In this document: piece by piece, positions 1 through 64,000 of the stretch
How the letters are laid out: every line of letters starts with the position of its first letter
How positions within the stretch are numbered: the first letter of the stretch is position 1
Assembly (NCBI GenBank): GCA_017795025.1
Contig: CP051243.1
Span: forward strand, 682,001-746,000
DNA length: 64,000 nt
Source: Flavobacteriales bacterium
GTDB lineage: Bacteria; Bacteroidota; Bacteroidia; Flavobacteriales; Schleiferiaceae
Direction: 5' to 3'
Notes under the pieces: generated by a model
The model's input: only the letters and a program-made list of their open reading frames with translations
Databases searched by the model: none
What the model was told of the DNA's origin: nothing
Position numbers and translations under genes: made by a program

Positions 1-300
1 GCGGCAGGCGGGAAATCACCTAGGGAAAGGCCTTGGGTTTTCCGCCTGCCAAAGCTATAGCGGCGGACAGGTTGGATACTTTTTACAAACGTATCTGTTA
101 TTTATAAGGTGTTTGTGAGCTCGGCCAAGGCCTTCGGTTTGCCAATGAAAAAAGTATCGTAAAAACTCAGCTAGTCGTCTACTTCCATTTTTTCGTCTAC
201 CCTTCCTAGGCCGGATCACCCCCTCACAGATTTTTAGATTTAAATGAAAACCTTTGGAATTCTAGTGCAGCTATCGTGTATCGTCCATTTACAGGTAATA
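1..300 (-). repeat. Composite dispersed repeat, inverted copy
   Basis: This non-coding stretch is a reverse-orientation copy of the repeat at about 39,620-39,850. It holds a GC-rich hairpin (positions 40-66), a long hairpin at 75-158, the GGCCTAGGAAGGG module (read on the minus strand at 166-230), and the ACGATACACGAT motif (minus strand, near 271-285). The module order matches the plus-strand copies further right. I see no gene here. Confidence 0.85.
75..158 (+). repeat. Long nested hairpin, GATAC variant
   Basis: The outer arms GATACTTTTT (75-84) and AAAAAGTATC (149-158) are complementary. Inside them, ACAAAC pairs with GTTTGT, followed by GGCC-AA-GGCC. The same fold with different paired bases occurs at 40,328, 40,986, 42,651 and 58,794, and the same variant is inverted at 39,695-39,778. 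The function is unknown. Confidence 0.75.
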
Positions 301-321
301 TTTCTAAATCATAAGGAATAC

Positions 322-390
322 CCTGAGCAACTACCCCGGCTGCGCCACCCCTTCAACCCTTGAAGGGGACGTCTCCTTAACCTGATATTA
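322..390. repeat. CCCCTT hairpin module of the dispersed repeat
   Basis: This copy reads CCCCTTCAA-CCC-TTGAAGGGG. Other copies use CCCCTTCG-TCGCA-CGAAGGGG, so both arms change together. It lies in the same relation to GTCTCC or GTCCTCC as the plus-strand modules near 41,210 and 53,890. Confidence 0.6.
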
Positions 391-507
391 TACTCAAAGG
401 GAATACCCTCCGCGAATCTCCTTAATCTCTGGGTTCTTGCCTGCCGAAGGCTTGTACGGCGAGCAAGTCTTGCCTGCCGAAGGCTTGACCGACGGCTTGG
501 CTCTGCG

Positions 508-604
508 TTGAAGCAATCGCACAAAACCCAATCCACCATTCCACCAATCTACCAATCCACCAATTTCCCAATCCACCAATCCACCAATCCACCAATCCAC
601 CATT
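508..604 (-). repeat. GGTGGATT low-complexity array with conserved flank
   Basis: On the minus strand this is an imperfect array of GGTGGATTGG-like units followed by GGGTTTTGTGCGATTGC. It starts right after the stop codon of the phospholipase gene. The same array-plus-flank order follows the stop codon of the epimerase gene at 56,958 and occurs again at 51,215-51,306. Reading frames through it encode only WWIGGLVD-type repeats and are not genes. Confidence 0.8.
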
Positions 605-2290
605 CTACCGCAACAACTTATGCTTTTCCATATCTTCCTTAACCGTATCCAATACGCGTTCCACGGCTTTGCGTTTAAGGAATAGTTTGTAGGCCAAGTA
701 GATCATTACGCGGCTAAAGAGATTGAGTTTCTTTTTCTTTTTAGGCTTTCGGGAAGTTTGTTCGGGGTTCTTGGCATTTAGGTTTTTCAACACCATGTCC
801 ATGCGTTTCCCAATTTGTCCGGCATAAGCGTCAATTTCTTCCCTTTTACGGAGCGGCCATTTTTTGTTGTGCTCGAAGGTGGGCATATAGCCGCGGCGAC
901 GCGCTTCCTCGGTGGGAGCTTCCGGTTTAAAGATGGGAATGATCTGCAATTCGCCGGAATAGCTGGTAAATTTTTTAAGGTTGGCTTCATCCAATTCCTT
1001 ATAGCCTTCCACAAATATCTCGTTGGTGCATTCCTTCGAAACGGTGAAGTGGTGACGGAGGAAACGCTCGCAATTATGGCGACCCAGGAAATAGTCGTGA
1101 ATACGGAATTCCTTATGAATAAATCCTCCAAAGCCGCCTAAGAAGCCACAGGCAATAGCTTCGGCACCACTTTTCTTGCCATTATAAGTACGGCGAACGG
1201 GCGCAATCTGGAAGCGACGTTTGTTCTTAGGGTCCTGAGTAGGTTTAGTGTACTCGGGCTTGGTTCGTAAATGCCCTATCATGGCCGACAAGGTTTTGGA
1301 GATCATATCGTCGAAGTTGGTGGCCTGCATATCAAAGTCCTTAAGGTAACTAGGGAAAGGGTCTACCATTAAAGTGGTGGCCTTAAAGTGATTCTCATCA
1401 TCGTGTAAACCAGGTAAAAGACTGCTTAGTTTTTCGAAAGGCTCATTGTTTATCATGCCCCCATCAACGATTAAGGCTCTGTAAGGGTCGGGACCAGTAA
1501 GGGGAAAGTTTTGGAAGAGCTTACGGTTCCAGTCCATGTCGTTAACATAATGAAGGGGACGCTCGATGATACGGGGCTTAAGACCAATAGGGAAAGCACC
1601 GGTGGCCATAGCCGCGTTTTTAGCGATATCCGCATTGTAGCCAGTAAAAAAGTCGAGGGGCATCCATCCGTCTTTCTTGTAATCGGAGGCCTTACTGTTC
1701 AACTTAAAAGTGGCATAGTCGGCATGATAGGAGGAATGGTAGTTATTTTCGTGATTATTCCCCTGAAACTCGGAAAAGAAGGGAAAGCCTTTGGTATTAC
1801 TAAGGGTAGTGAAAACCTTTAGGTTACGGTCCACATATTTGGGGTAAATCTTAAAAGCATGGTTTACCTGCATGGCGCGTTCCGCCACAGCGTCGATAAA
1901 ATCGGAGTTTAGCAGCGATTCTACCTTTCCGGGACGGATATCATCGGTGGCAAGGAGTTTTTGCAGCATGTCGGTTTGGGTAAGGTCTACCCAGCTATGA
2001 TAGAGTTTGTTTTGGGGCTGTTCCTTGAGGATATCATCCTGATCCAATCTTTGCACGGGCTCTATGCGGTTGTTAAGGGCGGCGGCAGTAATTATACCGG
2101 TCATGCCCCCTGCAGAAGCACCCCCTATAACTTTAATCACCACTCGATGCTGGGGAACTCCTTCTTCTTGCCGACGTCGTTCCCAGTCTTCCAGCGCTTC
2201 GAGTAGGTAATCCATAACGCCCGCAGTGTAGGCCCCTGCCGAAACCGCCCCAGCCATACAAATGCCTAATTCTAATGTCTTTTCGGCCAT
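605..2290 (-). CDS. Patatin-like phospholipase
   Basis: Predicted serine acyl hydrolase of 561 aa acting on lipid esters. It has the patatin nucleophile elbow GGASAGG (Ser59), the MATGAFPIGL segment near residues 228-237, and the catalytic Asp in the DGG motif (residues 276-278), so the Ser-Asp dyad is intact. The N-terminal GAVSAGAY stretch fits the oxyanion-hole region of the family. A strongly basic segment with five consecutive lysines near residue 515 could contact membranes or nucleic acid. No signal peptide is visible, so it is probably cytoplasmic or peripheral. It is a single gene on the minus strand, and a repeat array abuts its stop codon. The natural substrate cannot be told from sequence. 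Confidence 0.88.
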   Translation of the reverse strand: MAEKTLELGICMAGAVSAGAYTAGVMDYLLEALEDWERRRQEEGVPQHRVVIKVIGGASAGGMTGIITAAALNNRIEPVQRLDQDDILKEQPQNKLYHSWVDLTQTDMLQKLLATDDIRPGKVESLLNSDFIDAVAERAMQVNHAFKIYPKYVDRNLKVFTTLSNTKGFPFFSEFQGNNHENNYHSSYHADYATFKLNSKASDYKKDGWMPLDFFTGYNADIAKNAAMATGAFPIGLKPRIIERPLHYVNDMDWNRKLFQNFPLTGPDPYRALIVDGGMINNEPFEKLSSLLPGLHDDENHFKATTLMVDPFPSYLKDFDMQATNFDDMISKTLSAMIGHLRTKPEYTKPTQDPKNKRRFQIAPVRRTYNGKKSGAEAIACGFLGGFGGFIHKEFRIHDYFLGRHNCERFLRHHFTVSKECTNEIFVEGYKELDEANLKKFTSYSGELQIIPIFKPEAPTEEARRRGYMPTFEHNKKWPLRKREEIDAYAGQIGKRMDMVLKNLNAKNPEQTSRKPKKKKKLNLFSRVMIYLAYKLFLKRKAVERVLDTVKEDMEKHKLLR

Positions 2291-2733
2291 AATCTAGGTT
2301 TTAAAGGTTTTTAGTGAATGTGAATGTTACGATAAATCGTGCCACTAATATATTTAGGAATAATCGAAAGGGCTTGAGTTTATGGATAGGAAAAACCCCT
2401 TTTTAAAGGGAGGGTGTTTTCTTGGTTGTTTAAAAGGGGTACGCTGGGGCCCATTATTGAAGTATAAGCGGAGCTACAGGTACAATTAGTTCATAATTAG
2501 GAAATTTTAGCTCTTTTTGGCGGATTTTACAGCTCGCTTTTTATTCCTTTTTAGAATAAGCCGCCATGGGATTTTGTACTTCATACGGATGAAAGTCTAA
2601 AAAATATTCCGAAAAAGAATCTTTGCAAGCGGGAATAATTTGTTCCATAAAGGGGGCGTTAATTCTGGGTAAGCCTTTATTCATGAATACTTCGAAGCTT
2701 ATTTATTTTTTAAGTAACCTTAATTTTTTAATT
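2291..2733 (+). other. Intergenic region upstream of HU-like gene
   Basis: This is divergent spacing between the phospholipase and HU-like genes. It contains an AATCTTTG sequence near 2618-2625 that partly resembles the Bacteroidota -7 element (TAnnTTTG), and a weak CCCTTTTTAAAGGG inverted repeat near 2397-2410. No gene is evident. Confidence 0.3.
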
Positions 2734-3180
2734 ATGGCTGTTTTGTTTAAAACAATTCAAAGAAAGAATCCACAGGATTTGAATGCCCCTGGGCAGTATT
2801 ATGCCTTAGCGGTTCGTAATGGAGAGGTGGATCTCGACAAGCTCTCCGCCCTAATCAGTGATGGTAGTACCGTGCGTCAGAATGACGTGTATGCCGTGCT
2901 CATCGGACTCGTAAATGTGATTATTTCTCAACTCCAAGATGGGCGCACCATCCGATTGGGGAAATTAGGCTCCTTAGCGGTTTCGATCAGCTCAGAAGGC
3001 AAGCCTTTAGAAGAAGAGGTGAATGCCGCTAGTATTAAAAAGGCGCGCATTAACTATCGCCCCGAAAAGGAGCTTCAGAACATGTTAAAGATCCTGAAGT
3101 TTGAGAAAATGTCGGTTAATTCCGATGCCAATACACCGGCCGCCGGAAGCGCTAATTCCGGAACAAGCGGTACTCCTTAG
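2734..3180 (+). CDS. HU-like DNA-binding protein (HU-HIG type)
   Basis: Small nucleoid-associated protein of about 148 aa. The start at MAVLFKTIQRKNP was chosen because HU-HIG proteins begin with this kind of MxVxFK strand; an upstream in-frame ATG would add 37 unrelated residues. The fold reads as the HU core: an amphipathic helix (DVYAVLIGLVNVIISQLQDG), then RTIRLGKLGSLAVSIS, corresponding to the HU turn and beta-saddle. It ends in a low-complexity Ala/Gly/Ser/Thr tail, typical of this Bacteroidota subgroup. It should bend or coat DNA. It stands alone and is followed at once by a strong terminator. Confidence 0.8.
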   Translation: MAVLFKTIQRKNPQDLNAPGQYYALAVRNGEVDLDKLSALISDGSTVRQNDVYAVLIGLVNVIISQLQDGRTIRLGKLGSLAVSISSEGKPLEEEVNAASIKKARINYRPEKELQNMLKILKFEKMSVNSDANTPAAGSANSGTSGTP

Positions 3181-3204
3181 CGGGAGGAAAGCTTTGAAAA
3201 CTCT

Positions 3205-3241
3205 ACTCCGAGTGGTTTTTTACCGCTCGGAGTTTTTTTTT
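3205..3241 (+). terminator. Rho-independent terminator of the HU-like gene
   Basis: A GC-rich hairpin (ACTCCGAG pairs with CTCGGAGT, loop around a T-run) is followed by nine T residues. It begins 24 bases after the HU-like stop codon. Confidence 0.9.
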
Positions 3242-3259
3242 GCCTTAAAATAAGGTCAA

Positions 3260-3369
3260 ATTCATCCGCATAAAGCCGGGCATTCATCCGCATGTTTTAC
3301 TTGATTCATGCGGAAGAACCCCCTAAAACATCCGCATGTTTCTTTAAAAGCATGCGGATCTTTTTTTTA
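3260..3369. terminator. Cluster of CATCCGCATG hairpins, last one terminator-like
   Basis: ATCCGCAT occurs three times and its complement ATGCGGA twice in about 100 bases. Two hairpins result: 3287-3314 (TCCGCATG with CATGCGGA) and 3330-3359 (ATCCGCATG with CATGCGGAT). The second is followed by C and eight T residues and could end transcription. CATGCGGAT recurs at 7978-7986, just before cas6. Confidence 0.6.
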
Positions 3370-3521
3370 GCTCTAAGTAAGGGCCGCTTTCGGTCCTTTT
3401 TCGAACCCTTTTCGGTATAAGCCGGCTAGATATTCGCAACAGGAATAATTCGGGACTTTTTAGGGAGGCTTGTGAAAATCAAGTCCAAGGAGTAACTTAT
3501 TGATAATGAATAAACTACTCT

Positions 3522-4118
3522 ATGAAACTAAATTATCAGCAAGTACAAGCGCTCCTATTGGCCAAAGGTTATCGCTTTTTTGACCGGGGGATTTACAACT
3601 TAAACTTATTCGGAATCCGTAATGCTTCCTTAGAGGTAGATAGCTTTAATGACTGGCTGGGCGTGGCTTTCCGCGATGAATGGGCTAACCCACACTGTTT
3701 GCTTTTTAGGGGCAGTACCAAGCCGGGCTTGTACTACCTAAAGCAGGGAATGCTGCATAAAAAGGGTACTGCTATTTTAATTCCGGGTCAGTACCGCGGG
3801 GCTTGGAAATTAGGTTACCACCGGGGCTATGAAGCGCTGCAACAGCGAAAAAAAGGGGTTTTTAGGGTTTGGCGCGATGCCGACTTAGATTCCCAATTTG
3901 ACTATTCCGGCCCCGTATACCATGATGTGCAGGGCCTAAACGGGCATACCACTAGTTTTCGCACGGAAGTGGAGCGCGTAGACCGCTACAGTGCGGGCTG
4001 CCAGGTGTTTCAAGACGATCTGGACTTCCAGCAAGTCATACTAATCGTGAAGCGCGCGCTGCGCTATTACCGCAACAGTTTTACCTATACTCTTTTGGAG
4101 GAAGGGGATTTTTCCTGA
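3522..4118 (+). CDS. YkuD-like (L,D-transpeptidase-motif) phage-type protein
   Basis: Protein of 198 aa with no signal peptide. Recognisable features are GLYYLKQGML, then a PGQYRGAWKLGYHRG segment, an RDADLDSQFD acidic loop that could bind a metal, and a C-terminal NSFTYTLLEE. His in NGHTTS is followed 15 residues later by SAGCQV, which matches the H-x14-S-x-G-C spacing of YkuD L,D-transpeptidases. Similar proteins are known to me from Bacteroidota phages and phage-like clusters, where a cell-wall role is assumed. No phage genes lie next to it here. The fold assignment is an inference from the motif. Confidence 0.55.
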   Translation: MKLNYQQVQALLLAKGYRFFDRGIYNLNLFGIRNASLEVDSFNDWLGVAFRDEWANPHCLLFRGSTKPGLYYLKQGMLHKKGTAILIPGQYRGAWKLGYHRGYEALQQRKKGVFRVWRDADLDSQFDYSGPVYHDVQGLNGHTTSFRTEVERVDRYSAGCQVFQDDLDFQQVILIVKRALRYYRNSFTYTLLEEGDFS

Positions 4119-4229
4119 GGGGCGAGGGGATTTTCCCTCTAATTGATTAGTGAATAAATTTTTAAGGTTTTGATATTTTAACTTGAGCCTTCAATACTAT
4201 TTCACTAACCAATCAAACGCATCAAAAGG

Positions 4230-5078
4230 ATGAATCTAAAGAATTATTCTTGGCTATTTGCATTTATATTCCCCACGCTTTTAGGTGCTCAAGAATTAGA
4301 AGTTGGGGCTGTTTATGAGGCTAATGCTATTTATAGGCTTTCTCCAATAGATGGGTCGAAGGAAGTGGAGTTTCGAAAAGGGACCAAAGTCTATATACTC
4401 GAGCTCGAGAGGGATCCGAATGGCCCTGTAAAATCGGTGACCTTTATAGGGGTACCTTGGAAAAGCTTACCTGAGCCATCTGTTTACAAGAAAAATATCG
4501 GGACGCTATGGATAAAAAGAGACAATAATGATTATGAAGAAGATTTAATCCGATACGAAAACAATAAGGCAATAGTAGATAAACGATTTAGTCTTTCTCT
4601 TGCCGAATTTGTAATTAAGTTTAAAAAAATAGAGGAGACGGACTTAAAGTCGAAATTAAATATAGGAGTCTTATATCAGCCCATAAAGCTAAGGGTTAGT
4701 AGAGAGTTTTCTTATGAAACCAATGTGAACTTCAGTGCCAGTTTGGCTTATACCCCTTGGCCAGCTAGTAATAATTGGAAGTTTCTTTCCTTCGTTATAG
4801 CCCCTGGCGTGACCTCCGTTAGCTTAAACCCTCAAAACTCGAATTTTTTCGCACAATCACAAGATATTGATGAAGTAACTATTCCTGCCTTCACCTTTGG
4901 AATGGGACTCTTACTCGACGCCTCTGGGGCCCAATTTAGTGTGATGATGGGAGCTGATTACTTGAGTTACAACAAATCAATTTATGGTTGGAATAGTCAA
5001 GGGGCCATGTGGTTGTCTTTTGGCATTGGCTACAATATCTTCAAGGCTTCGCAACCGAGCGAGCCAATCACGCAATAA
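4230..5078 (+). CDS. Secreted outer-membrane-type protein, unknown function
   Basis: 282 aa with a signal peptide ending near LLGAQ. The N-terminal half has an SH3-like or strand-rich region (AVYEANAIYRLSPIDG, GTKVYILELERD). The C-terminal half has alternating hydrophobic strands such as VNFSASLAYTPWP, FGMGLLLDASGAQFSVMMGADY and LSFGIGYNIF, as in small outer-membrane beta-barrels. It lies 31 bases before the LpxR-type gene on the same strand and is probably co-transcribed with it. I do not recognise a named family. Confidence 0.6.
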   Translation: MNLKNYSWLFAFIFPTLLGAQELEVGAVYEANAIYRLSPIDGSKEVEFRKGTKVYILELERDPNGPVKSVTFIGVPWKSLPEPSVYKKNIGTLWIKRDNNDYEEDLIRYENNKAIVDKRFSLSLAEFVIKFKKIEETDLKSKLNIGVLYQPIKLRVSREFSYETNVNFSASLAYTPWPASNNWKFLSFVIAPGVTSVSLNPQNSNFFAQSQDIDEVTIPAFTFGMGLLLDASGAQFSVMMGADYLSYNKSIYGWNSQGAMWLSFGIGYNIFKASQPSEPITQ

Positions 5079-5109
5079 GTACCATAGGAAACCATAAAAG
5101 CCAATCGAA

Positions 5110-6300
5110 ATGAAACATTTTTTTAGCCTTATACTTCTTTCCTTAAGCATCTTCATGCAAGCACAACATCCACAAAAAATTCTGGATATGATGGATGCTG
5201 CTGATAATTATTACGCTGGGGATTCTTTAAGCAAGTCCAAATCCTTTAAAACTGCGGATTTGAATGATTATTTCGAGACGATAACCGATTATTATCGCTA
5301 TTACGATGCAGAGAAAAGGATTATCAAAGCGGTTCGAATTTATCATGACAATGACCTCTTTGGTTTTTACGATAATCGCGACCATGAGTATACAGGAGGA
5401 TTGAGAGCAGAGATTGTAACCGATTTTTTAAGAGTTAAACTGCTTTCCTTACGACCAGACCATAAGTATTTAAGCTATCAGACTTTTTTCTTTGGATTTG
5501 AGGGTTATACTCCAGATACCTTAAACGTTTTTAGTCCCGATAGGCTTAGCACGCAAGATCGACCGTTCGCTTCCTTTCAATACTTCGGAAGGTCAAGAAA
5601 TGATATCTCAAGGGAGGGGGACTTTAGAATGACTAGTGAGCTTAAGATTGGTGTAATTGGTGGTGATTTTGGTCGGAATTTTCAGAGGTTAATCCATCGT
5701 GATATTACCGATTCGGAGAATAATAATGGCTGGGATTTTCAAATTGCGAATGGTGGAAGGTTAGCCATACAGTATGACTTAAGGTATGAGTGGCAATTGC
5801 AACTAAGAAAGGGACTCGAAGAGCGGGGCAAAAACGTTTACTTCAATTATGGGCTTAAAACTTTTTTAGGTTTTGCAAAGATTGCTGCGAGTCCAACTTT
5901 AACTCTTACCAACCGATCATTCTTTACCAGAAACCCACATTCCTCGATTAATGTACAGGACCACTTTGGTACCCAAAGGCTATGCGATCAAATAGCAAAA
6001 ACGTGGTTTTACAATATTAGCTGGCAGCCTGAGCTGGTGGGCTATAACTCTATGCTGCAAGGCTATATTTTGGATAATGAGGGATTTGTTTTCGATCCTG
6101 AAAGCCAGGTTAATGTTAAGGTACCGGTAATTGAAGAAATAAATAGTTTTGTTAGCCGACTGAGCCTCGGCTTTGGCTTTAGAGCCTACAATTCTACTTT
6201 CTTGTTTGATTATGTCATCTTAAGTCCGGAGTACGACTATTCCTTTAAGGATAAGGCCTTCCATAACTACGCTCGGTTATCCTTGACTATGAATTTGTGA
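5110..6300 (+). CDS. lpxR: LpxR-type lipid A 3'-O-deacylase family outer-membrane protein
   Basis: 396 aa with a signal peptide (cleavage near FMQAQ). The family signature is clear: YHDNDLFGF, then DHEYTGGLR and QDRPFASFQYFG, matching the N/D and T residues of the LpxR (DUF2219) active-site region. It should sit in the outer membrane as a beta-barrel and trim acyl chains from lipid A. It has an extra N-terminal segment of about 70 residues compared with typical LpxR. The terminal 37 codons are duplicated, with only synonymous changes, at 31,213-31,326. Confidence 0.8.
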   Translation: MKHFFSLILLSLSIFMQAQHPQKILDMMDAADNYYAGDSLSKSKSFKTADLNDYFETITDYYRYYDAEKRIIKAVRIYHDNDLFGFYDNRDHEYTGGLRAEIVTDFLRVKLLSLRPDHKYLSYQTFFFGFEGYTPDTLNVFSPDRLSTQDRPFASFQYFGRSRNDISREGDFRMTSELKIGVIGGDFGRNFQRLIHRDITDSENNNGWDFQIANGGRLAIQYDLRYEWQLQLRKGLEERGKNVYFNYGLKTFLGFAKIAASPTLTLTNRSFFTRNPHSSINVQDHFGTQRLCDQIAKTWFYNISWQPELVGYNSMLQGYILDNEGFVFDPESQVNVKVPVIEEINSFVSRLSLGFGFRAYNSTFLFDYVILSPEYDYSFKDKAFHNYARLSLTMNL

Positions 6301-6455
6301 TAGGGAGGCAAATTGAATCAAGGGTATTATAGGTATCACTAAATTTAGATTCCGTACTTTTTAAAAATAATGGTATGGATGACAAGCCATTATCATCTTA
6401 CTTTTTAAATTAATTCTATTAAAAACCAGATCGAAAACCCCTAATTGCCTTTATT

Positions 6456-6770
6456 ATGTATCAACAGCTAATACAGTTTTTAACCAATCACAATGCTCCT
6501 TATTCCACGTCTACATTAGGCGGTCAATCCCAGGTGATTTTTTCCCTAGCTAGTGATGGGGACGGAATAAGCATTACAAATTCCTCCAATAATAGTTATA
6601 CCTTCTCAGGTGAGGAGTGCCGGCTTATAATAAATAGGTATGAAGAATTACCTTCGGCATTAAAGTTAGTGAGTAGTCAGTACAACCCACCCATTTGGGT
6701 CGAATCTCCAAATCTTGTTTTTGCGCCTTATTTACCCGCATTAATACGAGACCTGCAAGGTAGGTCATAA
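6456..6770 (+). CDS. Small protein of unknown function
   Basis: A 104-aa reading frame, rich in Ser, Asn and Tyr, without signal peptide or membrane segment. The C-terminal part (PPIWVESPNLVFAPYLPALIRDL) looks protein-like and codon use resembles the neighbours. I recognise no family. It lies alone between the lpxR gene and a broken WYL gene. Confidence 0.45.
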   Translation: MYQQLIQFLTNHNAPYSTSTLGGQSQVIFSLASDGDGISITNSSNNSYTFSGEECRLIINRYEELPSALKLVSSQYNPPIWVESPNLVFAPYLPALIRDLQGRS

Positions 6771-6928
6771 GCTGGTTTGCCTTTGGTGGCTTTTCTAAGC
6801 AGAAATAGTCTTGACCTTTTTATTGTTCCATATTTAGGTGCTAACCTCCCTTTGTGAGGAGCACCTCGAAGAGGTGCATGAAATTCATCAACATATATTG
6901 AAGCCCCCAAACATCTAATCCCCCCTTA

Positions 6929-7390
6929 ATGCCCCTAACCAAGAACCCCCACCTTCGTTACCGCCTTTTAGATGCGATGTTACGTAATACCGGTAGGACC
7001 TACACTTTCAAAGAGCTTCTAGATTCCTTGAATGAAAGCTTGGTAGTGCGAGGGCAGAAGACTGTGAGCATCCGACAATTAAGGGCTGACCTTAATTATA
7101 TGCGCAGTGAGGCGGGTTTCTCTGCGCCTATTGAGGTGAAAAAAGGGTCAAACCCGCCCGTGTATCAATATGCTGTCTCGAAGTTTCAAATTGGCGATAA
7201 TCCCATGAACCCCCAAGAAGCCGCTCAATTACGGGACACCCTACAAATGCTAGAGCGCTTTGATGGAAGTACCTGTGCTGCATTTGCAGTTCAACCTATC
7301 CTTTTTGCAGACATTTTCGTTCTGAACTCAACTCCTAAACAAGCGTGCACTAAAAGTGCATGGGAGCCATCTAGATTTGTCCTATTGTAA
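6929..7390 (+). pseudogene. Truncated WYL-type transcription regulator
   Basis: Residues 1-112 align by eye with the N-terminus of the complete WYL regulator at 22,791-23,819. Both have a PxxKNxxxRYRxxD start, a winged-helix segment and DLxYMRSxxGFxAPI, and both reach LERFDG or FDRFDG. After ERFDGS the homology stops, and the remaining about 40 residues (Cys-rich, no WYL domain) look unrelated. It therefore keeps the DNA-binding half and lacks the ligand-sensing half. It could still bind DNA, but I read it as a remnant. It lies just upstream of the CRISPR operon. Confidence 0.65.
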
Positions 7391-7405
7391 ACACAAGACT
7401 AGTTT

Positions 7406-7711
7406 ATGCTCATTCTCGAGATTCTTTATTTTATGCTAGCCCTGATATGTAGCTCCTATATAATTGCTACGTGGCAAAATATTTTCAACCACCAGGGATT
7501 TATCCTCAACCATAGAAGGTATTTAGACAGGTATGGTATGTTCCATAAAGTAGGCTGTCTCTCCTTTAGGTCAAGTACTTCTCATAGTCATCCCCAACCT
7601 TTTGCAAGGAACACCTATCGGAAGGCGGTAAATAATGATAGTAATGAATTGGACGATTTTTATAAGGATAAGCAAGAACAATTAGGAGCAAAGCGAATAT
7701 ACCCCGCCTAA
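7406..7711 (+). CDS. Doubtful small membrane protein
   Basis: A 101-aa frame with one N-terminal hydrophobic segment (MLILEILYFMLALICSSYIIA) and a polar Ser/His/Asn-rich remainder. It starts 15 bases after the broken WYL gene and may be read-through debris rather than a gene. No family recognised. Confidence 0.25.
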   Translation: MLILEILYFMLALICSSYIIATWQNIFNHQGFILNHRRYLDRYGMFHKVGCLSFRSSTSHSHPQPFARNTYRKAVNNDSNELDDFYKDKQEQLGAKRIYPA

Positions 7712-8000
7712 CGATGTAAAAAGTTTAAGTCATTTTAACATTAGGCAAAGAAAGGGTAAAGGGCAGTATTAGTTTTTATGTTTAGACTTAGTCAAAGTTT
7801 TTTCATAGTGCTTAGTAGCTAATGTCTCAATAATCAGTTCCTTATGTATTTAAAAATGTTTCGTAAATTTAGGTACCAAATATGATTTAAACCAAGCCAA
7901 ACCTAAACCAACACTTTCGCTTCCCTTCCAAAAAATGCCAATTTTAATTTTTTGTACGCATAAGTCATTGTAGGCCTCATGCGGATAATGTTTTGCGCCA
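7712..8000 (+). promoter_or_regulatory. Upstream region of the type III-A operon
   Basis: This AT-rich spacer of about 290 bases must hold the promoter for cas6-csm6. I found no convincing TAnnTTTG element. CATGCGGAT at 7978-7986 repeats the motif clustered behind the HU-like gene. Confidence 0.4.
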
Positions 8001-8672
8001 ATGTCAGAAATAAAGTATTTACAATTAGTGTTTAAAAATGCCTTACAACCTTATGATATTCGGCATTTCCGGAAGGCCATCAGCAAAGTTGTTGGGGAAG
8101 AATCAGACCTATTTCATAATCATGGTGATTCGGGTTTCATCTACCGTTATCCACTAATTCAGTATAAAACCTTTCACAAGTGCGCTTCTATTATAGCCCT
8201 TAATGAAGGAACAGAGGTCATTCACTATTTATTCCAAAAAGGCTTGGACCAGGTTGAGTTTGCCCAATTTGAGCAAGCCTTAGAGATACAAACGATTAAT
8301 GCCAATAAATACAATATTCAGTTATGGCAAGATTTAATCGATTATCGCATCCGAAATTGGTTTGCACTAAACGAGGAAAACCACAAAGCCTATAATGATC
8401 TGGAGCTTTTAAAAGAAAAGATTGAATTCTTAGAGAAAACGCTAACGGCGAATTTACTAGGCTTTTTGACGGCTATGGATTATCAGGCTGAAGAACCGGT
8501 TAAGGTTGAAATAACAAAAATGCTAGGGGAACGCTTCGTCAAATTCAAAGAAATTAAGGTGCTCACCTTTGATCTCGAATTTAAATCAAATGTATCCATC
8601 CCATCGGCTGTAGGAATAGGTAAAGCAGCTTCAGTAGGGTTTGGTATCATCTCAAAGGTTAAAAGAATATGA
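8001..8672 (+). CDS. cas6: Cas6-family CRISPR RNA endonuclease
   Basis: 223 aa, first gene of the effector operon. The C-terminus carries a glycine-rich loop, GIGKAASVGFG, followed by a short strand (IISKVKRI), the hallmark of Cas6 and related RAMP ferredoxin folds. Length fits Cas6. It should cut the long array transcript inside each repeat to leave a repeat-derived 5' tag. The rest of the sequence is divergent, so the call rests on that loop and on position. The stop overlaps the cas10 start by four bases (ATGA), which implies translational coupling. Confidence 0.75.
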   Translation: MSEIKYLQLVFKNALQPYDIRHFRKAISKVVGEESDLFHNHGDSGFIYRYPLIQYKTFHKCASIIALNEGTEVIHYLFQKGLDQVEFAQFEQALEIQTINANKYNIQLWQDLIDYRIRNWFALNEENHKAYNDLELLKEKIEFLEKTLTANLLGFLTAMDYQAEEPVKVEITKMLGERFVKFKEIKVLTFDLEFKSNVSIPSAVGIGKAASVGFGIISKVKRI

Positions 8673-10744
8673 ATCATCAGGGATTAAAAATTGCGCTTCA
8701 AGAAACGCTTAAGATGCTCAATGGCTTACCTGTGGAGCCCTCGTCGGAGCTAAATCAAGAATGGCTAGGCAAAGCTATTGAAACGGCTTTCGGAATAAGT
8801 AGCTTTAATAAGCTTGGCAGTTTAGTGCCTTTGCCATCTATTTTTAGCAGTCTTAGCCTTAAAGAAAATGGATCCGACTTATTGTATCTTCCTGCTAGTC
8901 CCATTAAACTTGCGCTAGACCATCCGCAGGCTTTAAAGCCAGAGGTAAGGATAAAGCTCTCTGAAGTACTAGAAAGGGTGACTGAACTCGAGAGCTTTAG
9001 TCAGGCCCTAAATTATATTGATTACAGCTTAAGTAATGTCACTTTAGCAGGAATTAGCGAAGGGCAACCGGTTGGTCTTTCCAAACATATTAGGCTGTGT
9101 TTGGCAATTTATACCTGTTTATCCCAATCCCAAGGATTCTTGTTTATTGGGGGCGATTTATCGGGGGTACAATCCTATCTCTACAATGTTATTTCCACTG
9201 AAGCTTCAAAAAACTTAAAGGGCCGGTCATTTTATTTACAGTTGCTCACCGAAAATGTGCTTCATCTTTTACTAGAAGAATTAGGATTGAGCCGCACCCA
9301 ATTGATTTATAATTCGGGGGGTAGTTTCTATTTAATTGCACCTGAGAGCGCCGATGTGCTTGAAACCATTAACAAGATTAGGAATCGAATTCAGGTTCAA
9401 TTGTATAAAGAGCATCAAACCGATCTCTTCTTAGCTCTTGAAGCCGTATCATTCCCGGTGCAGGATTTGCAGGAAAGCGGCGTGTCCTCAAAAGTTTGGC
9501 AAGCTTTGGCAAAAAAATTAGCGAAGGCCAAATCCCAACGCTATGCTAATTTAATTGAATCGAAGTTTGAGACTGTTTTTGGAATTAAAGAAATTGCTTC
9601 TAATAGAATTGATGCCATCACCGGCGAGATCATTAATCCAGGTGATTCTTTTAGCGAACTAAAAAAGAAAGGTTCTGATACAGAAGCGCGCTTTATTCTA
9701 GCGAAGACTGAGGCACAGATTGGATTAGCTAAAAGCTTGAATCGCGCTAAATATTGGAACATTCAACCCTTTACCGACCATGCTAAGGAAGGCTTTTCTC
9801 GGCCGGACCTAGGTTTAACCAATATTTTTCAGAAGTCAACGGTAGGTAGAAATCTTAAGTTCAATGACCCTAATCCCGAGAATGAATGGTTCTTGTTTGG
9901 TGGGAATTCCTATCCACAAGATGAGGATGGGCATCCTATTACCTTGGACAAACTAGTTGAGACTAAAGGAGCCGATGGAATCGCGAGACTGGGAATTCTT
10001 CGAATGGATGTAGATAATCTCGGTATGCTCTTTAAGCAAGGACTGGGAGATAAGGCCTCATTTGCGGCCTTTTCGGAGCTCAGCTTTAGGCTTGATCAGT
10101 TCTTTAAGGGGCATTTAAACGTAATTCGAGACCGAAGCCAGCATCGCAAGGAAAGCACCTATATCATTTATTCCGGGGGGGATGATTTGTTTTTAGTTGG
10201 ACAGTGGGCGGAGTTACTTGCCTTTGCCGAAGAAATCCAACAGGAATTTAAGGCTTGGACGGCGGGTAATCCTGCATTGAGCATTAGTGGTGGACTAGCT
10301 TTAGTTAAGCCAAGCTATCCCATTTCTAAAGCAGCCGATCTTTCTGGGGAGTACGAGCAGAAGGCAAAATCTTTTACACACCCAATTACCGGAAAGCAAA
10401 AAGATGCCTTAACACTATTCGGCATTCCTTTGGCTTGGTCTGAGATGGATGAGGTTCGTAAATGGATGGCGTTTTGGAAGGAAGGTTTGACTGTAAAATC
10501 GCTCTCTCATTCCTTTTTATACCGGCTGTATCAATTTAGGGATCAGAAAAATAGTAATGGACCTGAACAGTTTTCATGGCAATGGAACGCTACTTATCTC
10601 TTAGCAAGACAGAAAAAGGATAAGCGTATTAAGCCCGAAGACTACGAGCAAATCTTAAGCCTAATCGTAAATGGTAAAGGCAATTATCGCGCGCTTGACC
10701 TAGCCTGTATTGGGGCTAGATGGGCCGAATTACTAATTCGTTAA
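8669..10744 (+). CDS. cas10: Cas10/Csm1, cyclic-oligoadenylate synthase subunit lacking HD
   Basis: 691 aa, the large subunit of the type III-A complex. The first palm domain shows GGDLSGVQSYLYNV (161-174). The second shows LGILRMDVDNLG (441-452) and the catalytic SGGDD (502-506), so conversion of ATP to cyclic oligoadenylate should work. No HD motif is present in the N-terminal region, which is short, so the target-activated ssDNase activity is probably missing. The spot where Csm1 usually has a CxxC zinc ribbon reads DAITGEIINPGD (315-326), without cysteines. The protein has very few cysteines in total. The signalling output must therefore rest on Csm6. Confidence 0.95.
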   Translation: MNHQGLKIALQETLKMLNGLPVEPSSELNQEWLGKAIETAFGISSFNKLGSLVPLPSIFSSLSLKENGSDLLYLPASPIKLALDHPQALKPEVRIKLSEVLERVTELESFSQALNYIDYSLSNVTLAGISEGQPVGLSKHIRLCLAIYTCLSQSQGFLFIGGDLSGVQSYLYNVISTEASKNLKGRSFYLQLLTENVLHLLLEELGLSRTQLIYNSGGSFYLIAPESADVLETINKIRNRIQVQLYKEHQTDLFLALEAVSFPVQDLQESGVSSKVWQALAKKLAKAKSQRYANLIESKFETVFGIKEIASNRIDAITGEIINPGDSFSELKKKGSDTEARFILAKTEAQIGLAKSLNRAKYWNIQPFTDHAKEGFSRPDLGLTNIFQKSTVGRNLKFNDPNPENEWFLFGGNSYPQDEDGHPITLDKLVETKGADGIARLGILRMDVDNLGMLFKQGLGDKASFAAFSELSFRLDQFFKGHLNVIRDRSQHRKESTYIIYSGGDDLFLVGQWAELLAFAEEIQQEFKAWTAGNPALSISGGLALVKPSYPISKAADLSGEYEQKAKSFTHPITGKQKDALTLFGIPLAWSEMDEVRKWMAFWKEGLTVKSLSHSFLYRLYQFRDQKNSNGPEQFSWQWNATYLLARQKKDKRIKPEDYEQILSLIVNGKGNYRALDLACIGARWAELLIR

Positions 10745-10764
10745 AACATTTTTAATCAATCATC

Positions 10765-11139
10765 ATGACAAAAATCGAAGTGAACTGGATCCGCGAAGGG
10801 ATCACACAAGAAACGGTGGATTGGGCACAGGAAACAGGTAAAAGACTAGCTGATGGCCATGACAGACTAAGCACTAGTCAGCTAAGAAAATTCTTTGGCG
10901 AACTCCGGCGAATTCAAGCCTTGGGCTATGAAAACGCTAAATCTGATTTTATCCTGTTACAGGCTAAACTGGCTTACACGGTAGCTCGCCAAGACCGCAG
11001 AAAATCAGGGAAAATAAAAGAATTCTCAGAAATAATTTCGGGTGGAATTCGCGAAGTGCATTCCAGCGAGGATTACAAAAACTTTATTGATGTGGTTGAG
11101 GCCTTAGTAGCTTATCATAAAATGTACGAAAACAGTTAA
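10765..11139 (+). CDS. csm2: Csm2 small subunit
   Basis: 124 aa, predicted all-helical. The sequence has the Csm2 pattern: LSTSQLRKFFGELRRIQ, followed by LLQAKLAYTVARQ and a C-terminal FIDVVEALVAYHKMYE. It forms the inner filament of the complex beside Csm3. It lies 20 bases after cas10 and 10 bases before csm3 in the same operon. Confidence 0.9.
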   Translation: MTKIEVNWIREGITQETVDWAQETGKRLADGHDRLSTSQLRKFFGELRRIQALGYENAKSDFILLQAKLAYTVARQDRRKSGKIKEFSEIISGGIREVHSSEDYKNFIDVVEALVAYHKMYENS

Positions 11140-11149
11140 AATATTTAAA

Positions 11150-11809
11150 ATGAGAAAGTTAAGTCATAAATTAATCATAGATGGTCAAATAAAACTGCTT
11201 ACCGGCATGCATATCGGAGGGAGTAAGGATAGCGTTGGTATAGGCGATGTAGATAGCCCAGTTATTCGGCAAACCCTAAATCAAGAGCCTTACATTCCAG
11301 GGAGCTCCTTAAAAGGGAAAATACGCTGTCTCTTGCAGCTGATGGATGGTGAAATGGACGAGCGTGCTCGTGAAGGAAGCCGTATTTGCACTCTTTTTGG
11401 CGCGATGGATGGTAAAAACAAGGAACCAGGAAATCCATCACGTTTAATCGTAAGGGATTCCTATCTCACCGAAGCTTCCAGTAAGCGATTATTAGAATCA
11501 GCTCATACCGATATGCCCTTTTCAGAGATTAAAACGGAGAACCGAATTTTAAGGGTGGAAGGTAAGGCAGAACATCCTAGGCAAATTGAGCGCGTACCTG
11601 CAGGTGTTTCCTTTGGATTAAGCCTTGTTCTCAACGTCTTTGAAGGTGACCAGGAAACGGATTTACTCGGTACCTTGAAAGCTGGTTTGAAAGCACTACA
11701 AGATGATTACATTGGTGGAAACGGCAGCCGGGGTTACGGACAATTGGAGGTTCATATTGATTGGAGCAAGGTTGAAACGCGCAATGCCGCCTATTACATG
11801 CAGTCATGA
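11150..11809 (+). CDS. csm3: Csm3 backbone RNase subunit (Cas7-like)
   Basis: 219 aa. The motif GIGDVDSPVIR (30-40) contains the catalytic aspartate (Asp35 aligns with the IDSPVIRD aspartate known to cut target RNA). YIPGSSLKGKIR and the glycine-rich GGNGSRGYGQLEV are standard RAMP elements. It should form the filament that holds crRNA and cut bound target RNA every six bases. It overlaps csm4 by four bases. Confidence 0.95.
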   Translation: MRKLSHKLIIDGQIKLLTGMHIGGSKDSVGIGDVDSPVIRQTLNQEPYIPGSSLKGKIRCLLQLMDGEMDERAREGSRICTLFGAMDGKNKEPGNPSRLIVRDSYLTEASSKRLLESAHTDMPFSEIKTENRILRVEGKAEHPRQIERVPAGVSFGLSLVLNVFEGDQETDLLGTLKAGLKALQDDYIGGNGSRGYGQLEVHIDWSKVETRNAAYYMQS

Positions 11810-12804
11810 AAACCAAGTTCCATCTTTTCGAATTGTTTTTCCCGCATGGCTTGCACCTAAGTCGTGGTCCCCAAAATACCGATCATAGTCATCCTTATTT
11901 GCACTCCGATGCCATCTTAGCTGCCTTGATGCAGGTTTACAGTCAATGGGGCTTGGACCCGGAAGACCTGAAGAGTATGGTTTTGAGTAGTGCCTTTCCC
12001 TTAGTTAAAGATGGGCAGAAAACCCACTATTTTTTTCCAAAAGTTTTCTTTCCAGAGGTAAAGGGCTTTGATGAGGAAAAGGGCTTTGCCAAGAAGCTTA
12101 AGAAAATAGCCTGGTTGGATTACGAATCTTTTGAAGCGCTTGCTAATGGTAAATTTCAATTTATGGAGACTGCATTAAAAGATTCCTATTATTCTAATGG
12201 CCCAAGGCCACTGATGCAGAGTAATATACGCTTGCGTACGCGAGTAGGTAGAGATCAGGAGGACACACGCCCTTATTATATTGATGAACTCAATTTTTCG
12301 GCCGAAAGTGGTTTATACTTCCTGTGTTATAATCTTGATGCCGCTCAATTAAAGCAATTGCGAACCGCTTTACGAATGCTCAAAGACTCTGGTATCGGAA
12401 CCGATCGCAGCGTAGGGAAAGGTAACTTTTATTTTACGGAGACTGATTTAGAATTGAATCTTCCAGATCAGGCGAATTACGCTTTAAACTTGGGTGTTTT
12501 CCTTCCCAACAACTTAGAAGAGTGGAAACAGTTAACCCAAACCGAAAACCATCGCTATGAACTCCTGCAGCGTGGAGGCTGGTTTGATGGGTCGAGCGCT
12601 TTTATAGGCCGCAGGAAAAATTCGGTTAACATGATTCGAGAGGGCGGATTATGGTCCAATCCACAAGGTAGTGGCTTATTGGTAAGGGGTCGTGTGGCTG
12701 ATTTAGCGCCTCAGAGTTTAATTAAAGAAGGGCTCGGTCACCCGGTTTACCGAAGTGGTAAAAGCTTATTCATTCCTTTAAATCTAGAACCCTATGAACT
12801 ATAA
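11806..12804 (+). CDS. csm4: Csm4 (Cas5-like) crRNA-tag binding subunit
   Basis: 332 aa. LHSDAILAALMQVY near residue 30 matches the HSD-LFSAL element of Csm4, and GIGTDRSVGKGNFYF matches its glycine-rich loop. It should hold the 5' tag of crRNA and contact Cas10. Start ATG overlaps the csm3 stop. It overlaps csm5 by 11 bases. Confidence 0.93.
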   Translation: MKTKFHLFELFFPHGLHLSRGPQNTDHSHPYLHSDAILAALMQVYSQWGLDPEDLKSMVLSSAFPLVKDGQKTHYFFPKVFFPEVKGFDEEKGFAKKLKKIAWLDYESFEALANGKFQFMETALKDSYYSNGPRPLMQSNIRLRTRVGRDQEDTRPYYIDELNFSAESGLYFLCYNLDAAQLKQLRTALRMLKDSGIGTDRSVGKGNFYFTETDLELNLPDQANYALNLGVFLPNNLEEWKQLTQTENHRYELLQRGGWFDGSSAFIGRRKNSVNMIREGGLWSNPQGSGLLVRGRVADLAPQSLIKEGLGHPVYRSGKSLFIPLNLEPYEL

Positions 12805-13936
12805 AGTAAGCTATCAAAGTTTGACTCCAATCCATGTTGGCACGGGTGAAGATTTACATTTGGGTATAGAATTCACGAAACACAGCCAAGGGGAAAATGA
12901 CTTCTTAGGTATCTGGGATATAAAGAAGCTTCAAGGGGCGATGCAGGATTCCCAATTTGATCGAATGATTCGCATTTTGGCTTCCGGCGAATCACCGGAG
13001 GATTATCTGAAAGAGATTATTCCAAGGAAGGAGTGGGGGGCCTTATTTAGTCGGAAAATGCAACTAGTAGATTCCTTGAAGCCTACTTTAAAGCCTCATA
13101 TTCATACCGGTTTGGGTAAGGTTTATTTACCAGGAAGTGCGCTTAAAGGTGCGATTATGACGGGTATTATGGCTAAAGAAGCCGAGAAGATTCCTCAAAC
13201 ACTTTTAGTAGGACTAAAAAGAAGGGAGCTGGAGCAGGTAATATGGCGGCAAACCGTCGGCGATAATATGTCGTATTCCCCAGGCCGGTTTTTAAAGGTT
13301 GGGGATGTTGATTTTAGCGGTTATCAAACACAAGCCTGGTTAGGCTCGGTCCTAAATCTTAACCACGAAAAACTATATGAGTGGAAAAAGGGTACTGATC
13401 AGATGATAGAGTGCATTCCTTATCTCGCAACAGCCGAGGGTAAGGTGGCCTTTGATCTCATCGCTTTGGAGACGGCTGAAAAGTATCCTGATAAACGTAA
13501 TAATCGTCATAAAGTGAAGCTAAGTACTTACCTTAATGATTTAGCTAAGTTCACCCAGGTCCTTAATCAGGGTCAATTATATTGGCTGGAGAAGGAATTA
13601 AAATTCATTAACAACTACAATGGCCAAAATAAATCAGAAGAGGATGCCTTGTTTCAATATGGTAATGATTTAAAAGAAATTATAAAAGGGATAAGCGAGC
13701 TAGGAAAAAACCAAGCAATTATTAGGGTTGGCGCAGGAAGTGGTTATAAATCCTTGAGTGGAAATCTCCTAGAACGCCTGGAGCAGGCAGGAGCTATTAG
13801 TACATCAGCCCATAGTCAAATGATTGAAGGATTAAGAGGTGCTAAGTATCGTAATATGCCCTTTCCAAAAACCCGTAAGGTATTTAAAGATGGGGTGGCT
13901 TGGGGTTTCTTAAAAATGACCTTCCATGAAAGCTAA
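12794..13936 (+). CDS. csm5: Csm5 RAMP subunit
   Basis: 380 aa. The N-terminus YQSLTPIHVGTGED and the motif VYLPGSALKGAIMTGI are typical of Csm5, which caps the filament at the crRNA 3' end and helps trim it. It overlaps csm4 and csm6 by 11 bases each, a tightly packed operon. Confidence 0.93.
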   Translation: MNYKVSYQSLTPIHVGTGEDLHLGIEFTKHSQGENDFLGIWDIKKLQGAMQDSQFDRMIRILASGESPEDYLKEIIPRKEWGALFSRKMQLVDSLKPTLKPHIHTGLGKVYLPGSALKGAIMTGIMAKEAEKIPQTLLVGLKRRELEQVIWRQTVGDNMSYSPGRFLKVGDVDFSGYQTQAWLGSVLNLNHEKLYEWKKGTDQMIECIPYLATAEGKVAFDLIALETAEKYPDKRNNRHKVKLSTYLNDLAKFTQVLNQGQLYWLEKELKFINNYNGQNKSEEDALFQYGNDLKEIIKGISELGKNQAIIRVGAGSGYKSLSGNLLERLEQAGAISTSAHSQMIEGLRGAKYRNMPFPKTRKVFKDGVAWGFLKMTFHES

Positions 13937-15386
13937 ACTGATTATCACCCTCGGAACGCGGGATTTGCAAATAAAGCCTGAGGCAGAAGCTAAATATAAA
14001 GGTGAAATTTTTAGGGATGCCACAGGCAGAGTAAACAATCAAATTCCGAAATACGCTAGGGAATTCGGTGCCTATCTTCTAGAGGTTCAGGAAGACATAC
14101 CTGATGAAGTGGATATCGATGATTTTAAGCTCCCGATGCTCAAAGCAGCATTGGAATACATAGGGCAAAAGGAATCAACATTTGACCTGGTATTTATCGC
14201 TACCAATCAAGAAAAGAATGAGGCTAATGTTCGATATTGGAAACAAGACAGCATTCATATAGCCACGTTCTTACAAAAATTGATTTCGGAGGCGGTGAAT
14301 GGCAATATTGAGGTCGTTTCCATTGGGGGTTCACACATTCAAGAAATGGGTGCAATCTATAACCAAATGCGCGATGAGCTCTTTTTAGATGAGGCTTCGC
14401 CTATATACCCCCAATCTGCTGAGCGCTTTTATGTAATGCCCCAGGGAGGAATAGATTCTATAAATACCAGTCTTTTACTTAACGGTATTGAGTTTTACCA
14501 CGAAGCTATCTTTTTAAGAAAATCTGAATCATCCGATAAGGCTGAAGAGCAAATATTTCCCTTACAGCATAAGCAAAGAATGCTAAAGAGCAATATAGAG
14601 CGACTCTTAGACTCCCATCAATTTTACGCAGTTTCCAAACTACTTCCGCAGGATTCCGATGCCTATAAACTAGCTAGTTTTGCTCATAGACGCTATATTT
14701 TAGACCACGAGGCTGCTTGGCAACTTTGGAGTGAAATTAATTCCAATAAGGATTTTTTAACGGAAAATGTTGAATTTAAAAAGGCCGTAGGACTTTCCAA
14801 TGATCGAAACCATGTTTTACATGCTAAGATTAAGGATATTCTGCTTTCCACAAAAGTGGACTATGAAAATGGAGATTATAGCGGGGCATTAATGAAGTTA
14901 TTTATCCTCCAAGAAAACTTCATGGACTATTTACTCCGGGATTTTTTACCACCACTGAGTGAAATATTTAATCCATACTTACCTAAGGAAGCTATTAATA
15001 AGGACTGGGAGCTCGAGATTAAAAGGATTAAAAGTCTCCTTGGTAAAAAAAACATCAAGGAGGTTTACCTTAAGAACCCTAGTCCTAATGCGTATAAGTC
15101 AATATGGAACGCTCTGGTTACAAAAGACTACATATCAGTTTCAAATAAGCAACATGATCTTGTAAATAACTGTTGGAAATTGCTTAATAAGCTGAAAGGA
15201 TTGAGAAATAAACTTACACACGGAGGTATAGGTGCTTCTAAATCGCTTTTAGACCAAACGGTGGTAAGCTGTTCAGTAAATATGAATAATATGGATGATC
15301 TTTTTAAGTCTTTGTCTAAGTTGTACGGAGTGCAAGGACAGGGGCATTTCGATCTTTTACGAAAAGAGATTCTAAGGAGTCTCTAG
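13926..15386 (+). CDS. csm6: Csm6, CARF-HEPN ribonuclease activated by cyclic oligoadenylate
   Basis: 486 aa. The N-terminal CARF half begins LIITLGTRDLQ (5-15), with FDLVFIATNQ (86-95), VVSIGGSHIQ (130-139) and MPQGGIDSINTSLL (171-184) as ligand-pocket strands. The C-terminal HEPN domain carries the R-x4-H motif RNKLTH (Arg427, His432). It should cut RNA non-specifically once Cas10 makes its second messenger. Last gene of the effector operon; 75 bases separate it from the next gene. Confidence 0.93.
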   Translation: MKAKLIITLGTRDLQIKPEAEAKYKGEIFRDATGRVNNQIPKYAREFGAYLLEVQEDIPDEVDIDDFKLPMLKAALEYIGQKESTFDLVFIATNQEKNEANVRYWKQDSIHIATFLQKLISEAVNGNIEVVSIGGSHIQEMGAIYNQMRDELFLDEASPIYPQSAERFYVMPQGGIDSINTSLLLNGIEFYHEAIFLRKSESSDKAEEQIFPLQHKQRMLKSNIERLLDSHQFYAVSKLLPQDSDAYKLASFAHRRYILDHEAAWQLWSEINSNKDFLTENVEFKKAVGLSNDRNHVLHAKIKDILLSTKVDYENGDYSGALMKLFILQENFMDYLLRDFLPPLSEIFNPYLPKEAINKDWELEIKRIKSLLGKKNIKEVYLKNPSPNAYKSIWNALVTKDYISVSNKQHDLVNNCWKLLNKLKGLRNKLTHGGIGASKSLLDQTVVSCSVNMNNMDDLFKSLSKLYGVQGQGHFDLLRKEILRSL

Positions 15387-15461
15387 TTTCTCGACAAACC
15401 ACGCAACACCCCTTCGCGCTTTCATCAGACCTTTGGCTTGTAAACAAAAACTAAACAAGCA
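15387..15461 (+). promoter_or_regulatory. Gap between effector and adaptation operons
   Basis: 75 non-coding bases. No terminator hairpin is visible, so some read-through from csm6 is possible. A separate promoter could lie here, but no clear -7 element was found. Confidence 0.3.
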
Positions 15462-15848
15462 ATGTCTGATTCCCTAACCGTTGGCCTTCAATACCGCAAA
15501 AACCCATTGAGTCTTACCGATGGTGGGGTAGTGGTTTCTATTGAGCGCGGCGACGGGTTTCGATTAGACTACCCCAACATTAAATATCCTCAGGCTTACG
15601 TCCGCAAAGTGGTCGCTAATCAGCTTGGACTAGACCTGGACGAAGTCCATCAATTAGCATATATGCCGGAGTACCACGACGAAATTAAAAAGGTGGTGCG
15701 CCGCATCTGGATTGATGACGAACTTTTATGGGAGCAAACTGATCAAGATATTCCTTGGTTGGAGCGCCGCAATGATAGGCTGCCTAGCCAAAGAATAACT
15801 GCTGCCCAGCGCAGAACGGCACTGGCGGCTGTAATGAGCGACTTATAA
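15462..15848 (+). CDS. Unknown 128-aa protein leading the adaptation operon
   Basis: No recognised family and no membrane segment. The N-terminal half is strand-like (SLTDGGVVVSIERGDGFRLDY); the rest is helical and charged (KKVVRRIWIDDELLW, QRITAAQRRTALAAVM). It lies 8 bases before the Pif1-like gene, so the two are almost certainly co-transcribed and, through overlaps, with cas1, CAPP and cas2. Its place suggests a partner of the helicase or of spacer capture. It might instead be an unrelated passenger. Confidence 0.7.
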   Translation: MSDSLTVGLQYRKNPLSLTDGGVVVSIERGDGFRLDYPNIKYPQAYVRKVVANQLGLDLDEVHQLAYMPEYHDEIKKVVRRIWIDDELLWEQTDQDIPWLERRNDRLPSQRITAAQRRTALAAVMSDL

Positions 15849-15856
15849 TTTACACC

Positions 15857-17620
15857 ATGCCGAACCTAGACCGAAATAACCAATTTGATCTTGCCTTTCG
15901 CTTTCTTAACGAAACGAATCGGTCTATTTTTCTAACCGGTAAAGCCGGTACGGGAAAAACCACCTTCTTGCGTAAAGCGGTGGCCGAGTCTGAAAAGGAG
16001 ATTGTGGTATTAGCCCCAACCGGAATAGCGGCTTTAAATGCTGGAGGCCAAACCTTACATTCTTTTTTCAGATTGCCTTTTCAACCTTTTCTTCTAACCG
16101 ATATGCGCTTTATGGCGCCTTTTCAGCAGCAGAAGGCTTATGGTTTTCGGGATAAGGAAAATATCTATTCATCTTTAAGTTATACCGCTAATCATCGCGA
16201 AGCCCTAAACAAAGTAGAGACCATTATTATTGATGAAATTAGCATGGTGCGAGCCGATATTTTGGATATGATTGATCGTATTCTTAGGGTTTATCGTGGT
16301 CGGATGCGGACTCCTTTTGGTGGCGTGCAAATGGTATTAATTGGTGACCCCTTCCAACTTCCTCCAGTGCTTAAAAAGGATGATCAAAAAATGCTTTCGG
16401 AGCTCTATCCTGATGGCACTGCTTTTTTTAATAGTTTCATTTTTAAACGAATGATGGATCAAAAGCATTTGTTGTCCATCGAGTTGAAACAGGTTTATCG
16501 TCAAAGTGATGCGCAATTAATCGCGCTCTTAAATCGCATTCGTGGAGGAGAGCATAATGCTGCCGATATGCAACACGTCAATGAGCGCCTCGTTAAGGTT
16601 CCGGAAGAAGAAAAGCTAGGTTTGGTAGAATTGGCCGCTTTAAACAGCCAAGCGGAAAAAACCAATCGTACTAATTTAGAAGCCTTAGATACTCCGCTAT
16701 ATAGCTATGAGGGCCGTCAAAGTGGGGATATAAAGATTAAGGATTTACCCTGCGAGGCGGTTTTGCATTTAAAAGTTGGAGCCCAAGTAGTATTTATTCG
16801 TAATCATGCTCGTGTCGAGTTTGTGAATGGTACGGTAGGGATCGTAAAAGAATTAGCTGAGGATAAAATTGTGGTTCAGATCAAAGAACGGGAAGTGGAC
16901 GTAGAACCTTATACCTGGGAGAATAATAAGTACAGTTGGAGCGAGAACGCCAAAAAGATTTATAAGGAATTAAAAGGTAGCTTCAGTCAATTCCCCCTCA
17001 AATTAGCCTGGGCGATTACAGTTCATAAAAGCCAGGGCTTAAGTCTAGATAAGGCTTTGCTTAACTTGGGTCAGTCTTTTACCTACGGACAGGTTTACGT
17101 AGCCTTAAGTCGTTGTAAAACTTGGGAAGGTCTTTATTTGAAAGCACCCTTACAAGCCCAACGCATTAAGACCGATCCCAAGGTGCTGCGATTTATGAGT
17201 ACCTTTCCTGATCAAGAATCTTTGATGAACTCCTATCTGCAGGCCAATGCCGAGTATTATTACCATTGGGCTTGGAGAAAAATGTTGGGCGGTGCTTGGC
17301 CTGAAGCCTTGGCTAATTTTAATAATGCCATTTCAGTTTATCCCTTGTGTTTAGCGGATTTTAAGCTAAAACGCGCATTTAGCATTTTCTGTAAACGTTA
17401 CGAAGCAGGCAAAATCAGTGGCGTAAACACCTCACAGGGGTCAAAGAAGCTGATGGAAGCTTGGTCCATTCTAGTGGCTTTTGAAGCTCGGGTTGATAAT
17501 TGCTCAGTTTTGGGGCTTTTAAGCGATAAATGGGCTAATTCACGATGGCAAGCCCCCGTAGGCTTCACGGATAAAGAATCCGAAGCTTTTTTAATCCTAG
17601 AAAGCTTATTCAAACCATGA
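15857..17620 (+). CDS. Pif1-like superfamily 1B DNA helicase
   Basis: 587 aa. Walker A GKAGTGKT (28-35), APTGIAALNAGGQTLHSFF (53-71), Walker B IIIDEISM (123-130), LIGDPFQLPPV (161-171), LKQVYRQSD (210-218) and the C-terminal VHKSQGLSL plus GQVYVALSR (389-419) are the complete Pif1/RecD2-type motif set. A C-terminal extension of about 120 residues contains a TPR-like stretch (WPEALANFNNAISVYPLCLADFKLKRAFSI). The stop overlaps the cas1 start by four bases (ATGA), so translation of the two is coupled. A role in unwinding DNA during spacer capture or gap filling is inferred from this coupling; Pif1 helicases are otherwise common in Bacteroidota. Confidence 0.9.
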   Translation: MPNLDRNNQFDLAFRFLNETNRSIFLTGKAGTGKTTFLRKAVAESEKEIVVLAPTGIAALNAGGQTLHSFFRLPFQPFLLTDMRFMAPFQQQKAYGFRDKENIYSSLSYTANHREALNKVETIIIDEISMVRADILDMIDRILRVYRGRMRTPFGGVQMVLIGDPFQLPPVLKKDDQKMLSELYPDGTAFFNSFIFKRMMDQKHLLSIELKQVYRQSDAQLIALLNRIRGGEHNAADMQHVNERLVKVPEEEKLGLVELAALNSQAEKTNRTNLEALDTPLYSYEGRQSGDIKIKDLPCEAVLHLKVGAQVVFIRNHARVEFVNGTVGIVKELAEDKIVVQIKEREVDVEPYTWENNKYSWSENAKKIYKELKGSFSQFPLKLAWAITVHKSQGLSLDKALLNLGQSFTYGQVYVALSRCKTWEGLYLKAPLQAQRIKTDPKVLRFMSTFPDQESLMNSYLQANAEYYYHWAWRKMLGGAWPEALANFNNAISVYPLCLADFKLKRAFSIFCKRYEAGKISGVNTSQGSKKLMEAWSILVAFEARVDNCSVLGLLSDKWANSRWQAPVGFTDKESEAFLILESLFKP

Positions 17621-18615
17621 ACCTGCATCTAAGCAAATATGGATCAAGCATTAAACTAGATAATGGTCAGTTTAAAGTTAGGACTAAGGAAAAGCTCGAG
17701 GTTCTTAACCCTAGTTTAGTGAAGCGGATTTATCTAAACAGCAGTGTTTCCTTAAGCACCGATGTGCTTTTTAAAGCAATTGAGATGGGCATACCGATTA
17801 TCTTAAAACAGCGGAATGGAAAGGTTGCTGGGCGCATGTGGAGTGCTAAATATGGATCCATCACTACATTAAGGCGTAAGCAATTACAGTTAAGTGAGGG
17901 GGAGGATGCTTTTCTTTTGATTAAGGATATTTTAAATCAGAAACTCCTCAATCAGCAACAATTGCTTTTAATCTTTGATCCTCAAGCGAAGGATGATCTT
18001 AGCTTTTTGGAAGGGCGTAGAGCCCATATCGAAAGGCAAAGGCGCAAATTGTTGGCCACAGACTTAAACAATTTAAAGGAGTTTAAAAAGAAGGTAATGG
18101 GCTATGAGGGTAGTGCCGGTAAAGCCTATTTTCAAACCATTAGTTACTTCCTACCCAAAATGTATCAGTTTACAGAAAGAGCGCAAAGGCCTGCCGGAGA
18201 TATGTTTAATACGAGTTTGAATTACTGTTATGGCATGCTCTACAGTTTAATTGAGGGTTACCTCATTGAAAGTGGATTAGACCCTTATACCGGACTTCTG
18301 CATCGCGATGATTACAACAAGCCTGTTTTTGTTTATGATATTATTGAGCGCTATCGAATATGGGCCGACCTGGTGGTCATACGTTTATGTAGGCAGTATA
18401 TTCTATTTGAAGACTTCTTTAGTAAAGATGGCCAAGCTTTACTCTTAAATGAATTTGGTCGCAAGATTATGGTTCATGCATTTAGTGAATATATGGAGGA
18501 GAAAATTGCCTTAGCCGGTAAGCAATTAAGCCGTGAAGGTCATATTCGCTCCTATATCCAAGCTTTAGCAGGGGCCATTGGAAATGATAAAATTGAATCA
18601 TTATGCTCTATTTAG
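17617..18615 (+). CDS. cas1: Cas1 integrase
   Basis: 332 aa. The metal ligands are all visible: Glu164 in GYEGSAGKAYF, His229 in GLLHRDDYNKP and the DIIERYR segment (Asp241, Glu244). The N-terminal beta-domain (MNLHLSKYGSSIKL, VSLSTDVLFKAIEMGIPI) is typical. It should insert new spacers at the leader end with Cas2. The gene overlaps the CAPP gene by 13 bases. No reverse transcriptase domain is fused to it. Confidence 0.96.
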   Translation: MNLHLSKYGSSIKLDNGQFKVRTKEKLEVLNPSLVKRIYLNSSVSLSTDVLFKAIEMGIPIILKQRNGKVAGRMWSAKYGSITTLRRKQLQLSEGEDAFLLIKDILNQKLLNQQQLLLIFDPQAKDDLSFLEGRRAHIERQRRKLLATDLNNLKEFKKKVMGYEGSAGKAYFQTISYFLPKMYQFTERAQRPAGDMFNTSLNYCYGMLYSLIEGYLIESGLDPYTGLLHRDDYNKPVFVYDIIERYRIWADLVVIRLCRQYILFEDFFSKDGQALLLNEFGRKIMVHAFSEYMEEKIALAGKQLSREGHIRSYIQALAGAIGNDKIESLCSI

Positions 18616-19619
18616 GTCGAAATATTCAATCCAAAGAAGTACTCAAGCCATTTAGCCTAGAGGAACTTGCACAATCCATTTTAAAGGACAGCTTAGGATT
18701 AACACCGCTCAGCAATCATTTAAGGGCTTTATTAAATATTGACAGAGGTATTTACATTCAAAAGAAAAAATCCTTAGCCTATTTCTGTATCAGTCAATTT
18801 AAAGGACATCAACGACTTACCGCTAACTTTAAATCGGTAGAGTATATAGTTCTGGATTTTGATGGGATAAGTCCCCAGCAAATCCCGGATTTCAGTAAGT
18901 TGATGACTCAGGATAAGCGCATCGTATTGTCTTTTATAAGTCCATCGGGGGAAGGTTTAAAAGTATTATTCAAATTAGACAAGCCTTTATACGATTCTAA
19001 GGCCTTTCATGATTTGGCCAAAGCCTTTGGTACAGCCTTTAGCCAGGAGTATGACCTAATTTCCTATTTCGATCAACAAACTTTGGATGTTACACGCGCG
19101 ACCTTTATCGTTCCAGATCCATCGGCTTATTATAATCCACAAGCTCAGCCCATAGAAATTGAGGACTATCGACATATTTGGGATTCGGGCTTATTTAATG
19201 CTTTAGAGGAAGAATCTGGGGAATCCCGATTGGCCGATGAAAATGGTGAACCGGTAGAAGAGGCTTATGCCAAAATTAAAACCCTTTTAAATCAGAAGAA
19301 GCCCCAAGTCCCCACACCAGATTTATCGGACTTTTGGCAGCGTTTTCAAGTTAAGCTTTCCGAAACTTTACATCCAGTAGAACTAGCGATTAGTGAAATT
19401 CGCGAAATACAGTTTGGCATCCAGGTTAAGGTTCAGCATAAAGCAGGAGCAATTGCAGAGGCAAATGTTTACTATGGTAAAAAAGGCTATTCTGTAGTAC
19501 CCTCCCAAAAGGGAAGTACCGACCAAGAGCTAAACAAACTATTGGAGCAGCTTATTTGGATGGTTATTAAAGATAATCGCTATAACATGGATGATCATGG
19601 AATTTTACGAAAGGTCTAA
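18603..19619 (+). CDS. CRISPR-associated primase-polymerase (CAPP-like, VirE-N/BT4734 AEP family)
   Basis: 338 aa. The archaeo-eukaryotic primase signature hhhDhD reads YIVLDFDG (Asp85, Asp87). It is followed by VLSFISPSGEGLKVLFKL (108-125) and LDVTRATFIVPDP (161-173), the conserved pattern of the BT4734/VirE-N AEP group. CAPP proteins of this type are reported to make and extend primers and to associate with Cas1-Cas2; here the gene sits between cas1 and cas2 and overlaps both. The C-terminal 130 residues have no domain I can name. The likely role is synthesis or repair of pre-spacer or gap DNA during adaptation, which is inference. Confidence 0.82.
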   Translation: MLYLGRNIQSKEVLKPFSLEELAQSILKDSLGLTPLSNHLRALLNIDRGIYIQKKKSLAYFCISQFKGHQRLTANFKSVEYIVLDFDGISPQQIPDFSKLMTQDKRIVLSFISPSGEGLKVLFKLDKPLYDSKAFHDLAKAFGTAFSQEYDLISYFDQQTLDVTRATFIVPDPSAYYNPQAQPIEIEDYRHIWDSGLFNALEEESGESRLADENGEPVEEAYAKIKTLLNQKKPQVPTPDLSDFWQRFQVKLSETLHPVELAISEIREIQFGIQVKVQHKAGAIAEANVYYGKKGYSVVPSQKGSTDQELNKLLEQLIWMVIKDNRYNMDDHGILRKV

Positions 19620-20049
19620 GCAATTAAAGGAAGTTGGTCTGAAGTGGTCAACCGACCGTGTGTTTAGAAGGGAAGATGAGAAGTTAGGTATTCATCATCT
19701 TATGGAAGCGATTTTAGGATTTATGGGACTTAAAGAGCAAAATTACCAGGGGCCCGTGTACTTGGGTATGTACGATATTCGAAGCGACAAAGTTCGTCGC
19801 TTGGTCGCTAAGTATATGGAGCGAAAAGGATTTCAAAGGATTCAAAAATCGGTTTATCTCTGCCGATTGCCCCCAAAGATTTATCGAGAAGTAGTTTCCG
19901 ATTTACGGGAAATGAACGAACTTTATGAGAATAAAGATAGCTTCATATTCATTCCTTTGAACTCCGATATTTTGGGCCGCAGTCATTTTATCGGTAAGGA
20001 CCTGGATATTAAAATGATCCAAAACAAGCCAGCAGCCCTTGTTCTTTGA
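19591..20049 (+). CDS. cas2: Cas2 with N-terminal extension
   Basis: 152 aa, against the usual 85-100. The Cas2 ferredoxin core starts at VYLGMYDIRSDKVRRLV (56-72), with Asp62 at the usual position and KGFQRIQKSVYLCRL (79-93) as the next strand pair. Before it lies a 55-residue helical extension (FYERSKQLKEVGLKW). The start ATG lies inside the end of the CAPP gene; internal Met38, Met45 and Met60 are alternatives, but starting at Met60 would truncate the first strand. It should form the central dimer of the Cas1-Cas2 integrase. Confidence 0.9.
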   Translation: MIMEFYERSKQLKEVGLKWSTDRVFRREDEKLGIHHLMEAILGFMGLKEQNYQGPVYLGMYDIRSDKVRRLVAKYMERKGFQRIQKSVYLCRLPPKIYREVVSDLREMNELYENKDSFIFIPLNSDILGRSHFIGKDLDIKMIQNKPAALVL

Positions 20050-20156
20050 CATTTTGTTTCTTTTATTTGCAAAAATGCCATTTGCAGATTTTAATCTACA
20101 AATAAGTATGCTAAAGTTCTTTAAAGCACTGATTTTTAGTTGAAAACAAAGTGGCT
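20050..20156 (+). promoter_or_regulatory. CRISPR leader
   Basis: 107 AT-rich bases between cas2 and the first repeat. It contains two direct copies of ATTTGCA eight bases apart (near 20,076 and 20,091). Its place next to the intact repeats, with decayed repeats at the other end, marks it as the leader where new spacers enter. Confidence 0.7.
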
Positions 20157-22555
20157 GTCAGAGCAACCTTCCAACTCAAATAGGATTACGACCAATTGTA
20201 ACTCTATATTTCGGCATCTTATTCGGGGTCAGAGCAACCTTCCAACTCAAATAGGATTACGACCAGCCTAAGCACCGTTAACGAATCTAAAGGTTGTAGT
20301 CAGAGCAACCTTCCAACTCAAATAGGATTACGACAACTTTAAAAATCAGGGTGATAACGTTTAACTTTGTCAGAGCAACCTTCCAACTCAAATAGGATTA
20401 CGACCGTCTTCTAAAGAACTTTCGGTTAACTCGCTATCAGTCAGAGCAACCTTCCAACTCAAATAGGATTACGACCCACGTAAATCTTGCGTAGGAGCTG
20501 CTTTCATATGTCAGAGCAACCTTCCAACTCAAATAGGATTACGACAATCACTATCAATACTAGATAGTAATAAACGAGCTAGTCAGAGCAACCTTCCAAC
20601 TCAAATAGGATTACGACCTAATTTGTCTGCTCTCCTCATGAGAGACTTGTACGTCAGAGCAACCTTCCAACTCAAATAGGATTACGACTCTGATTGTATT
20701 TTGATAGAGAGTCTACCAAAGTAGTCAGAGCAACCTTCCAACTCAAATAGGATTACGACGCTTTTGCGTGCCCTTCGGACATTAGGTTAAACACGTCAGA
20801 GCAACCTTCCAACTCAAATAGGATTACGACTAAGGTTTCACCCTTATTAGGTGTCCACCCTTAATAGTCAGAGCAACCTTCCAACTCAAATAGGATTACG
20901 ACCACCGTATTGACGAGCAATCTGCTCAGCAAGCTTGTCAGAGCAACCTTCCAACTCAAATAGGATTACGACCTGCTGTCAGCACCTCAGGTAGATTATC
21001 ATTCTTAATGTCAGAGCAACCTTCCAACTCAAATAGGATTACGACTGAGTTTTCCAATTGCCTTCCTGATCATACACATCTGTCAGAGCAACCTTCCAAC
21101 TCAAATAGGATTACGACATTCATAGTAGTTACGGTTTGGTCTAAGCGAACACTCGTCAGAGCAACCTTCCAACTCAAATAGGATTACGACTGCTTAGCTT
21201 GATACAATCCACCTTGATACTCAATGTCAGAGCAACCTTCCAACTCAAATAGGATTACGACCGTTAGTGTTTGCACGGCCAACAGTTGATTTACTGTCAG
21301 AGCAACCTTCCAACTCAAATAGGATTACGACATAAGGTATTAAATTGAATATTGATAGCACCGGCTTTGTCAGAGCAACCTTCCAACTCAAATAGGATTA
21401 CGACTACTTGTGAAGCTCCCATCCGCGTAAAAACCCCTGTCAGAGCAACCTTCCAACTCAAATAGGATTACGACTCGATTTTACAAGGATAAATAGCATA
21501 ATCAAAGACAAGTCAGAGCAACCTTCCAACTCAAATAGGATTACGACCGTTGTAGCGTTGAAGCGAGCGTTGTTTTGAGTGTGTCAGAGCAACCTTCCAA
21601 CTCAAATAGGATTACGACCAAATTTAGAAATACTTGCATAATCTAAACTTTCCGTCAGAGCAACCTTCCAACTCAAATAGGATTACGACAATACCTCATC
21701 AGTAATATCACCACGATAGTATAAAGTCAGAGCAACCTTCCAACTCAAATAGGATTACGACACAAATCTTCTTTGTCTGCTGGTAGTTCCATGAATAAGT
21801 CAGAGCAACCTTCCAACTCAAATAGGATTACGACCGATTTAATCCTTTCATGTCGTTGTAGATTTTAGTTAGTCAGAGCAACCTTCCAACTCAAATAGGA
21901 TTACGACGTATGTAGCATCCACGATGGTTCTGCCTCGTCATGTCAGTGCGACCTTCCAACTCAAATAGGATTACGACACCCTTACAATTTCGTTAAAAGA
22001 CAATTTTGTTTTTGTCAGAGCGAACTTCCATCTCAAATAGGATTACGACCCGATAGCCCATGCAATTTACCATTGCTATCGTACCGTCAGAGCGAACTTC
22101 CAACTCAAATAGGATCACGACTAACGCGGCTTTGATTTGTTGGTATTCTTTAAGGGTGTCAGAGCGAACCTCCATCTCAAATGGGATTACGACAAAATAC
22201 ATTGGTAAGTACAGGCCGCAACATTTACGTCAGAGCGAACCTCCATATTAAATAGGATTACGACAATGGGAAACCGTTTTCTTTGATGTGTTTCTCCACC
22301 GTCAGAGCGAACCTCCCTCTCAAAAAGGATTACGACAAAGAAATATTTTCGTTATTACCTTCGCTTGCGTTTGTCAGGGTGAACTTCTATCTCAAATAGG
22401 ATTACGACACGTTGTTAATAGCAGCGATACGCTGGTTCATATCAGTCATAGCGACCCTCCATTTAAAATTGGATTAAGACTCAATTGGTCCTCTCAGGAA
22501 GGCTACACGGTTCTCTTTAGTCATAGCGACCCTCCATCTCAAATTGGATTTTTAC
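20157..22555 (+). CRISPR. CRISPR array, 34 repeats and 33 spacers
   Basis: The repeat is 36 bases, starting GTCAGAGCAACCTTCC and ending AAATAGGATTACGAC. Start-to-start distance is 70-75 bases, so spacers are mostly 34-37 bases. Repeats 1-25 (20,157-21,907) appear identical. Repeats 26-34 (from 21,942) all differ; all nine have G instead of A at position 9 and most have CCATCTCAAA in place of CCAACTCAAA. The last two (22,445 and 22,520) are heavily decayed. Transcription is likely on the plus strand, so the 8-base crRNA tag would be ATTACGAC. Spacer targets cannot be identified from the window alone. Confidence 0.97.
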
Positions 22556-22790
22556 TTCCGTGGTGTCTGGTGGACGAGTCAAAAAGCTCTGCTTAGCAAG
22601 GTCTTCGGCTTAAATATATTTAATCTCCGCCACTCGATCTTAGGGTAAACTCTCGTGAAGGACTAAGGGTGTAATCCTCTTTAGTTTGAATTGTAATTCC
22701 ATCAAGAAGGGGAAGGAAGTCGAAATGATAAAATTTAGCCTCCGCAGCTTATCAGGGTTCTTAGAGGAGTTGATTCTTTATAAAGGAGGC
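22556..22790. other. Non-coding region after the array
   Basis: 235 bases between the last decayed repeat and the convergent WYL gene. I see no gene, clear hairpin or further repeat copy. Confidence 0.4.
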
Positions 22791-23819
22791 CTATTCTTTT
22801 TGATATGCCTTTTGCATTTGGTCAATACGCCATTTTAACTTTTCCCGTAAACTTTGGGGTTTGAGCACTTCCAAAGCTTCGCCGAAAGCTAGTAATTGGT
22901 ATTCCAATTCGTAATTTGGAATCAGTTTATAACGGATTAAATAGCGCCCATCGGCTTGCCGTTGCGCTGCTTTCTGACTACCATGCAAAGGCTTGGTTTG
23001 CAGATAAGGAAGCAAATTAGCATTCACCAAAACTTGTATTTCTGTTACGGGATGATCTAGACGGCTTACTCCAATAATATCACTAAAGTAATCCTCCCAA
23101 TCTATACTCTTCTTGTGCTGCGAGGCACCATGGTCCTTTATAGCGGTAATACGATCTAGGGATAAATTCCAGGGCTTGGTCGTTTCCTTACCGTCTTGTT
23201 CCTCTAACCAGCCAAAAACAAACCAGCGGTTGTTGTATTCCTTCAGTAAGCAAGGATGAAAAAGAAAGCTGCGCGCTTCTTCTTGAAAGGGCTGATAATC
23301 GATTTTAAGTAAACGATCTTGTTCTATAAAACGAGCCAGCAGCCGGATGTGCTCCCTTCCGCTGTAGTCAATATTATCATCGAAGGCGATAATTTTCCGG
23401 TTGGTGCGTCGGTTTAATTTTAGCTTTTCTTCAATTCGGGTTACGGTATCGTGCAACCAATCAAATTGGGGGGCACCATCAAAGCGGTCGAAAATAGAAA
23501 TCATAGTCTCTAAGGCTTCTCGTTCCTGCTCGTTTAGCGGCGAGCGATTAATGCGAAAGTCAGGATCTTTGTAATGATAATACCGGATTTTATTCTTTAA
23601 ACGATAGGTAATAGGAGCGTCAAAGCCATCGATGCTCCGCATATATTTTAGGTCATTTTGCAGCGTACGTTCCGAAATGCCATCATGACTAGGATCTAGT
23701 TCCGCCAGTTCCTGGTCAATGGCGGCCATTAATTCCTTTTTACTCCAAGCGCGCGTGCGCTCCTGCAAGCAACGGTCAATGATACGATATCGGTAATAGG
23801 CATTTTTATTCTGAGGCAT
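22791..23819 (-). CDS. WYL-domain transcriptional regulator
   Basis: 342 aa. An N-terminal winged helix (RYRIIDRCLQE, SERTLQNDLKYMRS) is followed by a WYL domain. DRLLKIDYQPF opens it, and HPCLLKEYNNRWFVFGW is the family's conserved P-x4-EYxNRWYxxGW core. The last about 80 residues form the WCX-type extension (VTEIQVLVNANLLPYLQTKPLHGSQ). WYL proteins sense ligands, often nucleic acid, and regulate several CRISPR and defence loci. It is convergent with the CRISPR array and divergent from a small gene. The broken WYL gene on the far side of the cas genes is its closest relative in the window. Confidence 0.9.
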   Translation of the reverse strand: MPQNKNAYYRYRIIDRCLQERTRAWSKKELMAAIDQELAELDPSHDGISERTLQNDLKYMRSIDGFDAPITYRLKNKIRYYHYKDPDFRINRSPLNEQEREALETMISIFDRFDGAPQFDWLHDTVTRIEEKLKLNRRTNRKIIAFDDNIDYSGREHIRLLARFIEQDRLLKIDYQPFQEEARSFLFHPCLLKEYNNRWFVFGWLEEQDGKETTKPWNLSLDRITAIKDHGASQHKKSIDWEDYFSDIIGVSRLDHPVTEIQVLVNANLLPYLQTKPLHGSQKAAQRQADGRYLIRYKLIPNYELEYQLLAFGEALEVLKPQSLREKLKWRIDQMQKAYQKE

Positions 23820-23876
23820 TGGTGTAATGGTCTAAGTATGCAGTAAAACTGCTCGTTTCGGCGCTAGTTTTGTGTT

Positions 23877-24062
23877 ATGACTTATCAACAAAGGGAAATA
23901 ATTCATTTCGAAGATAAGGATTACCCCTTTGCAGAGTGTCCCTTGGAGGAATATCCCAAGCTTAATGAGCATCGGGCGCTACTTTGCTACCACAATACCG
24001 CCAAATACAAAGGTTACTTGGGCTATTGGGAAATTAAGGAAGGAAAATTGTTTCTAATTTAA
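23877..24062 (+). CDS. Small 61-aa protein, unknown
   Basis: Compact frame rich in aromatic and acidic residues (HFEDKDYPFAECPLEEYP, GYLGYWEIKEGKLFLI). It looks like a real small soluble protein; the YLGYWEIKEGKLFL ending is a plausible beta-hairpin. It is divergent from the WYL gene. TAGTTTTG at 23,865-23,872 matches the Bacteroidota -7 consensus but is only a few bases from the ATG. Confidence 0.55.
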   Translation: MTYQQREIIHFEDKDYPFAECPLEEYPKLNEHRALLCYHNTAKYKGYLGYWEIKEGKLFLI

Positions 24063-24071
24063 ATAGAGAAG

Positions 24072-24099
24072 TTGGGCCCCTCTGAAAGGCCCACTTTAA
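24072..24099 (+). terminator. Possible weak terminator
   Basis: TGGGCC pairs with GGCCCA around a short loop, ten bases after the 61-aa gene, but only a short T-stretch follows. Confidence 0.35.
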
Positions 24100-24106
24100 A
24101 AGAGCA

Positions 24107-24391
24107 GTGCCTTCCGAACCAGGCGGCAGTTTTTGCTTCTTGGTATTCAGGCACTTGCGCTTATTGATTAGGGATATTGTTATACAGTCCATTGGTGGCC
24201 AAGGCTCTTTGCACGAAAAGGAATTGGTATTAATCGTTGAAAAGGGCTTGGTAGTGGATAAAGTAGAACAAGATAATCGAGAGCTTAAGCGCCTTTATAC
24301 CCAGTTCAGCAATATTAAAAACAGAGCATCATGGCCTAAGCAAATCGCTTGGTATCAAAGGCTGTGGCGAAATTTTAAAGAGTACTTTTAA
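24107..24391 (+). CDS. Doubtful 94-aa reading frame
   Basis: The GTG start is weak. The C-terminal half (NRELKRLYTQFSNIKNRASW, AWYQRLWRNFKEYF) has helical, protein-like composition, while the start looks random. It may be a real small gene with a later start or the remnant of one. No family recognised. Confidence 0.25.
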   Translation: MPSEPGGSFCFLVFRHLRLLIRDIVIQSIGGQGSLHEKELVLIVEKGLVVDKVEQDNRELKRLYTQFSNIKNRASWPKQIAWYQRLWRNFKEYF

Positions 24392-24417
24392 ACCTATTAA
24401 ACCTTGATCATCTCCTA

Positions 24418-25353
24418 ATGAACCCTTATTGGAAAAACTTAACTCCCGAAACAAAGGCCTATTGGAATGAGCGCTTCGACCATTATGAAATAGACGGGGC
24501 AGAAGCTTTTGATACATTACTGCATCAATCAGCTCAGGAGCTGAGCGACGAGGAGCTTATACTCTTTTTAGAAAGGAAGGATATTTCACACATCATTCCC
24601 CAATCGGAAGCACCGGAATTAGCAGATGATCCAAACAATGTTTACCTCGAAGATGTCGCTATTAATCGTGCCCGTGGTGCCGAGGTTAGCAGTCAGGCCG
24701 AATGGGAAGAGGCTTGGGACGATCAGCAACTTGATGCCACTCGGATTCAAGCAGGTAATATTTCCGATTACAAGCCTACAGAGGCCATGGACTTAACTTC
24801 AGGTTTATGGGATGAGATTTTAAGTGTTTCGCTGGGTACTGGGATATTAATGTCGGCCCACCAAACTGGAGAAGCGCTCGAAAAAGGATCCATCAGCTTG
24901 AACGAGGCACCCCGCTATTTCACTTATAAAGGCTTAGGAAAGACGGGACGTTTTGCCCTGATAGGTTTTTGTTTAAGCTCAGGCAGTCCTATCATTGTTA
25001 GCGCGGGAATTGCCTATTTGTTTTACAAGCTACGTGCTGTTATAGGACAATCAGCTAAAATTGGGGCTTATCTTCTAAAGCTACAGCGAGATGGTAAGCT
25101 TTTGAGGGCTATGGAGAATTTCGCTACCACCAATCTTAGCCCAGATAAAATGCAAGCTTTTGCTAAAAGTGCATTCGACCAAGGTCTTAAAGCGGGTGGC
25201 CGAACGGTAAAAGGCCTTCAAGCTGGTATACGTCCGCTTTTTGAGGAGGAAACACGAAATGCCATAAGTAAGAAAATCGAAAAAGGCGGAAAGCGCCTAT
25301 TTCAGAGTGCCAAAGATTTAAGCTCTAAACTAAAAGGACTAAATCTAAGATGA
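24418..25353 (+). CDS. HNH-like motif protein with hydrophobic segment
   Basis: 311 aa. Residues 54-87 (KDISHIIPQS, then DDPNNVYLED and INRARGA) resemble the HNH nuclease pattern DHIIPQS-x-D-x-NxVL-x-NRxKG, with His58, Asn73 or Asn74 and Asn83. A hydrophobic stretch (FALIGFCLSSGSPIIVSAGI, about 178-197) suggests one or two membrane passes. The C-terminal third is basic and helical (KKIEKGGKRLFQSAKDLSSK). The stop overlaps the next gene by four bases. A nuclease role is an inference from the motif; the family is unknown to me. Its place beside CRISPR and WYL genes fits a defence function. Confidence 0.65.
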   Translation: MNPYWKNLTPETKAYWNERFDHYEIDGAEAFDTLLHQSAQELSDEELILFLERKDISHIIPQSEAPELADDPNNVYLEDVAINRARGAEVSSQAEWEEAWDDQQLDATRIQAGNISDYKPTEAMDLTSGLWDEILSVSLGTGILMSAHQTGEALEKGSISLNEAPRYFTYKGLGKTGRFALIGFCLSSGSPIIVSAGIAYLFYKLRAVIGQSAKIGAYLLKLQRDGKLLRAMENFATTNLSPDKMQAFAKSAFDQGLKAGGRTVKGLQAGIRPLFEEETRNAISKKIEKGGKRLFQSAKDLSSKLKGLNLR

Positions 25354-26258
25354 CATCATTTTCCGAGCATAGCTTAAAGCGGTTCGAAGCCTACCAGTCT
25401 GAGGTCGACCAAGCCTGGCAGTACCTGCAGTCGATCCAAAACTTGGATGGCGTTGATGTCTTCCTCAAGAACCCGCTTCAAACCAAAGAAGAACTCTACC
25501 AAGTGTACCTCGAATACCTCTGGTTACTTGAACGGCTGCACCATCCCCAGGAAAAGGCTTTCTACAAATGCCACTTTCTGCCAATCAATGGGTATTTCGA
25601 AGCTTTTATTGATTTAAGCGAAGCGCGCTTCAGCCTATTTCAAGCAGAGTACCTTCCTATTAACATTGAAGAAATGGATTGGCAGGCAATCTGGCTCGCA
25701 AAGAATAGGAAGGAGCTCGAGCAAATCTTGTCGACAGATTTTGATTTTAAGAGGCATTACAGCCAGAGGCGTAACGAAGTCCTAAATCTCGACTTTGAAA
25801 AGCTGGCTCAAGATTTCTTGCAAAATCTGGCTGCTGGAACTTTAGCGGAAACCATTACCTTAAGTAACTTACAAGTAGATGAAAAGCCCCTCAAACTGAA
25901 AACCGGTTTTACTTCCTTAAGCATCTATCCGGTAACAGGCATGGCCCATGTTTTTTTACCCGAAGTAGAGCATCAGCTCCAGATGGAGGCCTACTGGTGT
26001 GAGCGCCTGGAAGACCTTTACCTTTTTGAGATTTTCGAGGAAGATCTACTTCCCTTACTCACTAATCTTAATGCCTTAAGCTACACTAACCGCTTTTTCG
26101 GTACCCATAGTGCCAAAGCCTATCAAGGAGTGTGGCATTCCAAGGAATTCGGCTCTGTTTCATTTAGCTATAAAGATGAGCGGATGCGTTTTAGGAGTTT
26201 GAACACCGTTCAAAAAACCTTGATAAAAGAGCGTTTTAGTGAACTCGTCGAATTCTAA
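25350..26258 (+). CDS. Unknown 302-aa partner of the HNH-like protein
   Basis: Translationally coupled (ATGA) to the HNH-like gene. The sequence is rich in Leu, Phe, Tyr and acidic residues, with helical segments (EELYQVYLEYLWLLERLHH) and no membrane span or motif I recognise. The coupling suggests the two proteins act together, perhaps as effector and partner or immunity. Confidence 0.65.
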   Translation: MTSFSEHSLKRFEAYQSEVDQAWQYLQSIQNLDGVDVFLKNPLQTKEELYQVYLEYLWLLERLHHPQEKAFYKCHFLPINGYFEAFIDLSEARFSLFQAEYLPINIEEMDWQAIWLAKNRKELEQILSTDFDFKRHYSQRRNEVLNLDFEKLAQDFLQNLAAGTLAETITLSNLQVDEKPLKLKTGFTSLSIYPVTGMAHVFLPEVEHQLQMEAYWCERLEDLYLFEIFEEDLLPLLTNLNALSYTNRFFGTHSAKAYQGVWHSKEFGSVSFSYKDERMRFRSLNTVQKTLIKERFSELVEF

Positions 26259-26311
26259 ACCATTGTAAATTAGAGGTTCCTAGCAAGACGACTAGTGCTA
26301 CGCCATCCTAC

Positions 26312-26908
26312 TTGAGAGTCTTAAATAAATGCTTAGAACCCATAGACATGAGTATGCACCGGGTTTGTGCGAATTGCTTCCGAAAAGAGCAGGATCGTTA
26401 CAATTTTGGTTCCGACTTTAAAGCCGAAAGGGCTTTCCATGCCGAAAAATGGTGCGACTGTGCTTATAATTCTCCAGAGGAGATGATGGAGGATCAAGAT
26501 ATGCCCTTCAAAGACCCCGCCTGGCTGCCTATTGTGAAGCATCTATTAGAAGAGTATCACTTATGGCTTAGTCAAGGGGAAATCAAGGATACCCATGAAT
26601 TAGTGCGCTTCTTCCTTCGATTGATTAAGTCTTCTGCTAACAATATCCATAGGTCTATTGTACTAAAAGAACAAGATCCTGCCGAGAAGTATGAATACGT
26701 TTATGACGGTAAGACATCCAAGAGGCCAAAATCTAAGCTGCACCTAAATCCCGATATGATGTACAGTTCAATGGCCGTTGGGGTTGCTAGAATAAATGCC
26801 CAACGAACCGAAGAACAGCGCATACCACCCAAGGCCAAACGCAATCGACGCTGGGCTTGGGGGATATTGGGTTTAATGCTGGGGTTTATTTTGGGGAGTT
26901 TGTTGTAG
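26312..26908 (+). CDS. Tail-anchored protein with N-terminal cysteine cluster
   Basis: 198 aa. CANCFRKE and CDC near residues 19-50 could bind zinc. The C-terminus ends in a single hydrophobic anchor (WAWGILGLMLGFILGSLL) preceded by KAKRNRR, so the bulk would face the cytoplasm. Met13 (MSMHRVCANCF) is an alternative start. It lies 53 bases after the 302-aa gene and may belong to the same cluster. No family recognised. Confidence 0.6.
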   Translation: MRVLNKCLEPIDMSMHRVCANCFRKEQDRYNFGSDFKAERAFHAEKWCDCAYNSPEEMMEDQDMPFKDPAWLPIVKHLLEEYHLWLSQGEIKDTHELVRFFLRLIKSSANNIHRSIVLKEQDPAEKYEYVYDGKTSKRPKSKLHLNPDMMYSSMAVGVARINAQRTEEQRIPPKAKRNRRWAWGILGLMLGFILGSLL

Positions 26909-26976
26909 GCTTTGGTGCCCAACTTTAGTGCTTAAATGAATAGCTATAAAAGACGGCAGTAAAGAAAGCCCTGAAC

Positions 26977-27630
26977 TTAGGATAAATCACCGGCTAAAAC
27001 CTTACCCAAATGCCACTTTAAGCGCTCAAACGAACCTAAGTCTAAGGCTCTTTGACCGGTAAGCATACCAGAAAAGAAGAAAGGCACATTCTTAAGGTTC
27101 GCTTGATTTGCCACATAATAGGCACCATTTTGCTTGTTGAACTGGAAATCAAAACCAAGCCATACATTTTGATTTTTATAATGGTCCTTTCCAAGATACT
27201 TTCGGGCCAGGGTGTTTACTACTACAACTGCTTTAGGTCTTACCTTTTGCAGAACCGGTTTTGATAATTCGAATAGTTGATCGCAAATGAACTCAAGGTT
27301 AGACCGCTCCAAATTTTCAACATTTGACTGTTTTGTTTCCCTTACCGAAAGTAGGTCAAAATGAGACCATTGACTATTGTTACATGCCTTCGCGATTTCT
27401 TTAAACTTTCCAAAATATCCTGAGGCATCTTGATTTAAGTTGTAAAAATCACTGCCGATATAGTTTTCTTGCTCTTTAGGATAAGAGGGGTTAAGCCCTA
27501 TAAATAGAATGCTATTATCGGGTATCTCCGATACAATTCGGTAACCCCGCTCAGCGAAGGGAGTGCCTTTGTCATGAGCTTTTCTAAATATTGCGTCAGC
27601 TTGGTTCTTAATTTCTTTTTCTAAGTTCAT
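26977..27630 (-). CDS. Uracil-DNA-glycosylase-fold protein
   Basis: 217 aa. LFIGLNPSYPKEQE (47-60) is the GLNPS-type motif of the UDG superfamily, HFDLLSVRETKQ follows, and VRPKAVVVVNTLARKYLG is the usual second core strand. The standard UDG catalytic HPS motif is not evident at the C-terminus, so glycosylase activity is uncertain. It lies 30 bases downstream of the DUF429 gene on the same strand. A DNA-modification or defence-related role is possible. Confidence 0.6.
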   Translation of the reverse strand: MNLEKEIKNQADAIFRKAHDKGTPFAERGYRIVSEIPDNSILFIGLNPSYPKEQENYIGSDFYNLNQDASGYFGKFKEIAKACNNSQWSHFDLLSVRETKQSNVENLERSNLEFICDQLFELSKPVLQKVRPKAVVVVNTLARKYLGKDHYKNQNVWLGFDFQFNKQNGAYYVANQANLKNVPFFFSGMLTGQRALDLGSFERLKWHLGKVLAGDLS

Positions 27631-27660
27631 GAATTTTGTATTATGACGTTTCTATTTGTT

Positions 27661-28461
27661 TCATTTCCTTACCCAAATCCATCCTTCTTCCATCGGTACA
27701 TCTTCGCACGGTTCATAAAAGTCAACTTGCTCCTGCATATGAGCATCTAATTGATACTTCTCGAAATCTTGCGCCAGCCGTGCTGCTATATAGGCGTCTT
27801 TAATGTCATCTTTGGCGGCTTTATAAAAGTCTACCTCCCTAAGCCCTTGGTTTTTTCTAAAAACACAAATTCGCTTAGGATTGTCGTATTTATTATGCTC
27901 TAGAGTACAGGTCGCGGGATAGACTTCAATAGCCTTGACATTCCCACTTTCCCAAATCCCTGTGCTCTTACATTCGAAATTGAAATGCTTTAAAAAATGC
28001 ATCCCCTTGGTGGCTTGAGCGCCAATCATGTGTTGCACCGCCGACAAAGGTTGAACGGATTCTCCTTCTTTTTTAAAATTAGCAGCCAAATACCGCTCAG
28101 TTTTTCGGAAGAGATAGGGATTCTCTTGATATTTAAAGTTCTTTGGGCCTTTTGAATTCTCAAAAAGTACTTTCCTTTCCTCAATTAATTCCCTAAAAGC
28201 CTTTGGGAAACCTAAAGGCGTGTCGATGGCCAGGGTAATATGATCGTCGGTAACGAAGGCGAAGTTTTCTTCTTTATACAAGCTATTCAGAAAACTAAGT
28301 ACATCTGATTCATTTAGAATCACATCTTTTAAATTTCCCCAAAAAGGCTTGATGGATGCTATAGTCTCTTCATCTTTAAGAGTGTAAATAGCATCACGGG
28401 AATTGGGATTGTAATCGCAATGCCAAGCCCCCACATCCCAGCCAATATAGTATTTAGCCAT
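27661..28461 (-). CDS. DUF429 family protein, RNase H-like fold
   Basis: 266 aa. The start IGWDVGAWHCDYN, the strand ITLAIDTPLGFP, VKAIEVYPATC and the C-terminal KDDIKDAYIAARLA match the spaced acidic residues of DUF429 (predicted RNase H-fold nucleases). The acidic set (Asp in WDVG, Asp in IDTP, Glu in EVYP, Asp in KDAYIA) is complete. It is the promoter-proximal gene of a two-gene unit with the UDG-fold protein. Confidence 0.65.
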   Translation of the reverse strand: MAKYYIGWDVGAWHCDYNPNSRDAIYTLKDEETIASIKPFWGNLKDVILNESDVLSFLNSLYKEENFAFVTDDHITLAIDTPLGFPKAFRELIEERKVLFENSKGPKNFKYQENPYLFRKTERYLAANFKKEGESVQPLSAVQHMIGAQATKGMHFLKHFNFECKSTGIWESGNVKAIEVYPATCTLEHNKYDNPKRICVFRKNQGLREVDFYKAAKDDIKDAYIAARLAQDFEKYQLDAHMQEQVDFYEPCEDVPMEEGWIWVRK

Positions 28462-28644
28462 TTTTAGGTGAATAAGGATTCTGCGAAGCCTGCAGATTCT
28501 TAGAGTAAAACAATCAGATTATGAGTAATTTAGGTTTAAGCGTCTTCTAAATTAAGGAATATTAAGCAATACGCTGCCGAAAAGACCTATTTATCAATTA
28601 ACATGCATCCCAATCTTCTGAAGGTTTATCAATTGTTAAAGCCA

Positions 28645-29754
28645 TCAAAACCCAATCGCTTTTTTCTCCTCTTCCTTAAACTCCAAATCCTGGGCATGAT
28701 ATAACTCATTCAAGGCCATCGGTTTATTGATGGGATGTGGATAGCCAATCTTTTCGGCTAAGCGCTTGGCTTTCGTTACAGTTAGCTCTTTAAAGTCATA
28801 GCGGGCAATCAAGCGGCCTTTGCGCAATAGGGCCTGATCGATATTAGCCAAATCGGTATTAAAGGTGCAGATAATCTGGACGTTTAAACAGTCGGCTAAA
28901 AGGCCATCTGAAATATTAAGCAGGGTGGAAACGGGGGAGTTGCGACTTGCATCGCGTGCTACTAAGATATTTTCGGCATCTTCGATCACAAAGATGGAAT
29001 TGGGGTTCTCGGTGAGGATGGATATCAAGCCAGGGTCGGTGAGCGCCCCCGCCATAGCAGGAGGGAGGAAGATGACCTCCTTCTTCACTTCACTTATCAA
29101 ATGGCGGATATAGGAGGTTTTCCCCGTGCCTGGCTTGCCATGGAGCAGTACAATGCCCTTATCCAAGTCGGTATTGAGTCGCTTGAGGATTTCTTGGTGA
29201 ATGGGTAGGAAGTCATCATTGTAATGATCCTCAAGATGCCCCGCTCTACGTCGGATTTCCATGCGCTCTAAATCAAAACCACTAGGGGAGCGACTAATCT
29301 GGCTCAAATACAGCTTCTGCTCATCATTCATTTTAAACTTTGTGCTAGCCTCATGTAAGGCCTTCAGCAGGGGATGATGCTCATCGGGAAATAAGAGTTG
29401 TACCTTATGCTGATTGGTATCTAGGTAGAGTATTATTTCCCCTTTTAGGAAATAGTAGAGGTCGTCTTTTTGCGCTTTAGGCTCGTGCTTATCTAGGGGA
29501 TACCACAAGGCTTTATGGTCGATGATCTGATCGGCATGCTCCGCCTCAAACCATTTCCGGTAGGCTTTGCAATCGATATTATTAAGCCAAATCCGGTTGG
29601 GAATCGTCTGATAATAGGCTAAATAAAGATTTACGCTATGGTAGGAACCACGACAGTCTCTGATGAGGTTGTCGCCCGAAATCGCAATGGGGATATTTTT
29701 AAGCTGTTGCATTATTATGGATTTGCGAGCAAAGCTATCGGGGTATAACGACAA
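28645..29754 (-). CDS. AAA+ ATPase
   Basis: 369 aa as the longest frame; Met15 (29,712, MQQLKNIPIAI) is a likely alternative start. Walker A HGKPGTGKTS is near residue 205, Walker B SIFVIEDAENIL near 255, and RKGRLIARYDF near 310 supplies sensor and arginine-finger features of the BCS1/classic AAA group. The N-terminal 170 residues are a private domain. It follows the WYL regulator by 11 bases, or 53 from the alternative start, in one operon. Confidence 0.85.
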   Translation of the reverse strand: MSLYPDSFARKSIIMQQLKNIPIAISGDNLIRDCRGSYHSVNLYLAYYQTIPNRIWLNNIDCKAYRKWFEAEHADQIIDHKALWYPLDKHEPKAQKDDLYYFLKGEIILYLDTNQHKVQLLFPDEHHPLLKALHEASTKFKMNDEQKLYLSQISRSPSGFDLERMEIRRRAGHLEDHYNDDFLPIHQEILKRLNTDLDKGIVLLHGKPGTGKTSYIRHLISEVKKEVIFLPPAMAGALTDPGLISILTENPNSIFVIEDAENILVARDASRNSPVSTLLNISDGLLADCLNVQIICTFNTDLANIDQALLRKGRLIARYDFKELTVTKAKRLAEKIGYPHPINKPMALNELYHAQDLEFKEEEKKAIGF

Positions 29755-29765
29755 ATGCTGTCGTT

Positions 29766-30698
29766 TTAATTTTCGTAGATTTTTTGCAGTCCTTCCAATA
29801 CTTCTTTAAAGTACTGGCGGTAGCTTTTAGGTTCGAGGATTTCGATAAGGTGACTCATCGATAATAAGCGTTGTTCCAATTCAAAATTGGCCGCTACTTT
29901 GTAGCGGTAGCGGGTTTGATCAGGCTCATTATGGGCCGCGGGGATTTTTTGCTGACTAGGGTGAATGGGCAGGCTATCTAAGAAATGCACCTGAATGTCT
30001 TTGCAGCGAAGCACTAAGTCCATCGGTTCATATTGTTTAGGTCCATCGCTGTACCGCAAACCTACAATCGAGTCAAAGCGCGACCAGCATTGCTCGTAAT
30101 AAGCTGTTGGATCTCTGGTTTCCGGCAATAATTGCAAGTCGCGGATGCGGTCTATCCCAAAGAGTCGCTCTTCATCAATCTCCAGATCCCAAGCCATAAC
30201 ATACCAGCGATTGAGGTATTCCTTTAAGAATAGGGGTAAAACCCGGCGTTTACTATCGGCTCCCGGATTATAGATATTGGTGTAGTGAAAGCGGATTAGT
30301 TGGTTCTGTTTAATGGCGTAGAGAAGCTCCCTCAAGTTTTCGGCACCTTTAAAATTGTTGTAGGCCTCAAAGGCAATAATCGGGTAGCCTTGGGGGTGGT
30401 GATGGTTATGGTCGGCCCAAATGCTCTCGTAGGCCAAGCTTCGTTCTAGCTTTAAACGCGCATTTAGCTTCTGTTCATTATGCGCTTCATCGAGGATATA
30501 GGTGTCTTTCCCGCTTTTATCAATCCAATCCTCATCTAGTAAGTCCCGCAGTCGGCGCTGCACCGTGCGAATGTCCATCTCATGACCGGAGTTTACCAGG
30601 TAGCGCAATATTTCTTTGCTATTGGGGTGGTGGTTTAGCCTTGATTGCTTGAGGATGTATTCGAGGATCAGGGTCTTTATTTCTAGTTTTCGGCTCAT
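29766..30698 (-). CDS. WYL-domain transcriptional regulator upstream of the AAA+ gene
   Basis: 310 aa. Winged helix (TVQRRLRDLLDEDWI), then the WYL domain (NQLIRFHYTNIYN, LPLFLKEYLNRWYVMAWDL) and a C-terminal WCX-like part. The third WYL gene or fragment in the window. It probably controls its own operon with the AAA+ ATPase. Confidence 0.88.
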   Translation of the reverse strand: MSRKLEIKTLILEYILKQSRLNHHPNSKEILRYLVNSGHEMDIRTVQRRLRDLLDEDWIDKSGKDTYILDEAHNEQKLNARLKLERSLAYESIWADHNHHHPQGYPIIAFEAYNNFKGAENLRELLYAIKQNQLIRFHYTNIYNPGADSKRRVLPLFLKEYLNRWYVMAWDLEIDEERLFGIDRIRDLQLLPETRDPTAYYEQCWSRFDSIVGLRYSDGPKQYEPMDLVLRCKDIQVHFLDSLPIHPSQQKIPAAHNEPDQTRYRYKVAANFELEQRLLSMSHLIEILEPKSYRQYFKEVLEGLQKIYEN

Positions 30699-30837
30699 CC
30701 CCTAAAGTTAGCTATTCAAGACGACAGTAGTTGTCGTTAAGAAGGGTTTTGGGAGCCAAAAGGATGCTCTTCTATTAGGCTATTGGGATTCCGGGTCAAT
30801 GAGTGTGTATATTTTTTCGAAGGAGATTGACATCGCC

Positions 30838-31140
30838 TGCTGATTGCCTCACGATTACTGGGGATAGCCCGATACTTCCTTAGGTGAGTTTTGGCACCCT
30901 AGACCATGTTTAAGGATTAAAAAATGGGGATAGTCGATTCCTATATACAATCCTTGTTCGTAGGAGAATGGGGCCTGAGGAGCCTGTCTGCCTTTGGAGG
31001 ACAATAGTCCGCTCGCAGGGCAGTATGGAGGACTCGATAAAGCCACAGGCGAAAATCTCTGAATTAAGAAAGATGTTTCATCGTGCTGGCCCAGCCCAAG
31101 AGTCGGCGGTTTGAGGAGCATGCCGCAGGCTGCTTCGCGA
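30838..31140 (+). repeat. Dispersed repeat, second copy at 52,625-52,925
   Basis: About 300 bases of non-coding DNA with a closely related copy at 52,625-52,925. Shared landmarks are CACGAT-ACTGGGGA, GACCATGTTTAA, CTGAGGAGCCTGTC, TTTGGAGGACAATAGTCCGC and AAGAGTCGGCGGTTTGAGGA. Similar minus-strand reading frames exist in both copies only because the DNA is repeated. A GC-rich hairpin (near 31,163-31,195) follows. Confidence 0.8.
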
Positions 31141-31212
31141 AATTGCCTTTCAGCTCAATCGATTTCCTCGCCCGCCATAGCTTTAGCGTCGGCGAATTGT
31201 ATTTGCCATAAC

Positions 31213-31326
31213 TTACAATTCCACGTTCTTATTTGATTACGTCATCTTAAGTCCGGAGTACGACTATTCCTTTAAGGATAAGGCCTTTCATAACTATGCT
31301 CGGTTGTCCTTGACTATGAATTTGTG
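31213..31326 (+). pseudogene. lpxR: 3' fragment of a second lpxR gene
   Basis: The last 37 codons plus stop of an LpxR-type gene (YNSTFLFDYVILSPEYDYSF and on to LTMNL). The protein is identical to the end of the gene at 5110-6300, while about eight bases differ, all at synonymous positions. The fragment's left edge abuts the hairpin repeat. The rest of the gene is absent. Confidence 0.9.
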
Positions 31327-33462
31327 ATAGGGAAGCAGTTTGAATATAGGTCTATGAAATGCTGGAATCGCGAGAAAAGTATAACCCATCAAGAAAAAAG
31401 TACCAGCAAAACCCTTACCTTCAAACCCACGTTAAAACCTAAACCCTTGCTCTTACCTTCCCACGCCTCTTTTAAGGGATGTTTTCCACAGCAGCTTATT
31501 TACTTCAAAAGAAAGTTGGTAGCCCCATTGAACAATAATAGTCTAACAGGGAGCCTCGCGACCGGTCTAAGCTCTAAGAAGGAGCGTAGCGACTGGTCTA
31601 TGTTCAGCCGCAGGCTAGGGGGTGAAGTCCTATTCATGACCGAGGATACCGATTATATAAGCCGCACTTTTACCGCTGGAACGGCAGAATGCAATTATGA
31701 ATATTGTATAAACCTCGACTTTGAAGATGGGGAAGAGGTACGGGTAATTATTACCGAGACCGGTGGCTCGACCCAGGTTATTAACCAGTGGATTACGAGT
31801 GCGGGTAGCTATTGCTTTGATATCAGTCAGTATGGGGATGGCACCTACGAGGTGCAACTGCATCCCAATAGTACGGTGTCTTTAACGCTCAGCACCGAGT
31901 CTGTATCTTGGATTAGCTTACCCGCATTATGGGAAGAAGCTAATGGGTGTACCGGCAGCACCCCAAGTGGCGGCCTCAGCTTATACTATCATTCGGGTGC
32001 TAGCGCTCAACACGAGATAAGCACCACTGTGGCCATTGATTCTACTTGTACGCAAAGCTTATGCTTTAGCATTAGCGATTTAAGTGGCACCGGACAGTTG
32101 GTGGTTCAAGACCAAAATGGCGATACCTTGGCCACGAGCAGCATTACTGCCAATGGCGAGCATTGTATTTCCTATTCCAATACCCAAGCCGACAGTCTCC
32201 GTTTTAGCTACCGCCTAACTACTGGCAGCACCATGACCCTAAAACGCTTTGAATTAGTAGAGCAGTGTGAGGAGGTGCTTTTAGTGGCTAACGTTTTAAA
32301 TAGCCAAGACTATTATCCCTTTGGAATGGTGATGCCGGGGAGGAGCTTTCAAGGATCAGATGGTTATCGGTATGGGTTCCAAGGGCAGGAGCAGGATGAT
32401 GAGATTAAAGGGGATGGGAATAGTGTGAACTATAAATATAGAATGCATGATCCGAGAATTGGGAGGTTTTTTGCTACTGATCCTTTGGAGGCTTCTTACC
32501 CCTACTACAGCCCTTACCAATTTAGTGGTAACAGGCCAATAGACAGAGTGGAGCTTGAAGGTCTTGAACCAGCCTCAATTAATTATAACTTGAATTTTTC
32601 TGCGACCATCAATATCGGCACAAGTCAAGGTATCCAAAGTAGATTCGCTAGTGTTGCCATAAGTCAGTCACTAAGCTATACAGGAGCATATGGAAGTCTA
32701 GGGATTTCTAGTAATGTTCGTTTTTACAATGGAGGAATTGGGGCTTCTGGATCTTCTTCCAGTTGGCAATATGATATTGGTTTTTCAGGATTAGGCACAA
32801 TAGGAGGAGGAGAAAGCACTCCAATGCCTCTCTATACTTTTAGTAATCAGTCATTAGCATATTACGATGATACTCAATACTCTCTTAAATACGGTATCTC
32901 CTTTGAATATAATAGCTCTTTAAGCTCAAGAGGTTTTGATAGGCAAACTTTGATAGGTTTTCGCTTAGGTGATTTCAGTCTTCAATACCATAATGATCAA
33001 GGATCGCCTAACCCTACTCTTCTTGGTTTTGAGTTGCCTGTTTTCAATGGCTCAGGAAGAGACGATGGATATACTGGAGGAGCCGTAATTGGTATGGGAG
33101 ATATAGAATTCGCTTATGAGCAATTTCAAGGGGTTTGTTATTTCAACCACTATTTCACAGGGGGAATATCAGTAGAAGCTCCAGCCCCATTAACTCCCAT
33201 GGGTCTGGATAACAGTGATGGATCAATATTTTATGATCAAACTAATTATATGCAGTCACTGAATAAATCAAGTGCAACCATAAGATCTAGGAGTTTAGGA
33301 ATGAGCTTTGGATATGATTTTGGTTCACCTGGTATTAACTACATTCATCAATATTTGGTAAACAACCCTTTAATTGGAACATCCACTACAGGGGATTTCA
33401 ATTTTAGTGTCGATGTTTTTCAACTGAATCTGAATAACCAAAATAATGGCCAAAATCCGTAG
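31324..33462 (+). CDS. Orphan RHS core with C-terminal toxin-like domain, cassette 1
   Basis: The open frame gives 712 aa, but the first about 100 residues are translated repeat DNA (NNNSLTGSLATGLSS comes from the repeat module at 31,540-31,622) and the GTG start sits in the lpxR fragment's stop, so the true start is unknown. Residues about 100-200 are a jelly-roll-like region. Residues 329-412 are the RHS-associated core (DYYPFGMVMPGR, YGFQGQEQDDE, MHDPRIGRFFATDPLE, YSPYQFSGNRPI). The last 300 residues are a strand-rich variable tip resembling polymorphic toxin type 23. No full-length RHS gene is present, so this is probably a silent or recombining tip cassette. The next gene overlaps its end by 17 bases. 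Confidence 0.75.
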   Translation: MIGKQFEYRSMKCWNREKSITHQEKSTSKTLTFKPTLKPKPLLLPSHASFKGCFPQQLIYFKRKLVAPLNNNSLTGSLATGLSSKKERSDWSMFSRRLGGEVLFMTEDTDYISRTFTAGTAECNYEYCINLDFEDGEEVRVIITETGGSTQVINQWITSAGSYCFDISQYGDGTYEVQLHPNSTVSLTLSTESVSWISLPALWEEANGCTGSTPSGGLSLYYHSGASAQHEISTTVAIDSTCTQSLCFSISDLSGTGQLVVQDQNGDTLATSSITANGEHCISYSNTQADSLRFSYRLTTGSTMTLKRFELVEQCEEVLLVANVLNSQDYYPFGMVMPGRSFQGSDGYRYGFQGQEQDDEIKGDGNSVNYKYRMHDPRIGRFFATDPLEASYPYYSPYQFSGNRPIDRVELEGLEPASINYNLNFSATINIGTSQGIQSRFASVAISQSLSYTGAYGSLGISSNVRFYNGGIGASGSSSSWQYDIGFSGLGTIGGGESTPMPLYTFSNQSLAYYDDTQYSLKYGISFEYNSSLSSRGFDRQTLIGFRLGDFSLQYHNDQGSPNPTLLGFELPVFNGSGRDDGYTGGAVIGMGDIEFAYEQFQGVCYFNHYFTGGISVEAPAPLTPMGLDNSDGSIFYDQTNYMQSLNKSSATIRSRSLGMSFGYDFGSPGINYIHQYLVNNPLIGTSTTGDFNFSVDVFQLNLNNQNNGQNP

Positions 33463-34021
33463 TTCAGCAATATTATTCCTAGTAATAGCAGTACTGACAA
33501 CATCTAGTTGCACACGAGCGCTTCTGACAGGATCTGGGATGCGCCCAAAAAATCCAGACTATTTTTTGTCTAAATCGGAGTGGACTGGCCTTGACACAAC
33601 TAAAATCGACCTAAACTCTGTTTACACTTCAAACGGTGGGTTCTACTTTAGATTTTTTGGTGACGGTACGTGTATTTATGGTAGTTTGAGAAATTTGAAT
33701 CGAAGTGCCTATGATATTGCAAATGATCTAAAAGGCGGTACTAGCGGATACTATCGGTTAGATGGTAATAAAATAACTGTTGAATTGTTTTATTCAACTC
33801 AGGGTTACTTTTATATTCTTCTTGAAGGTGAGCTAAGACCCGATAATAGTTTTGAGTTTCATTCAAAAAAATATAGCGCAAAAACCCTAGGGATATACAG
33901 AAAAAAGTTCAGGCTAAATCATTTTGACGGAATTTACGAGAGACTTCCTGCGGAAGATTTAGATGGCAATTTTAATAGGCAGAAAAATCTTAAAGGGAAA
34001 ACAGTCGATTGGGGTAGGTAG
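33446..34021 (+). CDS. Lipoprotein, candidate immunity protein for RHS tip 1
   Basis: 191 aa with a lipoprotein signal (LFLVIAVLTTSSC, Cys near residue 22). The mature part has strand-rich repeats (GGFYFRFFGDGTCIYGSL). The start lies within the end of the RHS toxin frame, the usual place for the matching immunity gene. It would be anchored in the periplasm or outer membrane. The immunity role is inferred from position. Confidence 0.65.
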   Translation: MAKIRSSAILFLVIAVLTTSSCTRALLTGSGMRPKNPDYFLSKSEWTGLDTTKIDLNSVYTSNGGFYFRFFGDGTCIYGSLRNLNRSAYDIANDLKGGTSGYYRLDGNKITVELFYSTQGYFYILLEGELRPDNSFEFHSKKYSAKTLGIYRKKFRLNHFDGIYERLPAEDLDGNFNRQKNLKGKTVDWGR

Positions 34022-34120
34022 GGGGTAGTGTTGTTAGTTGTAAGTCCCCCTAAAACTCCAACAGTTTAAAAGTGTGTAAATTTAAACTGTTGACTATGAA
34101 GAAATTAAGATGAAATACAA

Positions 34121-34567
34121 GTGAAAGCAGAAGATTTTATCTTAAAGATGAAGATTTATAAGCAAGAACAGGATTCATTGGAAGTTATAGTGTCAATGAA
34201 GTCTAGGTTTCTTCAAGCAAATTATATTCCAAGAAGTTGCTGCTATACTTTGCGTCCATCAAGCAATTCTCAGGATGGAACTACTACTGTTTATTTAAGT
34301 GGGATTACTGAAATGAACTTTGAATATTGGGACCAAGAAATAGAGTTTGATAAAGTCGGACCCTTAAATTGGTATGAAAGAATAGTGAAAATCCCAAAGA
34401 GCTCCAGTAAGATAGTTTTTGTTGTTCCCTATTTGAAAAGTCTAAAGGACATACCCTACGACACCCAAACAGACCAAGTATCTAGGATAGTAGTTTTTAG
34501 TTTTAGTGAAGTAAGGATAGATTTTTATGATCCAAATGTTACCTTAAAGCTTATAGAGAGCCCGTAG
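34121..34567 (+). CDS. Unknown 148-aa protein, second possible immunity gene
   Basis: GTG start. No signal peptide. Mixed strand pattern (SLEVIVSMKSRF, TTTVYLSGITEMNFEYWD, SRIVVFSFSEVRIDFYD). It follows cassette 1's lipoprotein gene after the GTAAGTCCCCC spacer motif, so it may be an orphan immunity or tip-associated gene. Family unknown. Confidence 0.45.
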   Translation: MKAEDFILKMKIYKQEQDSLEVIVSMKSRFLQANYIPRSCCYTLRPSSNSQDGTTTVYLSGITEMNFEYWDQEIEFDKVGPLNWYERIVKIPKSSSKIVFVVPYLKSLKDIPYDTQTDQVSRIVVFSFSEVRIDFYDPNVTLKLIESP

Positions 34568-35039
34568 GCAAAATAAACAACAATTTATCCTGCTTCTCTT
34601 GTTCTATTTCAGTATCGTTAGGATTCTTTATTAATAAGGCGCACTTCTAATTTTCGGGGTATTTGGTTTGAAAATTTACGAATATTTTATTTTAGTAGGA
34701 TTTTAATTGTTTTTTAAACAATGTAAATCCCCTTTCAAAATCAAAAAGTGTAAGTGCTGTAAAAAGGGGCTTGGGGTATCCCCAACAAGATGCACGAAAA
34801 TGATTGTCAACGGAATGACCTGCAATCTTGCTAAATAAAGAAAACACCTTTTCAAGAGGTGTTTTTGCATGTTAGCGAGTGTAAGTCCCCCTAAAACTGT
34901 AAGTCCCCCATTACTCCAACAATTCTAATAATATTCTGTAGTAGCGTCATTTGTAGTTCTAAGCAAAGCGCATCGTTTCCTTGTACAATACAGACGATGG
35001 ATTTTCTGGATACTAAAAATCTCCCTATTTAGAGTTAAA
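34568..35039 (+). repeat. RHS-cassette spacer region with recombination-like repeats
   Basis: No gene. It holds the TTGGGGTATCCCCAACAAGA element (34,774-34,793), GTAAGTCCCCC motifs (34,881 and 34,898), and about 140 bases (34,900-35,040) repeated at 39,482-39,625 (GTAGTTCTAAGCAAAG, ATACAGACGATGG, TTTTCTGGATAC). Confidence 0.65.
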
Positions 35040-35217
35040 CTCTGTGAGGTGGTGTCCGGCCTAGGAAGGGTAGCTGATAAAATGGAAGTAGGCGACTAGC
35101 TGAGATGGGTTGCGACACCAGGAGCTCGCCCACCGAAGCAGGAGGCTACAAACATTTTAGAGGCGAACCTTCCAAGCCTTGATTTTTTGTTTCGTTTTTT
35201 ATCAAGAAAAAATGAAA
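35040..35217 (+). repeat. Dispersed repeat, GGCCTAGGAAGGG module plus short hairpin
   Basis: Module at 35,040-35,104 (CGGCCTAGGAAGGGTAG, GGCGACTAGCTGAG), then GGAGCTCGCCCACCGAAGC, CTTCCAAGCCTTGA and the hairpin TTTCGTTTTTT-ATCAAG-AAAAAATGAAA (35,190-35,217). The order is the same as at 40,631, 42,350, 54,013 and 55,459. Confidence 0.85.
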
Positions 35218-35305
35218 GTAAAAAAAGCGTGCGCAGCACTCCGCTTAAAAAATGAAAAAGTACCAGCAAAACCCTTATCTTCAAACCCACGCTAAAACCT
35301 AAATC

Positions 35306-37018
35306 TTGCTTTTACCTACCCAAGCCTCTTTTAAGGGATGTTTTCCACAGCAGCTTATTTACTTCAAAAGAAAGTTGCTAGTGCCAATGAACAATAATAG
35401 TCCAACAGGGAGCCTTGCGACCGGTCTCGGTTCTAACAAGGAGCGCAGCGACTGGTCTATGTTCAGCCGCAGGCTAGGGGAAGAAGCTAATGCCTGTACC
35501 GGCAGCACCCCAAGTGGCGGCCTCCGCTTATACTATCATTCGGGTGCTAGCGCTCAACACGAGATAAGTACCACGGTGGCCATTGATTCTACTTGCACCC
35601 AAAACTTATGCTTTAGCATTAGCGATTTAAGTGGCACCGGACAGTTGGTGGTTCAAGACCAAAATGGCGATACCTTGGCCACGAGCAGCATTACTGCCAA
35701 TAGCGAGCATTGCATTTCTTATTCCAATACCCAAGCCGATAGTCTCCGTTTTAGCTACCGCCTAACCACTGGCAGCACCATGACCTTAAAACGCTTTGAA
35801 TTAGTAGAGCAGTGTGAGGAGGTGCTTTTAGTGGCTAATGTTTTAAACAGTCAAGATTATTATCCCTTTGGGATGGTGATGCCCGGACGATCGTTCCAAG
35901 GGAGTGATGGTTATAGGTATGGCTTCCAAGGACAGGAACAAGATGATGAGATTAAAGGGGATGGGAATACTGTGAACTATAAATATAGAATGCTCGACCC
36001 AAGGCTTGGTAGATTCTTTTCAAGAGATCCTCTTGAAGCGAAATATCCGCAATGGACTCCGTATCAGTTCTCTGGAAATCAAGTGATCGCTTCTCGAGAA
36101 CTTGAAGGACTAGAACCAGATTTGGATTTGAACGCAACGGCAAATTTGACATTTTCATTTGGTGTGCCAGGGACTTCCCATGTAAAGTTTGGTGCCGGAG
36201 CTAGTCTTATGCTAAATTATACTAACGGTGATTTCTCAAGTCAAGCTAGTATAAATCTATCGGCAAATTACGCTACAGGAGGGCTTACAACTCCCTATGG
36301 TGGGTACACTGGTTTAACTGGTGGATTTGGTGAGTTAATTCTTTCCCCAGGAATTGGAATTGGTTCTGGAACAAGTTTATCCACATCTGTGAATTACCTG
36401 CATGGGGATGCTACTACCGCGTTGACAACTACAATCCAGAACGGCCTCAATTACAATTTAAACTTTCATTTCGCAAATAGTGATGGCAGAAATCAGAGAA
36501 CCGCCACCTATGGGATAAGATTGGGGCAGTTTTCAATGAACGTCTTAGAGGATCATCAAGCTTGGTTTGGAGCGGATAAAGAAGATCGATGGTGGACTGG
36601 TAGTGGAAATGCTAGCTTTACATTCTTTAATGGCACAAGCATCACATTTGGTACAGATACTTACACAGGTAATTCGGATAATTCATCTCTCGACCATAAG
36701 GTTTTGGGGGACACAGAGGTTGGTGGAACGGTACTATTTGGTCCAAATAAAGGAAATGTGTTCTACTGGGCAAACCAAAATAAGATTGACCTGCAAATGG
36801 GAACCCCATTAGGGTTCAACCAGTCTCTGAACAATGCCCAAACCTTCCTACAAGTATCAACCAGTTCAGGAACTATGATTAGAGCGGCTTCCGTTGGTCC
36901 ATTCAATTTTTGGTCACAGAATATTATTCATGATTTATTAAATCCGAACTTCCACCATTTCAAACCTTCCGTTAATAAAAATTCATGGCAGTTTACCGGT
37001 AGCTTAGGGATACGTTAA
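35306..37018 (+). CDS. Orphan RHS core with C-terminal toxin-like domain, cassette 2
   Basis: 570 aa in the longest frame. Its first 220 bases and the stretch 35,480-35,995 closely match cassette 1, but about 320 bases present in cassette 1 (31,622-31,941) are missing; the join uses a short shared GGGAAGAAGC-like sequence. The RHS core is at residues 184-268. The tip (about 270-570) differs from tip 1 yet shares IRLGQFS, DRWWTGSG and glycine-strand repeats, again like toxin type 23. The N-terminus is again translated repeat DNA, so expression as a normal RHS toxin is doubtful. Confidence 0.75.
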   Translation: MLLPTQASFKGCFPQQLIYFKRKLLVPMNNNSPTGSLATGLGSNKERSDWSMFSRRLGEEANACTGSTPSGGLRLYYHSGASAQHEISTTVAIDSTCTQNLCFSISDLSGTGQLVVQDQNGDTLATSSITANSEHCISYSNTQADSLRFSYRLTTGSTMTLKRFELVEQCEEVLLVANVLNSQDYYPFGMVMPGRSFQGSDGYRYGFQGQEQDDEIKGDGNTVNYKYRMLDPRLGRFFSRDPLEAKYPQWTPYQFSGNQVIASRELEGLEPDLDLNATANLTFSFGVPGTSHVKFGAGASLMLNYTNGDFSSQASINLSANYATGGLTTPYGGYTGLTGGFGELILSPGIGIGSGTSLSTSVNYLHGDATTALTTTIQNGLNYNLNFHFANSDGRNQRTATYGIRLGQFSMNVLEDHQAWFGADKEDRWWTGSGNASFTFFNGTSITFGTDTYTGNSDNSSLDHKVLGDTEVGGTVLFGPNKGNVFYWANQNKIDLQMGTPLGFNQSLNNAQTFLQVSTSSGTMIRAASVGPFNFWSQNIIHDLLNPNFHHFKPSVNKNSWQFTGSLGIR

Positions 37019-37044
37019 TGCTTTCATCGTAATATTTTTTTAAC

Positions 37045-37581
37045 ATGAAATTATCCATAGTAATATTATTTTTCATAATTACAGCTTCGTCTTGCAGCAT
37101 GCTGGAATCCACTCCTTACAAGGGTAAGTTCAATCAAAACGATTTGAACCCTAGTATTTCATCATTAAACTCTAGTTACAAACTTCACTCAACGGACAGT
37201 TCGATTTACCTCTTGAATCAAATATTCTCAATACAAGAGGATAGTATTAATAATTCAATGCTCAGTGATTTATCAATTAATCTTTACGTACTTGATGACT
37301 CACACATTGAAGCTAGGTTGATGCAAAACCAGCGCCAAATTAAAGCAAAGAGGTTTAAGGGAGAATTTAAAGATAGGTCGTTCATCACTAAAACTAAATA
37401 TTCGGTCCCTACTTTTTGGTTCATTTTGAATTTCGTTTCAATGAAAAAAATTCGATTTGGTGCCTTGGAAAATGGTAATCTAATTCTAGATTTTCAACAG
37501 AATGGAGTTTTATTTATTACAATTTTTCCCTTTAGAGGAGCAAGCAACAAGGTTAGTTGTTTGGAGTTTGAAAAAAGATGA
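37045..37581 (+). CDS. Lipoprotein, candidate immunity protein for RHS tip 2
   Basis: 178 aa. Lipoprotein signal ILFFIITASSC, Cys near residue 17. It starts 26 bases after the cassette 2 stop. No family recognised; the immunity role is inferred from position and from the parallel lipoprotein after cassette 1. Confidence 0.6.
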   Translation: MKLSIVILFFIITASSCSMLESTPYKGKFNQNDLNPSISSLNSSYKLHSTDSSIYLLNQIFSIQEDSINNSMLSDLSINLYVLDDSHIEARLMQNQRQIKAKRFKGEFKDRSFITKTKYSVPTFWFILNFVSMKKIRFGALENGNLILDFQQNGVLFITIFPFRGASNKVSCLEFEKR

Positions 37582-37635
37582 TATTTTACTGTAGTTGGCA
37601 GTAATAGAAGAGATGCGGTTGGAACTGTGAGCTTA

Positions 37636-37712
37636 GTTGTAAGTCCCCCTAAAAACCCAACAGTTTAAAAGTTGCAAAATGGGGCTTGGGGAACTCCCCA
37701 ACAAGATGCAGG
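37636..37712 (+). repeat. Cassette spacer: GTAAGTCCCCC and TTGGGGAACTCCCCAA elements
   Basis: GTAAGTCCCCCTAAAA (near 37,639) then CTTGGGGAACTCCCCAACAA (37,686-37,705), an imperfect palindrome. Copies are at 34,773 and 38,375, each after a candidate immunity gene. Confidence 0.65.
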
Positions 37713-37754
37713 TAAAAGAATTGTCAACGGAATGACCGGTAACGCAGAATAAAG

Positions 37755-38327
37755 GTGAAAACAAGTAGAAGAGTATTGATTTTAGGTTGCATTGCCGTTT
37801 TTACAGCACAATGCAAATTCTTTGAGGTACCAGAGCCGGATTGTCTTTATGAAAGCCCTTTTCATAAAGCCACCATTTGTCTTGGTATGTCCTTTGACCA
37901 GTTAGAAAAAGCTTCATATTATTTAGAGGACTATCCACAAATAGACGAATACGCTATTGGCGATTTTTACAAAGATGCAGGAATAGTAAAGTTTTTAACG
38001 GACTCGATATTGGTGTTTTATGGTTACACTTTATTAGATGATAAATTATATTCTTACCACTTCGGATTTTCGGCAGAAGGTAAGTTGAATGCTATAGATA
38101 GTGCTTTAGCATTATTTCCTTTCGAATTTAAAAAAAGAGAAAAGAAGTATCATGTTCAATACTATTATGTAGATACCACGCATGAAATTGTTTACCATCT
38201 GCGTGTGTCCAATTATTGGAATAGTTTTATAAGTGATAGATATTGGTTCCCTGATAGTACATTAGTAATATCAGGGGGTATTGCCTATCTAAAAGATATG
38301 CCCTATTTAAAAGGATCAGCTAAATAA
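37755..38327 (+). CDS. Lipoprotein, orphan immunity candidate
   Basis: 190 aa, GTG start. Signal VLILGCIAVFTAQC with a lipobox-like Cys near residue 20. Rich in Tyr and acidic residues. It is flanked on both sides by the TTGGGGA palindrome, so it looks like a separate immunity cassette without its toxin. Family unknown. Confidence 0.55.
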   Translation: MKTSRRVLILGCIAVFTAQCKFFEVPEPDCLYESPFHKATICLGMSFDQLEKASYYLEDYPQIDEYAIGDFYKDAGIVKFLTDSILVFYGYTLLDDKLYSYHFGFSAEGKLNAIDSALALFPFEFKKREKKYHVQYYYVDTTHEIVYHLRVSNYWNSFISDRYWFPDSTLVISGGIAYLKDMPYLKGSAK

Positions 38328-38372
38328 TAATTGATACAGAAAGTTGGAGCATGGGGCCTTTATGGAAAATGG

Positions 38373-38403
38373 GGTTTGGGGAACTCCCCAACAAGATGCA
38401 GGT
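38373..38403 (+). repeat. Third copy of the TTGGGGAACTCCCCAA element
   Basis: TTTGGGGAACTCCCCAACAA followed by GATGCAGGT. It marks the right end of the RHS-associated cassettes. Confidence 0.6.
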
Positions 38404-38581
38404 GAACGACCTGATGTTCATCAGCCACCAATCAGGTATCATGACTTCTACAGGAGATAGACTCTAGAAATTTTATATTCTCAAGGCATGAATATTCAGT
38501 TTATCAAGAAGAAGTGAAAAAGTTCCATCCGCACGGGTTAATCCATTTTGAAAATTACTTTTGAAACTGAAAACAGAACCT

Positions 38582-39103
38582 ATGTCAAACAAACCCAGCT
38601 TAATCCCCGAAGAGAAGATAATCAGCAAGATCATAGTGATAAGGGAAGAAAAGGTTCTGCTTGACGTACACCTGGCAGAGCTTTACGGTGTGGAAACCCG
38701 AGTACTGAAACAGGCAGTAAAAAGAAACCTCGATAGATTCCCTGATGATTTTATGTATGAGCTTACTGATGATGAAGTTGATGACGTGGTATCACAAAAT
38801 GTGATACCTCACAGAAAGTATTTTGGCGGTGCTGTTCCTTATGCTTTTACTGAGGCCGGTGTTGCTATGCTGTCCAGTGTTCTTAAAAGTGGGAAGGCAG
38901 TGGAAGTGAATATAGCAATTATGCGGACCTTTGTGGCCCTGCGGAAGATGGCGGTGAACTATGATGAGTTAATGCAGAAACTGCACCATATGGAAAAGGA
39001 GTACGGGGAAAAGTTCTCCATGATTTTTGATGTCCTTGAACGCCTGTTCACCCCCGAGAACCCGCCCCGCAAGAAGATCGGTTACAAGAAAGACGAGGAT
39101 TAA
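38582..39103 (+). CDS. ORF6N domain protein
   Basis: 173 aa from the ATG at 38,582; an in-frame TTG at 38,561 would add seven residues. The ORF6N domain covers most of it: IREEKVLLDVHLAELYGVE, then LKQAVKRNLDRFPDDFMYEL, then GAVPYAFTEAGVAMLSSVLK. ORF6N proteins are DNA-binding antirepressor-like proteins of phages and genomic islands. It stands alone between RHS cassettes and repeat-rich DNA. The C-terminus is basic and helical. Confidence 0.88.
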   Translation: MSNKPSLIPEEKIISKIIVIREEKVLLDVHLAELYGVETRVLKQAVKRNLDRFPDDFMYELTDDEVDDVVSQNVIPHRKYFGGAVPYAFTEAGVAMLSSVLKSGKAVEVNIAIMRTFVALRKMAVNYDELMQKLHHMEKEYGEKFSMIFDVLERLFTPENPPRKKIGYKKDED

Positions 39104-39480
39104 GCCACCTGTCTTTAATGGGTTAAAAACCCGGATACTTACCGTTGGGTGAAATGAAATCCAATGACATCAGGCAAGAAATAACCACCCCAAGCTATGA
39201 TTACATAACAGCTTCTTATAGGAACTGCCACTGCGCCAGCCGCCTGAACCCAAGCTGTCCTGTAAGGCCATTAGGTAAAATAGCCGTTCAACCAACGCTG
39301 CCACCCCGCCACCTGGCCCGTTCGCAAAAAAGGTTCACCGGCCCCTTTCTTTAAGCTCCGTCCTTCCTGACCACCACCCCAGGGAAAAGAAACTTCCTGT
39401 CAATCTTTTTGAAGCCCCAATCGCCCTATACTTCTCCCGCCCAATGCGGATGCAGTTATCCTCCCGTGGCGGAGTCTTCC
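39104..39480. other. Non-coding region after ORF6N
   Basis: No supported gene. The composition (many CCGCC and CCACCCC runs) differs from the surrounding repeats, and I see no homology elsewhere in the window. Confidence 0.35.
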
Positions 39481-39481
39481 T

Positions 39482-39850
39482 GTAAGTCCCCCATTATTCC
39501 AACAGGTCTTATGAAATTCTGTAGTGGTGTCATTTGTAGTTCTAAGCAAAGAACATCGTTCCCTTCTACAATACAAACGATGGGTTTTCTGGATACCAAA
39601 AACCTCACTATTTAGAGTTAAATTCTGTGAGGAGGTATCCGGCCTAGGAAGGGCAGACGAGAAAATGGAAGTAGGCGACTAGCTGAGTTTTTACGATACT
39701 TTTTTCATTGGCAAACCGAAGGCCTTGGCCGAGCTCACAAACACCTTATAAATAACAGATACGTTTGTAAAAAGTATCCAACCTGTCCGCCGCTAAAGCT
39801 TTGGCAGGCGGAAAAGGCTAGGCCTTTCCCTAGGTGATTTCCCGCCTGCC
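39482..39850 (+). repeat. Dispersed repeat with long hairpin (GATAC variant)
   Basis: GGCCTAGGAAGGG module at 39,624-39,686, then a long nested hairpin at 39,695-39,778, then paired GC-rich hairpins (CCGCCGCTAAAGC, GGCAGGCGG). The part from 39,650 on is the inverted counterpart of the first 180 bases of the window. Confidence 0.85.
39695..39778 (-). repeat. Long nested hairpin, GATAC variant, inverted
   Basis: On the minus strand it has outer arms GATACTTTTT and AAAAAGTATC, inner arms ACAAAC and GTTTGT, and GGCC-AA-GGCC, nearly identical to 75-158. Confidence 0.75.
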
Positions 39851-39879
39851 GCAGCCAGCTATGGCGGGTTGTATTAGCC

Positions 39880-40270
39880 ATAGCGTTAGCGGCGGCGGGC
39901 ACGGTTGCCTTCCTTTCGTCCGTAAAACTGCTCGGCCCTAATCGCTCCATGCTTCTTCCGCCCGAGGCGGACGCAATTGTCCTCCAGAGGCGGAGTCCTC
40001 ACGATCACTGGGGAAAGGCCGAAAGCTTCCATAGGTGAGTTTGGAACTCGGAACGGTGTTTTAATGACTAAAACCATGGGAAAATTTCTGCCAATCCAGA
40101 ATGTTAAGTTTGGAGGCCTTTGAGCTGGGCAGCAATAACAGATCGAAAGGCAGTTTCTAGAACCTAAGGCTCAAGAGGTCGAGCTAAATCAATTTAAATC
40201 AGGAATTCCCTCAGGCTGGTCTGGCCTGAGATTCTGAGGTACTCTAAGGCGTCAAGCCTTTGAGTAATTG
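39880..40270 (+). repeat. 390-base dispersed repeat, second copy at 53,180-53,560
   Basis: Long region closely matching 53,180-53,560: CGGCCCTAATCGCTCCATGC, GGCGGACGCAATTGTCCTC, CACGATCACTGGGGAAAGGC, GAGCTGGGCAGCAATAACAG and CCTCAGGCTGGTCTG. A shorter match is at 52,540-52,690. No gene. Confidence 0.85.
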
Positions 40271-40327
40271 CCTTTCAGCTCAATTGATTTTCCCGCCTGC
40301 CACAGCCAGTTATGGCGGGCACGGTTG

Positions 40328-40411
40328 TTTCGTTTTTACGAACGCTCTATCTATTTTCAATTGAGTTCGTGAGCTCGAGCAGAGCTCTCGGTTTATCAAG
40401 AAAAAATGAAA
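40328..40411 (+). repeat. Long nested hairpin, TTTCG variant
   Basis: Outer arms TTTCGTTTTT and AAAAATGAAA, inner arms ACGAAC and GTTCGT, terminal GAGC-AGA-GCTC. It has the same architecture as 75-158 with different bases in every stem. Confidence 0.75.
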
Positions 40412-40468
40412 GAGAAGAACTGTTAAAGAGAACGGTATTAGCTTACCCAAAAAGCAATCTAACTCGTG

Positions 40469-40920
40469 CACCGAAGCAGGAGGCTAGGAACATTTTTGAG
40501 GCGAACCTTCCAAGCCTTTGGGAGGTGCAAGTGTTGGTGAATTGGTGTATTAGTAGATTGGTAAACTAGTAATGGTACGATACACGATGAATGCACTAGA
40601 ATCCCAAAGGTTTTCATTTAAGTCTAAAAATCTGTGAGGGGGTGATCCGGCCTAGGAAGGGTAGACGAAAAAATGGAAGTAGGCGACTAGCTGAGTTGGG
40701 AAGCGACACCAGGAGCTCGCCCACCGAAGCAGGAGGCTAGGAACATTTTTGAGGCGGAGCTTCCAAGCCTTGATTTTTTGTTTCGTTTTTTATCAAGAAA
40801 AAATGAAAGAGAAGAACTATTAAAGAGAACGGTATTAGCTTACCAAAAAAGCAATCTAACTCGTGCACCGAAGCAGGAGGCTAGGAACATTTTTGAGGCG
40901 AACCTTCCAAGCCTTGATTT
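40469..40920 (+). repeat. Dispersed repeat modules, including GGCCTAGGAAGGG copy
   Basis: ACCGAAGCAGGAGGCTAGGA modules at 40,469, 40,722 and 40,866; a TTGGTGAATTGGTGTATTAG tract at 40,533-40,552; GGCCTAGGAAGGG module 40,631-40,695; short hairpin 40,781-40,808. Bases about 40,530-40,700 are almost identical to 42,250-42,420. Confidence 0.85.
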
Positions 40921-40985
40921 CCTCGCCAGCCTTAGCTTTAGCATCGGCGGGTAGTATTCGCCAAAGCTTTAGCGGCGGCGGGATG

Positions 40986-41069
40986 TTTCGTTTTTACGAA
41001 CGCCCTATCTATTTTCAATTGAGTTCGTGAGCTCGAGCAAGGCTCTCGGTTGATCAAGAAAAAATGAAA
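40986..41069 (+). repeat. Long nested hairpin, TTTCG variant
   Basis: The same stems as 40,328-40,411; the terminal hairpin has loop AAG (GAGC-AAG-GCTC). Confidence 0.75.
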
Positions 41070-41159
41070 GAGAAGAACTGTTTATGAGTCTAGAATTAGG
41101 TCACCAAAAACGAGCATCAAACTTAAAAAAGGCCACTAACAAATAAGATAATTTAGCTA

Positions 41160-41520
41160 GTTAAAACTACCCCGCTTTGGACTGAAGTACAAACCACCCC
41201 TTCGTCGCACGAAGGGGATTGTCCTCCGCAACATTAGTTTTTCCTTTGGAAGAGAATAGCCACAACCAGAGAAAATAAAGTCTAAAAGGGAGCACCGCGA
41301 CCGGTCTCAATTCTCACGTCTCTTTACTGCCGTAGGCTATCCTACCCCCGTTTTACATCCCGAAATGCAATGAAGGGACCGTCCTCCGACCTACGTCGGA
41401 ATCCACCCCTTCGTCGCACGAAGGGGATGTTCCTCCGAGGTGAATAATTGGTAGATTGGTTGACTTGTGATTGACGATACACGATAGATGCACTAGAAAT
41501 CGTTTCGCTTTGGTTTTGAA
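41160..41520 (+). repeat. Dispersed repeat: CCCCTTCG hairpins and GATACACGAT motif
   Basis: Two CCCCTTCG-TCGCA-CGAAGGGG hairpins (41,198 and 41,405), a CCGACCTACGTCGGA inverted repeat, AAAGGGAGCACCGCGACCGG (41,286), and TTGGTAGATTGG followed by ACGATACACGATAGATGCAC. No gene. Confidence 0.75.
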
Positions 41521-41612
41521 AGAGCACTTGCGGAAAAGCAAGTGCTTATAAGCGTTTTGTAAACCAATCAATTAAATGATACACCCTAATTTTACCACTG
41601 AAAGCAAAAGCT

Positions 41613-42272
41613 ATGAGTATAGAAAGGGAAAGCTATACCTCTTTTTTATCAGAGGTCAAGGAAAAAATATACGCCTCTCAATACCAGGCCCTGAAATCCG
41701 TCAACAAAGAACTGATAACGCTTTATTGGGAAATAGGGGGATCCATTGTTGCCAAGCAAGCGCAGTATGGTTGGGGGAAATCAACGGTAGAAAGCCTCTC
41801 CAAAGACCTCCAAAAAGAGTTCCCCGGGGTAAAAGGGTTTTCAGCACAAAACCTTTGGTACATGAGGCAATTTTACTCCGAATACAACGGGAAAGAAAAA
41901 CTCCAACCACTGGTTGGAGAAATCAGCTGGAGCAAACACCTTGTCATCATCGGCAAATGCAAAGATGATCAGGAGCGGGAGTTTTATATCAAGATGACTA
42001 AGAAATACGGATGGTCAAAAAGTGTGCTGGTTCACCAGGTAGAAGGGAAAGCCTACGAACGCTTTTTGCTGAACCAGACCAACTTTGACGAATCCCTGGC
42101 CGAAAAATATAGGCACCAAGCAAAGCTAGCCGTAAAGGACAGTTACAGCTTTGACTTTCTGGAAATGAGTGAAGATTACTCCGAACGGGAGATGGAACTG
42201 GGGCTGATAAGGAACATCCGCAAGTTTTTACTAGAAATGGGAGGTGAGAGACTTGGTGAATTGGTGTATTAG
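41613..42272 (+). pseudogene. DUF1016 (YhcG-type) nuclease gene truncated by a repeat
   Basis: The 219-aa frame has the DUF1016 N-terminal domain: LITLYWEIGGSIVAKQ, KGFSAQNLWYMRQFY and ISWSKHLVIIGKCKDDQERE. It then enters the linker that normally leads to the C-terminal PDDEXK nuclease (ELGLIRNIRKFLLEMG). At that point (about 42,238) the sequence becomes the dispersed repeat, which adds a few foreign residues and a stop. The catalytic domain is absent from the window, so nuclease activity is lost. DUF1016 proteins are often near restriction or mobile genes. Confidence 0.85.
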
Positions 42273-43000
42273 TAGATTGGTAAACTAGTAATGGTACGAT
42301 ACACGATGAATGCACTAGAATCCCAAAGGTTTTCATTTAAGTCTAAAAATCTGTGAGGGGGTGATCCGGCCTAGGAAGGGAAGCCAAGAAAATGGAAGTA
42401 GACGACTAGCTGAGTTGGGAAGCGACACCAGGAGCTCGCCCACCGAAGCAAGAGACTGCGAACATTTTTAGAGACGAACCTTCTAAGCCTTGATTTTTTT
42501 GTTTCGTTTTTTATCAAGAAAAAATGAAAGGAAGGAACTGTTAAAGAGAACGATATTAGCTTACCAAAAAAGTAATCTATCTCGTGCACCGAAGCAGAAG
42601 GCTAGGAACATCTTTGAGGCGGAGCTTCCAAGCCTTGATTTTTTTGTTTCGTTTTTACGAACGCCCTATCTATTTTCAATTGAGTTCGTGAGCTCGAGCA
42701 AAGCTCTCGGTTTATCAAGCAAAAATGAAAGAGAAGTACTGTTTATGAGTCTAGAATTAGGTCACCAAAAACGAGCATCAAACTTAATAATGGCCATTAA
42801 CAAATTAGATACTATAGCTAGTTATAACTACCCCGCTTTGGACTGAAGTCCAAACCACCCCTTCGCCCCGCGAAGGGGACGGTCTCCGCAACAATAGATT
42901 GTCCTTTGGAAGAAAGATAATAGTACCAAAGAGAATAATAGTCTCACAGGGAGCACCGCGACCGCTCTCAAATCTCAGATCTAACTTCTGCCGCAGGCCC
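42238..43000 (+). repeat. Dispersed repeat inserted at the DUF1016 break
   Basis: The modules follow in order: TTGGTGAATTGGTGTATTAG, ACGATACACGATGAATGCAC, GGCCTAGGAAGGG (42,350-42,414), short hairpin 42,502-42,529, long hairpin 42,651-42,730, CCCCTTCG-CGAAGGGG hairpin near 42,857, and CTCACAGGGAGCACCGCGAC (42,942). It runs up to the end of ribB. No gene. Confidence 0.85.
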
Positions 43001-44149
43001 TCACATCCTCACATTCTCCGTAATCGTAAGCCCATACCCCGTAATTCCCACCCGTTTAATCGGGTTATTGGTGAGCAATTTCACCTTGCTGATGCCCAGT
43101 TGGTGTAAGATTTGGGCGCCAATACCGAAGTCACGGGCGTCTTGCTTAAAGCTCACCTGCTTTTCGTGCTGACCTTCTTCCTGCACCCGGCGGTATTCGC
43201 GAATCCGGTCGAGGAGCTTGCCGCGCTGACTTTGTTGATTCATGTAAACCACGGCACCTTTGCCCGCCTCGGCTACTTTTTGCAAGGCGCGCTCTAATTG
43301 GTGACTGCTATCCCCAGTAAGAATTTCGAAAATATCATGCGCCACGCTAACACTGTGCATGCGCACTAAAACGGGCTCATTTTTAGCCCAACTTCCCTTA
43401 GTGAGGGCGATGTGAATTTGATCGTTAGTGGTTTGACGAAAGGCCCTTAAGGTGAAAGGTCCAAATTCCGTGTCCAACTCAAATTCCTCTTCCAATTTAA
43501 TGAGGCTTTCCGCTTCCATGCGGTAGGCCACCAAATCTTCAATGGAAATAAGTTTTAAATCATGACGATCAGCAATTTCGCGCAACTGTGGTAATCGCGC
43601 CATGCTACCGTCTTCATTCATAATCTCCACAATCACTCCTGCAGGGGCTTTCCCAGCTAAACGAGCAAGATCAATAGCCGCTTCGGTATGCCCGGTGCGA
43701 CGTAATACCCCGCCAGGTTTGGCGATTAAGGGAAAAATATGTCCGGGACGATTAAGATCGGTAACCTTCGTATTGGGATCTACCAAGGCCTGAATGGTTT
43801 TAGCGCGATCGGCGGCAGAAATACCAGTGGTTACCCCATGACCGTTAAGGTCTACCGAAACCGTAAATTGGGTGTGCATGGGGTCGGTATTTTGCCGTAC
43901 CATAGGCTCGAGCTCCAATTCCTTGCAGCGCTCCTCTACCAAAGGGGTACAAATAAGCCCGCGCCCTTCTTTGGTCATAAAGTTTACCATTTCGGGGGTC
44001 ACCATCTCGGCGGCCGCCACAAAGTCTCCCTCGTTTTCACGATCCTCATCATCTACCACGATCACCACCTTTCCGGCTTTAATATCGGCGATGGCTTCTT
44101 CTATAGTATCGAGCTTAAGCTTGTTTTCGTTGAGTAGGCTGCCAGGCAT
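43001..44149 (-). CDS. ribB: 3,4-dihydroxy-2-butanone-4-phosphate synthase with degenerate RibA domain
   Basis: 382 aa, riboflavin synthesis from ribulose-5-phosphate. The RibB domain is complete: DDEDRENEGDF (34-44), RTGHTEAAIDLARLAG and EIMNEDGSMAR. The C-terminal half keeps the outline of GTP cyclohydrolase II (VLVRMHSVSVAHDIF) but none of the three zinc cysteines, and lacks a CxCG motif, so it should not open GTP. This split is known in Flavobacteriia. It overlaps the GT2 gene by 35 bases and is last in a minus-strand operon. Confidence 0.92.
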   Translation of the reverse strand: MPGSLLNENKLKLDTIEEAIADIKAGKVVIVVDDEDRENEGDFVAAAEMVTPEMVNFMTKEGRGLICTPLVEERCKELELEPMVRQNTDPMHTQFTVSVDLNGHGVTTGISAADRAKTIQALVDPNTKVTDLNRPGHIFPLIAKPGGVLRRTGHTEAAIDLARLAGKAPAGVIVEIMNEDGSMARLPQLREIADRHDLKLISIEDLVAYRMEAESLIKLEEEFELDTEFGPFTLRAFRQTTNDQIHIALTKGSWAKNEPVLVRMHSVSVAHDIFEILTGDSSHQLERALQKVAEAGKGAVVYMNQQSQRGKLLDRIREYRRVQEEGQHEKQVSFKQDARDFGIGAQILHQLGISKVKLLTNNPIKRVGITGYGLTITENVRM

Positions 44150-45293
44150 TTGTCTTTATTCCTTTAATGTAATTTAAAAACCCTTCCATTAAGGCAAGGT
44201 TCATATAAATGAAGTGACCGGGGTAAGTCAACCAACCGGCTTTTCCTTTTTGCGAAAGTAAGATTCCAAACAATCCCATTCCGATAAAGGCCATATAGAG
44301 TCCGGCGATTAGGCCGTAAAACCAATGTTCGAATACGAGTTGCGGAGCGCTAATCAGGAGCGTCAGTAAAAAGAAGGGGCTTAACCACCGCAAAACCTTA
44401 TGACTTAAAAAGAGTAAGCCTTTCGGCCAGAAGCGACCCCAAAGAAGCTTTTGGTAATAACGTAAATTCTGGAAATTGCCAATGCTAATGCGCACCTTAC
44501 GGCGGTATTCCTCTTCGGGCGATACACTAACATCCTCCCAAACCCGCGCCTGCGGTTCCCATAAAATCTTCCGACGCTGGTATAAAACATGCAGGGTCAC
44601 AAAGAAGTCTTCCATGTAAAAGAGGGCCGGAATTTCGGGGAAATATTCCCGCTCAATAAGGTAACAACCGCCTTCCAAACCCAAAGGTGCGGCGGCAACC
44701 TTGGCTTCAGCTTCCTTGATGCGGTTTTCGAGCTTTAAATAGGTGTCCTCCTGACCGCTTATGCCTTTCTTCTCAAATTCACCGTAGTGAATATTGGCGC
44801 CCACCGCCGACACTTTTGGGGCGGACCGCATGCGACGGACCATGAGCTTTAGGGTTTGTGGTTCAAAGATGATATTAGCATCGGTAAGCAATAGCAGCTC
44901 CGATTCACAATCGTCCTTAATAAAGTTGAGAATAGGACTTTTACCAGAGCGCTGTTTAAAGATGTAGGGAATAAAACGGGGATCTTCCTTTTCCCAACGC
45001 TCGAGGATGGCATTGGTTTTATCGGTACTGGCATCGGAGCCAATCCGAAACCGCAGTTTATCTTTAGGGTAATCGAGGTTTTGCAAGGAGCGTAGTTTTT
45101 CCTCTAAAACCGCTTCTTCATTAAAAGCCGCAAAGAGGATATCTACCTTTGGTAAATCTTCATCCGCCAAAAGCGGGAGTTGCGCCGCATTTTTTAGTCG
45201 ACCTAAAAAAAGGAGGATTAATGGATAAAAGAAATAGGGGATGAGCACCACCAATAAGCTGATCCAAAAGAGATATTGCCAAAACAGCCCCAT
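44115..45293 (-). CDS. Family 2 glycosyltransferase, membrane-bound
   Basis: 392 aa. An N-terminal membrane helix (LFWISLLVVLIPYFFYPLIL), the GT-A catalytic region (VDILFAAFNEE, GSDASTDKT, LLLTDANIIFE with the DxD-like metal site) and GGCYLIERE, with further membrane segments at the C-terminus (LLTLLISAPQLVF, MAFIGMGLFGILL). It should transfer sugars to a lipid or polysaccharide at the inner membrane. It lies 3 bases after the GT4 gene. Confidence 0.9.
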   Translation of the reverse strand: MGLFWQYLFWISLLVVLIPYFFYPLILLFLGRLKNAAQLPLLADEDLPKVDILFAAFNEEAVLEEKLRSLQNLDYPKDKLRFRIGSDASTDKTNAILERWEKEDPRFIPYIFKQRSGKSPILNFIKDDCESELLLLTDANIIFEPQTLKLMVRRMRSAPKVSAVGANIHYGEFEKKGISGQEDTYLKLENRIKEAEAKVAAAPLGLEGGCYLIEREYFPEIPALFYMEDFFVTLHVLYQRRKILWEPQARVWEDVSVSPEEEYRRKVRISIGNFQNLRYYQKLLWGRFWPKGLLFLSHKVLRWLSPFFLLTLLISAPQLVFEHWFYGLIAGLYMAFIGMGLFGILLSQKGKAGWLTYPGHFIYMNLALMEGFLNYIKGIKTNAWQPTQRKQA

Positions 45294-45296
45294 ACC

Positions 45297-46493
45297 TTAA
45301 ATTAAAGTGCGGTAAAAATTGAGCAGATCGGCGCCTAACTGCCGATTATCAAAGTGATTCTCAAAAAACTGCCTGGCCTGTACTTGCATCTCTTTCCGCG
45401 ATTCCTTTCCGTCCAGCAAATATACCACTGCTGCAGCAAAGCTCTCCGGATCATCGGCAAGGATTCCTTCCTTATAGTTTTCGATGGCAATGCCCTCTGC
45501 ACCAATGCTGGTACTTACCGTTGGCATGCCCCAGGCGAGCAGTTCCAAGAGTTTAATGCGCATACCGCTGCCGGCAAGTAAAGGGATTACCGCCACCTTT
45601 CCGTGGGCCACAAAGTCGCGGGCATTTTCCACATGCGGGTAAAGCCATAAATTTTGATTGCCAAGCGCAATAATTTCTTTGGGCATATCTCGACCGCCAA
45701 AGCCCATGGTGGTTTGCGGACGCGCCTCTAAAATAAGCGGCCACACTTCTTTAAGAAACCACTCGGCTCCCTGTCGGTTGGGCAACCAATCGAGGCTGGC
45801 CAAATGCACGACATCATATTTAGGCGGGGTGCCGCTAATGGGCGGATGTTCGGCCGGGTTTAAACCGCAAGGGGTGGTGTTGGCAATGCTTTTCCCTCCC
45901 CAGGATCGGTATATCTCTTGATCTTGATGGCTGATAAACACCACCGCATCGGCCGCTTCTAAACTTTCTTTTTCAAAACGCTTTAATCGGGTTACCTGAA
46001 GCTTTAAATACAGCTTACGCAGAGGGTTTTGCTCATGCGCTAAATGGCGCTCCCATATTTGGTATTCGATATTATGAGCCCGAATAAGCAAGGGAGCCTT
46101 GCTGTACTTCCGCAACAGGGGCAGGTACACCGCCATAGGTAAACCCTCCAGTTGAATGATGTCAAAGGTTTCGGCTTGTAAAAGGGCTTCCAGGCGCTGC
46201 ACCAAAGACTTTTGGTAAAAACGCGATACATGGTAGGCTTGCCGACTCAATAAATTGCTTAATGCCGAGAGCGGCTTAAGGTCGGTATTCACATTAAAGT
46301 ACTCCAATTTAAGCTCGGGTGGACGATGCTTTTCGATTTCCGCACTGCTACGAAAATGCTTGCGGGTATTAAGACAAAGGAGGTGAACCTCCGTGGCATT
46401 AAGACGTAAGGCCTCCACCATGGAACGCATGGCAATACTGCTGCCATCGCGGGCAGGGTAGGGAACTTTATTGCTAAGGATTAAGACCTTCAA
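45297..46493 (-). CDS. Family 4 glycosyltransferase (GT-B)
   Basis: 398 aa. Start KVLILSNKVPYPARDGSSIA is the GT-B N-terminal loop. RAHNIEYQIWE, VVHLASLDWLPNRQG and AVIPLLAGSGMRIKLLELLA (the E-x7-E donor site region) are typical of GT4 enzymes using nucleotide-sugar donors. The start overlaps the end of the LptF/G gene by four bases. The substrate is unknown. Confidence 0.9.
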   Translation of the reverse strand: MKVLILSNKVPYPARDGSSIAMRSMVEALRLNATEVHLLCLNTRKHFRSSAEIEKHRPPELKLEYFNVNTDLKPLSALSNLLSRQAYHVSRFYQKSLVQRLEALLQAETFDIIQLEGLPMAVYLPLLRKYSKAPLLIRAHNIEYQIWERHLAHEQNPLRKLYLKLQVTRLKRFEKESLEAADAVVFISHQDQEIYRSWGGKSIANTTPCGLNPAEHPPISGTPPKYDVVHLASLDWLPNRQGAEWFLKEVWPLILEARPQTTMGFGGRDMPKEIIALGNQNLWLYPHVENARDFVAHGKVAVIPLLAGSGMRIKLLELLAWGMPTVSTSIGAEGIAIENYKEGILADDPESFAAAVVYLLDGKESRKEMQVQARQFFENHFDNRQLGADLLNFYRTLI

Positions 46494-47983
46494 GTAGTTT
46501 TCTTCTTGAAACGGGCCGCAAATATCTCAGAAATTTTCTGAAAGGGTTTCATGTAAACCTCGATATTAAAGATCACCGAATCGGTGGCCGACTTATACGT
46601 AAGCCATAGGCCAATGGGCAAGAGAATAAAGTTGGCCGTCCACATCGCTTGAAAAGGACTCCAGTACATAAAACGCCCCAGCTTTTCGAAGCTAAAACTG
46701 GTTACATGGTGTACAATAAAGATAAATACACTTACTACCACAGGCATGCCCATTCCGCCCTTGCGGATAATAGCGCCGAGGGGAGCGCCCACAAAGAAGA
46801 GTACAATCACCGAAAAGGCCACCGAGAATTTCTTTTGCCATTCGAGCACATGCCGGGTAATAACCAGTTTGCGCCAGTTGTACTGGGCACTGGCATTGGT
46901 AAAATAAGCCCTATTACCCCGCGCAATACGCATGGAGTTCTGCAAAATGCGGGTATGTAAGGAACCCTCAAAGTTTTGCAAGATGCTATCGCTCATCGCC
47001 GCTTGATGGGCAGCAGTATCCAAACTTGGCGTGGCTGCACTATCGTCCATCACCTTGTACACCGGTTGCTTGTTGCCATTTAAGTCTTTATAGGCATACT
47101 TGTCTACCATTTGCTGGGCAAAGGAACCTTGCAGTTCTGCCAAGCGGTCGTTAAGACTGTCTACTGCTTCATCGAGCTGACGTACATTGAGCATATCAAA
47201 TTCTTTACGACCGGTTTTTCGGAGGTCGCCACTTTGAAAATCGTCAAGGTTAAAGCGAATTAAGCTCTCTTCGAAAGCCGAAGTTACAAAGGGCTTATTA
47301 TCGCGATCTTTTCGCTTTTGCGGAATAAGGTCCTCGTAGCTATGCCCATCGTAAAGGGTGATTTCCAAAAACTGCTTATCGTCGGTAACCCTCATTTTGC
47401 CGCTATCGGCTACAATCACCTTAGAATTACCATTGGCCTGGGTATGATCGTAAATTAAAACCTCATCCAAGAGGTTTTGATCGGGACCATATTTATCCGC
47501 GATTTTAATCGAATAGCCTTCAATACCGGTGTAAAAAATTCCTGGGCGAATACTTAAGGCTGGTTTTTTATTGGTGATGTTACGCCGTAATGTTTCGCTG
47601 TGCAGGTTGGCGATTGGAATTACGTAATTACCAAAGAGGAAGGCCCCCACCGCTAAAAAACAGATGAAAACGAATATGGGACGCATCACCCGCATGAGGC
47701 TTAGGCCTGATGATTTCATGGCCGCCAGCTCATAGTTTTCCCCCAAGGTGCCCAAAACCATAATGGAGCTGAGCAATACCGCCAGGGGCAGGGCCATGGG
47801 TACCAAGGTAGCCGAGGTATAGAATAGGAGCTCGGCGATATAATACCATTCTACGCCACGACCCACTAAATCGTCGATGTACTTCCACACGAATTGCATC
47901 AACAAAAAAATCACCATTACCAGGAAGGTAATGATGAAGGGTCGGAAGAACGACCGGAGCAAAAAGCGGTCGATTATTTTCAT
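46490..47983 (-). CDS. LptF/LptG family LPS-export permease
   Basis: 497 aa. N-terminal helices (FFRPFIITFLVMVIFLLMQF, YTSATLVPMALPLAVLLSSI) and C-terminal helices (FSVAFSVIVLFFVGAPLGAI, WTANFILLPIGLWL) surround a long periplasmic jelly-roll domain, larger than in proteobacterial LptF/G because of a 100-residue helical insert (LNDRLAELQGSFAQQMVDKY). It should pull LPS from the inner membrane with LptB. It lies directly after the LolA gene. Confidence 0.92.
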   Translation of the reverse strand: MKIIDRFLLRSFFRPFIITFLVMVIFLLMQFVWKYIDDLVGRGVEWYYIAELLFYTSATLVPMALPLAVLLSSIMVLGTLGENYELAAMKSSGLSLMRVMRPIFVFICFLAVGAFLFGNYVIPIANLHSETLRRNITNKKPALSIRPGIFYTGIEGYSIKIADKYGPDQNLLDEVLIYDHTQANGNSKVIVADSGKMRVTDDKQFLEITLYDGHSYEDLIPQKRKDRDNKPFVTSAFEESLIRFNLDDFQSGDLRKTGRKEFDMLNVRQLDEAVDSLNDRLAELQGSFAQQMVDKYAYKDLNGNKQPVYKVMDDSAATPSLDTAAHQAAMSDSILQNFEGSLHTRILQNSMRIARGNRAYFTNASAQYNWRKLVITRHVLEWQKKFSVAFSVIVLFFVGAPLGAIIRKGGMGMPVVVSVFIFIVHHVTSFSFEKLGRFMYWSPFQAMWTANFILLPIGLWLTYKSATDSVIFNIEVYMKPFQKISEIFAARFKKKTT

Positions 47984-48625
47984 TTATTCAGAAATGTAAT
48001 AACCGGGGTAATCGGCTTTGCGAAATTGAAAAGGATTTTGGGTCCACTTAGCATTGGGCGTTAATTTTTCTACCACTAGGGTGGTAACGGTGCCATTGGT
48101 TCCCCATTGTTTCATGGAGTAAACTTCTTTGGTTTTAGCGTCAATGCCAATCATAATTTTATCAATCTCCTCGCTGGCTACCGGTTTTAAAATGACGTAA
48201 GTTATTTGTCGACCCTTAATGGTTTCGCTGCCGCCCATTTTGTAGCTGTATCCCTTTTCGTAGAAGCTCAGCAAACGGCTGGGATTAATGCCCGCTTCTT
48301 CCTCTTCCTCGTAGGTGCTGATTTGCACTTCCTCATCCTCATGCAAAATATTGTAAAGCTTGGTGCCGATGCGGATTTGCTCCAAAACTTCGGTACTCAG
48401 GCGATAGTCGTCACCCTTTAGCGCCAAGCTTCCTTTTTGCACCTGCTTGATGGGGGGATCAACCCGGGTATTCTCGAAGGTGTAGGAGAATTCGATTTGC
48501 AGGGCCGGATAGGATTTCATTTTCTCCGAAGCTTCCTTTAAAAGGGCTTTGGCCTCTACATGGCTTTGCGCCAAAAGGAAGTGACCCGCAAAAGCGGCCA
48601 TTAGAATAGTGAAAATCTTACGCAT
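47984..48625 (-). CDS. lolA: LolA-like outer-membrane lipoprotein carrier
   Basis: 213 aa with a signal peptide (AAFAGHFLLAQ). SEKMKSYPALQIEFSYTF, GSLALKGDDYRLS and NGTVTTLVVEKL follow the half-barrel pattern of LolA, which carries lipoproteins across the periplasm. Spacing to ftsK (4 bases) and the LptF/G gene (0 bases) shows one operon. Confidence 0.85.
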   Translation of the reverse strand: MRKIFTILMAAFAGHFLLAQSHVEAKALLKEASEKMKSYPALQIEFSYTFENTRVDPPIKQVQKGSLALKGDDYRLSTEVLEQIRIGTKLYNILHEDEEVQISTYEEEEEAGINPSRLLSFYEKGYSYKMGGSETIKGRQITYVILKPVASEEIDKIMIGIDAKTKEVYSMKQWGTNGTVTTLVVEKLTPNAKWTQNPFQFRKADYPGYYISE

Positions 48626-48629
48626 GAGT

Positions 48630-51134
48630 TTATTCTTTATTCTTCTCGTGATTCAATAACTGTTCCAGAGCATACTCATCTGGAATTAAAACTTCTCGGG
48701 CTTTGGAGCCCTCAAATGGACCAATAATTCCGGCGGCTTCTAGCTGGTCCACAATTCGGCCTGCCCGGTTATAGCCCAACTTCAATTTTCGTTGCAACAT
48801 AGAGGTAGAACCTTGCTGCGTTTGCACGATAATGCGCGCTGCATCTTCAAAGAGGGCATCACGTTCGGAAGGATCTAAAATATCAACCCCCACATTACCA
48901 TCCTCATCGGCTCCCTTATACTCCGGCAGCTTATAAGCTTCGGGGTAAGCCTTTTGTTCGCCAATATAGTCGGTGATGTTCTCCACTTCCGGGGTATCCA
49001 CAAAGGCGCATTGTAAACGGATAAGGTCGGAACCCTGACTTAAGAGCATATCCCCTTTACCAATTAACTGTTCGGCGCCTCCGGCATCTAAAATGGTGCG
49101 AGAGTCAATTTTGGAAGTCACCCTAAAGGCTGCCCGCGCGGGGAAGTTGGCCTTGATGATGCCCGTAATCACATTCACCGATGGACGCTGGGTAGCTACA
49201 ATAAGGTGAATACCAATGGCCCGTGCTAATTGCGCTAATCGCGCGATGGGCGTTTCGACCTCTTTACCGGCGGTCATAATCAAGTCGGCAAACTCATCAA
49301 TCACCAATACGATATAGGGCAAAAAGCGGTGACCTTCCTCGGGGTTTAAGCGGCGGTCAATAAATTTAGCATTGTACTCCTTAATATTGCGGACCATGGC
49401 ATTTTTAAGCAGCTCATAGCGGTCGTCCATCTCAATACACAAGGAGTTTAAGGTATTAATCACCTTAGTGGTATCGGTGATAATCGCCTCTTCACTATCG
49501 GGTAATTTCGCCAAATAATGACGTTCAATCTTATTAAATAGGGTGAGCTCTACCTTCTTAGGGTCTACTAAAACAAATTTTACCTGACTCGGATGCTTTT
49601 TGTAGAGCAGGGAGGTGAGGATTACGTTTAGTCCCACCGATTTACCCTGACCGGTAGCACCCGCCATGAGGAGGTGTGGCATTTTGGCCAGGTCGGTTAC
49701 ATAGGTTTCGTTGCTAATGGTTTTCCCGAATACAATCGGAAGTTCCATTTTACTTTCCTGAAACTTCTCTCCGGCAATCAAGTTGCGCATGGGCACCATT
49801 TGAGGATTGGTACTCGGTACTTCAATACCAATGGTTCCTCGGCCGGGAATAGGTGCAATAATGCGGATTCCCAAAGCACTTAAGGAAAGCGCGATATCGT
49901 CTTCCAAGTTTTTAATCTTAGAAATCCGTACTCCAGGTGCAGGTACAATCTCATATAGCGTTACGGTAGGTCCGATGGTCGCCTTAATCTTGGAAATATC
50001 AATCTTGTAGTTGTTGAGGGTTTCAACAATCTTATTCTTGTTGGCCGCTAGCTCCTCCTCATTAATGGTAATATTGGTAGAACCATAATTCTTAAGTAGG
50101 TCGAGGGTAGGCAGTTTAAATTTAGAGAGGTCGAGGGTAGGGTCGTAGGGCCCAAATTCCTTCACCTTGCGGTTCACCTCCTTGGCGCTAAGGGCTTCTT
50201 CCTCCTCCTTTTGTTCAATCTCAAAATCGGTGTCCGATTCCGTTTCCTCCTTGGCGGGAGTTTCGGCTTTAGCTTCCAATTCAATTTCGGCGGTGGTCTC
50301 GGTTTCCGCTTCCGCAGATGGAGGGGTTTCTAGTTCCAGATCTAAGCGCTCTGCTTCGGATGGGGTTTCCGTCGCCTCTGGTTTTTGGTAGGCATCCTCA
50401 ATGCTTAATGTTTCCTCCTCTTCGGGCGCTTCCTCCTCACTAGTTTCGGTAGTTTGGGCCGCCATTAGGGCTTGGGCATCTTCCGAAAGCCCTTTTAGGT
50501 TAGGCTTGCGAAACTTCTGGAAGAACTGGTTCACGCTTTCGGCGGTCCACTTAAAGCGCAAGGCTAGGTATATGAGCAAGAGGCCTAGTAAGAGGATTCC
50601 CGTTCCCACCGGACCGGCTATTTCACTAAGCCATTCTTGGTATACTCGACCGGAGGCACCCGATAAATTTCCTTGTGAAGGGAAGGTAAAAGCTAAAAAG
50701 GCCGGAATCCAGATTAATAAAAACAGGTTAGAAGCTAAGGCTGTCTGTAAGGGACGAAGGTTCACCTTGAGGCTTAGGCGCAAGCCCGCTAAAAGTAAAA
50801 ACCAGGGAATTAAAAAGGCGGCAAGACCAAACCAAAGGTGGATGAACTGATGGGCCAAGCCGGCACCAAAAATACCGAGGGCATTACGGGCTTGTAAATC
50901 CGGATGTTGGACTACCTCACTGTAGCTGAGCCCCATTAAACTTTGATCAGCGGTCCAGTTCCAAAAATAGGAGACAAAGGAACCCGCTAAGTAAAGCGCG
51001 GTGGCAAAAAGGAAAATCCCAAATACCAAGTGGAAGGTGGGGTTACGCAGCACTTCATTTAACTTCTCGGCATTTAAGCGATTGGTCTTCCGACTTGCTT
51101 TTTTGGATTTGCTGTTGGATTTCTTTTGAGCCAT
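48630..51134 (-). CDS. ftsK: FtsK/SpoIIIE DNA translocase
   Basis: 834 aa. Four membrane segments in the first 200 residues, an acidic low-complexity linker (about 225-320), the beta domain (GSTNITINEEELAANKN), and the motor with Walker A GATGQGKS (492-499), DPKKVELTLF and Walker B IVLVIDEFADLI. The C-terminal gamma domain (SMLQRKLKLGYNRAGRIVDQ) recognises polar DNA sequences. It moves the chromosome and helps resolve dimers at the division septum. First gene of the minus-strand operon. Confidence 0.96.
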   Translation of the reverse strand: MAQKKSNSKSKKASRKTNRLNAEKLNEVLRNPTFHLVFGIFLFATALYLAGSFVSYFWNWTADQSLMGLSYSEVVQHPDLQARNALGIFGAGLAHQFIHLWFGLAAFLIPWFLLLAGLRLSLKVNLRPLQTALASNLFLLIWIPAFLAFTFPSQGNLSGASGRVYQEWLSEIAGPVGTGILLLGLLLIYLALRFKWTAESVNQFFQKFRKPNLKGLSEDAQALMAAQTTETSEEEAPEEEETLSIEDAYQKPEATETPSEAERLDLELETPPSAEAETETTAEIELEAKAETPAKEETESDTDFEIEQKEEEEALSAKEVNRKVKEFGPYDPTLDLSKFKLPTLDLLKNYGSTNITINEEELAANKNKIVETLNNYKIDISKIKATIGPTVTLYEIVPAPGVRISKIKNLEDDIALSLSALGIRIIAPIPGRGTIGIEVPSTNPQMVPMRNLIAGEKFQESKMELPIVFGKTISNETYVTDLAKMPHLLMAGATGQGKSVGLNVILTSLLYKKHPSQVKFVLVDPKKVELTLFNKIERHYLAKLPDSEEAIITDTTKVINTLNSLCIEMDDRYELLKNAMVRNIKEYNAKFIDRRLNPEEGHRFLPYIVLVIDEFADLIMTAGKEVETPIARLAQLARAIGIHLIVATQRPSVNVITGIIKANFPARAAFRVTSKIDSRTILDAGGAEQLIGKGDMLLSQGSDLIRLQCAFVDTPEVENITDYIGEQKAYPEAYKLPEYKGADEDGNVGVDILDPSERDALFEDAARIIVQTQQGSTSMLQRKLKLGYNRAGRIVDQLEAAGIIGPFEGSKAREVLIPDEYALEQLLNHEKNKE

Positions 51135-51470
51135 AAGTATATCGCAATCGCAAAAATAAGAACATTATTGCGCCTGTAGCGGCAGCTAGGGAGAGGTAAT
51201 TAACAATCTTTTTGGGGGTGGTGGATTGGGGGATTGGAGAAATGGAGAAGTGGTGGATTGGTAGACTGGTGGATTGGTGAATTGGGTTTTGAGCGATTGC
51301 TTCAAGGCGGAATAGAAAAGGGGCGCAAAGTTTGCCTGATGTTTGGATCTGCTTCTGCATAGTTTTATTTGGGAGTATCTAGATTTGAAGGTTTAATCAA
51401 GGCATTGTGAGTCGAAAGCTATAATTTGGACCTGTTGGGGAATTACAGGTGCTAAATAAAAAGTGAAATA
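51135..51470. other. Intergenic region with GGTGGATT array
   Basis: The divergent spacer between ftsK and a lipoprotein gene. It contains the array at about 51,215-51,306 (GGTGGATTGGTAGACTGG, then GGGTTTTGAGCGATTGCTTC), the same array-plus-flank unit as at 508-604 and 56,958-57,045. Promoters for both genes must lie here. The minus-strand frame across it is not convincing. Confidence 0.6.
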
Positions 51471-52232
51471 ATGCGAAACTTAATAAGCTGTCTAATTGCC
51501 GTTTTAATGGTTTTTGGGTGCTCCAGTAATTCACCAGTTCCAAGACCTTCGGCAACAGAAATTTCTAAGAAAATTTCTTCTAATCTAGCATCATGGAACC
51601 TTTCAAATACCGTTGGAGCCACTATTAACCAAGATACTCTGGAGATTGGGATATTCTACAAAGGTGTTGGCTCCGTTGGGAACGCACCTTATTACTACGA
51701 TGATTTCTCAAATGATTTGATAGTAAAGACTTTGATTTATAAGAATTTAGAATTGTGTAGAAATTTTAGCAAATTTAAATTTGAAATTCTTTATGAGGGA
51801 AGTCAGAAAGTAAATCAAGCTATACTTGGGGATTCTGAGATTGAGACTATTAAATCCTTTTTTGCCACTAACAGTTTTTATCAAAATGTTGTCTATAGCT
51901 TAGAGAACTTCGATTATAATGATGTTACCTTCTTTAATTCTGCAATTAAGTTTATCGTTAGTGAAACTAATGAGAGGTTTAATTTCAAGGGTAATTATTG
52001 GGAGTTATTAGAGTCGTTTACTAATTATTGTGAAGAGAGGAATGAGGAATTAATCGACGAAGCGGTGCTATTTGCGCTCATGTGCAATTTGGTCAAGAAT
52101 GTTGATTATGGGCCTGAGGAGCCCCAAAACGCGGATTCTATTCTCCTTAAAGTTCTGAAAGATTGTGGGATTTCCGAGTCTATCTATGAGATGAATGTGA
52201 GCCAATTATATGAGTATTTGGAGAAGAGGTGA
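51471..52232 (+). CDS. Lipoprotein of unknown function
   Basis: 253 aa. The signal LISCLIAVLMVFGC gives a lipobox Cys near residue 17. The mature part is helical and acidic (EELIDEAVLFALMCNLVKNV) with no motif I know. AT-rich codon use resembles the RHS-associated lipoprotein genes more than the ftsK operon, suggesting accessory DNA. Confidence 0.65.
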   Translation: MRNLISCLIAVLMVFGCSSNSPVPRPSATEISKKISSNLASWNLSNTVGATINQDTLEIGIFYKGVGSVGNAPYYYDDFSNDLIVKTLIYKNLELCRNFSKFKFEILYEGSQKVNQAILGDSEIETIKSFFATNSFYQNVVYSLENFDYNDVTFFNSAIKFIVSETNERFNFKGNYWELLESFTNYCEERNEELIDEAVLFALMCNLVKNVDYGPEEPQNADSILLKVLKDCGISESIYEMNVSQLYEYLEKR

Positions 52233-52244
52233 AGTCTCAAACTA

Positions 52245-52925
52245 GTTAAAAGTACCCCGTTTTATACCCCGTAGCGCACAAAGGGGATGGTCTTCCGAGG
52301 TGAGTAATTGGTAGATTGGTGTAATAGTGAATTAGTAGATTGGTTTACTTGTATTTGGACGATACACGAAAGATGCACTAGAATTTAGAATTCATTCTAC
52401 TAGAACCAGTCTCAAGTGAGGAGGTGTTGCGGCCTAGGAAGGGTAGACGAAAAAATGGAAGTAGACGACTAGCTGAGTTAATTACGATACTTTTTTCATT
52501 GGCAAAAAAGTATCCAAAAACCCTAGGCCTTTCCCTAGGTGATTTTTGCTCCCTTGCGTCCGCAAAACTGTTCGGCCCTAATCGCTCCATGCTTCTTCCG
52601 CCCAAGGCGGACGCAATTACGCTCAGCTCCTCACGATCACTGGGGAAAGGCCGAAAGCTTCCATAGGTGAGTTTGGAGCCTAAGACCATGTTTAAAGATT
52701 ACAAAAAGGGGGATAATCGTTTCCTGTATGCAATCCTTGTTCGGAGGCGAATGGGACCTGAGGAGCCTGTCCGCCTTTGGAGGACAATAGTCCGCTCGTA
52801 GGGCAGTATGGTGGACTCGATAAAGCCACAGGTGAAAAATTTATGAATTAAGTAAAATGTTTCATCGTACTGGCCCAGCCCAAGAGTCGGCGGTTTGAGG
52901 ATTAGGCCGCAGGCGAATCCTCGAA
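52245..52925 (+). repeat. Dispersed repeat block
   Basis: TTGGTAGATTGGTG and ACGATACACGAAAGATGCAC (near 52,310 and 52,358), GGCCTAGGAAGGG module 52,415-52,477, short hairpin 52,486-52,514 (GATACTTTTTT-CATTGGC-AAAAAAGTATC), then the region shared with 39,930-40,040 and the one shared with 30,838-31,140. No gene. Confidence 0.85.
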
Positions 52926-53180
52926 ATTGCCTTTCAGGGCCCTTGATTTTCCCGCCTGCCACAGCCAGTTATGGCGGGCACGGTTGTTTCGTTTTTGATC
53001 AAGCAAAAATGAAAGAGAAGAATTGTTATGGAGAGCGGAATTAGCTTACCAAAAAAGCAATCTATCTCGTGCACCGAAGCAGGAGACTACAAACATTTTA
53101 GAGGCGAACCTTCCAAGCCTTGATTTCCTCGCCCGCCATAGCTTTAGCGACGGCGGGTAGTATTTGCCATAGCCTTAGCG
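52926..53180 (+). repeat. Dispersed repeat: GC hairpins and short TTTCG hairpin
   Basis: Short hairpin 52,987-53,014, where the extra pair G-C extends the stem (TTTCGTTTTTG and CAAAAATGAAA). It is followed by ACCGAAGCAGGAGACTAC and CCCGCC-GGCGGG hairpins near 53,130. Confidence 0.75.
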
Positions 53181-53560
53181 GCGGCGGGCACGGTTGCCTC
53201 CCTTTCGTCCGCAAAACTATTCGGCCCTAATCGCTCCATGCTTCTTCCGCCCGAGGCGGACGCAATTGTCCTCTCGCGGCGGAGTCCTCACGATCACTGG
53301 GGAAAGGCCGAATGCTTCCATAGGTGAGTTTGGAACACGGAACAATGTTTTAATGACTAAAACCATGGAAAAATTTCTGCTAAGACAAAGTTTGAAGTTC
53401 GGAGCCCTCTTGAGCTGGGCAGCAATAACAGATCGAAAGGTAGTTTCTAGAACCAAACTCTCAAGAGGTCGAAATAAATCTAATTAATTAAAGTATTTCC
53501 TCAGGCTGGTCTGACCTGAGATTCTGTGGTACTTTAAGGCGCCAAGCCTTAGAGCAATTG
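53180..53560 (+). repeat. Second copy of the 390-base dispersed repeat
   Basis: It matches 39,880-40,270 along nearly its whole length. A minus-strand frame is shared with the other copy only because the DNA is repeated. Confidence 0.85.
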
Positions 53561-53574
53561 CCTTCCAGCTCAAT

Positions 53575-53760
53575 TGATTTCCTCGCCAGCCATAGCTTTA
53601 GCGACGGCTGGTTGTTACGGATGTCGCTTTAATTTTCAATGGGATCCGTGAGCTCGAGCAGAGCTCTCGGTTACGAACGCCCTATCTATTTTCAATTGAG
53701 TTCGTGAGCTCGAGCAGAGCTCTCGGTTGATCAAGCAAAAATGAAAGGAGAGAGCAGTTG
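53575..53760 (+). repeat. Tandem pair of inner hairpins
   Basis: CCAGCC pairs with GGCTGG (other copies CCCGCC with GGCGGG). Then two inner stems follow in tandem: ACGGAT with ATCCGT, and ACGAAC with GTTCGT, each followed by GAGC-AGA-GCTC. Confidence 0.75.
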
Positions 53761-53825
53761 AGAAGTCTATAATCAGGTCACCAAATCCGAAAAATCAGGT
53801 TGTTTTTTGAGCCTGGAGAGTTATT

Positions 53826-54470
53826 ACTACCCCGTTTTACATCCCGAAATGCAATGAAGGGACTGTCTTCCAACCTAGGTCGGAATCCACCCCTTCGTCG
53901 CACGAAGGGGATGTTCCTCCGGAGTAAATGTTTGTTGTATTGGTAACTGGTTTTTGGACGACACACGATAGAGATACTAGAAATTAGAAATCATTCTTTT
54001 CAAGCTGATATTATGTGAGGTGGTATCCGGCCTAGGAAGGGTAGACGAAAAAATGGAAGTAGACGACTAGCTGAGATGGGAAGCGACATCAGGAGCTCGC
54101 CCACCGAAGCAGGAGACTACAAACATTTTAGAGGCGAACCTTCCAAGCCTTGATTTTTTTGTTTCGTTTTTTATCAAGAAAAAATGAAAGAGAAGAGCAG
54201 TTGAGAAGTCTACAATTAGGTCACCAAATCCGAAAAATCAGGTTGTTTTTTGAGCCTGGAGAGTTATAACTACCCAATCTTCCAACCTAGGTCGGAATCA
54301 ACCCCTTCGTCGCACGAAAGGGACTGTCCTCCGCAACAGAAGGCTATCCCTTAGCAGAATAATAGTAGTACCTAAGAAAGATATAGTCTCAAAGGGAGCT
54401 CCGCGACCGATCTCAAATCTCAAATCTCACTTCTGCCGAAGGCTCGCGACTGGTCTAAGTTCAGCCGCAG
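53826..54470 (+). repeat. Dispersed repeat block before the toxin-antitoxin genes
   Basis: CCCCTTCG-TCGCA-CGAAGGGG hairpin (53,891), GGCCTAGGAAGGG module 54,013-54,075, short hairpin 54,162-54,189, another CCCCTTCG module at 54,301 and AAAGGGAGCTCCGCGACCGA (54,391). No gene. Confidence 0.8.
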
Positions 54471-54545
54471 GCATGCGAATGGTCTATCTTCTAATAAGGG
54501 GCCTTAGCTTGGAATTCTTATTTTTGTATAACACGGCAATTATTT

Positions 54546-54794
54546 ATGACGATTACTCAAAGGATAAATAGAATACAAGCATTGCTCAAGACTGCTGATG
54601 TTCAGTTGCTGGCTAAAATTGAACTCTTGTTAGAAAAGGAGGGAGAAGTACAAGAGGATAACTCAGTTCTTACGGAAGCTCAAAAAAGAGAATTAGATGA
54701 GCGAAGAGAACAGCATCTCAAAGGAGAGAGTAAATCCTATTCTTGGCAAGAAATAAAGCAGGAACTGATCGACGAGCATGGCCTACAAACTTGA
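54546..54794 (+). CDS. Antitoxin of a RelE/ParE-type module
   Basis: 82 aa, helical and acidic. The C-terminal half (LTEAQKRELDERREQHLKGE, SYSWQEIKQELIDE) is the pattern of the addiction-module component family (DUF2683/CHP02574-like) that pairs with RelE/ParE toxins. It should bind and neutralise the following toxin, whose start it overlaps by 17 bases. Confidence 0.85.
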   Translation: MTITQRINRIQALLKTADVQLLAKIELLLEKEGEVQEDNSVLTEAQKRELDERREQHLKGESKSYSWQEIKQELIDEHGLQT

Positions 54795-55068
54795 GCTTAA
54801 GCAAGAGGCGAGGAAAGATATTATTACCGGTTTTTTTTGGTACGAGGAGAAGCAGAAGGGTTTAGGGTCGAGGTTTGTAGATGAGGTAGAACAGACGGTT
54901 GACTACCTAGAGGAAAACCCGTATCACTTTCAAAAAAGGCGTAAGACTTACAGAGAGGCAGTTTTAAAGAGATTTTCATATGTTATTGTATATGAGATTT
55001 TTGGAAATGAAGTGATAGGCTATTCTGTATTTCCTTGCAAAGCCAATCCCGAAAAGAAATTGAAATAA
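54778..55068 (+). CDS. RelE/ParE-family toxin
   Basis: 96 aa. YKLELKQEARKDIITGFFWY, then GSRFVDEVEQTVDYLEENPY, RRKTYREAVLKRFSYVIVYE and a final strand VIGYSVFPCKANPEK match the RelE/ParE fold. RelE-like members cut mRNA at ribosomes and ParE-like members poison gyrase; the sequence does not decide which. Confidence 0.88.
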   Translation: MAYKLELKQEARKDIITGFFWYEEKQKGLGSRFVDEVEQTVDYLEENPYHFQKRRKTYREAVLKRFSYVIVYEIFGNEVIGYSVFPCKANPEKKLK

Positions 55069-55089
55069 AAGAGAATGAACTTGAGAAGA

Positions 55090-55121
55090 AGCAGGGTGTA
55101 ATAATCATCCTGCTTTTTTTT
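55090..55121 (+). terminator. Terminator of the toxin-antitoxin operon
   Basis: AGCAGGGTG pairs with CATCCTGCT (one G-T pair) around TAATAAT, followed by a run of T. It lies 21 bases after the toxin stop. Confidence 0.85.
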
Positions 55122-55179
55122 ATGCAGTAGTTTTCTGTAAAAGTAAAACCTAAATAGAATAACGGTCTTTTTGGATGGT

Positions 55180-55945
55180 CTCCGTAACAGAAGTTTATCC
55201 CTTGGAAGAAAAATAGTAGTACCAAAGATAAAAAGTCTAAGAGGGAGCATCGCGACTGGTCTTGGTTCTCCCGAAGGCGCAGCCGCAGGCTAAACCTACC
55301 CCTTTTTACACCCCGTAGCGCACGAAGGGGATGGTCTTCCGAGGTGAGTAATTGGTAGATTGGTGTAATAGTGTATTAGTAGACTGGTTTACTTGTAATT
55401 GGACGATACACGATAGAGGTACTAGAGTTTAGAAATCATTCTTTTCAATCTGATAATATGTGAGGTGGTATCCGGCCTAGGAAGGGTAGACGAGAAAATG
55501 GAAGTAGACGACTAGCTGAGATGGGTTGCGACATCAGGAGCTCGCCCACCGAAGCAGGAGACTACAAACATTTTAGAGACGAACCTTCCAAGCCTTGATT
55601 TTTTTGTTTCGTTTTTTATCAAGAAAAAATGAAAGAAAGGAGAAGTTGAGGAGTCTATAATTAGGTCACCAAATTCGAAGAACTTGGTTTTTTTTTGGCA
55701 TTTAAAAGTAAACCCTACCCCGTTTTACATCCCGTAATGTATTGAAGGGACTGTCTTCCGACCTAGGTCGGAAGACAGTCCCTTCGTCGCACGAAGGGGA
55801 TGGTCCTCCGCAACATAGAATTTTTCTTTTGGAAGAAAGATAGTAGTATTAAAGAAAGATATAGTCTAACAGGGAGCACCGCGACCGGTCTAAGCTCTAA
55901 CAAGGAGCGCAGCGACTAGTCTAAGTTCAGCCGCAGGCTAAAACT
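55180..55945 (+). repeat. Dispersed repeat block after the toxin-antitoxin genes
   Basis: GAGGGAGCATCGCGACTGG module (55,240), TTGGTAGATTGGTG, ACGATACACGATAGAGGTAC, GGCCTAGGAAGGG module 55,459-55,520, short hairpin 55,607-55,634, 42-base palindrome 55,744-55,785, CCCCTTCG-like hairpin, and ACAGGGAGCACCGCGACCGG (55,869). Confidence 0.85.
55744..55785. repeat. Perfect 42-base palindrome
   Basis: Begins GAAGGGACTGTC, centre CCGACCTAGGTCGG, ends GACAGTCCCTTC; both halves are exact complements without a loop. Related modules (41,371 and 53,857) are only partly palindromic, so this copy probably arose by inverted duplication. Confidence 0.9.
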
Positions 55946-56015
55946 ACCCCAACCTCCACCATGCCTCCGAATCTTTCCCTTGCAACCAAAATCTTTGCTA
56001 CTTTGCGTATATGCA

Positions 56016-56083
56016 ATCCCAGTCCACCATTCTACCAGTCCACCAATCCACCATCACCCCAATTCCCCAATTCACCATCACCC
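56016..56083 (-). repeat. GGTGGATT array upstream of the epimerase gene
   Basis: On the plus strand: CCAGTCCACCATTCTACC, CCACCAATCCACCATCACCC. It ends one base before the epimerase ATG, so it forms the 5' untranslated region. Confidence 0.7.
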
Positions 56084-56084
56084 C

Positions 56085-56957
56085 ATGCTCCACTATATTG
56101 AAAATGAATACTTAATCTGTACCATCGAATCGCAGGGGGCAGAGATTCGTTCCCTAAAAGATAAGCAAAGCGGAAAAGAGTACATCTGGCAAATACGAGA
56201 AGAAGTATGGGCTAGTAGCTCACCCGTATTGTTCCCGGCTATTGGCAGTATAAAAGAAGGGAAGTGGCGGTATAAAGGGGTCGACTATGCCATGCCGAAA
56301 CACGGGATCATTCGTCATAATGATGACTTAGTCTTCGAGCAAACCGCTCCAGAAGCTTGCCATTTTAGTTTAGCGGCATCGGATAAAACCCGTATGCAAT
56401 ACCCATTTAACTTTCACTTTAAGGTCGAATATGTTTTGGAAGACCGGAAATTAAAGATGCTTTATCATATTCAAAACCTAGGGGAAGAGCCGATGCCCTT
56501 TATCTGTGGCGGGCATACCGCTTATGCTTGTCCGCTGGATGAGGAAACCTCCTTAAGCGATTATGTGATTGATTTTCCGGGAAAAGAAGAACTGCTCGCA
56601 GAAACCTTAGCCGCTTCGGGATATTTAGATTATAAACAACGTCGCTTTGCTTTAGAAAATGGAGCGCTACGTTTATCCGATCAGCTTTTTGATGAGGATG
56701 CCTTAATCTTTGTCAATGTGGGGGTAAATCGCGTAAGCTTACGCAAAGCTGGGGAGAGTAAGGGCTTAGAAGTACATTTCAAAGGCTATCCACACCTGGC
56801 CCTTTGGTCGAAACCTGGCGCCGATTATGTTTGCATCGAACCCTGGCTGGGCTTACCCGACCGCGAAGATGAATCGATTGAGGCGCTGCAAAAAACCACC
56901 ATGCGCATTTTAGAACCGAGGGGTTTGTTTACCATTGGGGTTGAAACGGTGGTTTAG
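56085..56957 (+). CDS. Aldose 1-epimerase family protein
   Basis: 290 aa from the ATG at 56,085. The longer frame from 55,980 only adds 35 residues translated from the repeat array. IESQGAEIRSLKDK, FPAIGSIKEG, PKHGIIRH, the ICGGHTAYACPL segment and FKGYPHLALWSKPGADYVCIEPWLG follow the galactose-mutarotase (LacX-like) fold, with His in PKHG and HTAY and Glu in CIEPW at the active-site positions. It should interconvert sugar anomers in the cytoplasm. A repeat array follows its stop directly. Confidence 0.87.
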   Translation: MLHYIENEYLICTIESQGAEIRSLKDKQSGKEYIWQIREEVWASSSPVLFPAIGSIKEGKWRYKGVDYAMPKHGIIRHNDDLVFEQTAPEACHFSLAASDKTRMQYPFNFHFKVEYVLEDRKLKMLYHIQNLGEEPMPFICGGHTAYACPLDEETSLSDYVIDFPGKEELLAETLAASGYLDYKQRRFALENGALRLSDQLFDEDALIFVNVGVNRVSLRKAGESKGLEVHFKGYPHLALWSKPGADYVCIEPWLGLPDREDESIEALQKTTMRILEPRGLFTIGVETVV

Positions 56958-57046
56958 GAGGAGGATTGGTGGATTGGAGTACTGGTGGAATGGTGTACTG
57001 GTGGATTGGTGGAATGGTGGAATGGGTTTTGTGCGATTGTTTCAAT
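56958..57046 (+). repeat. GGTGGATT array after the epimerase stop codon
   Basis: GGAGGATTGGTGGATTGG, GGTGGAATGGTGG, then GGGTTTTGTGCGATTGTTTC. It has the same orientation relative to its gene as the array behind the phospholipase gene. Confidence 0.8.
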
Positions 57047-57207
57047 ACAGAGCCTTGCTCGCCGTACAGGACTATGGCAGGCGAGGCCTTGCTCGCTGGA
57101 CAATAATTTGGAAGACCAGGATTTATAGAGGCTGTTCACCTAATTCGATAACTTAGAGCTGTTAGAAGGAAAAAGGTCGGCCAAGGAAATCTTTAAAGAT
57201 TTAATTT

Positions 57208-57705
57208 ATGCCAGGTTACAGGAATGCAGATAAAAACTTTCGTATTGATAGTCAGGTAGAACAATTTAATTTTAAGTTGACAGACGACTATTTAAGCGTA
57301 GACTTTATTTGTTCAGATTATGTATTTAATCCTATTGATCGTGTAGACTTATATTTAAAAGATAAAAGAGTTTTAAGAAACTGTTTTATAGTTGGAGGTA
57401 AACTGATTTACTATTATGAAAAATCATGGTATTATCATAGAAATGATCCGAGAGAAAGTGTCCCTGATCCACCATGTAATATTTGTCAGAGATTTGAATT
57501 CACAAGTGATGATGTAGAAGCGATAGCCTTGAATAATGATTTGGTTAAGCCGGTTCTTGACTGGTCATATTGGTTTCAAATTGACTGGCTATTTGGATTA
57601 AAGCCAAATGAATATGATACAAGAAGGGGAATAGAAGAGAATATTTTTATTAAGGCAAGTACTTACAATAATAATCTTAATCTAACTGATAAGATTATCT
57701 GTTAG
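57208..57705 (+). CDS. Unknown 165-aa protein
   Basis: Soluble, rich in Asp, Asn, Tyr and Trp, with CNICQRFEF as the only cysteine cluster. It has low-GC composition like other accessory genes here. No family recognised. It could be an orphan immunity or effector-related gene, judging only by its place between repeats. Confidence 0.55.
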   Translation: MPGYRNADKNFRIDSQVEQFNFKLTDDYLSVDFICSDYVFNPIDRVDLYLKDKRVLRNCFIVGGKLIYYYEKSWYYHRNDPRESVPDPPCNICQRFEFTSDDVEAIALNNDLVKPVLDWSYWFQIDWLFGLKPNEYDTRRGIEENIFIKASTYNNNLNLTDKIIC

Positions 57706-57745
57706 GTAAGGAGTTGATTTTTTTTAGTAGCTAAAAATTTTATTT

Positions 57746-57772
57746 ACACTTTTTTTTCCAAAAAAAAAGTGT
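57746..57772. repeat. Short hairpin, ACAC variant
   Basis: ACACTTTTTTTT-CCA-AAAAAAAAAGTGT, followed by CCAACCTTGTCCGCCGCTAA. The following sequence matches the one beside the GATAC-type hairpins, so this is a third stem version at the same module position. Confidence 0.7.
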
Positions 57773-57877
57773 CCAACCTTGTCCGCCGCTAAAGCCTTGC
57801 CGCCGCACAAGGCTTTGGTAGGCGAGTTTAAAGAGTTTCACAGAGAGAAATTGATGATATCGCGATTAATACCTAGT

Positions 57878-58705
57878 ATGAAGATTTTTGAAATTATTAC
57901 TGCCATTTTAATCTGTGCCACCGCTAATGGGCAGGTGCTCACTCGAAAAGTTTTACTAAATGAAGAAGGAGACACGGCTTCTATCTATTTCGTTGATGAA
58001 TCTGGTCGAATGTCCGGTGTACAGACTATTTTTTATGAAAATGGTGCTATTAAGCAGAGACAATATTGGCAAAAAAATTATCTAAAAGATTCAATTGTCA
58101 CCTTTGATTTAGAAGGCCAAATATTGGGGTTTGGATTAATAATTAATAATTACCTCATGTTCTACCGGGCAGATTCTGTTCTAATCTATGAGTCTGGACT
58201 CTCTGAGGGTGGTATTTATGATGGATTGGCAAGGTTTTACAATAAGTCAGGATACCTGAGTAAGGTCTTGTTATATAAAGATGGCAAAGAGGATGATAGT
58301 TTTCAATTGTCCTTTGACACCACAGGTATTCCAAGCAAAATCATTACTAACCAACCTAGCAAAGTAATTTTTGAAAAGAATGGAATTCATAATTATCATA
58401 TTGCTATTTCAGATAAAGTAGCTGTAGAAATAAGTTTTGAAGATAATGAGGTTGTACGGCTTAACTTTAAACTTAATCGAAAGGTTAATGGGATTACCTA
58501 CTATTTTCAAGATGGTAAAACGGTAAATAGGGTATTGTTTGTTAACGGAGTGATGCATCAGGCAGAAAATACAGCTGGTATTGAAAACAGAGTGCGAAAC
58601 AGGTCACAAGAAAGACTTGAAAAAATACTGCTTGTAGATAAGCTATTAAGGTATTCTGTTTTTCATCATAAGTATCACAATAGCTATGATGTAGACAAGC
58701 TTTAA
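57878..58705 (+). CDS. Secreted YwqK/MORN-repeat protein
   Basis: 275 aa from the ATG at 57,878, chosen because a signal peptide (IITAILICATANGQ) follows at once; an upstream frame to 57,779 would precede it with repeat-encoded residues. The mature part has MORN-like repeats (SGVQTIFYENGAIKQRQYW, GLARFYNKSGYLSKVLLYKDG, GITYYFQDGKTVNRVLFVNG), as in YwqK-family proteins, some of which act as antitoxin or immunity partners. Confidence 0.65.
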   Translation: MKIFEIITAILICATANGQVLTRKVLLNEEGDTASIYFVDESGRMSGVQTIFYENGAIKQRQYWQKNYLKDSIVTFDLEGQILGFGLIINNYLMFYRADSVLIYESGLSEGGIYDGLARFYNKSGYLSKVLLYKDGKEDDSFQLSFDTTGIPSKIITNQPSKVIFEKNGIHNYHIAISDKVAVEISFEDNEVVRLNFKLNRKVNGITYYFQDGKTVNRVLFVNGVMHQAENTAGIENRVRNRSQERLEKILLVDKLLRYSVFHHKYHNSYDVDKL

Positions 58706-58955
58706 AGCACTATTTATTTAGTGATTAGGCTTCTGTATTAGTGAAATTGCTTTCGAGCTCAATTGAAATTCATTTATCCTCCACTTGAGGATGTTTCGTT
58801 TTATGGATGTCGCTTTAATTTTCAATGGAATCCGTGAGCTCGAGCAAAGCTCTCGGTTGATCAAGCAAAAATGAAAGAGAGAGTTGTTGAGGAGTCTGAA
58901 ATCAGGTTTCCAAATTCCTAAGAACACCTTGCTTTTCGCATCTGGTAAGTTAAAT
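58706..58955 (+). repeat. Long nested hairpin and flanking repeat modules
   Basis: Hairpin 58,794-58,876: outer TTTCGTTTT and AAAATGAAA, inner ATGGAT with ATCCGT (one U-G pair), GAGC-AAA-GCTC. Then the AGTCTGAAATCAGGTTTCC module. Confidence 0.75.
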
Positions 58956-59344
58956 CTACCCCGTTTTACACCCCGAAGCACGCGAAGGGGACGGTCCCCG
59001 CAACACGCAATTGTTCCTTTGGAAGAAAATTAATAGTACAAAAGAGAATAATAGTCTAACAGGGAGCACCGCGACCGGTCTCAAATCTCAAATCTCACAT
59101 CTGCCAAAGGCTCGCGACCGGTCCCAGTTCTAACAAGGAGCATCGCGACTGGTCTTGGTTCTGCCGAAGGCGCAGCCGCAGGCTATCCTACCCCGTTTTA
59201 CACCCCGAAGCACGCGAAGGGGACGGTCCCCGCAACACGCAATTGTTCCTTTGGAAGAAAATTAATAGTACAAAAGAGAATAATAGTCTAACAGGGAGCA
59301 CCGCGACCGGTCTCAAATCTCAAATCTCACATCTGCCAAAGGCT
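58956..59344 (+). repeat. Direct duplication of 157 bases
   Basis: 58,956-59,112 and 59,188-59,344 read identically by eye (CTACCCCGTTTTACACCCCG through ATCTGCCAAAGGCT), separated by 75 bases of related repeat. The identity suggests a recent duplication. The second copy ends four bases before the stop of the next gene. Confidence 0.9.
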
Positions 59345-59348
59345 AACC

Positions 59349-60539
59349 TCACTCCACTTCCTCCACCAACCCCTGCAGCTTCTCCAAATTCCGGAGTTGC
59401 TCGGGACTTTTTACCTGACTGCGGGCTTCTTGTAAATAGAGATTTGCCTTTTCGCTGTCTTTTTGCAGATAGGCGATATAAGCTTTAAGCATACGCGCGC
59501 GGAAGCTTACTTGCTTTTCATCGGAGCGCTGTGCTAGCACCATGGCCCCTTGAAGGGCTGATTCTTCATTAAAGGTTTCTACAATTTCGTAGGCCTCATC
59601 AAAAAGTAAGTCGGCCGCAATATTGGGGGCCTTGCGGTCCATTTGCTGCTTAAAGGCTTCTGCATACAAGGCGAAGCGCCCCGATTGCCAGGCAAATTCC
59701 CGACGAACGTTTAAGCGGATCTCATCCAAGCTGTCTTTCGCCACCAATGGGCTAATAACCAAGCTTTCGCAGATGGTTTCGCAAAGCAGGGAGTCTTGAC
59801 TTAAGATGGCCAGGTCTAAATTGAAGTCGATTGCGGTTTGGAGGAAATCTTTAAGCTCAAAATCAGGTACTTGTTTTTTAAGCTGGGCTTGCTGGTCGAT
59901 CACCAGTTGAGGGTAAATAGTTTCCAAACTTAAGCCATACTCACTGAGGATGGTGGCGGTCGGAGCCTGAATTAATTCGCTAGCCGATTTAGTATTGAGG
60001 TACTCCTGTGCCAAGCGGGTTGTAGCACGGAAGTCGAAGTTTAAGGCGTAAAGCTCTAGCAATTCAATCCATTCGCCATCGCTTAATTGGTGGGCTTGAT
60101 ACCCTTTAACTAGGCTGTCGTAGCGAAAGGGGGCTTCGGCCGCTTTGAGCATCGCCGCTTTGAGTTCGGCGGCACTTTGATATCCACTAAGGATTTCTAA
60201 AACAAACTCCTCTTCATTCATTAAATAGAAGGCCGGTAATTCGTTCACCGCAAAGAGGGTTTGAAAGCGATCGCCCATCGGTTCGCGAATATCAATGGCA
60301 ATTGGGGTAAAGGGTTTGGAAGCGTTTAAGAGCCCCGGGTCATTAAAAACGCCATCGCTGTACATCTTTCGTAGTTCCCCGCCACCATCGTGCAGGGCTA
60401 CCAGCATTAGGGAATGATTTTCTTGAACGGTTTTTAGGGCGATTTCATAGTCTTCGAATTCATCCACCTGCAAGAGTCGCATTTGGGCATCAAGACTAAA
60501 AGAAAAGACCATTAAAAAGAGGAGCGCATAGTTTTTCAT
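59349..60539 (-). CDS. Thioredoxin-fold protein without CxxC
   Basis: 396 aa with a signal peptide (FLMVFSFSLDAQ). The first 150 residues have a thioredoxin-like order, but the active-site turn reads LHDGGGELRKM where CxxC would be, and the cis-Pro strand ELPAFYLMNEEEFV is kept. The remainder is helical, TPR-like (ARMLKAYIAYLQKDSEKANL). It is therefore unlikely to do redox chemistry. The start overlaps the CAP gene by four bases. Confidence 0.65.
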   Translation of the reverse strand: MKNYALLFLMVFSFSLDAQMRLLQVDEFEDYEIALKTVQENHSLMLVALHDGGGELRKMYSDGVFNDPGLLNASKPFTPIAIDIREPMGDRFQTLFAVNELPAFYLMNEEEFVLEILSGYQSAAELKAAMLKAAEAPFRYDSLVKGYQAHQLSDGEWIELLELYALNFDFRATTRLAQEYLNTKSASELIQAPTATILSEYGLSLETIYPQLVIDQQAQLKKQVPDFELKDFLQTAIDFNLDLAILSQDSLLCETICESLVISPLVAKDSLDEIRLNVRREFAWQSGRFALYAEAFKQQMDRKAPNIAADLLFDEAYEIVETFNEESALQGAMVLAQRSDEKQVSFRARMLKAYIAYLQKDSEKANLYLQEARSQVKSPEQLRNLEKLQGLVEEVE

Positions 60540-61156
60540 TTCGTACCGAAGTTTTGGCAGAGGTATACATCAAAATTAAGGCCTTTTTTGAGCGGGCGCA
60601 AAGGAGAAACGCCAAGTCCCAGAAAATCAAAGTCTCCCAGCATATTTTTTCGATGTGGAGGCGAGTCTAACCACTCCTGTACCACTTCGTTCCCGAGTTG
60701 TCGGTAAGTCTTAAAGGGTATGGGCCTACCCGCCTTATCCACCGCTATATTAGCATCATTAATATAAAAATAGGCCCCGGTAGGAACATCCAATATAAAC
60801 ATCCGCGCAATATTTTCCCCGAAGGCCGAAAAGTCTCCCTTAAAGGTTTGCAATCTGTTTTTTAGGGTCCCGTACTTACGATCTCTAGGCCAGCGATGTT
60901 CCATTTTCTCTTCGCGAAACATGCGCTCCGCCTGATATTGAGCGGCTAAATTTAAGATGGAATCAGGCTTTAAAACAGGGCGCTTTCTGTCTTCCCGCAC
61001 CTTATTGGTGGCGATAAATATCGCTTCATGCAAAAGCGCGATGCGAAAGTCATCCGGATTAATCTCGCTATCTAAGTTTGGGGTTAAGGGAGCTCGACTC
61101 GGCGCATCTGCGCAAGCAAGGTAGAGAAGGACTAGGGCGGCACTTAGAATTTTCAT
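60536..61156 (-). CDS. CAP (SCP/PR-1) domain lipoprotein
   Basis: 206 aa. Signal SAALVLLYLAC gives a lipobox-like Cys14. NKVREDRKRPVLKPDSILNL, EKMEHRW, FGENIAR and EWLDSPPHRKNMLGDFDFLG are the CAP-domain motifs with His and Glu of the metal-binding cavity. It overlaps the OstA-like gene by four bases. Confidence 0.88.
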   Translation of the reverse strand: MKILSAALVLLYLACADAPSRAPLTPNLDSEINPDDFRIALLHEAIFIATNKVREDRKRPVLKPDSILNLAAQYQAERMFREEKMEHRWPRDRKYGTLKNRLQTFKGDFSAFGENIARMFILDVPTGAYFYINDANIAVDKAGRPIPFKTYRQLGNEVVQEWLDSPPHRKNMLGDFDFLGLGVSPLRPLKKGLNFDVYLCQNFGTK

Positions 61157-62745
61157 TTAAAGAGGTCGGCTTTGGAGCTGGGCCTTTCTTCAAAACGGGG
61201 TCTAAATCCTTCTAGTGTTTTCCGGTCGGCCGGAATTTTATCCATAGGGTGCATTACGCCTTCCGGTTCACCCATCCAGGTAATGCGTTTCACTTCACTA
61301 TTGGCGAGTAAGATGAGAATCCGACTGCAAATACTGCGGTTCATCCCCAGGTAATCGCCATCTTCCTCTTTGGCGTAATAAACCGCTTCACCATTGCCAT
61401 TTACATAAACGCGCCTCAATTCACTCTTGCGAAACTTGCCGATCATTAGCCGTCCTTTTACCTGATTGTAACGGATGCTATCGGCGCGACTTACCATAAA
61501 GGCATTACCCATCACCTTAAGGGTATCGGGTTTATTGTCGTTGGTACTGAGGTAAATAGTGTCCCCGGTGATTTGGGTTGAGTCGTCCCACATAATAGGA
61601 TCGCGGTACATCCTAAAAGTAGAATCTCCCGAACTGTAAGCTAGGGAATCGCATTTTCCCTGCATATCCTTACGGTAGAAGCGGACCCCATAAAAAATTT
61701 GTAAATGACGGTTTTTACGGCCTAAACTATCCAAAGTGGTATTGGAATAAAGGGTATCTCCGTGTACATGCAGGGAGTCTCCTTCTTCATCAACTACCGT
61801 ATAGAGGGGTTCCCCGGTTACATAAGCCGAATCATTATGACCCCAATACTCCCCGTAGTCTCCAGTAATGAGGTAGTTCTCTACGGTATCGTGAATGAGC
61901 ACATTCCGAAAGGCCTCTCCATAATCTCCTTCGCGTTCGTAGTATAAACTATCGCCGGTTAGGTATTTCGGTCCATCGTAGATATAGGCATTCTTATTAA
62001 ACTGGGCCACATCACGATCGGTATAATAGCGGCCATTTTCGCAATAAATCTTGGAGCTGTCGCTGATGATAGTGGTAGGACCTAAGAAATAGGCGATATG
62101 ACTTTCGCTATTGTAGTGCATGGTATCGGTAAAGATGCTGTAATCCGGATTCCGGAGCACCACCGAATCTTTAAAGCTAAAAGTCTTGGTATTGCTGTTG
62201 TAATAGCCTTTTTCGCTCACTAAAGTATTCTCCTCGCTCGTAACGGTTCCTTTCGTGGTATAGTAAGCAATATTGGTATTTCGATCGAGGCGCAGGCGGT
62301 CCGTAATCAAAACCATTTCCTGGTCTTGTAATTTTACTTCTTCGCCAGTAACTACGGCCTGACGGGTTTCCCCGGAATACTCGAGCCGATCGCCCCACAT
62401 AAAGAGGGTATCCCCCTGATTAACCTTAATGTTACGAAAAGCGATGATGCGATTCTCCGCCCTAAAAAACCAAGCCGAATCGCTATCCATGATGGCGCCC
62501 TCATGCTCAAATTGCACCTTGCCAATGAGACGGGTTTTGCCAATCTCCCGCGCAGCTTTTTGCTTAAGGGCCGTAAATTTAATCACCTTCTTTCCGCCGG
62601 TAGATTGTGCCATTAGGCCGCTACCCAGCAGGATTAGGAGGAGTAGCGCTGTTTTAGATCGCCAATTCTTCAAGCTCAATAGTTTGGGTACGATTAGGTC
62701 CCACGGAAAGGATACTAATGGGAACCCCAATTTTTTCTTCCACAT
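61153..62745 (-). CDS. OstA-like (LptA/LptD N-domain) LPS transport protein
   Basis: 530 aa in the longest frame. Signal TALLLLILLGSGLMAQ then repeated beta-jelly-roll units (IDRLEYSG and SGETRQAVVTGEEVKL, SDSSKIYCENGRYYTDRD), characteristic of the OstA/LptA family that bridges LPS across the periplasm; this Bacteroidota form has several units. The frame begins with residues overlapping purA by 92 bases; a TTG codon just before the signal peptide (near 62,670) is a plausible real start. Confidence 0.8.
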   Translation of the reverse strand: MWKKKLGFPLVSFPWDLIVPKLLSLKNWRSKTALLLLILLGSGLMAQSTGGKKVIKFTALKQKAAREIGKTRLIGKVQFEHEGAIMDSDSAWFFRAENRIIAFRNIKVNQGDTLFMWGDRLEYSGETRQAVVTGEEVKLQDQEMVLITDRLRLDRNTNIAYYTTKGTVTSEENTLVSEKGYYNSNTKTFSFKDSVVLRNPDYSIFTDTMHYNSESHIAYFLGPTTIISDSSKIYCENGRYYTDRDVAQFNKNAYIYDGPKYLTGDSLYYEREGDYGEAFRNVLIHDTVENYLITGDYGEYWGHNDSAYVTGEPLYTVVDEEGDSLHVHGDTLYSNTTLDSLGRKNRHLQIFYGVRFYRKDMQGKCDSLAYSSGDSTFRMYRDPIMWDDSTQITGDTIYLSTNDNKPDTLKVMGNAFMVSRADSIRYNQVKGRLMIGKFRKSELRRVYVNGNGEAVYYAKEEDGDYLGMNRSICSRILILLANSEVKRITWMGEPEGVMHPMDKIPADRKTLEGFRPRFEERPSSKADLFK

Positions 62746-63940
62746 AAGCGAGGTAATCCTTTAAAGCTTGTGGAGCATTTTGGAGGTCTTCCAATTCGGT
62801 AATATCTTCCTTCCAGCCGGGAAGCTCTTCGTAAACGGGCTCAATAAGGTTTTCGTCTAAGCTATAAGGAAGGTGCTCAATTTCCTCGCCTTGATAGCGG
62901 TACTTGGTGCATACCTTAATGGTATCAAAGCCACTCAGTACATCGGCCTTCATCATAATAAGGTTGCTTACCCCATTAATGGAAACCGCATATTTTAAAG
63001 CGGGGATATCGAGCCAACCGCAACGACGCGGACGGCCGGTAGTAGCGCCAAATTCATGTCCTTTTTCTTGCAAGGCCGCACCAGTGTCATCAAATAATTC
63101 GGTAGGGAAGGGTCCCGAGCCCACTCGAGTACAGTAAGCTTTGAAAATACCGAATACCCGTTCAATGCGGGTGGGTGCAATTCCCAAACCGGTGCAACTT
63201 CCTGCGCAGGTAGTAGTGCTGGAAGTAACAAAAGGGTAGGAGCCAAAATCAATGTCTAATAGAGAGCCTTGGGCCCCTTCGGCTAAAACCTTTTTTCCTT
63301 GGGCCAAAGACTGGTGTAAGTAGTTTTCGGAGTCGATTAAACTAAGGTCCCGGATTTGATCTACCGCAGCAAACCAAGCCGATTCCATATTGGCCAATTC
63401 GGCTTCATAGTCAAATTCGTAATGTGAGAGCAATTGCTCATGCTTACCTTTAAGCGTATTGTAGCGCTCTTTAAAGTCGGATAGTTCGATATCACCAACC
63501 CGCAAACCATTACGACCGGTTTTATCCATATAAGTAGGTCCGATTCCCTTTAGGGTAGACCCTATCTTATTTTTGCCTTTAGCGGCTTCCGAGGCGGCGT
63601 CTAACATCCGGTGGGTTGGCAAAATTAAATGCGCCTTACGGGAAATGAGCAAAGCTTCTTTTACGTCTACTTTATGCTCTTTTAAAGCCTCAATTTCCTT
63701 CATGAAAATCACCGGATCAATCACCACACCATTACCCACCAGGTTTTTAATGCCCTTATGGAAAATCCCACTGGGGATGGTGTGCAAGACATGTTTGATG
63801 CCATCGAATTCTAAAGTGTGGCCGGCATTAGGTCCGCCCTGAAAACGAGCAATGATATCGTATTTACGGGTAAGAACATCTACAATCTTACCTTTCCCTT
63901 CATCGCCCCATTGTAGGCCTAATAGTACATCTACCTTCAT
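62654..63940 (-). CDS. purA: Adenylosuccinate synthetase
   Basis: 428 aa, normal length. QWGDEGKGK (10-18, catalytic Asp13), GGPNAGHT (His41), GSTLKGIGPTYMDK and the C-terminal TTGRPRRCGWLD and ISILSVGPNR are all present. It makes adenylosuccinate from IMP and aspartate with GTP. Confidence 0.98.
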   Translation of the reverse strand: MKVDVLLGLQWGDEGKGKIVDVLTRKYDIIARFQGGPNAGHTLEFDGIKHVLHTIPSGIFHKGIKNLVGNGVVIDPVIFMKEIEALKEHKVDVKEALLISRKAHLILPTHRMLDAASEAAKGKNKIGSTLKGIGPTYMDKTGRNGLRVGDIELSDFKERYNTLKGKHEQLLSHYEFDYEAELANMESAWFAAVDQIRDLSLIDSENYLHQSLAQGKKVLAEGAQGSLLDIDFGSYPFVTSSTTTCAGSCTGLGIAPTRIERVFGIFKAYCTRVGSGPFPTELFDDTGAALQEKGHEFGATTGRPRRCGWLDIPALKYAVSINGVSNLIMMKADVLSGFDTIKVCTKYRYQGEEIEHLPYSLDENLIEPVYEELPGWKEDITELEDLQNAPQALKDYLAYVEEKIGVPISILSVGPNRTQTIELEELAI

Positions 63941-63963
63941 GAAAAAAAGCTGCTTCTAAAGTC

Positions 63964-64000
63964 TTATTGATCGGTGGGTTCGGTGGTTTCTTCCTCCTTA
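63964..64000 (-). CDS. End of a gene upstream of purA (partial)
   Basis: The minus-strand frame ends KEEETTEPTDQ-stop and continues beyond the window. The acidic tail and the position before purA would fit a Fur-family regulator, as in other Flavobacteriia, but too little is visible to say. Confidence 0.4.
   Translation of the reverse strand, partial: KEEETTEPTDQ

Follow-up and report, generated by a model that had tools for sequence, protein, structure and literature searches.

Organisation of the locus

The locus lies within a 64,000-nt stretch of DNA from a Flavobacteriales bacterium (Schleiferiaceae; GCA_017795025.1, contig CP051243.1, 682,001-746,000), hereafter called the window. Twelve co-directional genes, cas6b through cas2, form one run (Table 1), in which the cas6b, csm and Csx1 genes of a type III-A locus are closed by a five-gene adaptation end, all on the + strand and in the order 128-aa gene, Pif1, cas1, CAPP, cas2; the CRISPR array comes next, beginning 107 bases after cas2. 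By ORF calls, 8 bases separate the 128-aa gene from the Pif1 gene, Pif1 and cas1 overlap by 4 bases, cas1 and CAPP by 13, and CAPP and cas2 by 29, or by 23 if cas2 starts at its second ATG. These ORFs reproduce to the base the gene order, the gap and the overlaps given in an earlier sequence-only reading of this DNA, and the identities that it proposed for Pif1, cas1, CAPP and cas2 are all backed by Pfam or NCBIfam profile scores above cut-off. The cas6b-csm-csx1 genes (8001-15386) and the start of the array at 20157 were absent from that reading.

Table 1. Genes and array of the locus, in window coordinates
Feature	Position	Strand	Evidence
cas6b, crRNA processing	8001..8672	+	Pfam Cas6b_N and Cas6b_C above cut-off
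csm1/cas10	8669..10744	+	NCBIfam TIGR02578 422.5 bits, cut-off 170
csm2	10765..11139	+	Pfam PF03750 above cut-off
csm3 (RAMP)	11150..11809	+	Pfam RAMPs above cut-off; name csm3 given by position
csm4	11806..12804	+	TIGR01903 172.8 bits, cut-off 55
csm5 (probable)	12794..13936	+	TIGR01899 35.3 bits, slightly below cut-off 38.3; RAMPs above cut-off
Csx1 / CARF-HEPN effector	13926..15386	+	PADLOC Csx1 E 5e-35
128-aa orphan gene	15462..15848	+	Coding by codon usage
Pif1-family helicase, short lineage, 587 aa	15857..17620	+	Pfam PIF1, motifs, fold, tree
cas1, 332 aa	17617..18615	+	Pfam/NCBIfam above cut-off; Cas1 203.5 bits, cut-off 22.3
CAPP_B primase-polymerase, 338 aa	18603..19619	+	NF040562 244.6 bits, cut-off 200
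cas2, 152 aa	19591..20049	+	TIGR01573 38.2 bits, cut-off 24.5; domain from residue 57
CRISPR array	20157..22264	+	36-nt repeat, spacers 34-37 nt

Profiles above cut-off for Csm1/Cas10, Csm2 and Csm4 mark the locus as type III-A CRISPR-Cas. A motif scan of csm1/cas10 finds GGDD at residue 503 and no HD dipeptide, and the Csx1 / CARF-HEPN gene scores above cut-off with none of the Pfam or NCBIfam families. The cas1 of the operon is the only one found by a search of the genome, and its product has residues E164, H229 and D241. The catalytic DxD of the window CAPP (D85/D87) aligns with the invariant D86/D88 of an Algoriphagus kandeliae protein (L062). By its profile, this DxD and the placement of its gene, flanked by cas1 and cas2 within a type III locus, the protein is a CAPP_B with predicted primase-polymerase activity. 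Cas2 carries an N-terminal extension of ~55 aa that the alignment shows to be shared with other Cas2 proteins of the CAPP_B type. With both proteins above cut-off, the Cas1 active-site residues kept and an array adjacent, Cas1-Cas2 is an adaptation module for which spacer acquisition is predicted.

In the array, pattern matching gives 30 repeats and 29 spacers, every one of them distinct; a repeat finder counts 34 copies, with 30 among the matches listed. The 25 repeats on the cas2 side are identical while variant repeats lie at the high-coordinate end, and the cas2 side is therefore taken as the leader end. Searches for protospacers gave nothing convincing in phages (E 0.2 or more), and exact matching of core letters gave none in viral contigs for 4 of the 29 spacers.

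The 128-aa ORF has a codon-usage score of 0.111 in its own frame (csm2, 0.098; the other ten neighbouring cas-locus genes, 0.139-0.195) and a negative score in the remaining five frames, with a GC content of 49% as compared to 37-45% in the neighbouring genes; it is very probably a real gene. Its product has no relatives in Pfam, NCBIfam, PADLOC, PHROGs, PDB sequences, plasmids or phages. A search covering 88 genomes of its own family and the collected loci returned two weak matches within the family (E 0.001-0.002), MnmA-like and SRPBCC-like by eye, which we judged to be due to chance. The single-sequence fold model is unusable (pLDDT 45.5). In related operons the place between csx1 and the helicase gene is held by the ring nuclease Csx20, and this position makes the 128-aa gene a likelier partner for cOA signalling than for adaptation. 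Csx20 itself is ruled out, the protein scoring -1.3 bits with our own HMM of 20 Csx20-like proteins and giving no PADLOC match.

The Pif1-family helicase

The window helicase scores 104.9 bits with the Pfam PIF1 profile (PF05970, cut-off 25.9), which is not exclusive to the family: the RecD-like helicases of L062 (50.7 bits) and L110 (43.5 bits) also exceed the cut-off. Motifs I, II, signature plus III, IV, V and VI are found at positions 28, 126, 153, 213, 384 and 414; these we take to be the SF1B motifs, with the Pif1 signature preceding motif III. None of the 23 full-length RecD-like helicases from CAPP_B loci has the signature pattern; the window protein has it, and scores 23.1 bits with the Pif1 2B domain (PF21530, cut-off 23.9). 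Its structure model (pLDDT 83.3) superimposes on Bacteroides Pif1 (5ftb) with Z 45.1 and an rmsd of 2.1 over 420 aligned residues at 39% identity, as compared to a best Z of 21.2 with RecD2. The score with a Pif1 HMM that was built with the window protein among its members is 708 bits, against 62 bits with the RecD-like HMM, and RecD2 TIGR01448 gives 54.8 bits (cut-off 500). Finally, the window Pif1 and the RecD-like helicases fall on opposite sides of a tree (SH-aLRT 100) of 68 rows (61 Pif1 and 7 RecD-like, restricted to ORFs above 400 aa and to one copy of each duplicated locus). HMM scores and tree thus speak against identity with the RecD-like helicase of CAPP_B operons (PDC-M16A).

This tree and that of Cas1 described below were both built by a quick method, have no bootstrap values and contain long branches (1.33 changes per column for the window Pif1, 2.3 for the window Cas1). 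The window Pif1 lies near the short Pif1s, at an approximate branching point. We reject recent duplication of the host's Pif1 as its origin: the host paralogue (G000:C1:1637732-1639009) bears an HTH_40 tail and groups with the six same-genus Pif1s among the long Pif1s, outside the short ones. The C-terminal tail of ~130 residues starts where the solved Bacteroides Pif1 construct stops and contains no Pfam domain; the model is weak over residues 471-587 (block pLDDT 39-77). TPR repeats in the nearest relative are weakly indicated (E 0.04-0.05) and are also seen by eye in the alignment, so that a TPR tail on the window Pif1 is a lead only.

Helicases beside cas1 in related loci

Scanning contigs with the window CAPP as single query gave no loci; a three-row alignment and two peptide patterns gave at least 57. 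Of these, 49 are CAPP_B-like (L071-L119, E 6e-30 or better; L071 and L062 denote one locus, as do L090 and L063). Exclusion of L081 and L092, which have no cas1 on the contig, leaves 47 CAPP_B-cas1 loci; L120-L127 were also kept out of the counts. A RecD-like helicase lies within 6 kb of cas1 in 28 of the 47 (23 full-length), a RecD-like ORF within 3 kb upstream on the same strand in 24 (19 full-length), and within 100 bases of cas1 or overlapping it in 14. Csx20 is found upstream in 21 of the 47 loci, together with an upstream RecD-like gene in 14, and recurrent neighbours of CAPP_B comprise the RecD-like gene, Csx20 and a TPR-S1/CSD protein. None of the 47 has a Pif1. Many contigs are short, and absences near their ends carry little weight; in 31 loci the upstream sequence reaches 2.5 kb or more, and 10 of these are without a RecD-like helicase within 6 kb, so that such a helicase is not required in the CAPP_B class.

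The presence of the RecD-like gene tracks the Cas1 tree weakly (13 changes; shuffled mean, 16.0). This tree has 48 rows, namely the window, L129, L130 and 45 of the 47 loci, after removal of cas1 ORFs below 220 aa; L129 and L130, with less than 2.5 kb upstream, were scored as unknown for the helicase. The Cas1 nearest to that of the window (L110, 41%) comes with a RecD-like helicase and the second-nearest (L106) without one. In L094 the helicase, two genes upstream of cas1, is of the UvrD type and a RecD-like one is missing, yet the nearly identical Cas1 of L099 is accompanied by a RecD-like gene. This pair is a second sign of motor change in CAPP_B operons; the L094 genes (Hsp70, UvrD-type, 630 aa) may also be an unrelated insert.

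The sequence-only reading had proposed a search of Bacteroidota cas1 neighbourhoods for the order pif1-cas1-CAPP-cas2. Among the loci and matches listed, Pif1 adjoins cas1, and overlaps it, in this genome only. The scan of the phylum covered all collected loci, with the best 30 loci per search; for the remaining Pif1 matches (best three candidates per genome), contig coordinates were compared by eye with the Cas1 matches listed. In plasmids, the neighbourhoods of similar Cas1 proteins, covered for 4 of 87 records, held no Pif1-like ORF above the RecD-like profile score; two of the four have an annotated CAPP_B. The same reading would have been weakened by close relatives keeping the 128-aa and Pif1 genes without CRISPR, but none of six same-genus genomes has the 128-aa gene, a second Pif1 or this Cas1. 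Restriction of the overlap to this genome was the other observation said there to refute the reading, and within the searches described it does hold. The single occurrence counts against a conserved Pif1-cas1 module; it does not speak against a helicase-cas1 module that is conserved and whose motor can be exchanged.

Interpretation and comparison with known systems

Starting from the observed gene identities, intact catalytic motifs, overlaps and array, we consider it probable that this type III-A locus has a CAPP_B adaptation operon whose usual RecD-like helicase was exchanged for a Pif1-family helicase. Pif1 sits in the place of the RecD-like helicase, and the nearest Cas1, in L110, has a RecD-like one. 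On the other hand, the Pif1-cas1 pair was seen once and hence carries no conservation signal, the function of Pif1 and the activity of the locus are putative, with protospacers not found, and a RecD-like helicase is missing from L106 and from 10 of the 31 loci counted above. Because the Cas1 and Pif1 branches are long, the exchange also rests on an uncertain placement. By analogy with the RecD-like helicase of the published CAPP_B system, Pif1 would dock on Cas1. Presumably acting as a 5'-3' motor, it may open up single strands where invader DNA is broken or forked, or at the intermediate of integration. CAPP would then prime and extend on these strands, yielding duplex prespacers or filled repeat gaps, and Cas1-Cas2 would integrate into the array at its cas2-side end. 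The unit of helicase, primase-polymerase and integrase imagined in the sequence-only reading holds up in so far as the operon is real, a RecD-like helicase recurs near cas1 in 28 of the 47 CAPP_B-cas1 loci and the roles match the prespacer and gap-filling functions proposed for CAPP (PMC8211822); among the loci and matches listed, its Pif1 form has appeared nowhere else.

More tentatively, CAPP_B operons might have a Cas1-docked motor slot taking varied helicases (mostly RecD-like where present, Pif1 here, perhaps UvrD-type in L094), such that adaptation needs a motor tied to Cas1 rather than one family, and the 128-aa protein might occupy the Csx20 slot as a new protein, unrelated to Csx20, that degrades or binds cOA.

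We find it unlikely that Pif1 is a passenger, of a lineage also present on mobile elements, which landed upstream of cas1 once and has no part in adaptation. The restriction to one genome and the CAPP_B loci without a RecD-like helicase would suit a passenger, as would distant short Pif1s of the same family (40-46% identity) without CRISPR nearby, including relatives in G008, G012 and G027 with no cas match in the stretches examined, and others in plasmid-collection records (40-42% identity). However, the gene overlaps cas1 by 4 bases within the 12-gene run, occupies the same place as the RecD-like helicase of relatives and has intact helicase motifs.

That Pif1 serves the interference arm (R-loop or G-quadruplex clearing, or target unwinding for the Csm complex) and is merely co-expressed with cas1 appears still less probable. 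Its overlap is with cas1 and not with any csm gene, and the published CAPP_B helicase interacts with Cas1, a weak argument given that effector subunits are not among the two-hybrid constructs listed in the accessible part of PMC8211822; the gene does share one run with csx1/128-aa before it and cas1 after it, and a Cas10 without an HD dipeptide could be helped by another DNA-acting partner. Decay of the adaptation genes into a relic with a neutral, unusual helicase, which the long Cas1 and Pif1 branches and the missing protospacers might suggest, is very improbable in view of the open frames, the intact catalytic residues of Cas1, CAPP and Pif1, the identical cas2-side repeats, the distinct spacers and the confinement of variant repeats to the far end.

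As far as we found, the role of a dedicated helicase in type III prespacer making rests on a yeast two-hybrid result. If an exchange took place, this natural swap of helicase families in one slot is a built-in experiment, which could reveal which motor feature matters: should Cas1 binding and support of acquisition be common to Pif1 and the RecD-like enzyme, a motor would be required rather than RecD-specific biology. The RecD-like gene, Csx20 and the TPR-S1/CSD protein supply a parts list for reconstitution.

Among known systems, Bacteroides Pif1 (PDB 5ftb, 5fhd-5fhg) shares the fold and full motif set of the window Pif1; to our knowledge, it has no cas context. The Marinitoga piezophila CAPP_A operon (CAPP-TPR, cas1, cas2, Ago) likewise joins a primase-polymerase to cas1-cas2, with a physical complex reported, and differs in its CAPP class and Argonaute partner, the accessible part of the source reporting no helicase partner. 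In naive adaptation of E. coli, according to the abstract of PMC6212769, RecBCD nuclease activity is dispensable and helicase activity may be important. Algoriphagus kandeliae (L062/L071), with the best NF040562 score among 395 genomes, shares the order small gene, helicase, cas1, CAPP_B, cas2; there, however, the small gene is Csx20 and the helicase PADLOC PDC-M16A instead of the 128-aa orphan and Pif1, and a TPR-S1/CSD protein (PDC-M16B) follows cas2 where the window has the array.

The sequence-only reading had held a helicase coupled to cas1 to be less described; CAPP_B operons with a 'RecD-like' helicase were in fact described in 2021 (PMC8211822). In the Dysgonamonadaceae bacterium operon of that paper (DbCAPP, DbCas1, DbCas2, DbRecD, the last near locus tag C0T31_04825), yeast two-hybrid assays show DbCas1 to interact both with DbCAPP and with the RecD-like helicase, and DbCAPP is reported to have primase and polymerase activity. 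It shares with the window CAPP_B between cas1 and cas2, a type III setting, a helicase near cas1 and membership of the Bacteroidota; its helicase is described as RecD-like, and the RecD-like helicases of the surveyed loci are of another family than the window Pif1. Our literature search, mostly of openly accessible papers, found no Pif1 with cas1; the supplementary lists of PMC8211822 could include a Pif1-annotated gene. A helicase in a CAPP_B operon is thus known, and Pif1 in that place is a new and rare variant with a putative function in adaptation.

Composition of the operon

The sequence-only reading had described five genes, the first set off by a gap of 8 bases and the others joined by overlaps of 4, 13 and 29 bases, and all were confirmed at their positions (see table). 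They complete a run of 12 same-strand genes, preceded by cas6b, csm1/cas10, csm2, csm3, csm4, a probable csm5 and a gene for a Csx1-type CARF-HEPN protein. The CRISPR array, with a 36-nt repeat, starts 107 bases downstream of cas2; pattern matching gives 30 repeats and 29 spacers of 34–37 nt, no two alike, while another count gives 34 copies. Identical repeats, 25 of them, occupy the cas2 side and variants the far end, so the leader end was taken as next to cas2. This cas1 is the one found in the genome (3.44 Mb, one contig). Judging by its sequence, Cas10 is likely signalling-only: GGDD is present, there is no HD dipeptide and the profile match begins at position 91 of 753.

Features of the window and of two surveyed loci
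Feature	Location	Observation
Cas10	window 8669-10744	
128-aa gene	window 15462-15848	orphan
Pif1	window 15857-17620	
cas1	window 17617-18615	
CAPP	window 18603-19619	
cas2	window 19591-20049	
WYL-domain regulator	window 22791-23819 (-)	just past the array
Interspersed repeat families	window 40392-42771 and 53614-54333	about 23-127 nt; several common to both places
Direct repeat D5	window 58956-59112 and 59188-59344	157 nt, exact; 232 apart
RecD-like protein	L062 (Algoriphagus kandeliae locus) 10170-11582	
TPR protein	L062 14246-15853	PDC-M16B
CARF-like (Cas_NE0113)-adenosine deaminase fusion	L078 (CAPP_B, csm-type locus) 7160-8998	directly upstream of cas1

In the window, CAPP passes NF040562, the NCBIfam model of type B CRISPR-associated primase-polymerases (CAPP_B), and has kept its DxD pair; Cas1 keeps the catalytic residues E164, H229 and D241. 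The helicase scores four times the Pfam PIF1 cut-off and carries both the helicase motifs and the Pif1 signature; its structural model (pLDDT 83.3) matches Bacteroides Pif1 with a Z of 45.1 over 420 residues, compared with 21.2 for the best RecD2. Codon usage in the 128-aa gene is coding-like, and the gene has no relative in Pfam, NCBIfam, PADLOC, PHROGs, PDB sequences, plasmids or phages.

Helicases of CAPP_B loci

CAPP exceeded the NF040562 cut-off in 3 of 395 genomes of the phylum. A collection of 84,980 species, one genome each, was scanned with a three-row CAPP_B alignment and yielded 57 loci; 47 of the 49 CAPP_B-like loci have cas1 on the contig. A RecD-like ORF lies within 3 kb upstream of cas1 on the same strand in 24 of these 47 (19 full-length) and within 6 kb of cas1 in 28 (23 full-length). 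Upstream of cas1, csx20 is found within 6 kb in 21/47 loci; a TPR-S1/CSD protein is present within 6 kb in 21/47, three of them by scores below 150 bits. Among the 31 loci with at least 2.5 kb upstream, the RecD-like gene is within 6 kb in 21 and not in 10. No ORF in the 57 loci, two further Cas1 loci (L129, L130) or four plasmid loci had a Pif1 profile outscoring the RecD-like profile (E 1e-5), and none of the 23 full-length RecD-like proteins carries the Pif1 signature.

PDC-M16A was the best PADLOC match of all six RecD-like proteins scanned (L062, L073, L085, L099, L110, L117); some genomic matches to this candidate defence protein may be genes of CRISPR adaptation. PADLOC called the small upstream gene Csx20 in both cases scanned; that of L062 scores 25.1 with the NCBIfam Csx20 model (cut-off 70). 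CAPP_B operons repeatedly carry a TPR protein whose end resembles S1/cold-shock domains, and "TPR fused to cold shock-like domain" was the best PADLOC match in 4/4 scanned (L076, L079, L083, L091). WYL-like regulators are annotated near the plasmid locus L170 and were seen by eye near five other CAPP_B loci (L087, L106, L109, L114, L115). The overlap order is not universal, because the CAPP_B gene runs opposite to cas2 in L102, L103, L105 and L107, and opposite to cas1 too in L103 and L105.

Cas2 is long in these operons, 152–177 aa in 42 of the 43 found among the 47 loci and 136 aa in the other. When the window protein was aligned with 36 others, picked from Cas2 proteins of 145–185 aa, an N-terminal extension of about 50–60 residues preceded the Cas2 domain, and this extension may be a CAPP interface.

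In one locus, L094, the RecD-like gene is absent and three other genes stand between csx20 and cas1: one is Hsp70-like, one encodes a 374-aa helicase of the UvrD type (passing the Pfam cut-offs for UvrD-helicase and UvrD_C) and one an unknown protein of 630 aa. L094 and L099 have almost the same Cas1, and L099 carries a RecD-like helicase. In L094 the motor may have changed a second time, or the three genes may be an insertion of unrelated DNA.

Origin of the Pif1 gene

Pif1 was found at E 1e-60 or better in 91 of 395 genomes of the phylum. When the best three Pif1 candidates per genome and the best 30 loci per search were considered, none of the matches listed lay within 3 kb of cas1 except the window's copies; among these matches, a pif1-cas1 pair was found in this genome only. 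Within the order, Cas1 resembled that of the window at E 1e-45 in 3/395 genomes: the window's own, G007 (cas1-CAPP-cas2, with a PriA-like ORF upstream by eye) and G008 (cas1-cas2, no CAPP in the stretch examined).

The six same-genus genomes have neither the window-type Cas1 (E 1e-20) nor the 128-aa gene, and one Pif1 each (E 1e-60; open frames of 725–757 aa), so that no case of relatives keeping the 128-aa and Pif1 genes without CRISPR was seen among them. In all seven genomes the extra Pif1 goes together with cas1 and the 128-aa gene, either with all three present or with none, a pattern predicted if the whole locus was gained or lost at once.

The Pif1 tree speaks against recent copying of the host's own Pif1: the six same-genus Pif1s group there with the host's HTH-tailed paralogue, apart from the operon Pif1. 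The latter falls near short Pif1s (574–682 aa; two of 453–462 aa without the tail), some in the same-family genomes G008, G012 and G027, with no cas match in the stretches read. It is 40–42% identical to Pif1s of six Bacteroidales plasmid-collection records (one of 1.77 Mb), two of which carry the annotation tetratricopeptide repeat protein.

On the Cas1 tree, the closest neighbour of the window protein (L110, 41%) has a RecD-like helicase beside it; the next-nearest (L106) has none. The simplest reading is an exchange of motor in the window's lineage, but the window's rows sit on long branches. We favour, with moderate confidence, a CAPP_B adaptation operon in which the RecD-like motor was exchanged for Pif1; this confidence is slightly reduced because support for the RecD-like label in the Cas1 tree is weak.

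Possible role and relation to known systems

Pif1 belongs with RecD-type enzymes to the SF1B motors and, like them, moves 5' to 3'. A Cas1-bound motor would feed single strands to CAPP or, alternatively, would help open the integration intermediate; this step is inferred. According to the available part of PMC6212769, naive adaptation in E. coli dispenses with the RecBCD nuclease, whereas the helicase activity of RecBCD may matter; DNA with 5' tails promotes spacer acquisition. In the portion of PMC8211822 (2021) at hand, CAPP can prime short single strands, and its authors suggest that synthesis ends probably because helicase activity is absent.

The same portion defines the CAPP_A and CAPP_B classes, reports CAPP_B mostly from type III operons and nearly always from Bacteroidetes, and proposes that CAPP makes prespacers and fills gaps through displacement synthesis. 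A Pif1 helicase coupled to cas1 had been called less described; as judged from that portion, the operon type, a helicase in it and the proposed mechanism were already known, but the Pif1 form is new, the text of the paper mentioning Pif1 0 times. Csx20 is a cA4 ring nuclease, according to the accessible part of PMC12409355. The novelty lies in the helicase family and in the orphan gene that takes the position of Csx20, both in a single genome; the rest is mostly known in kind.
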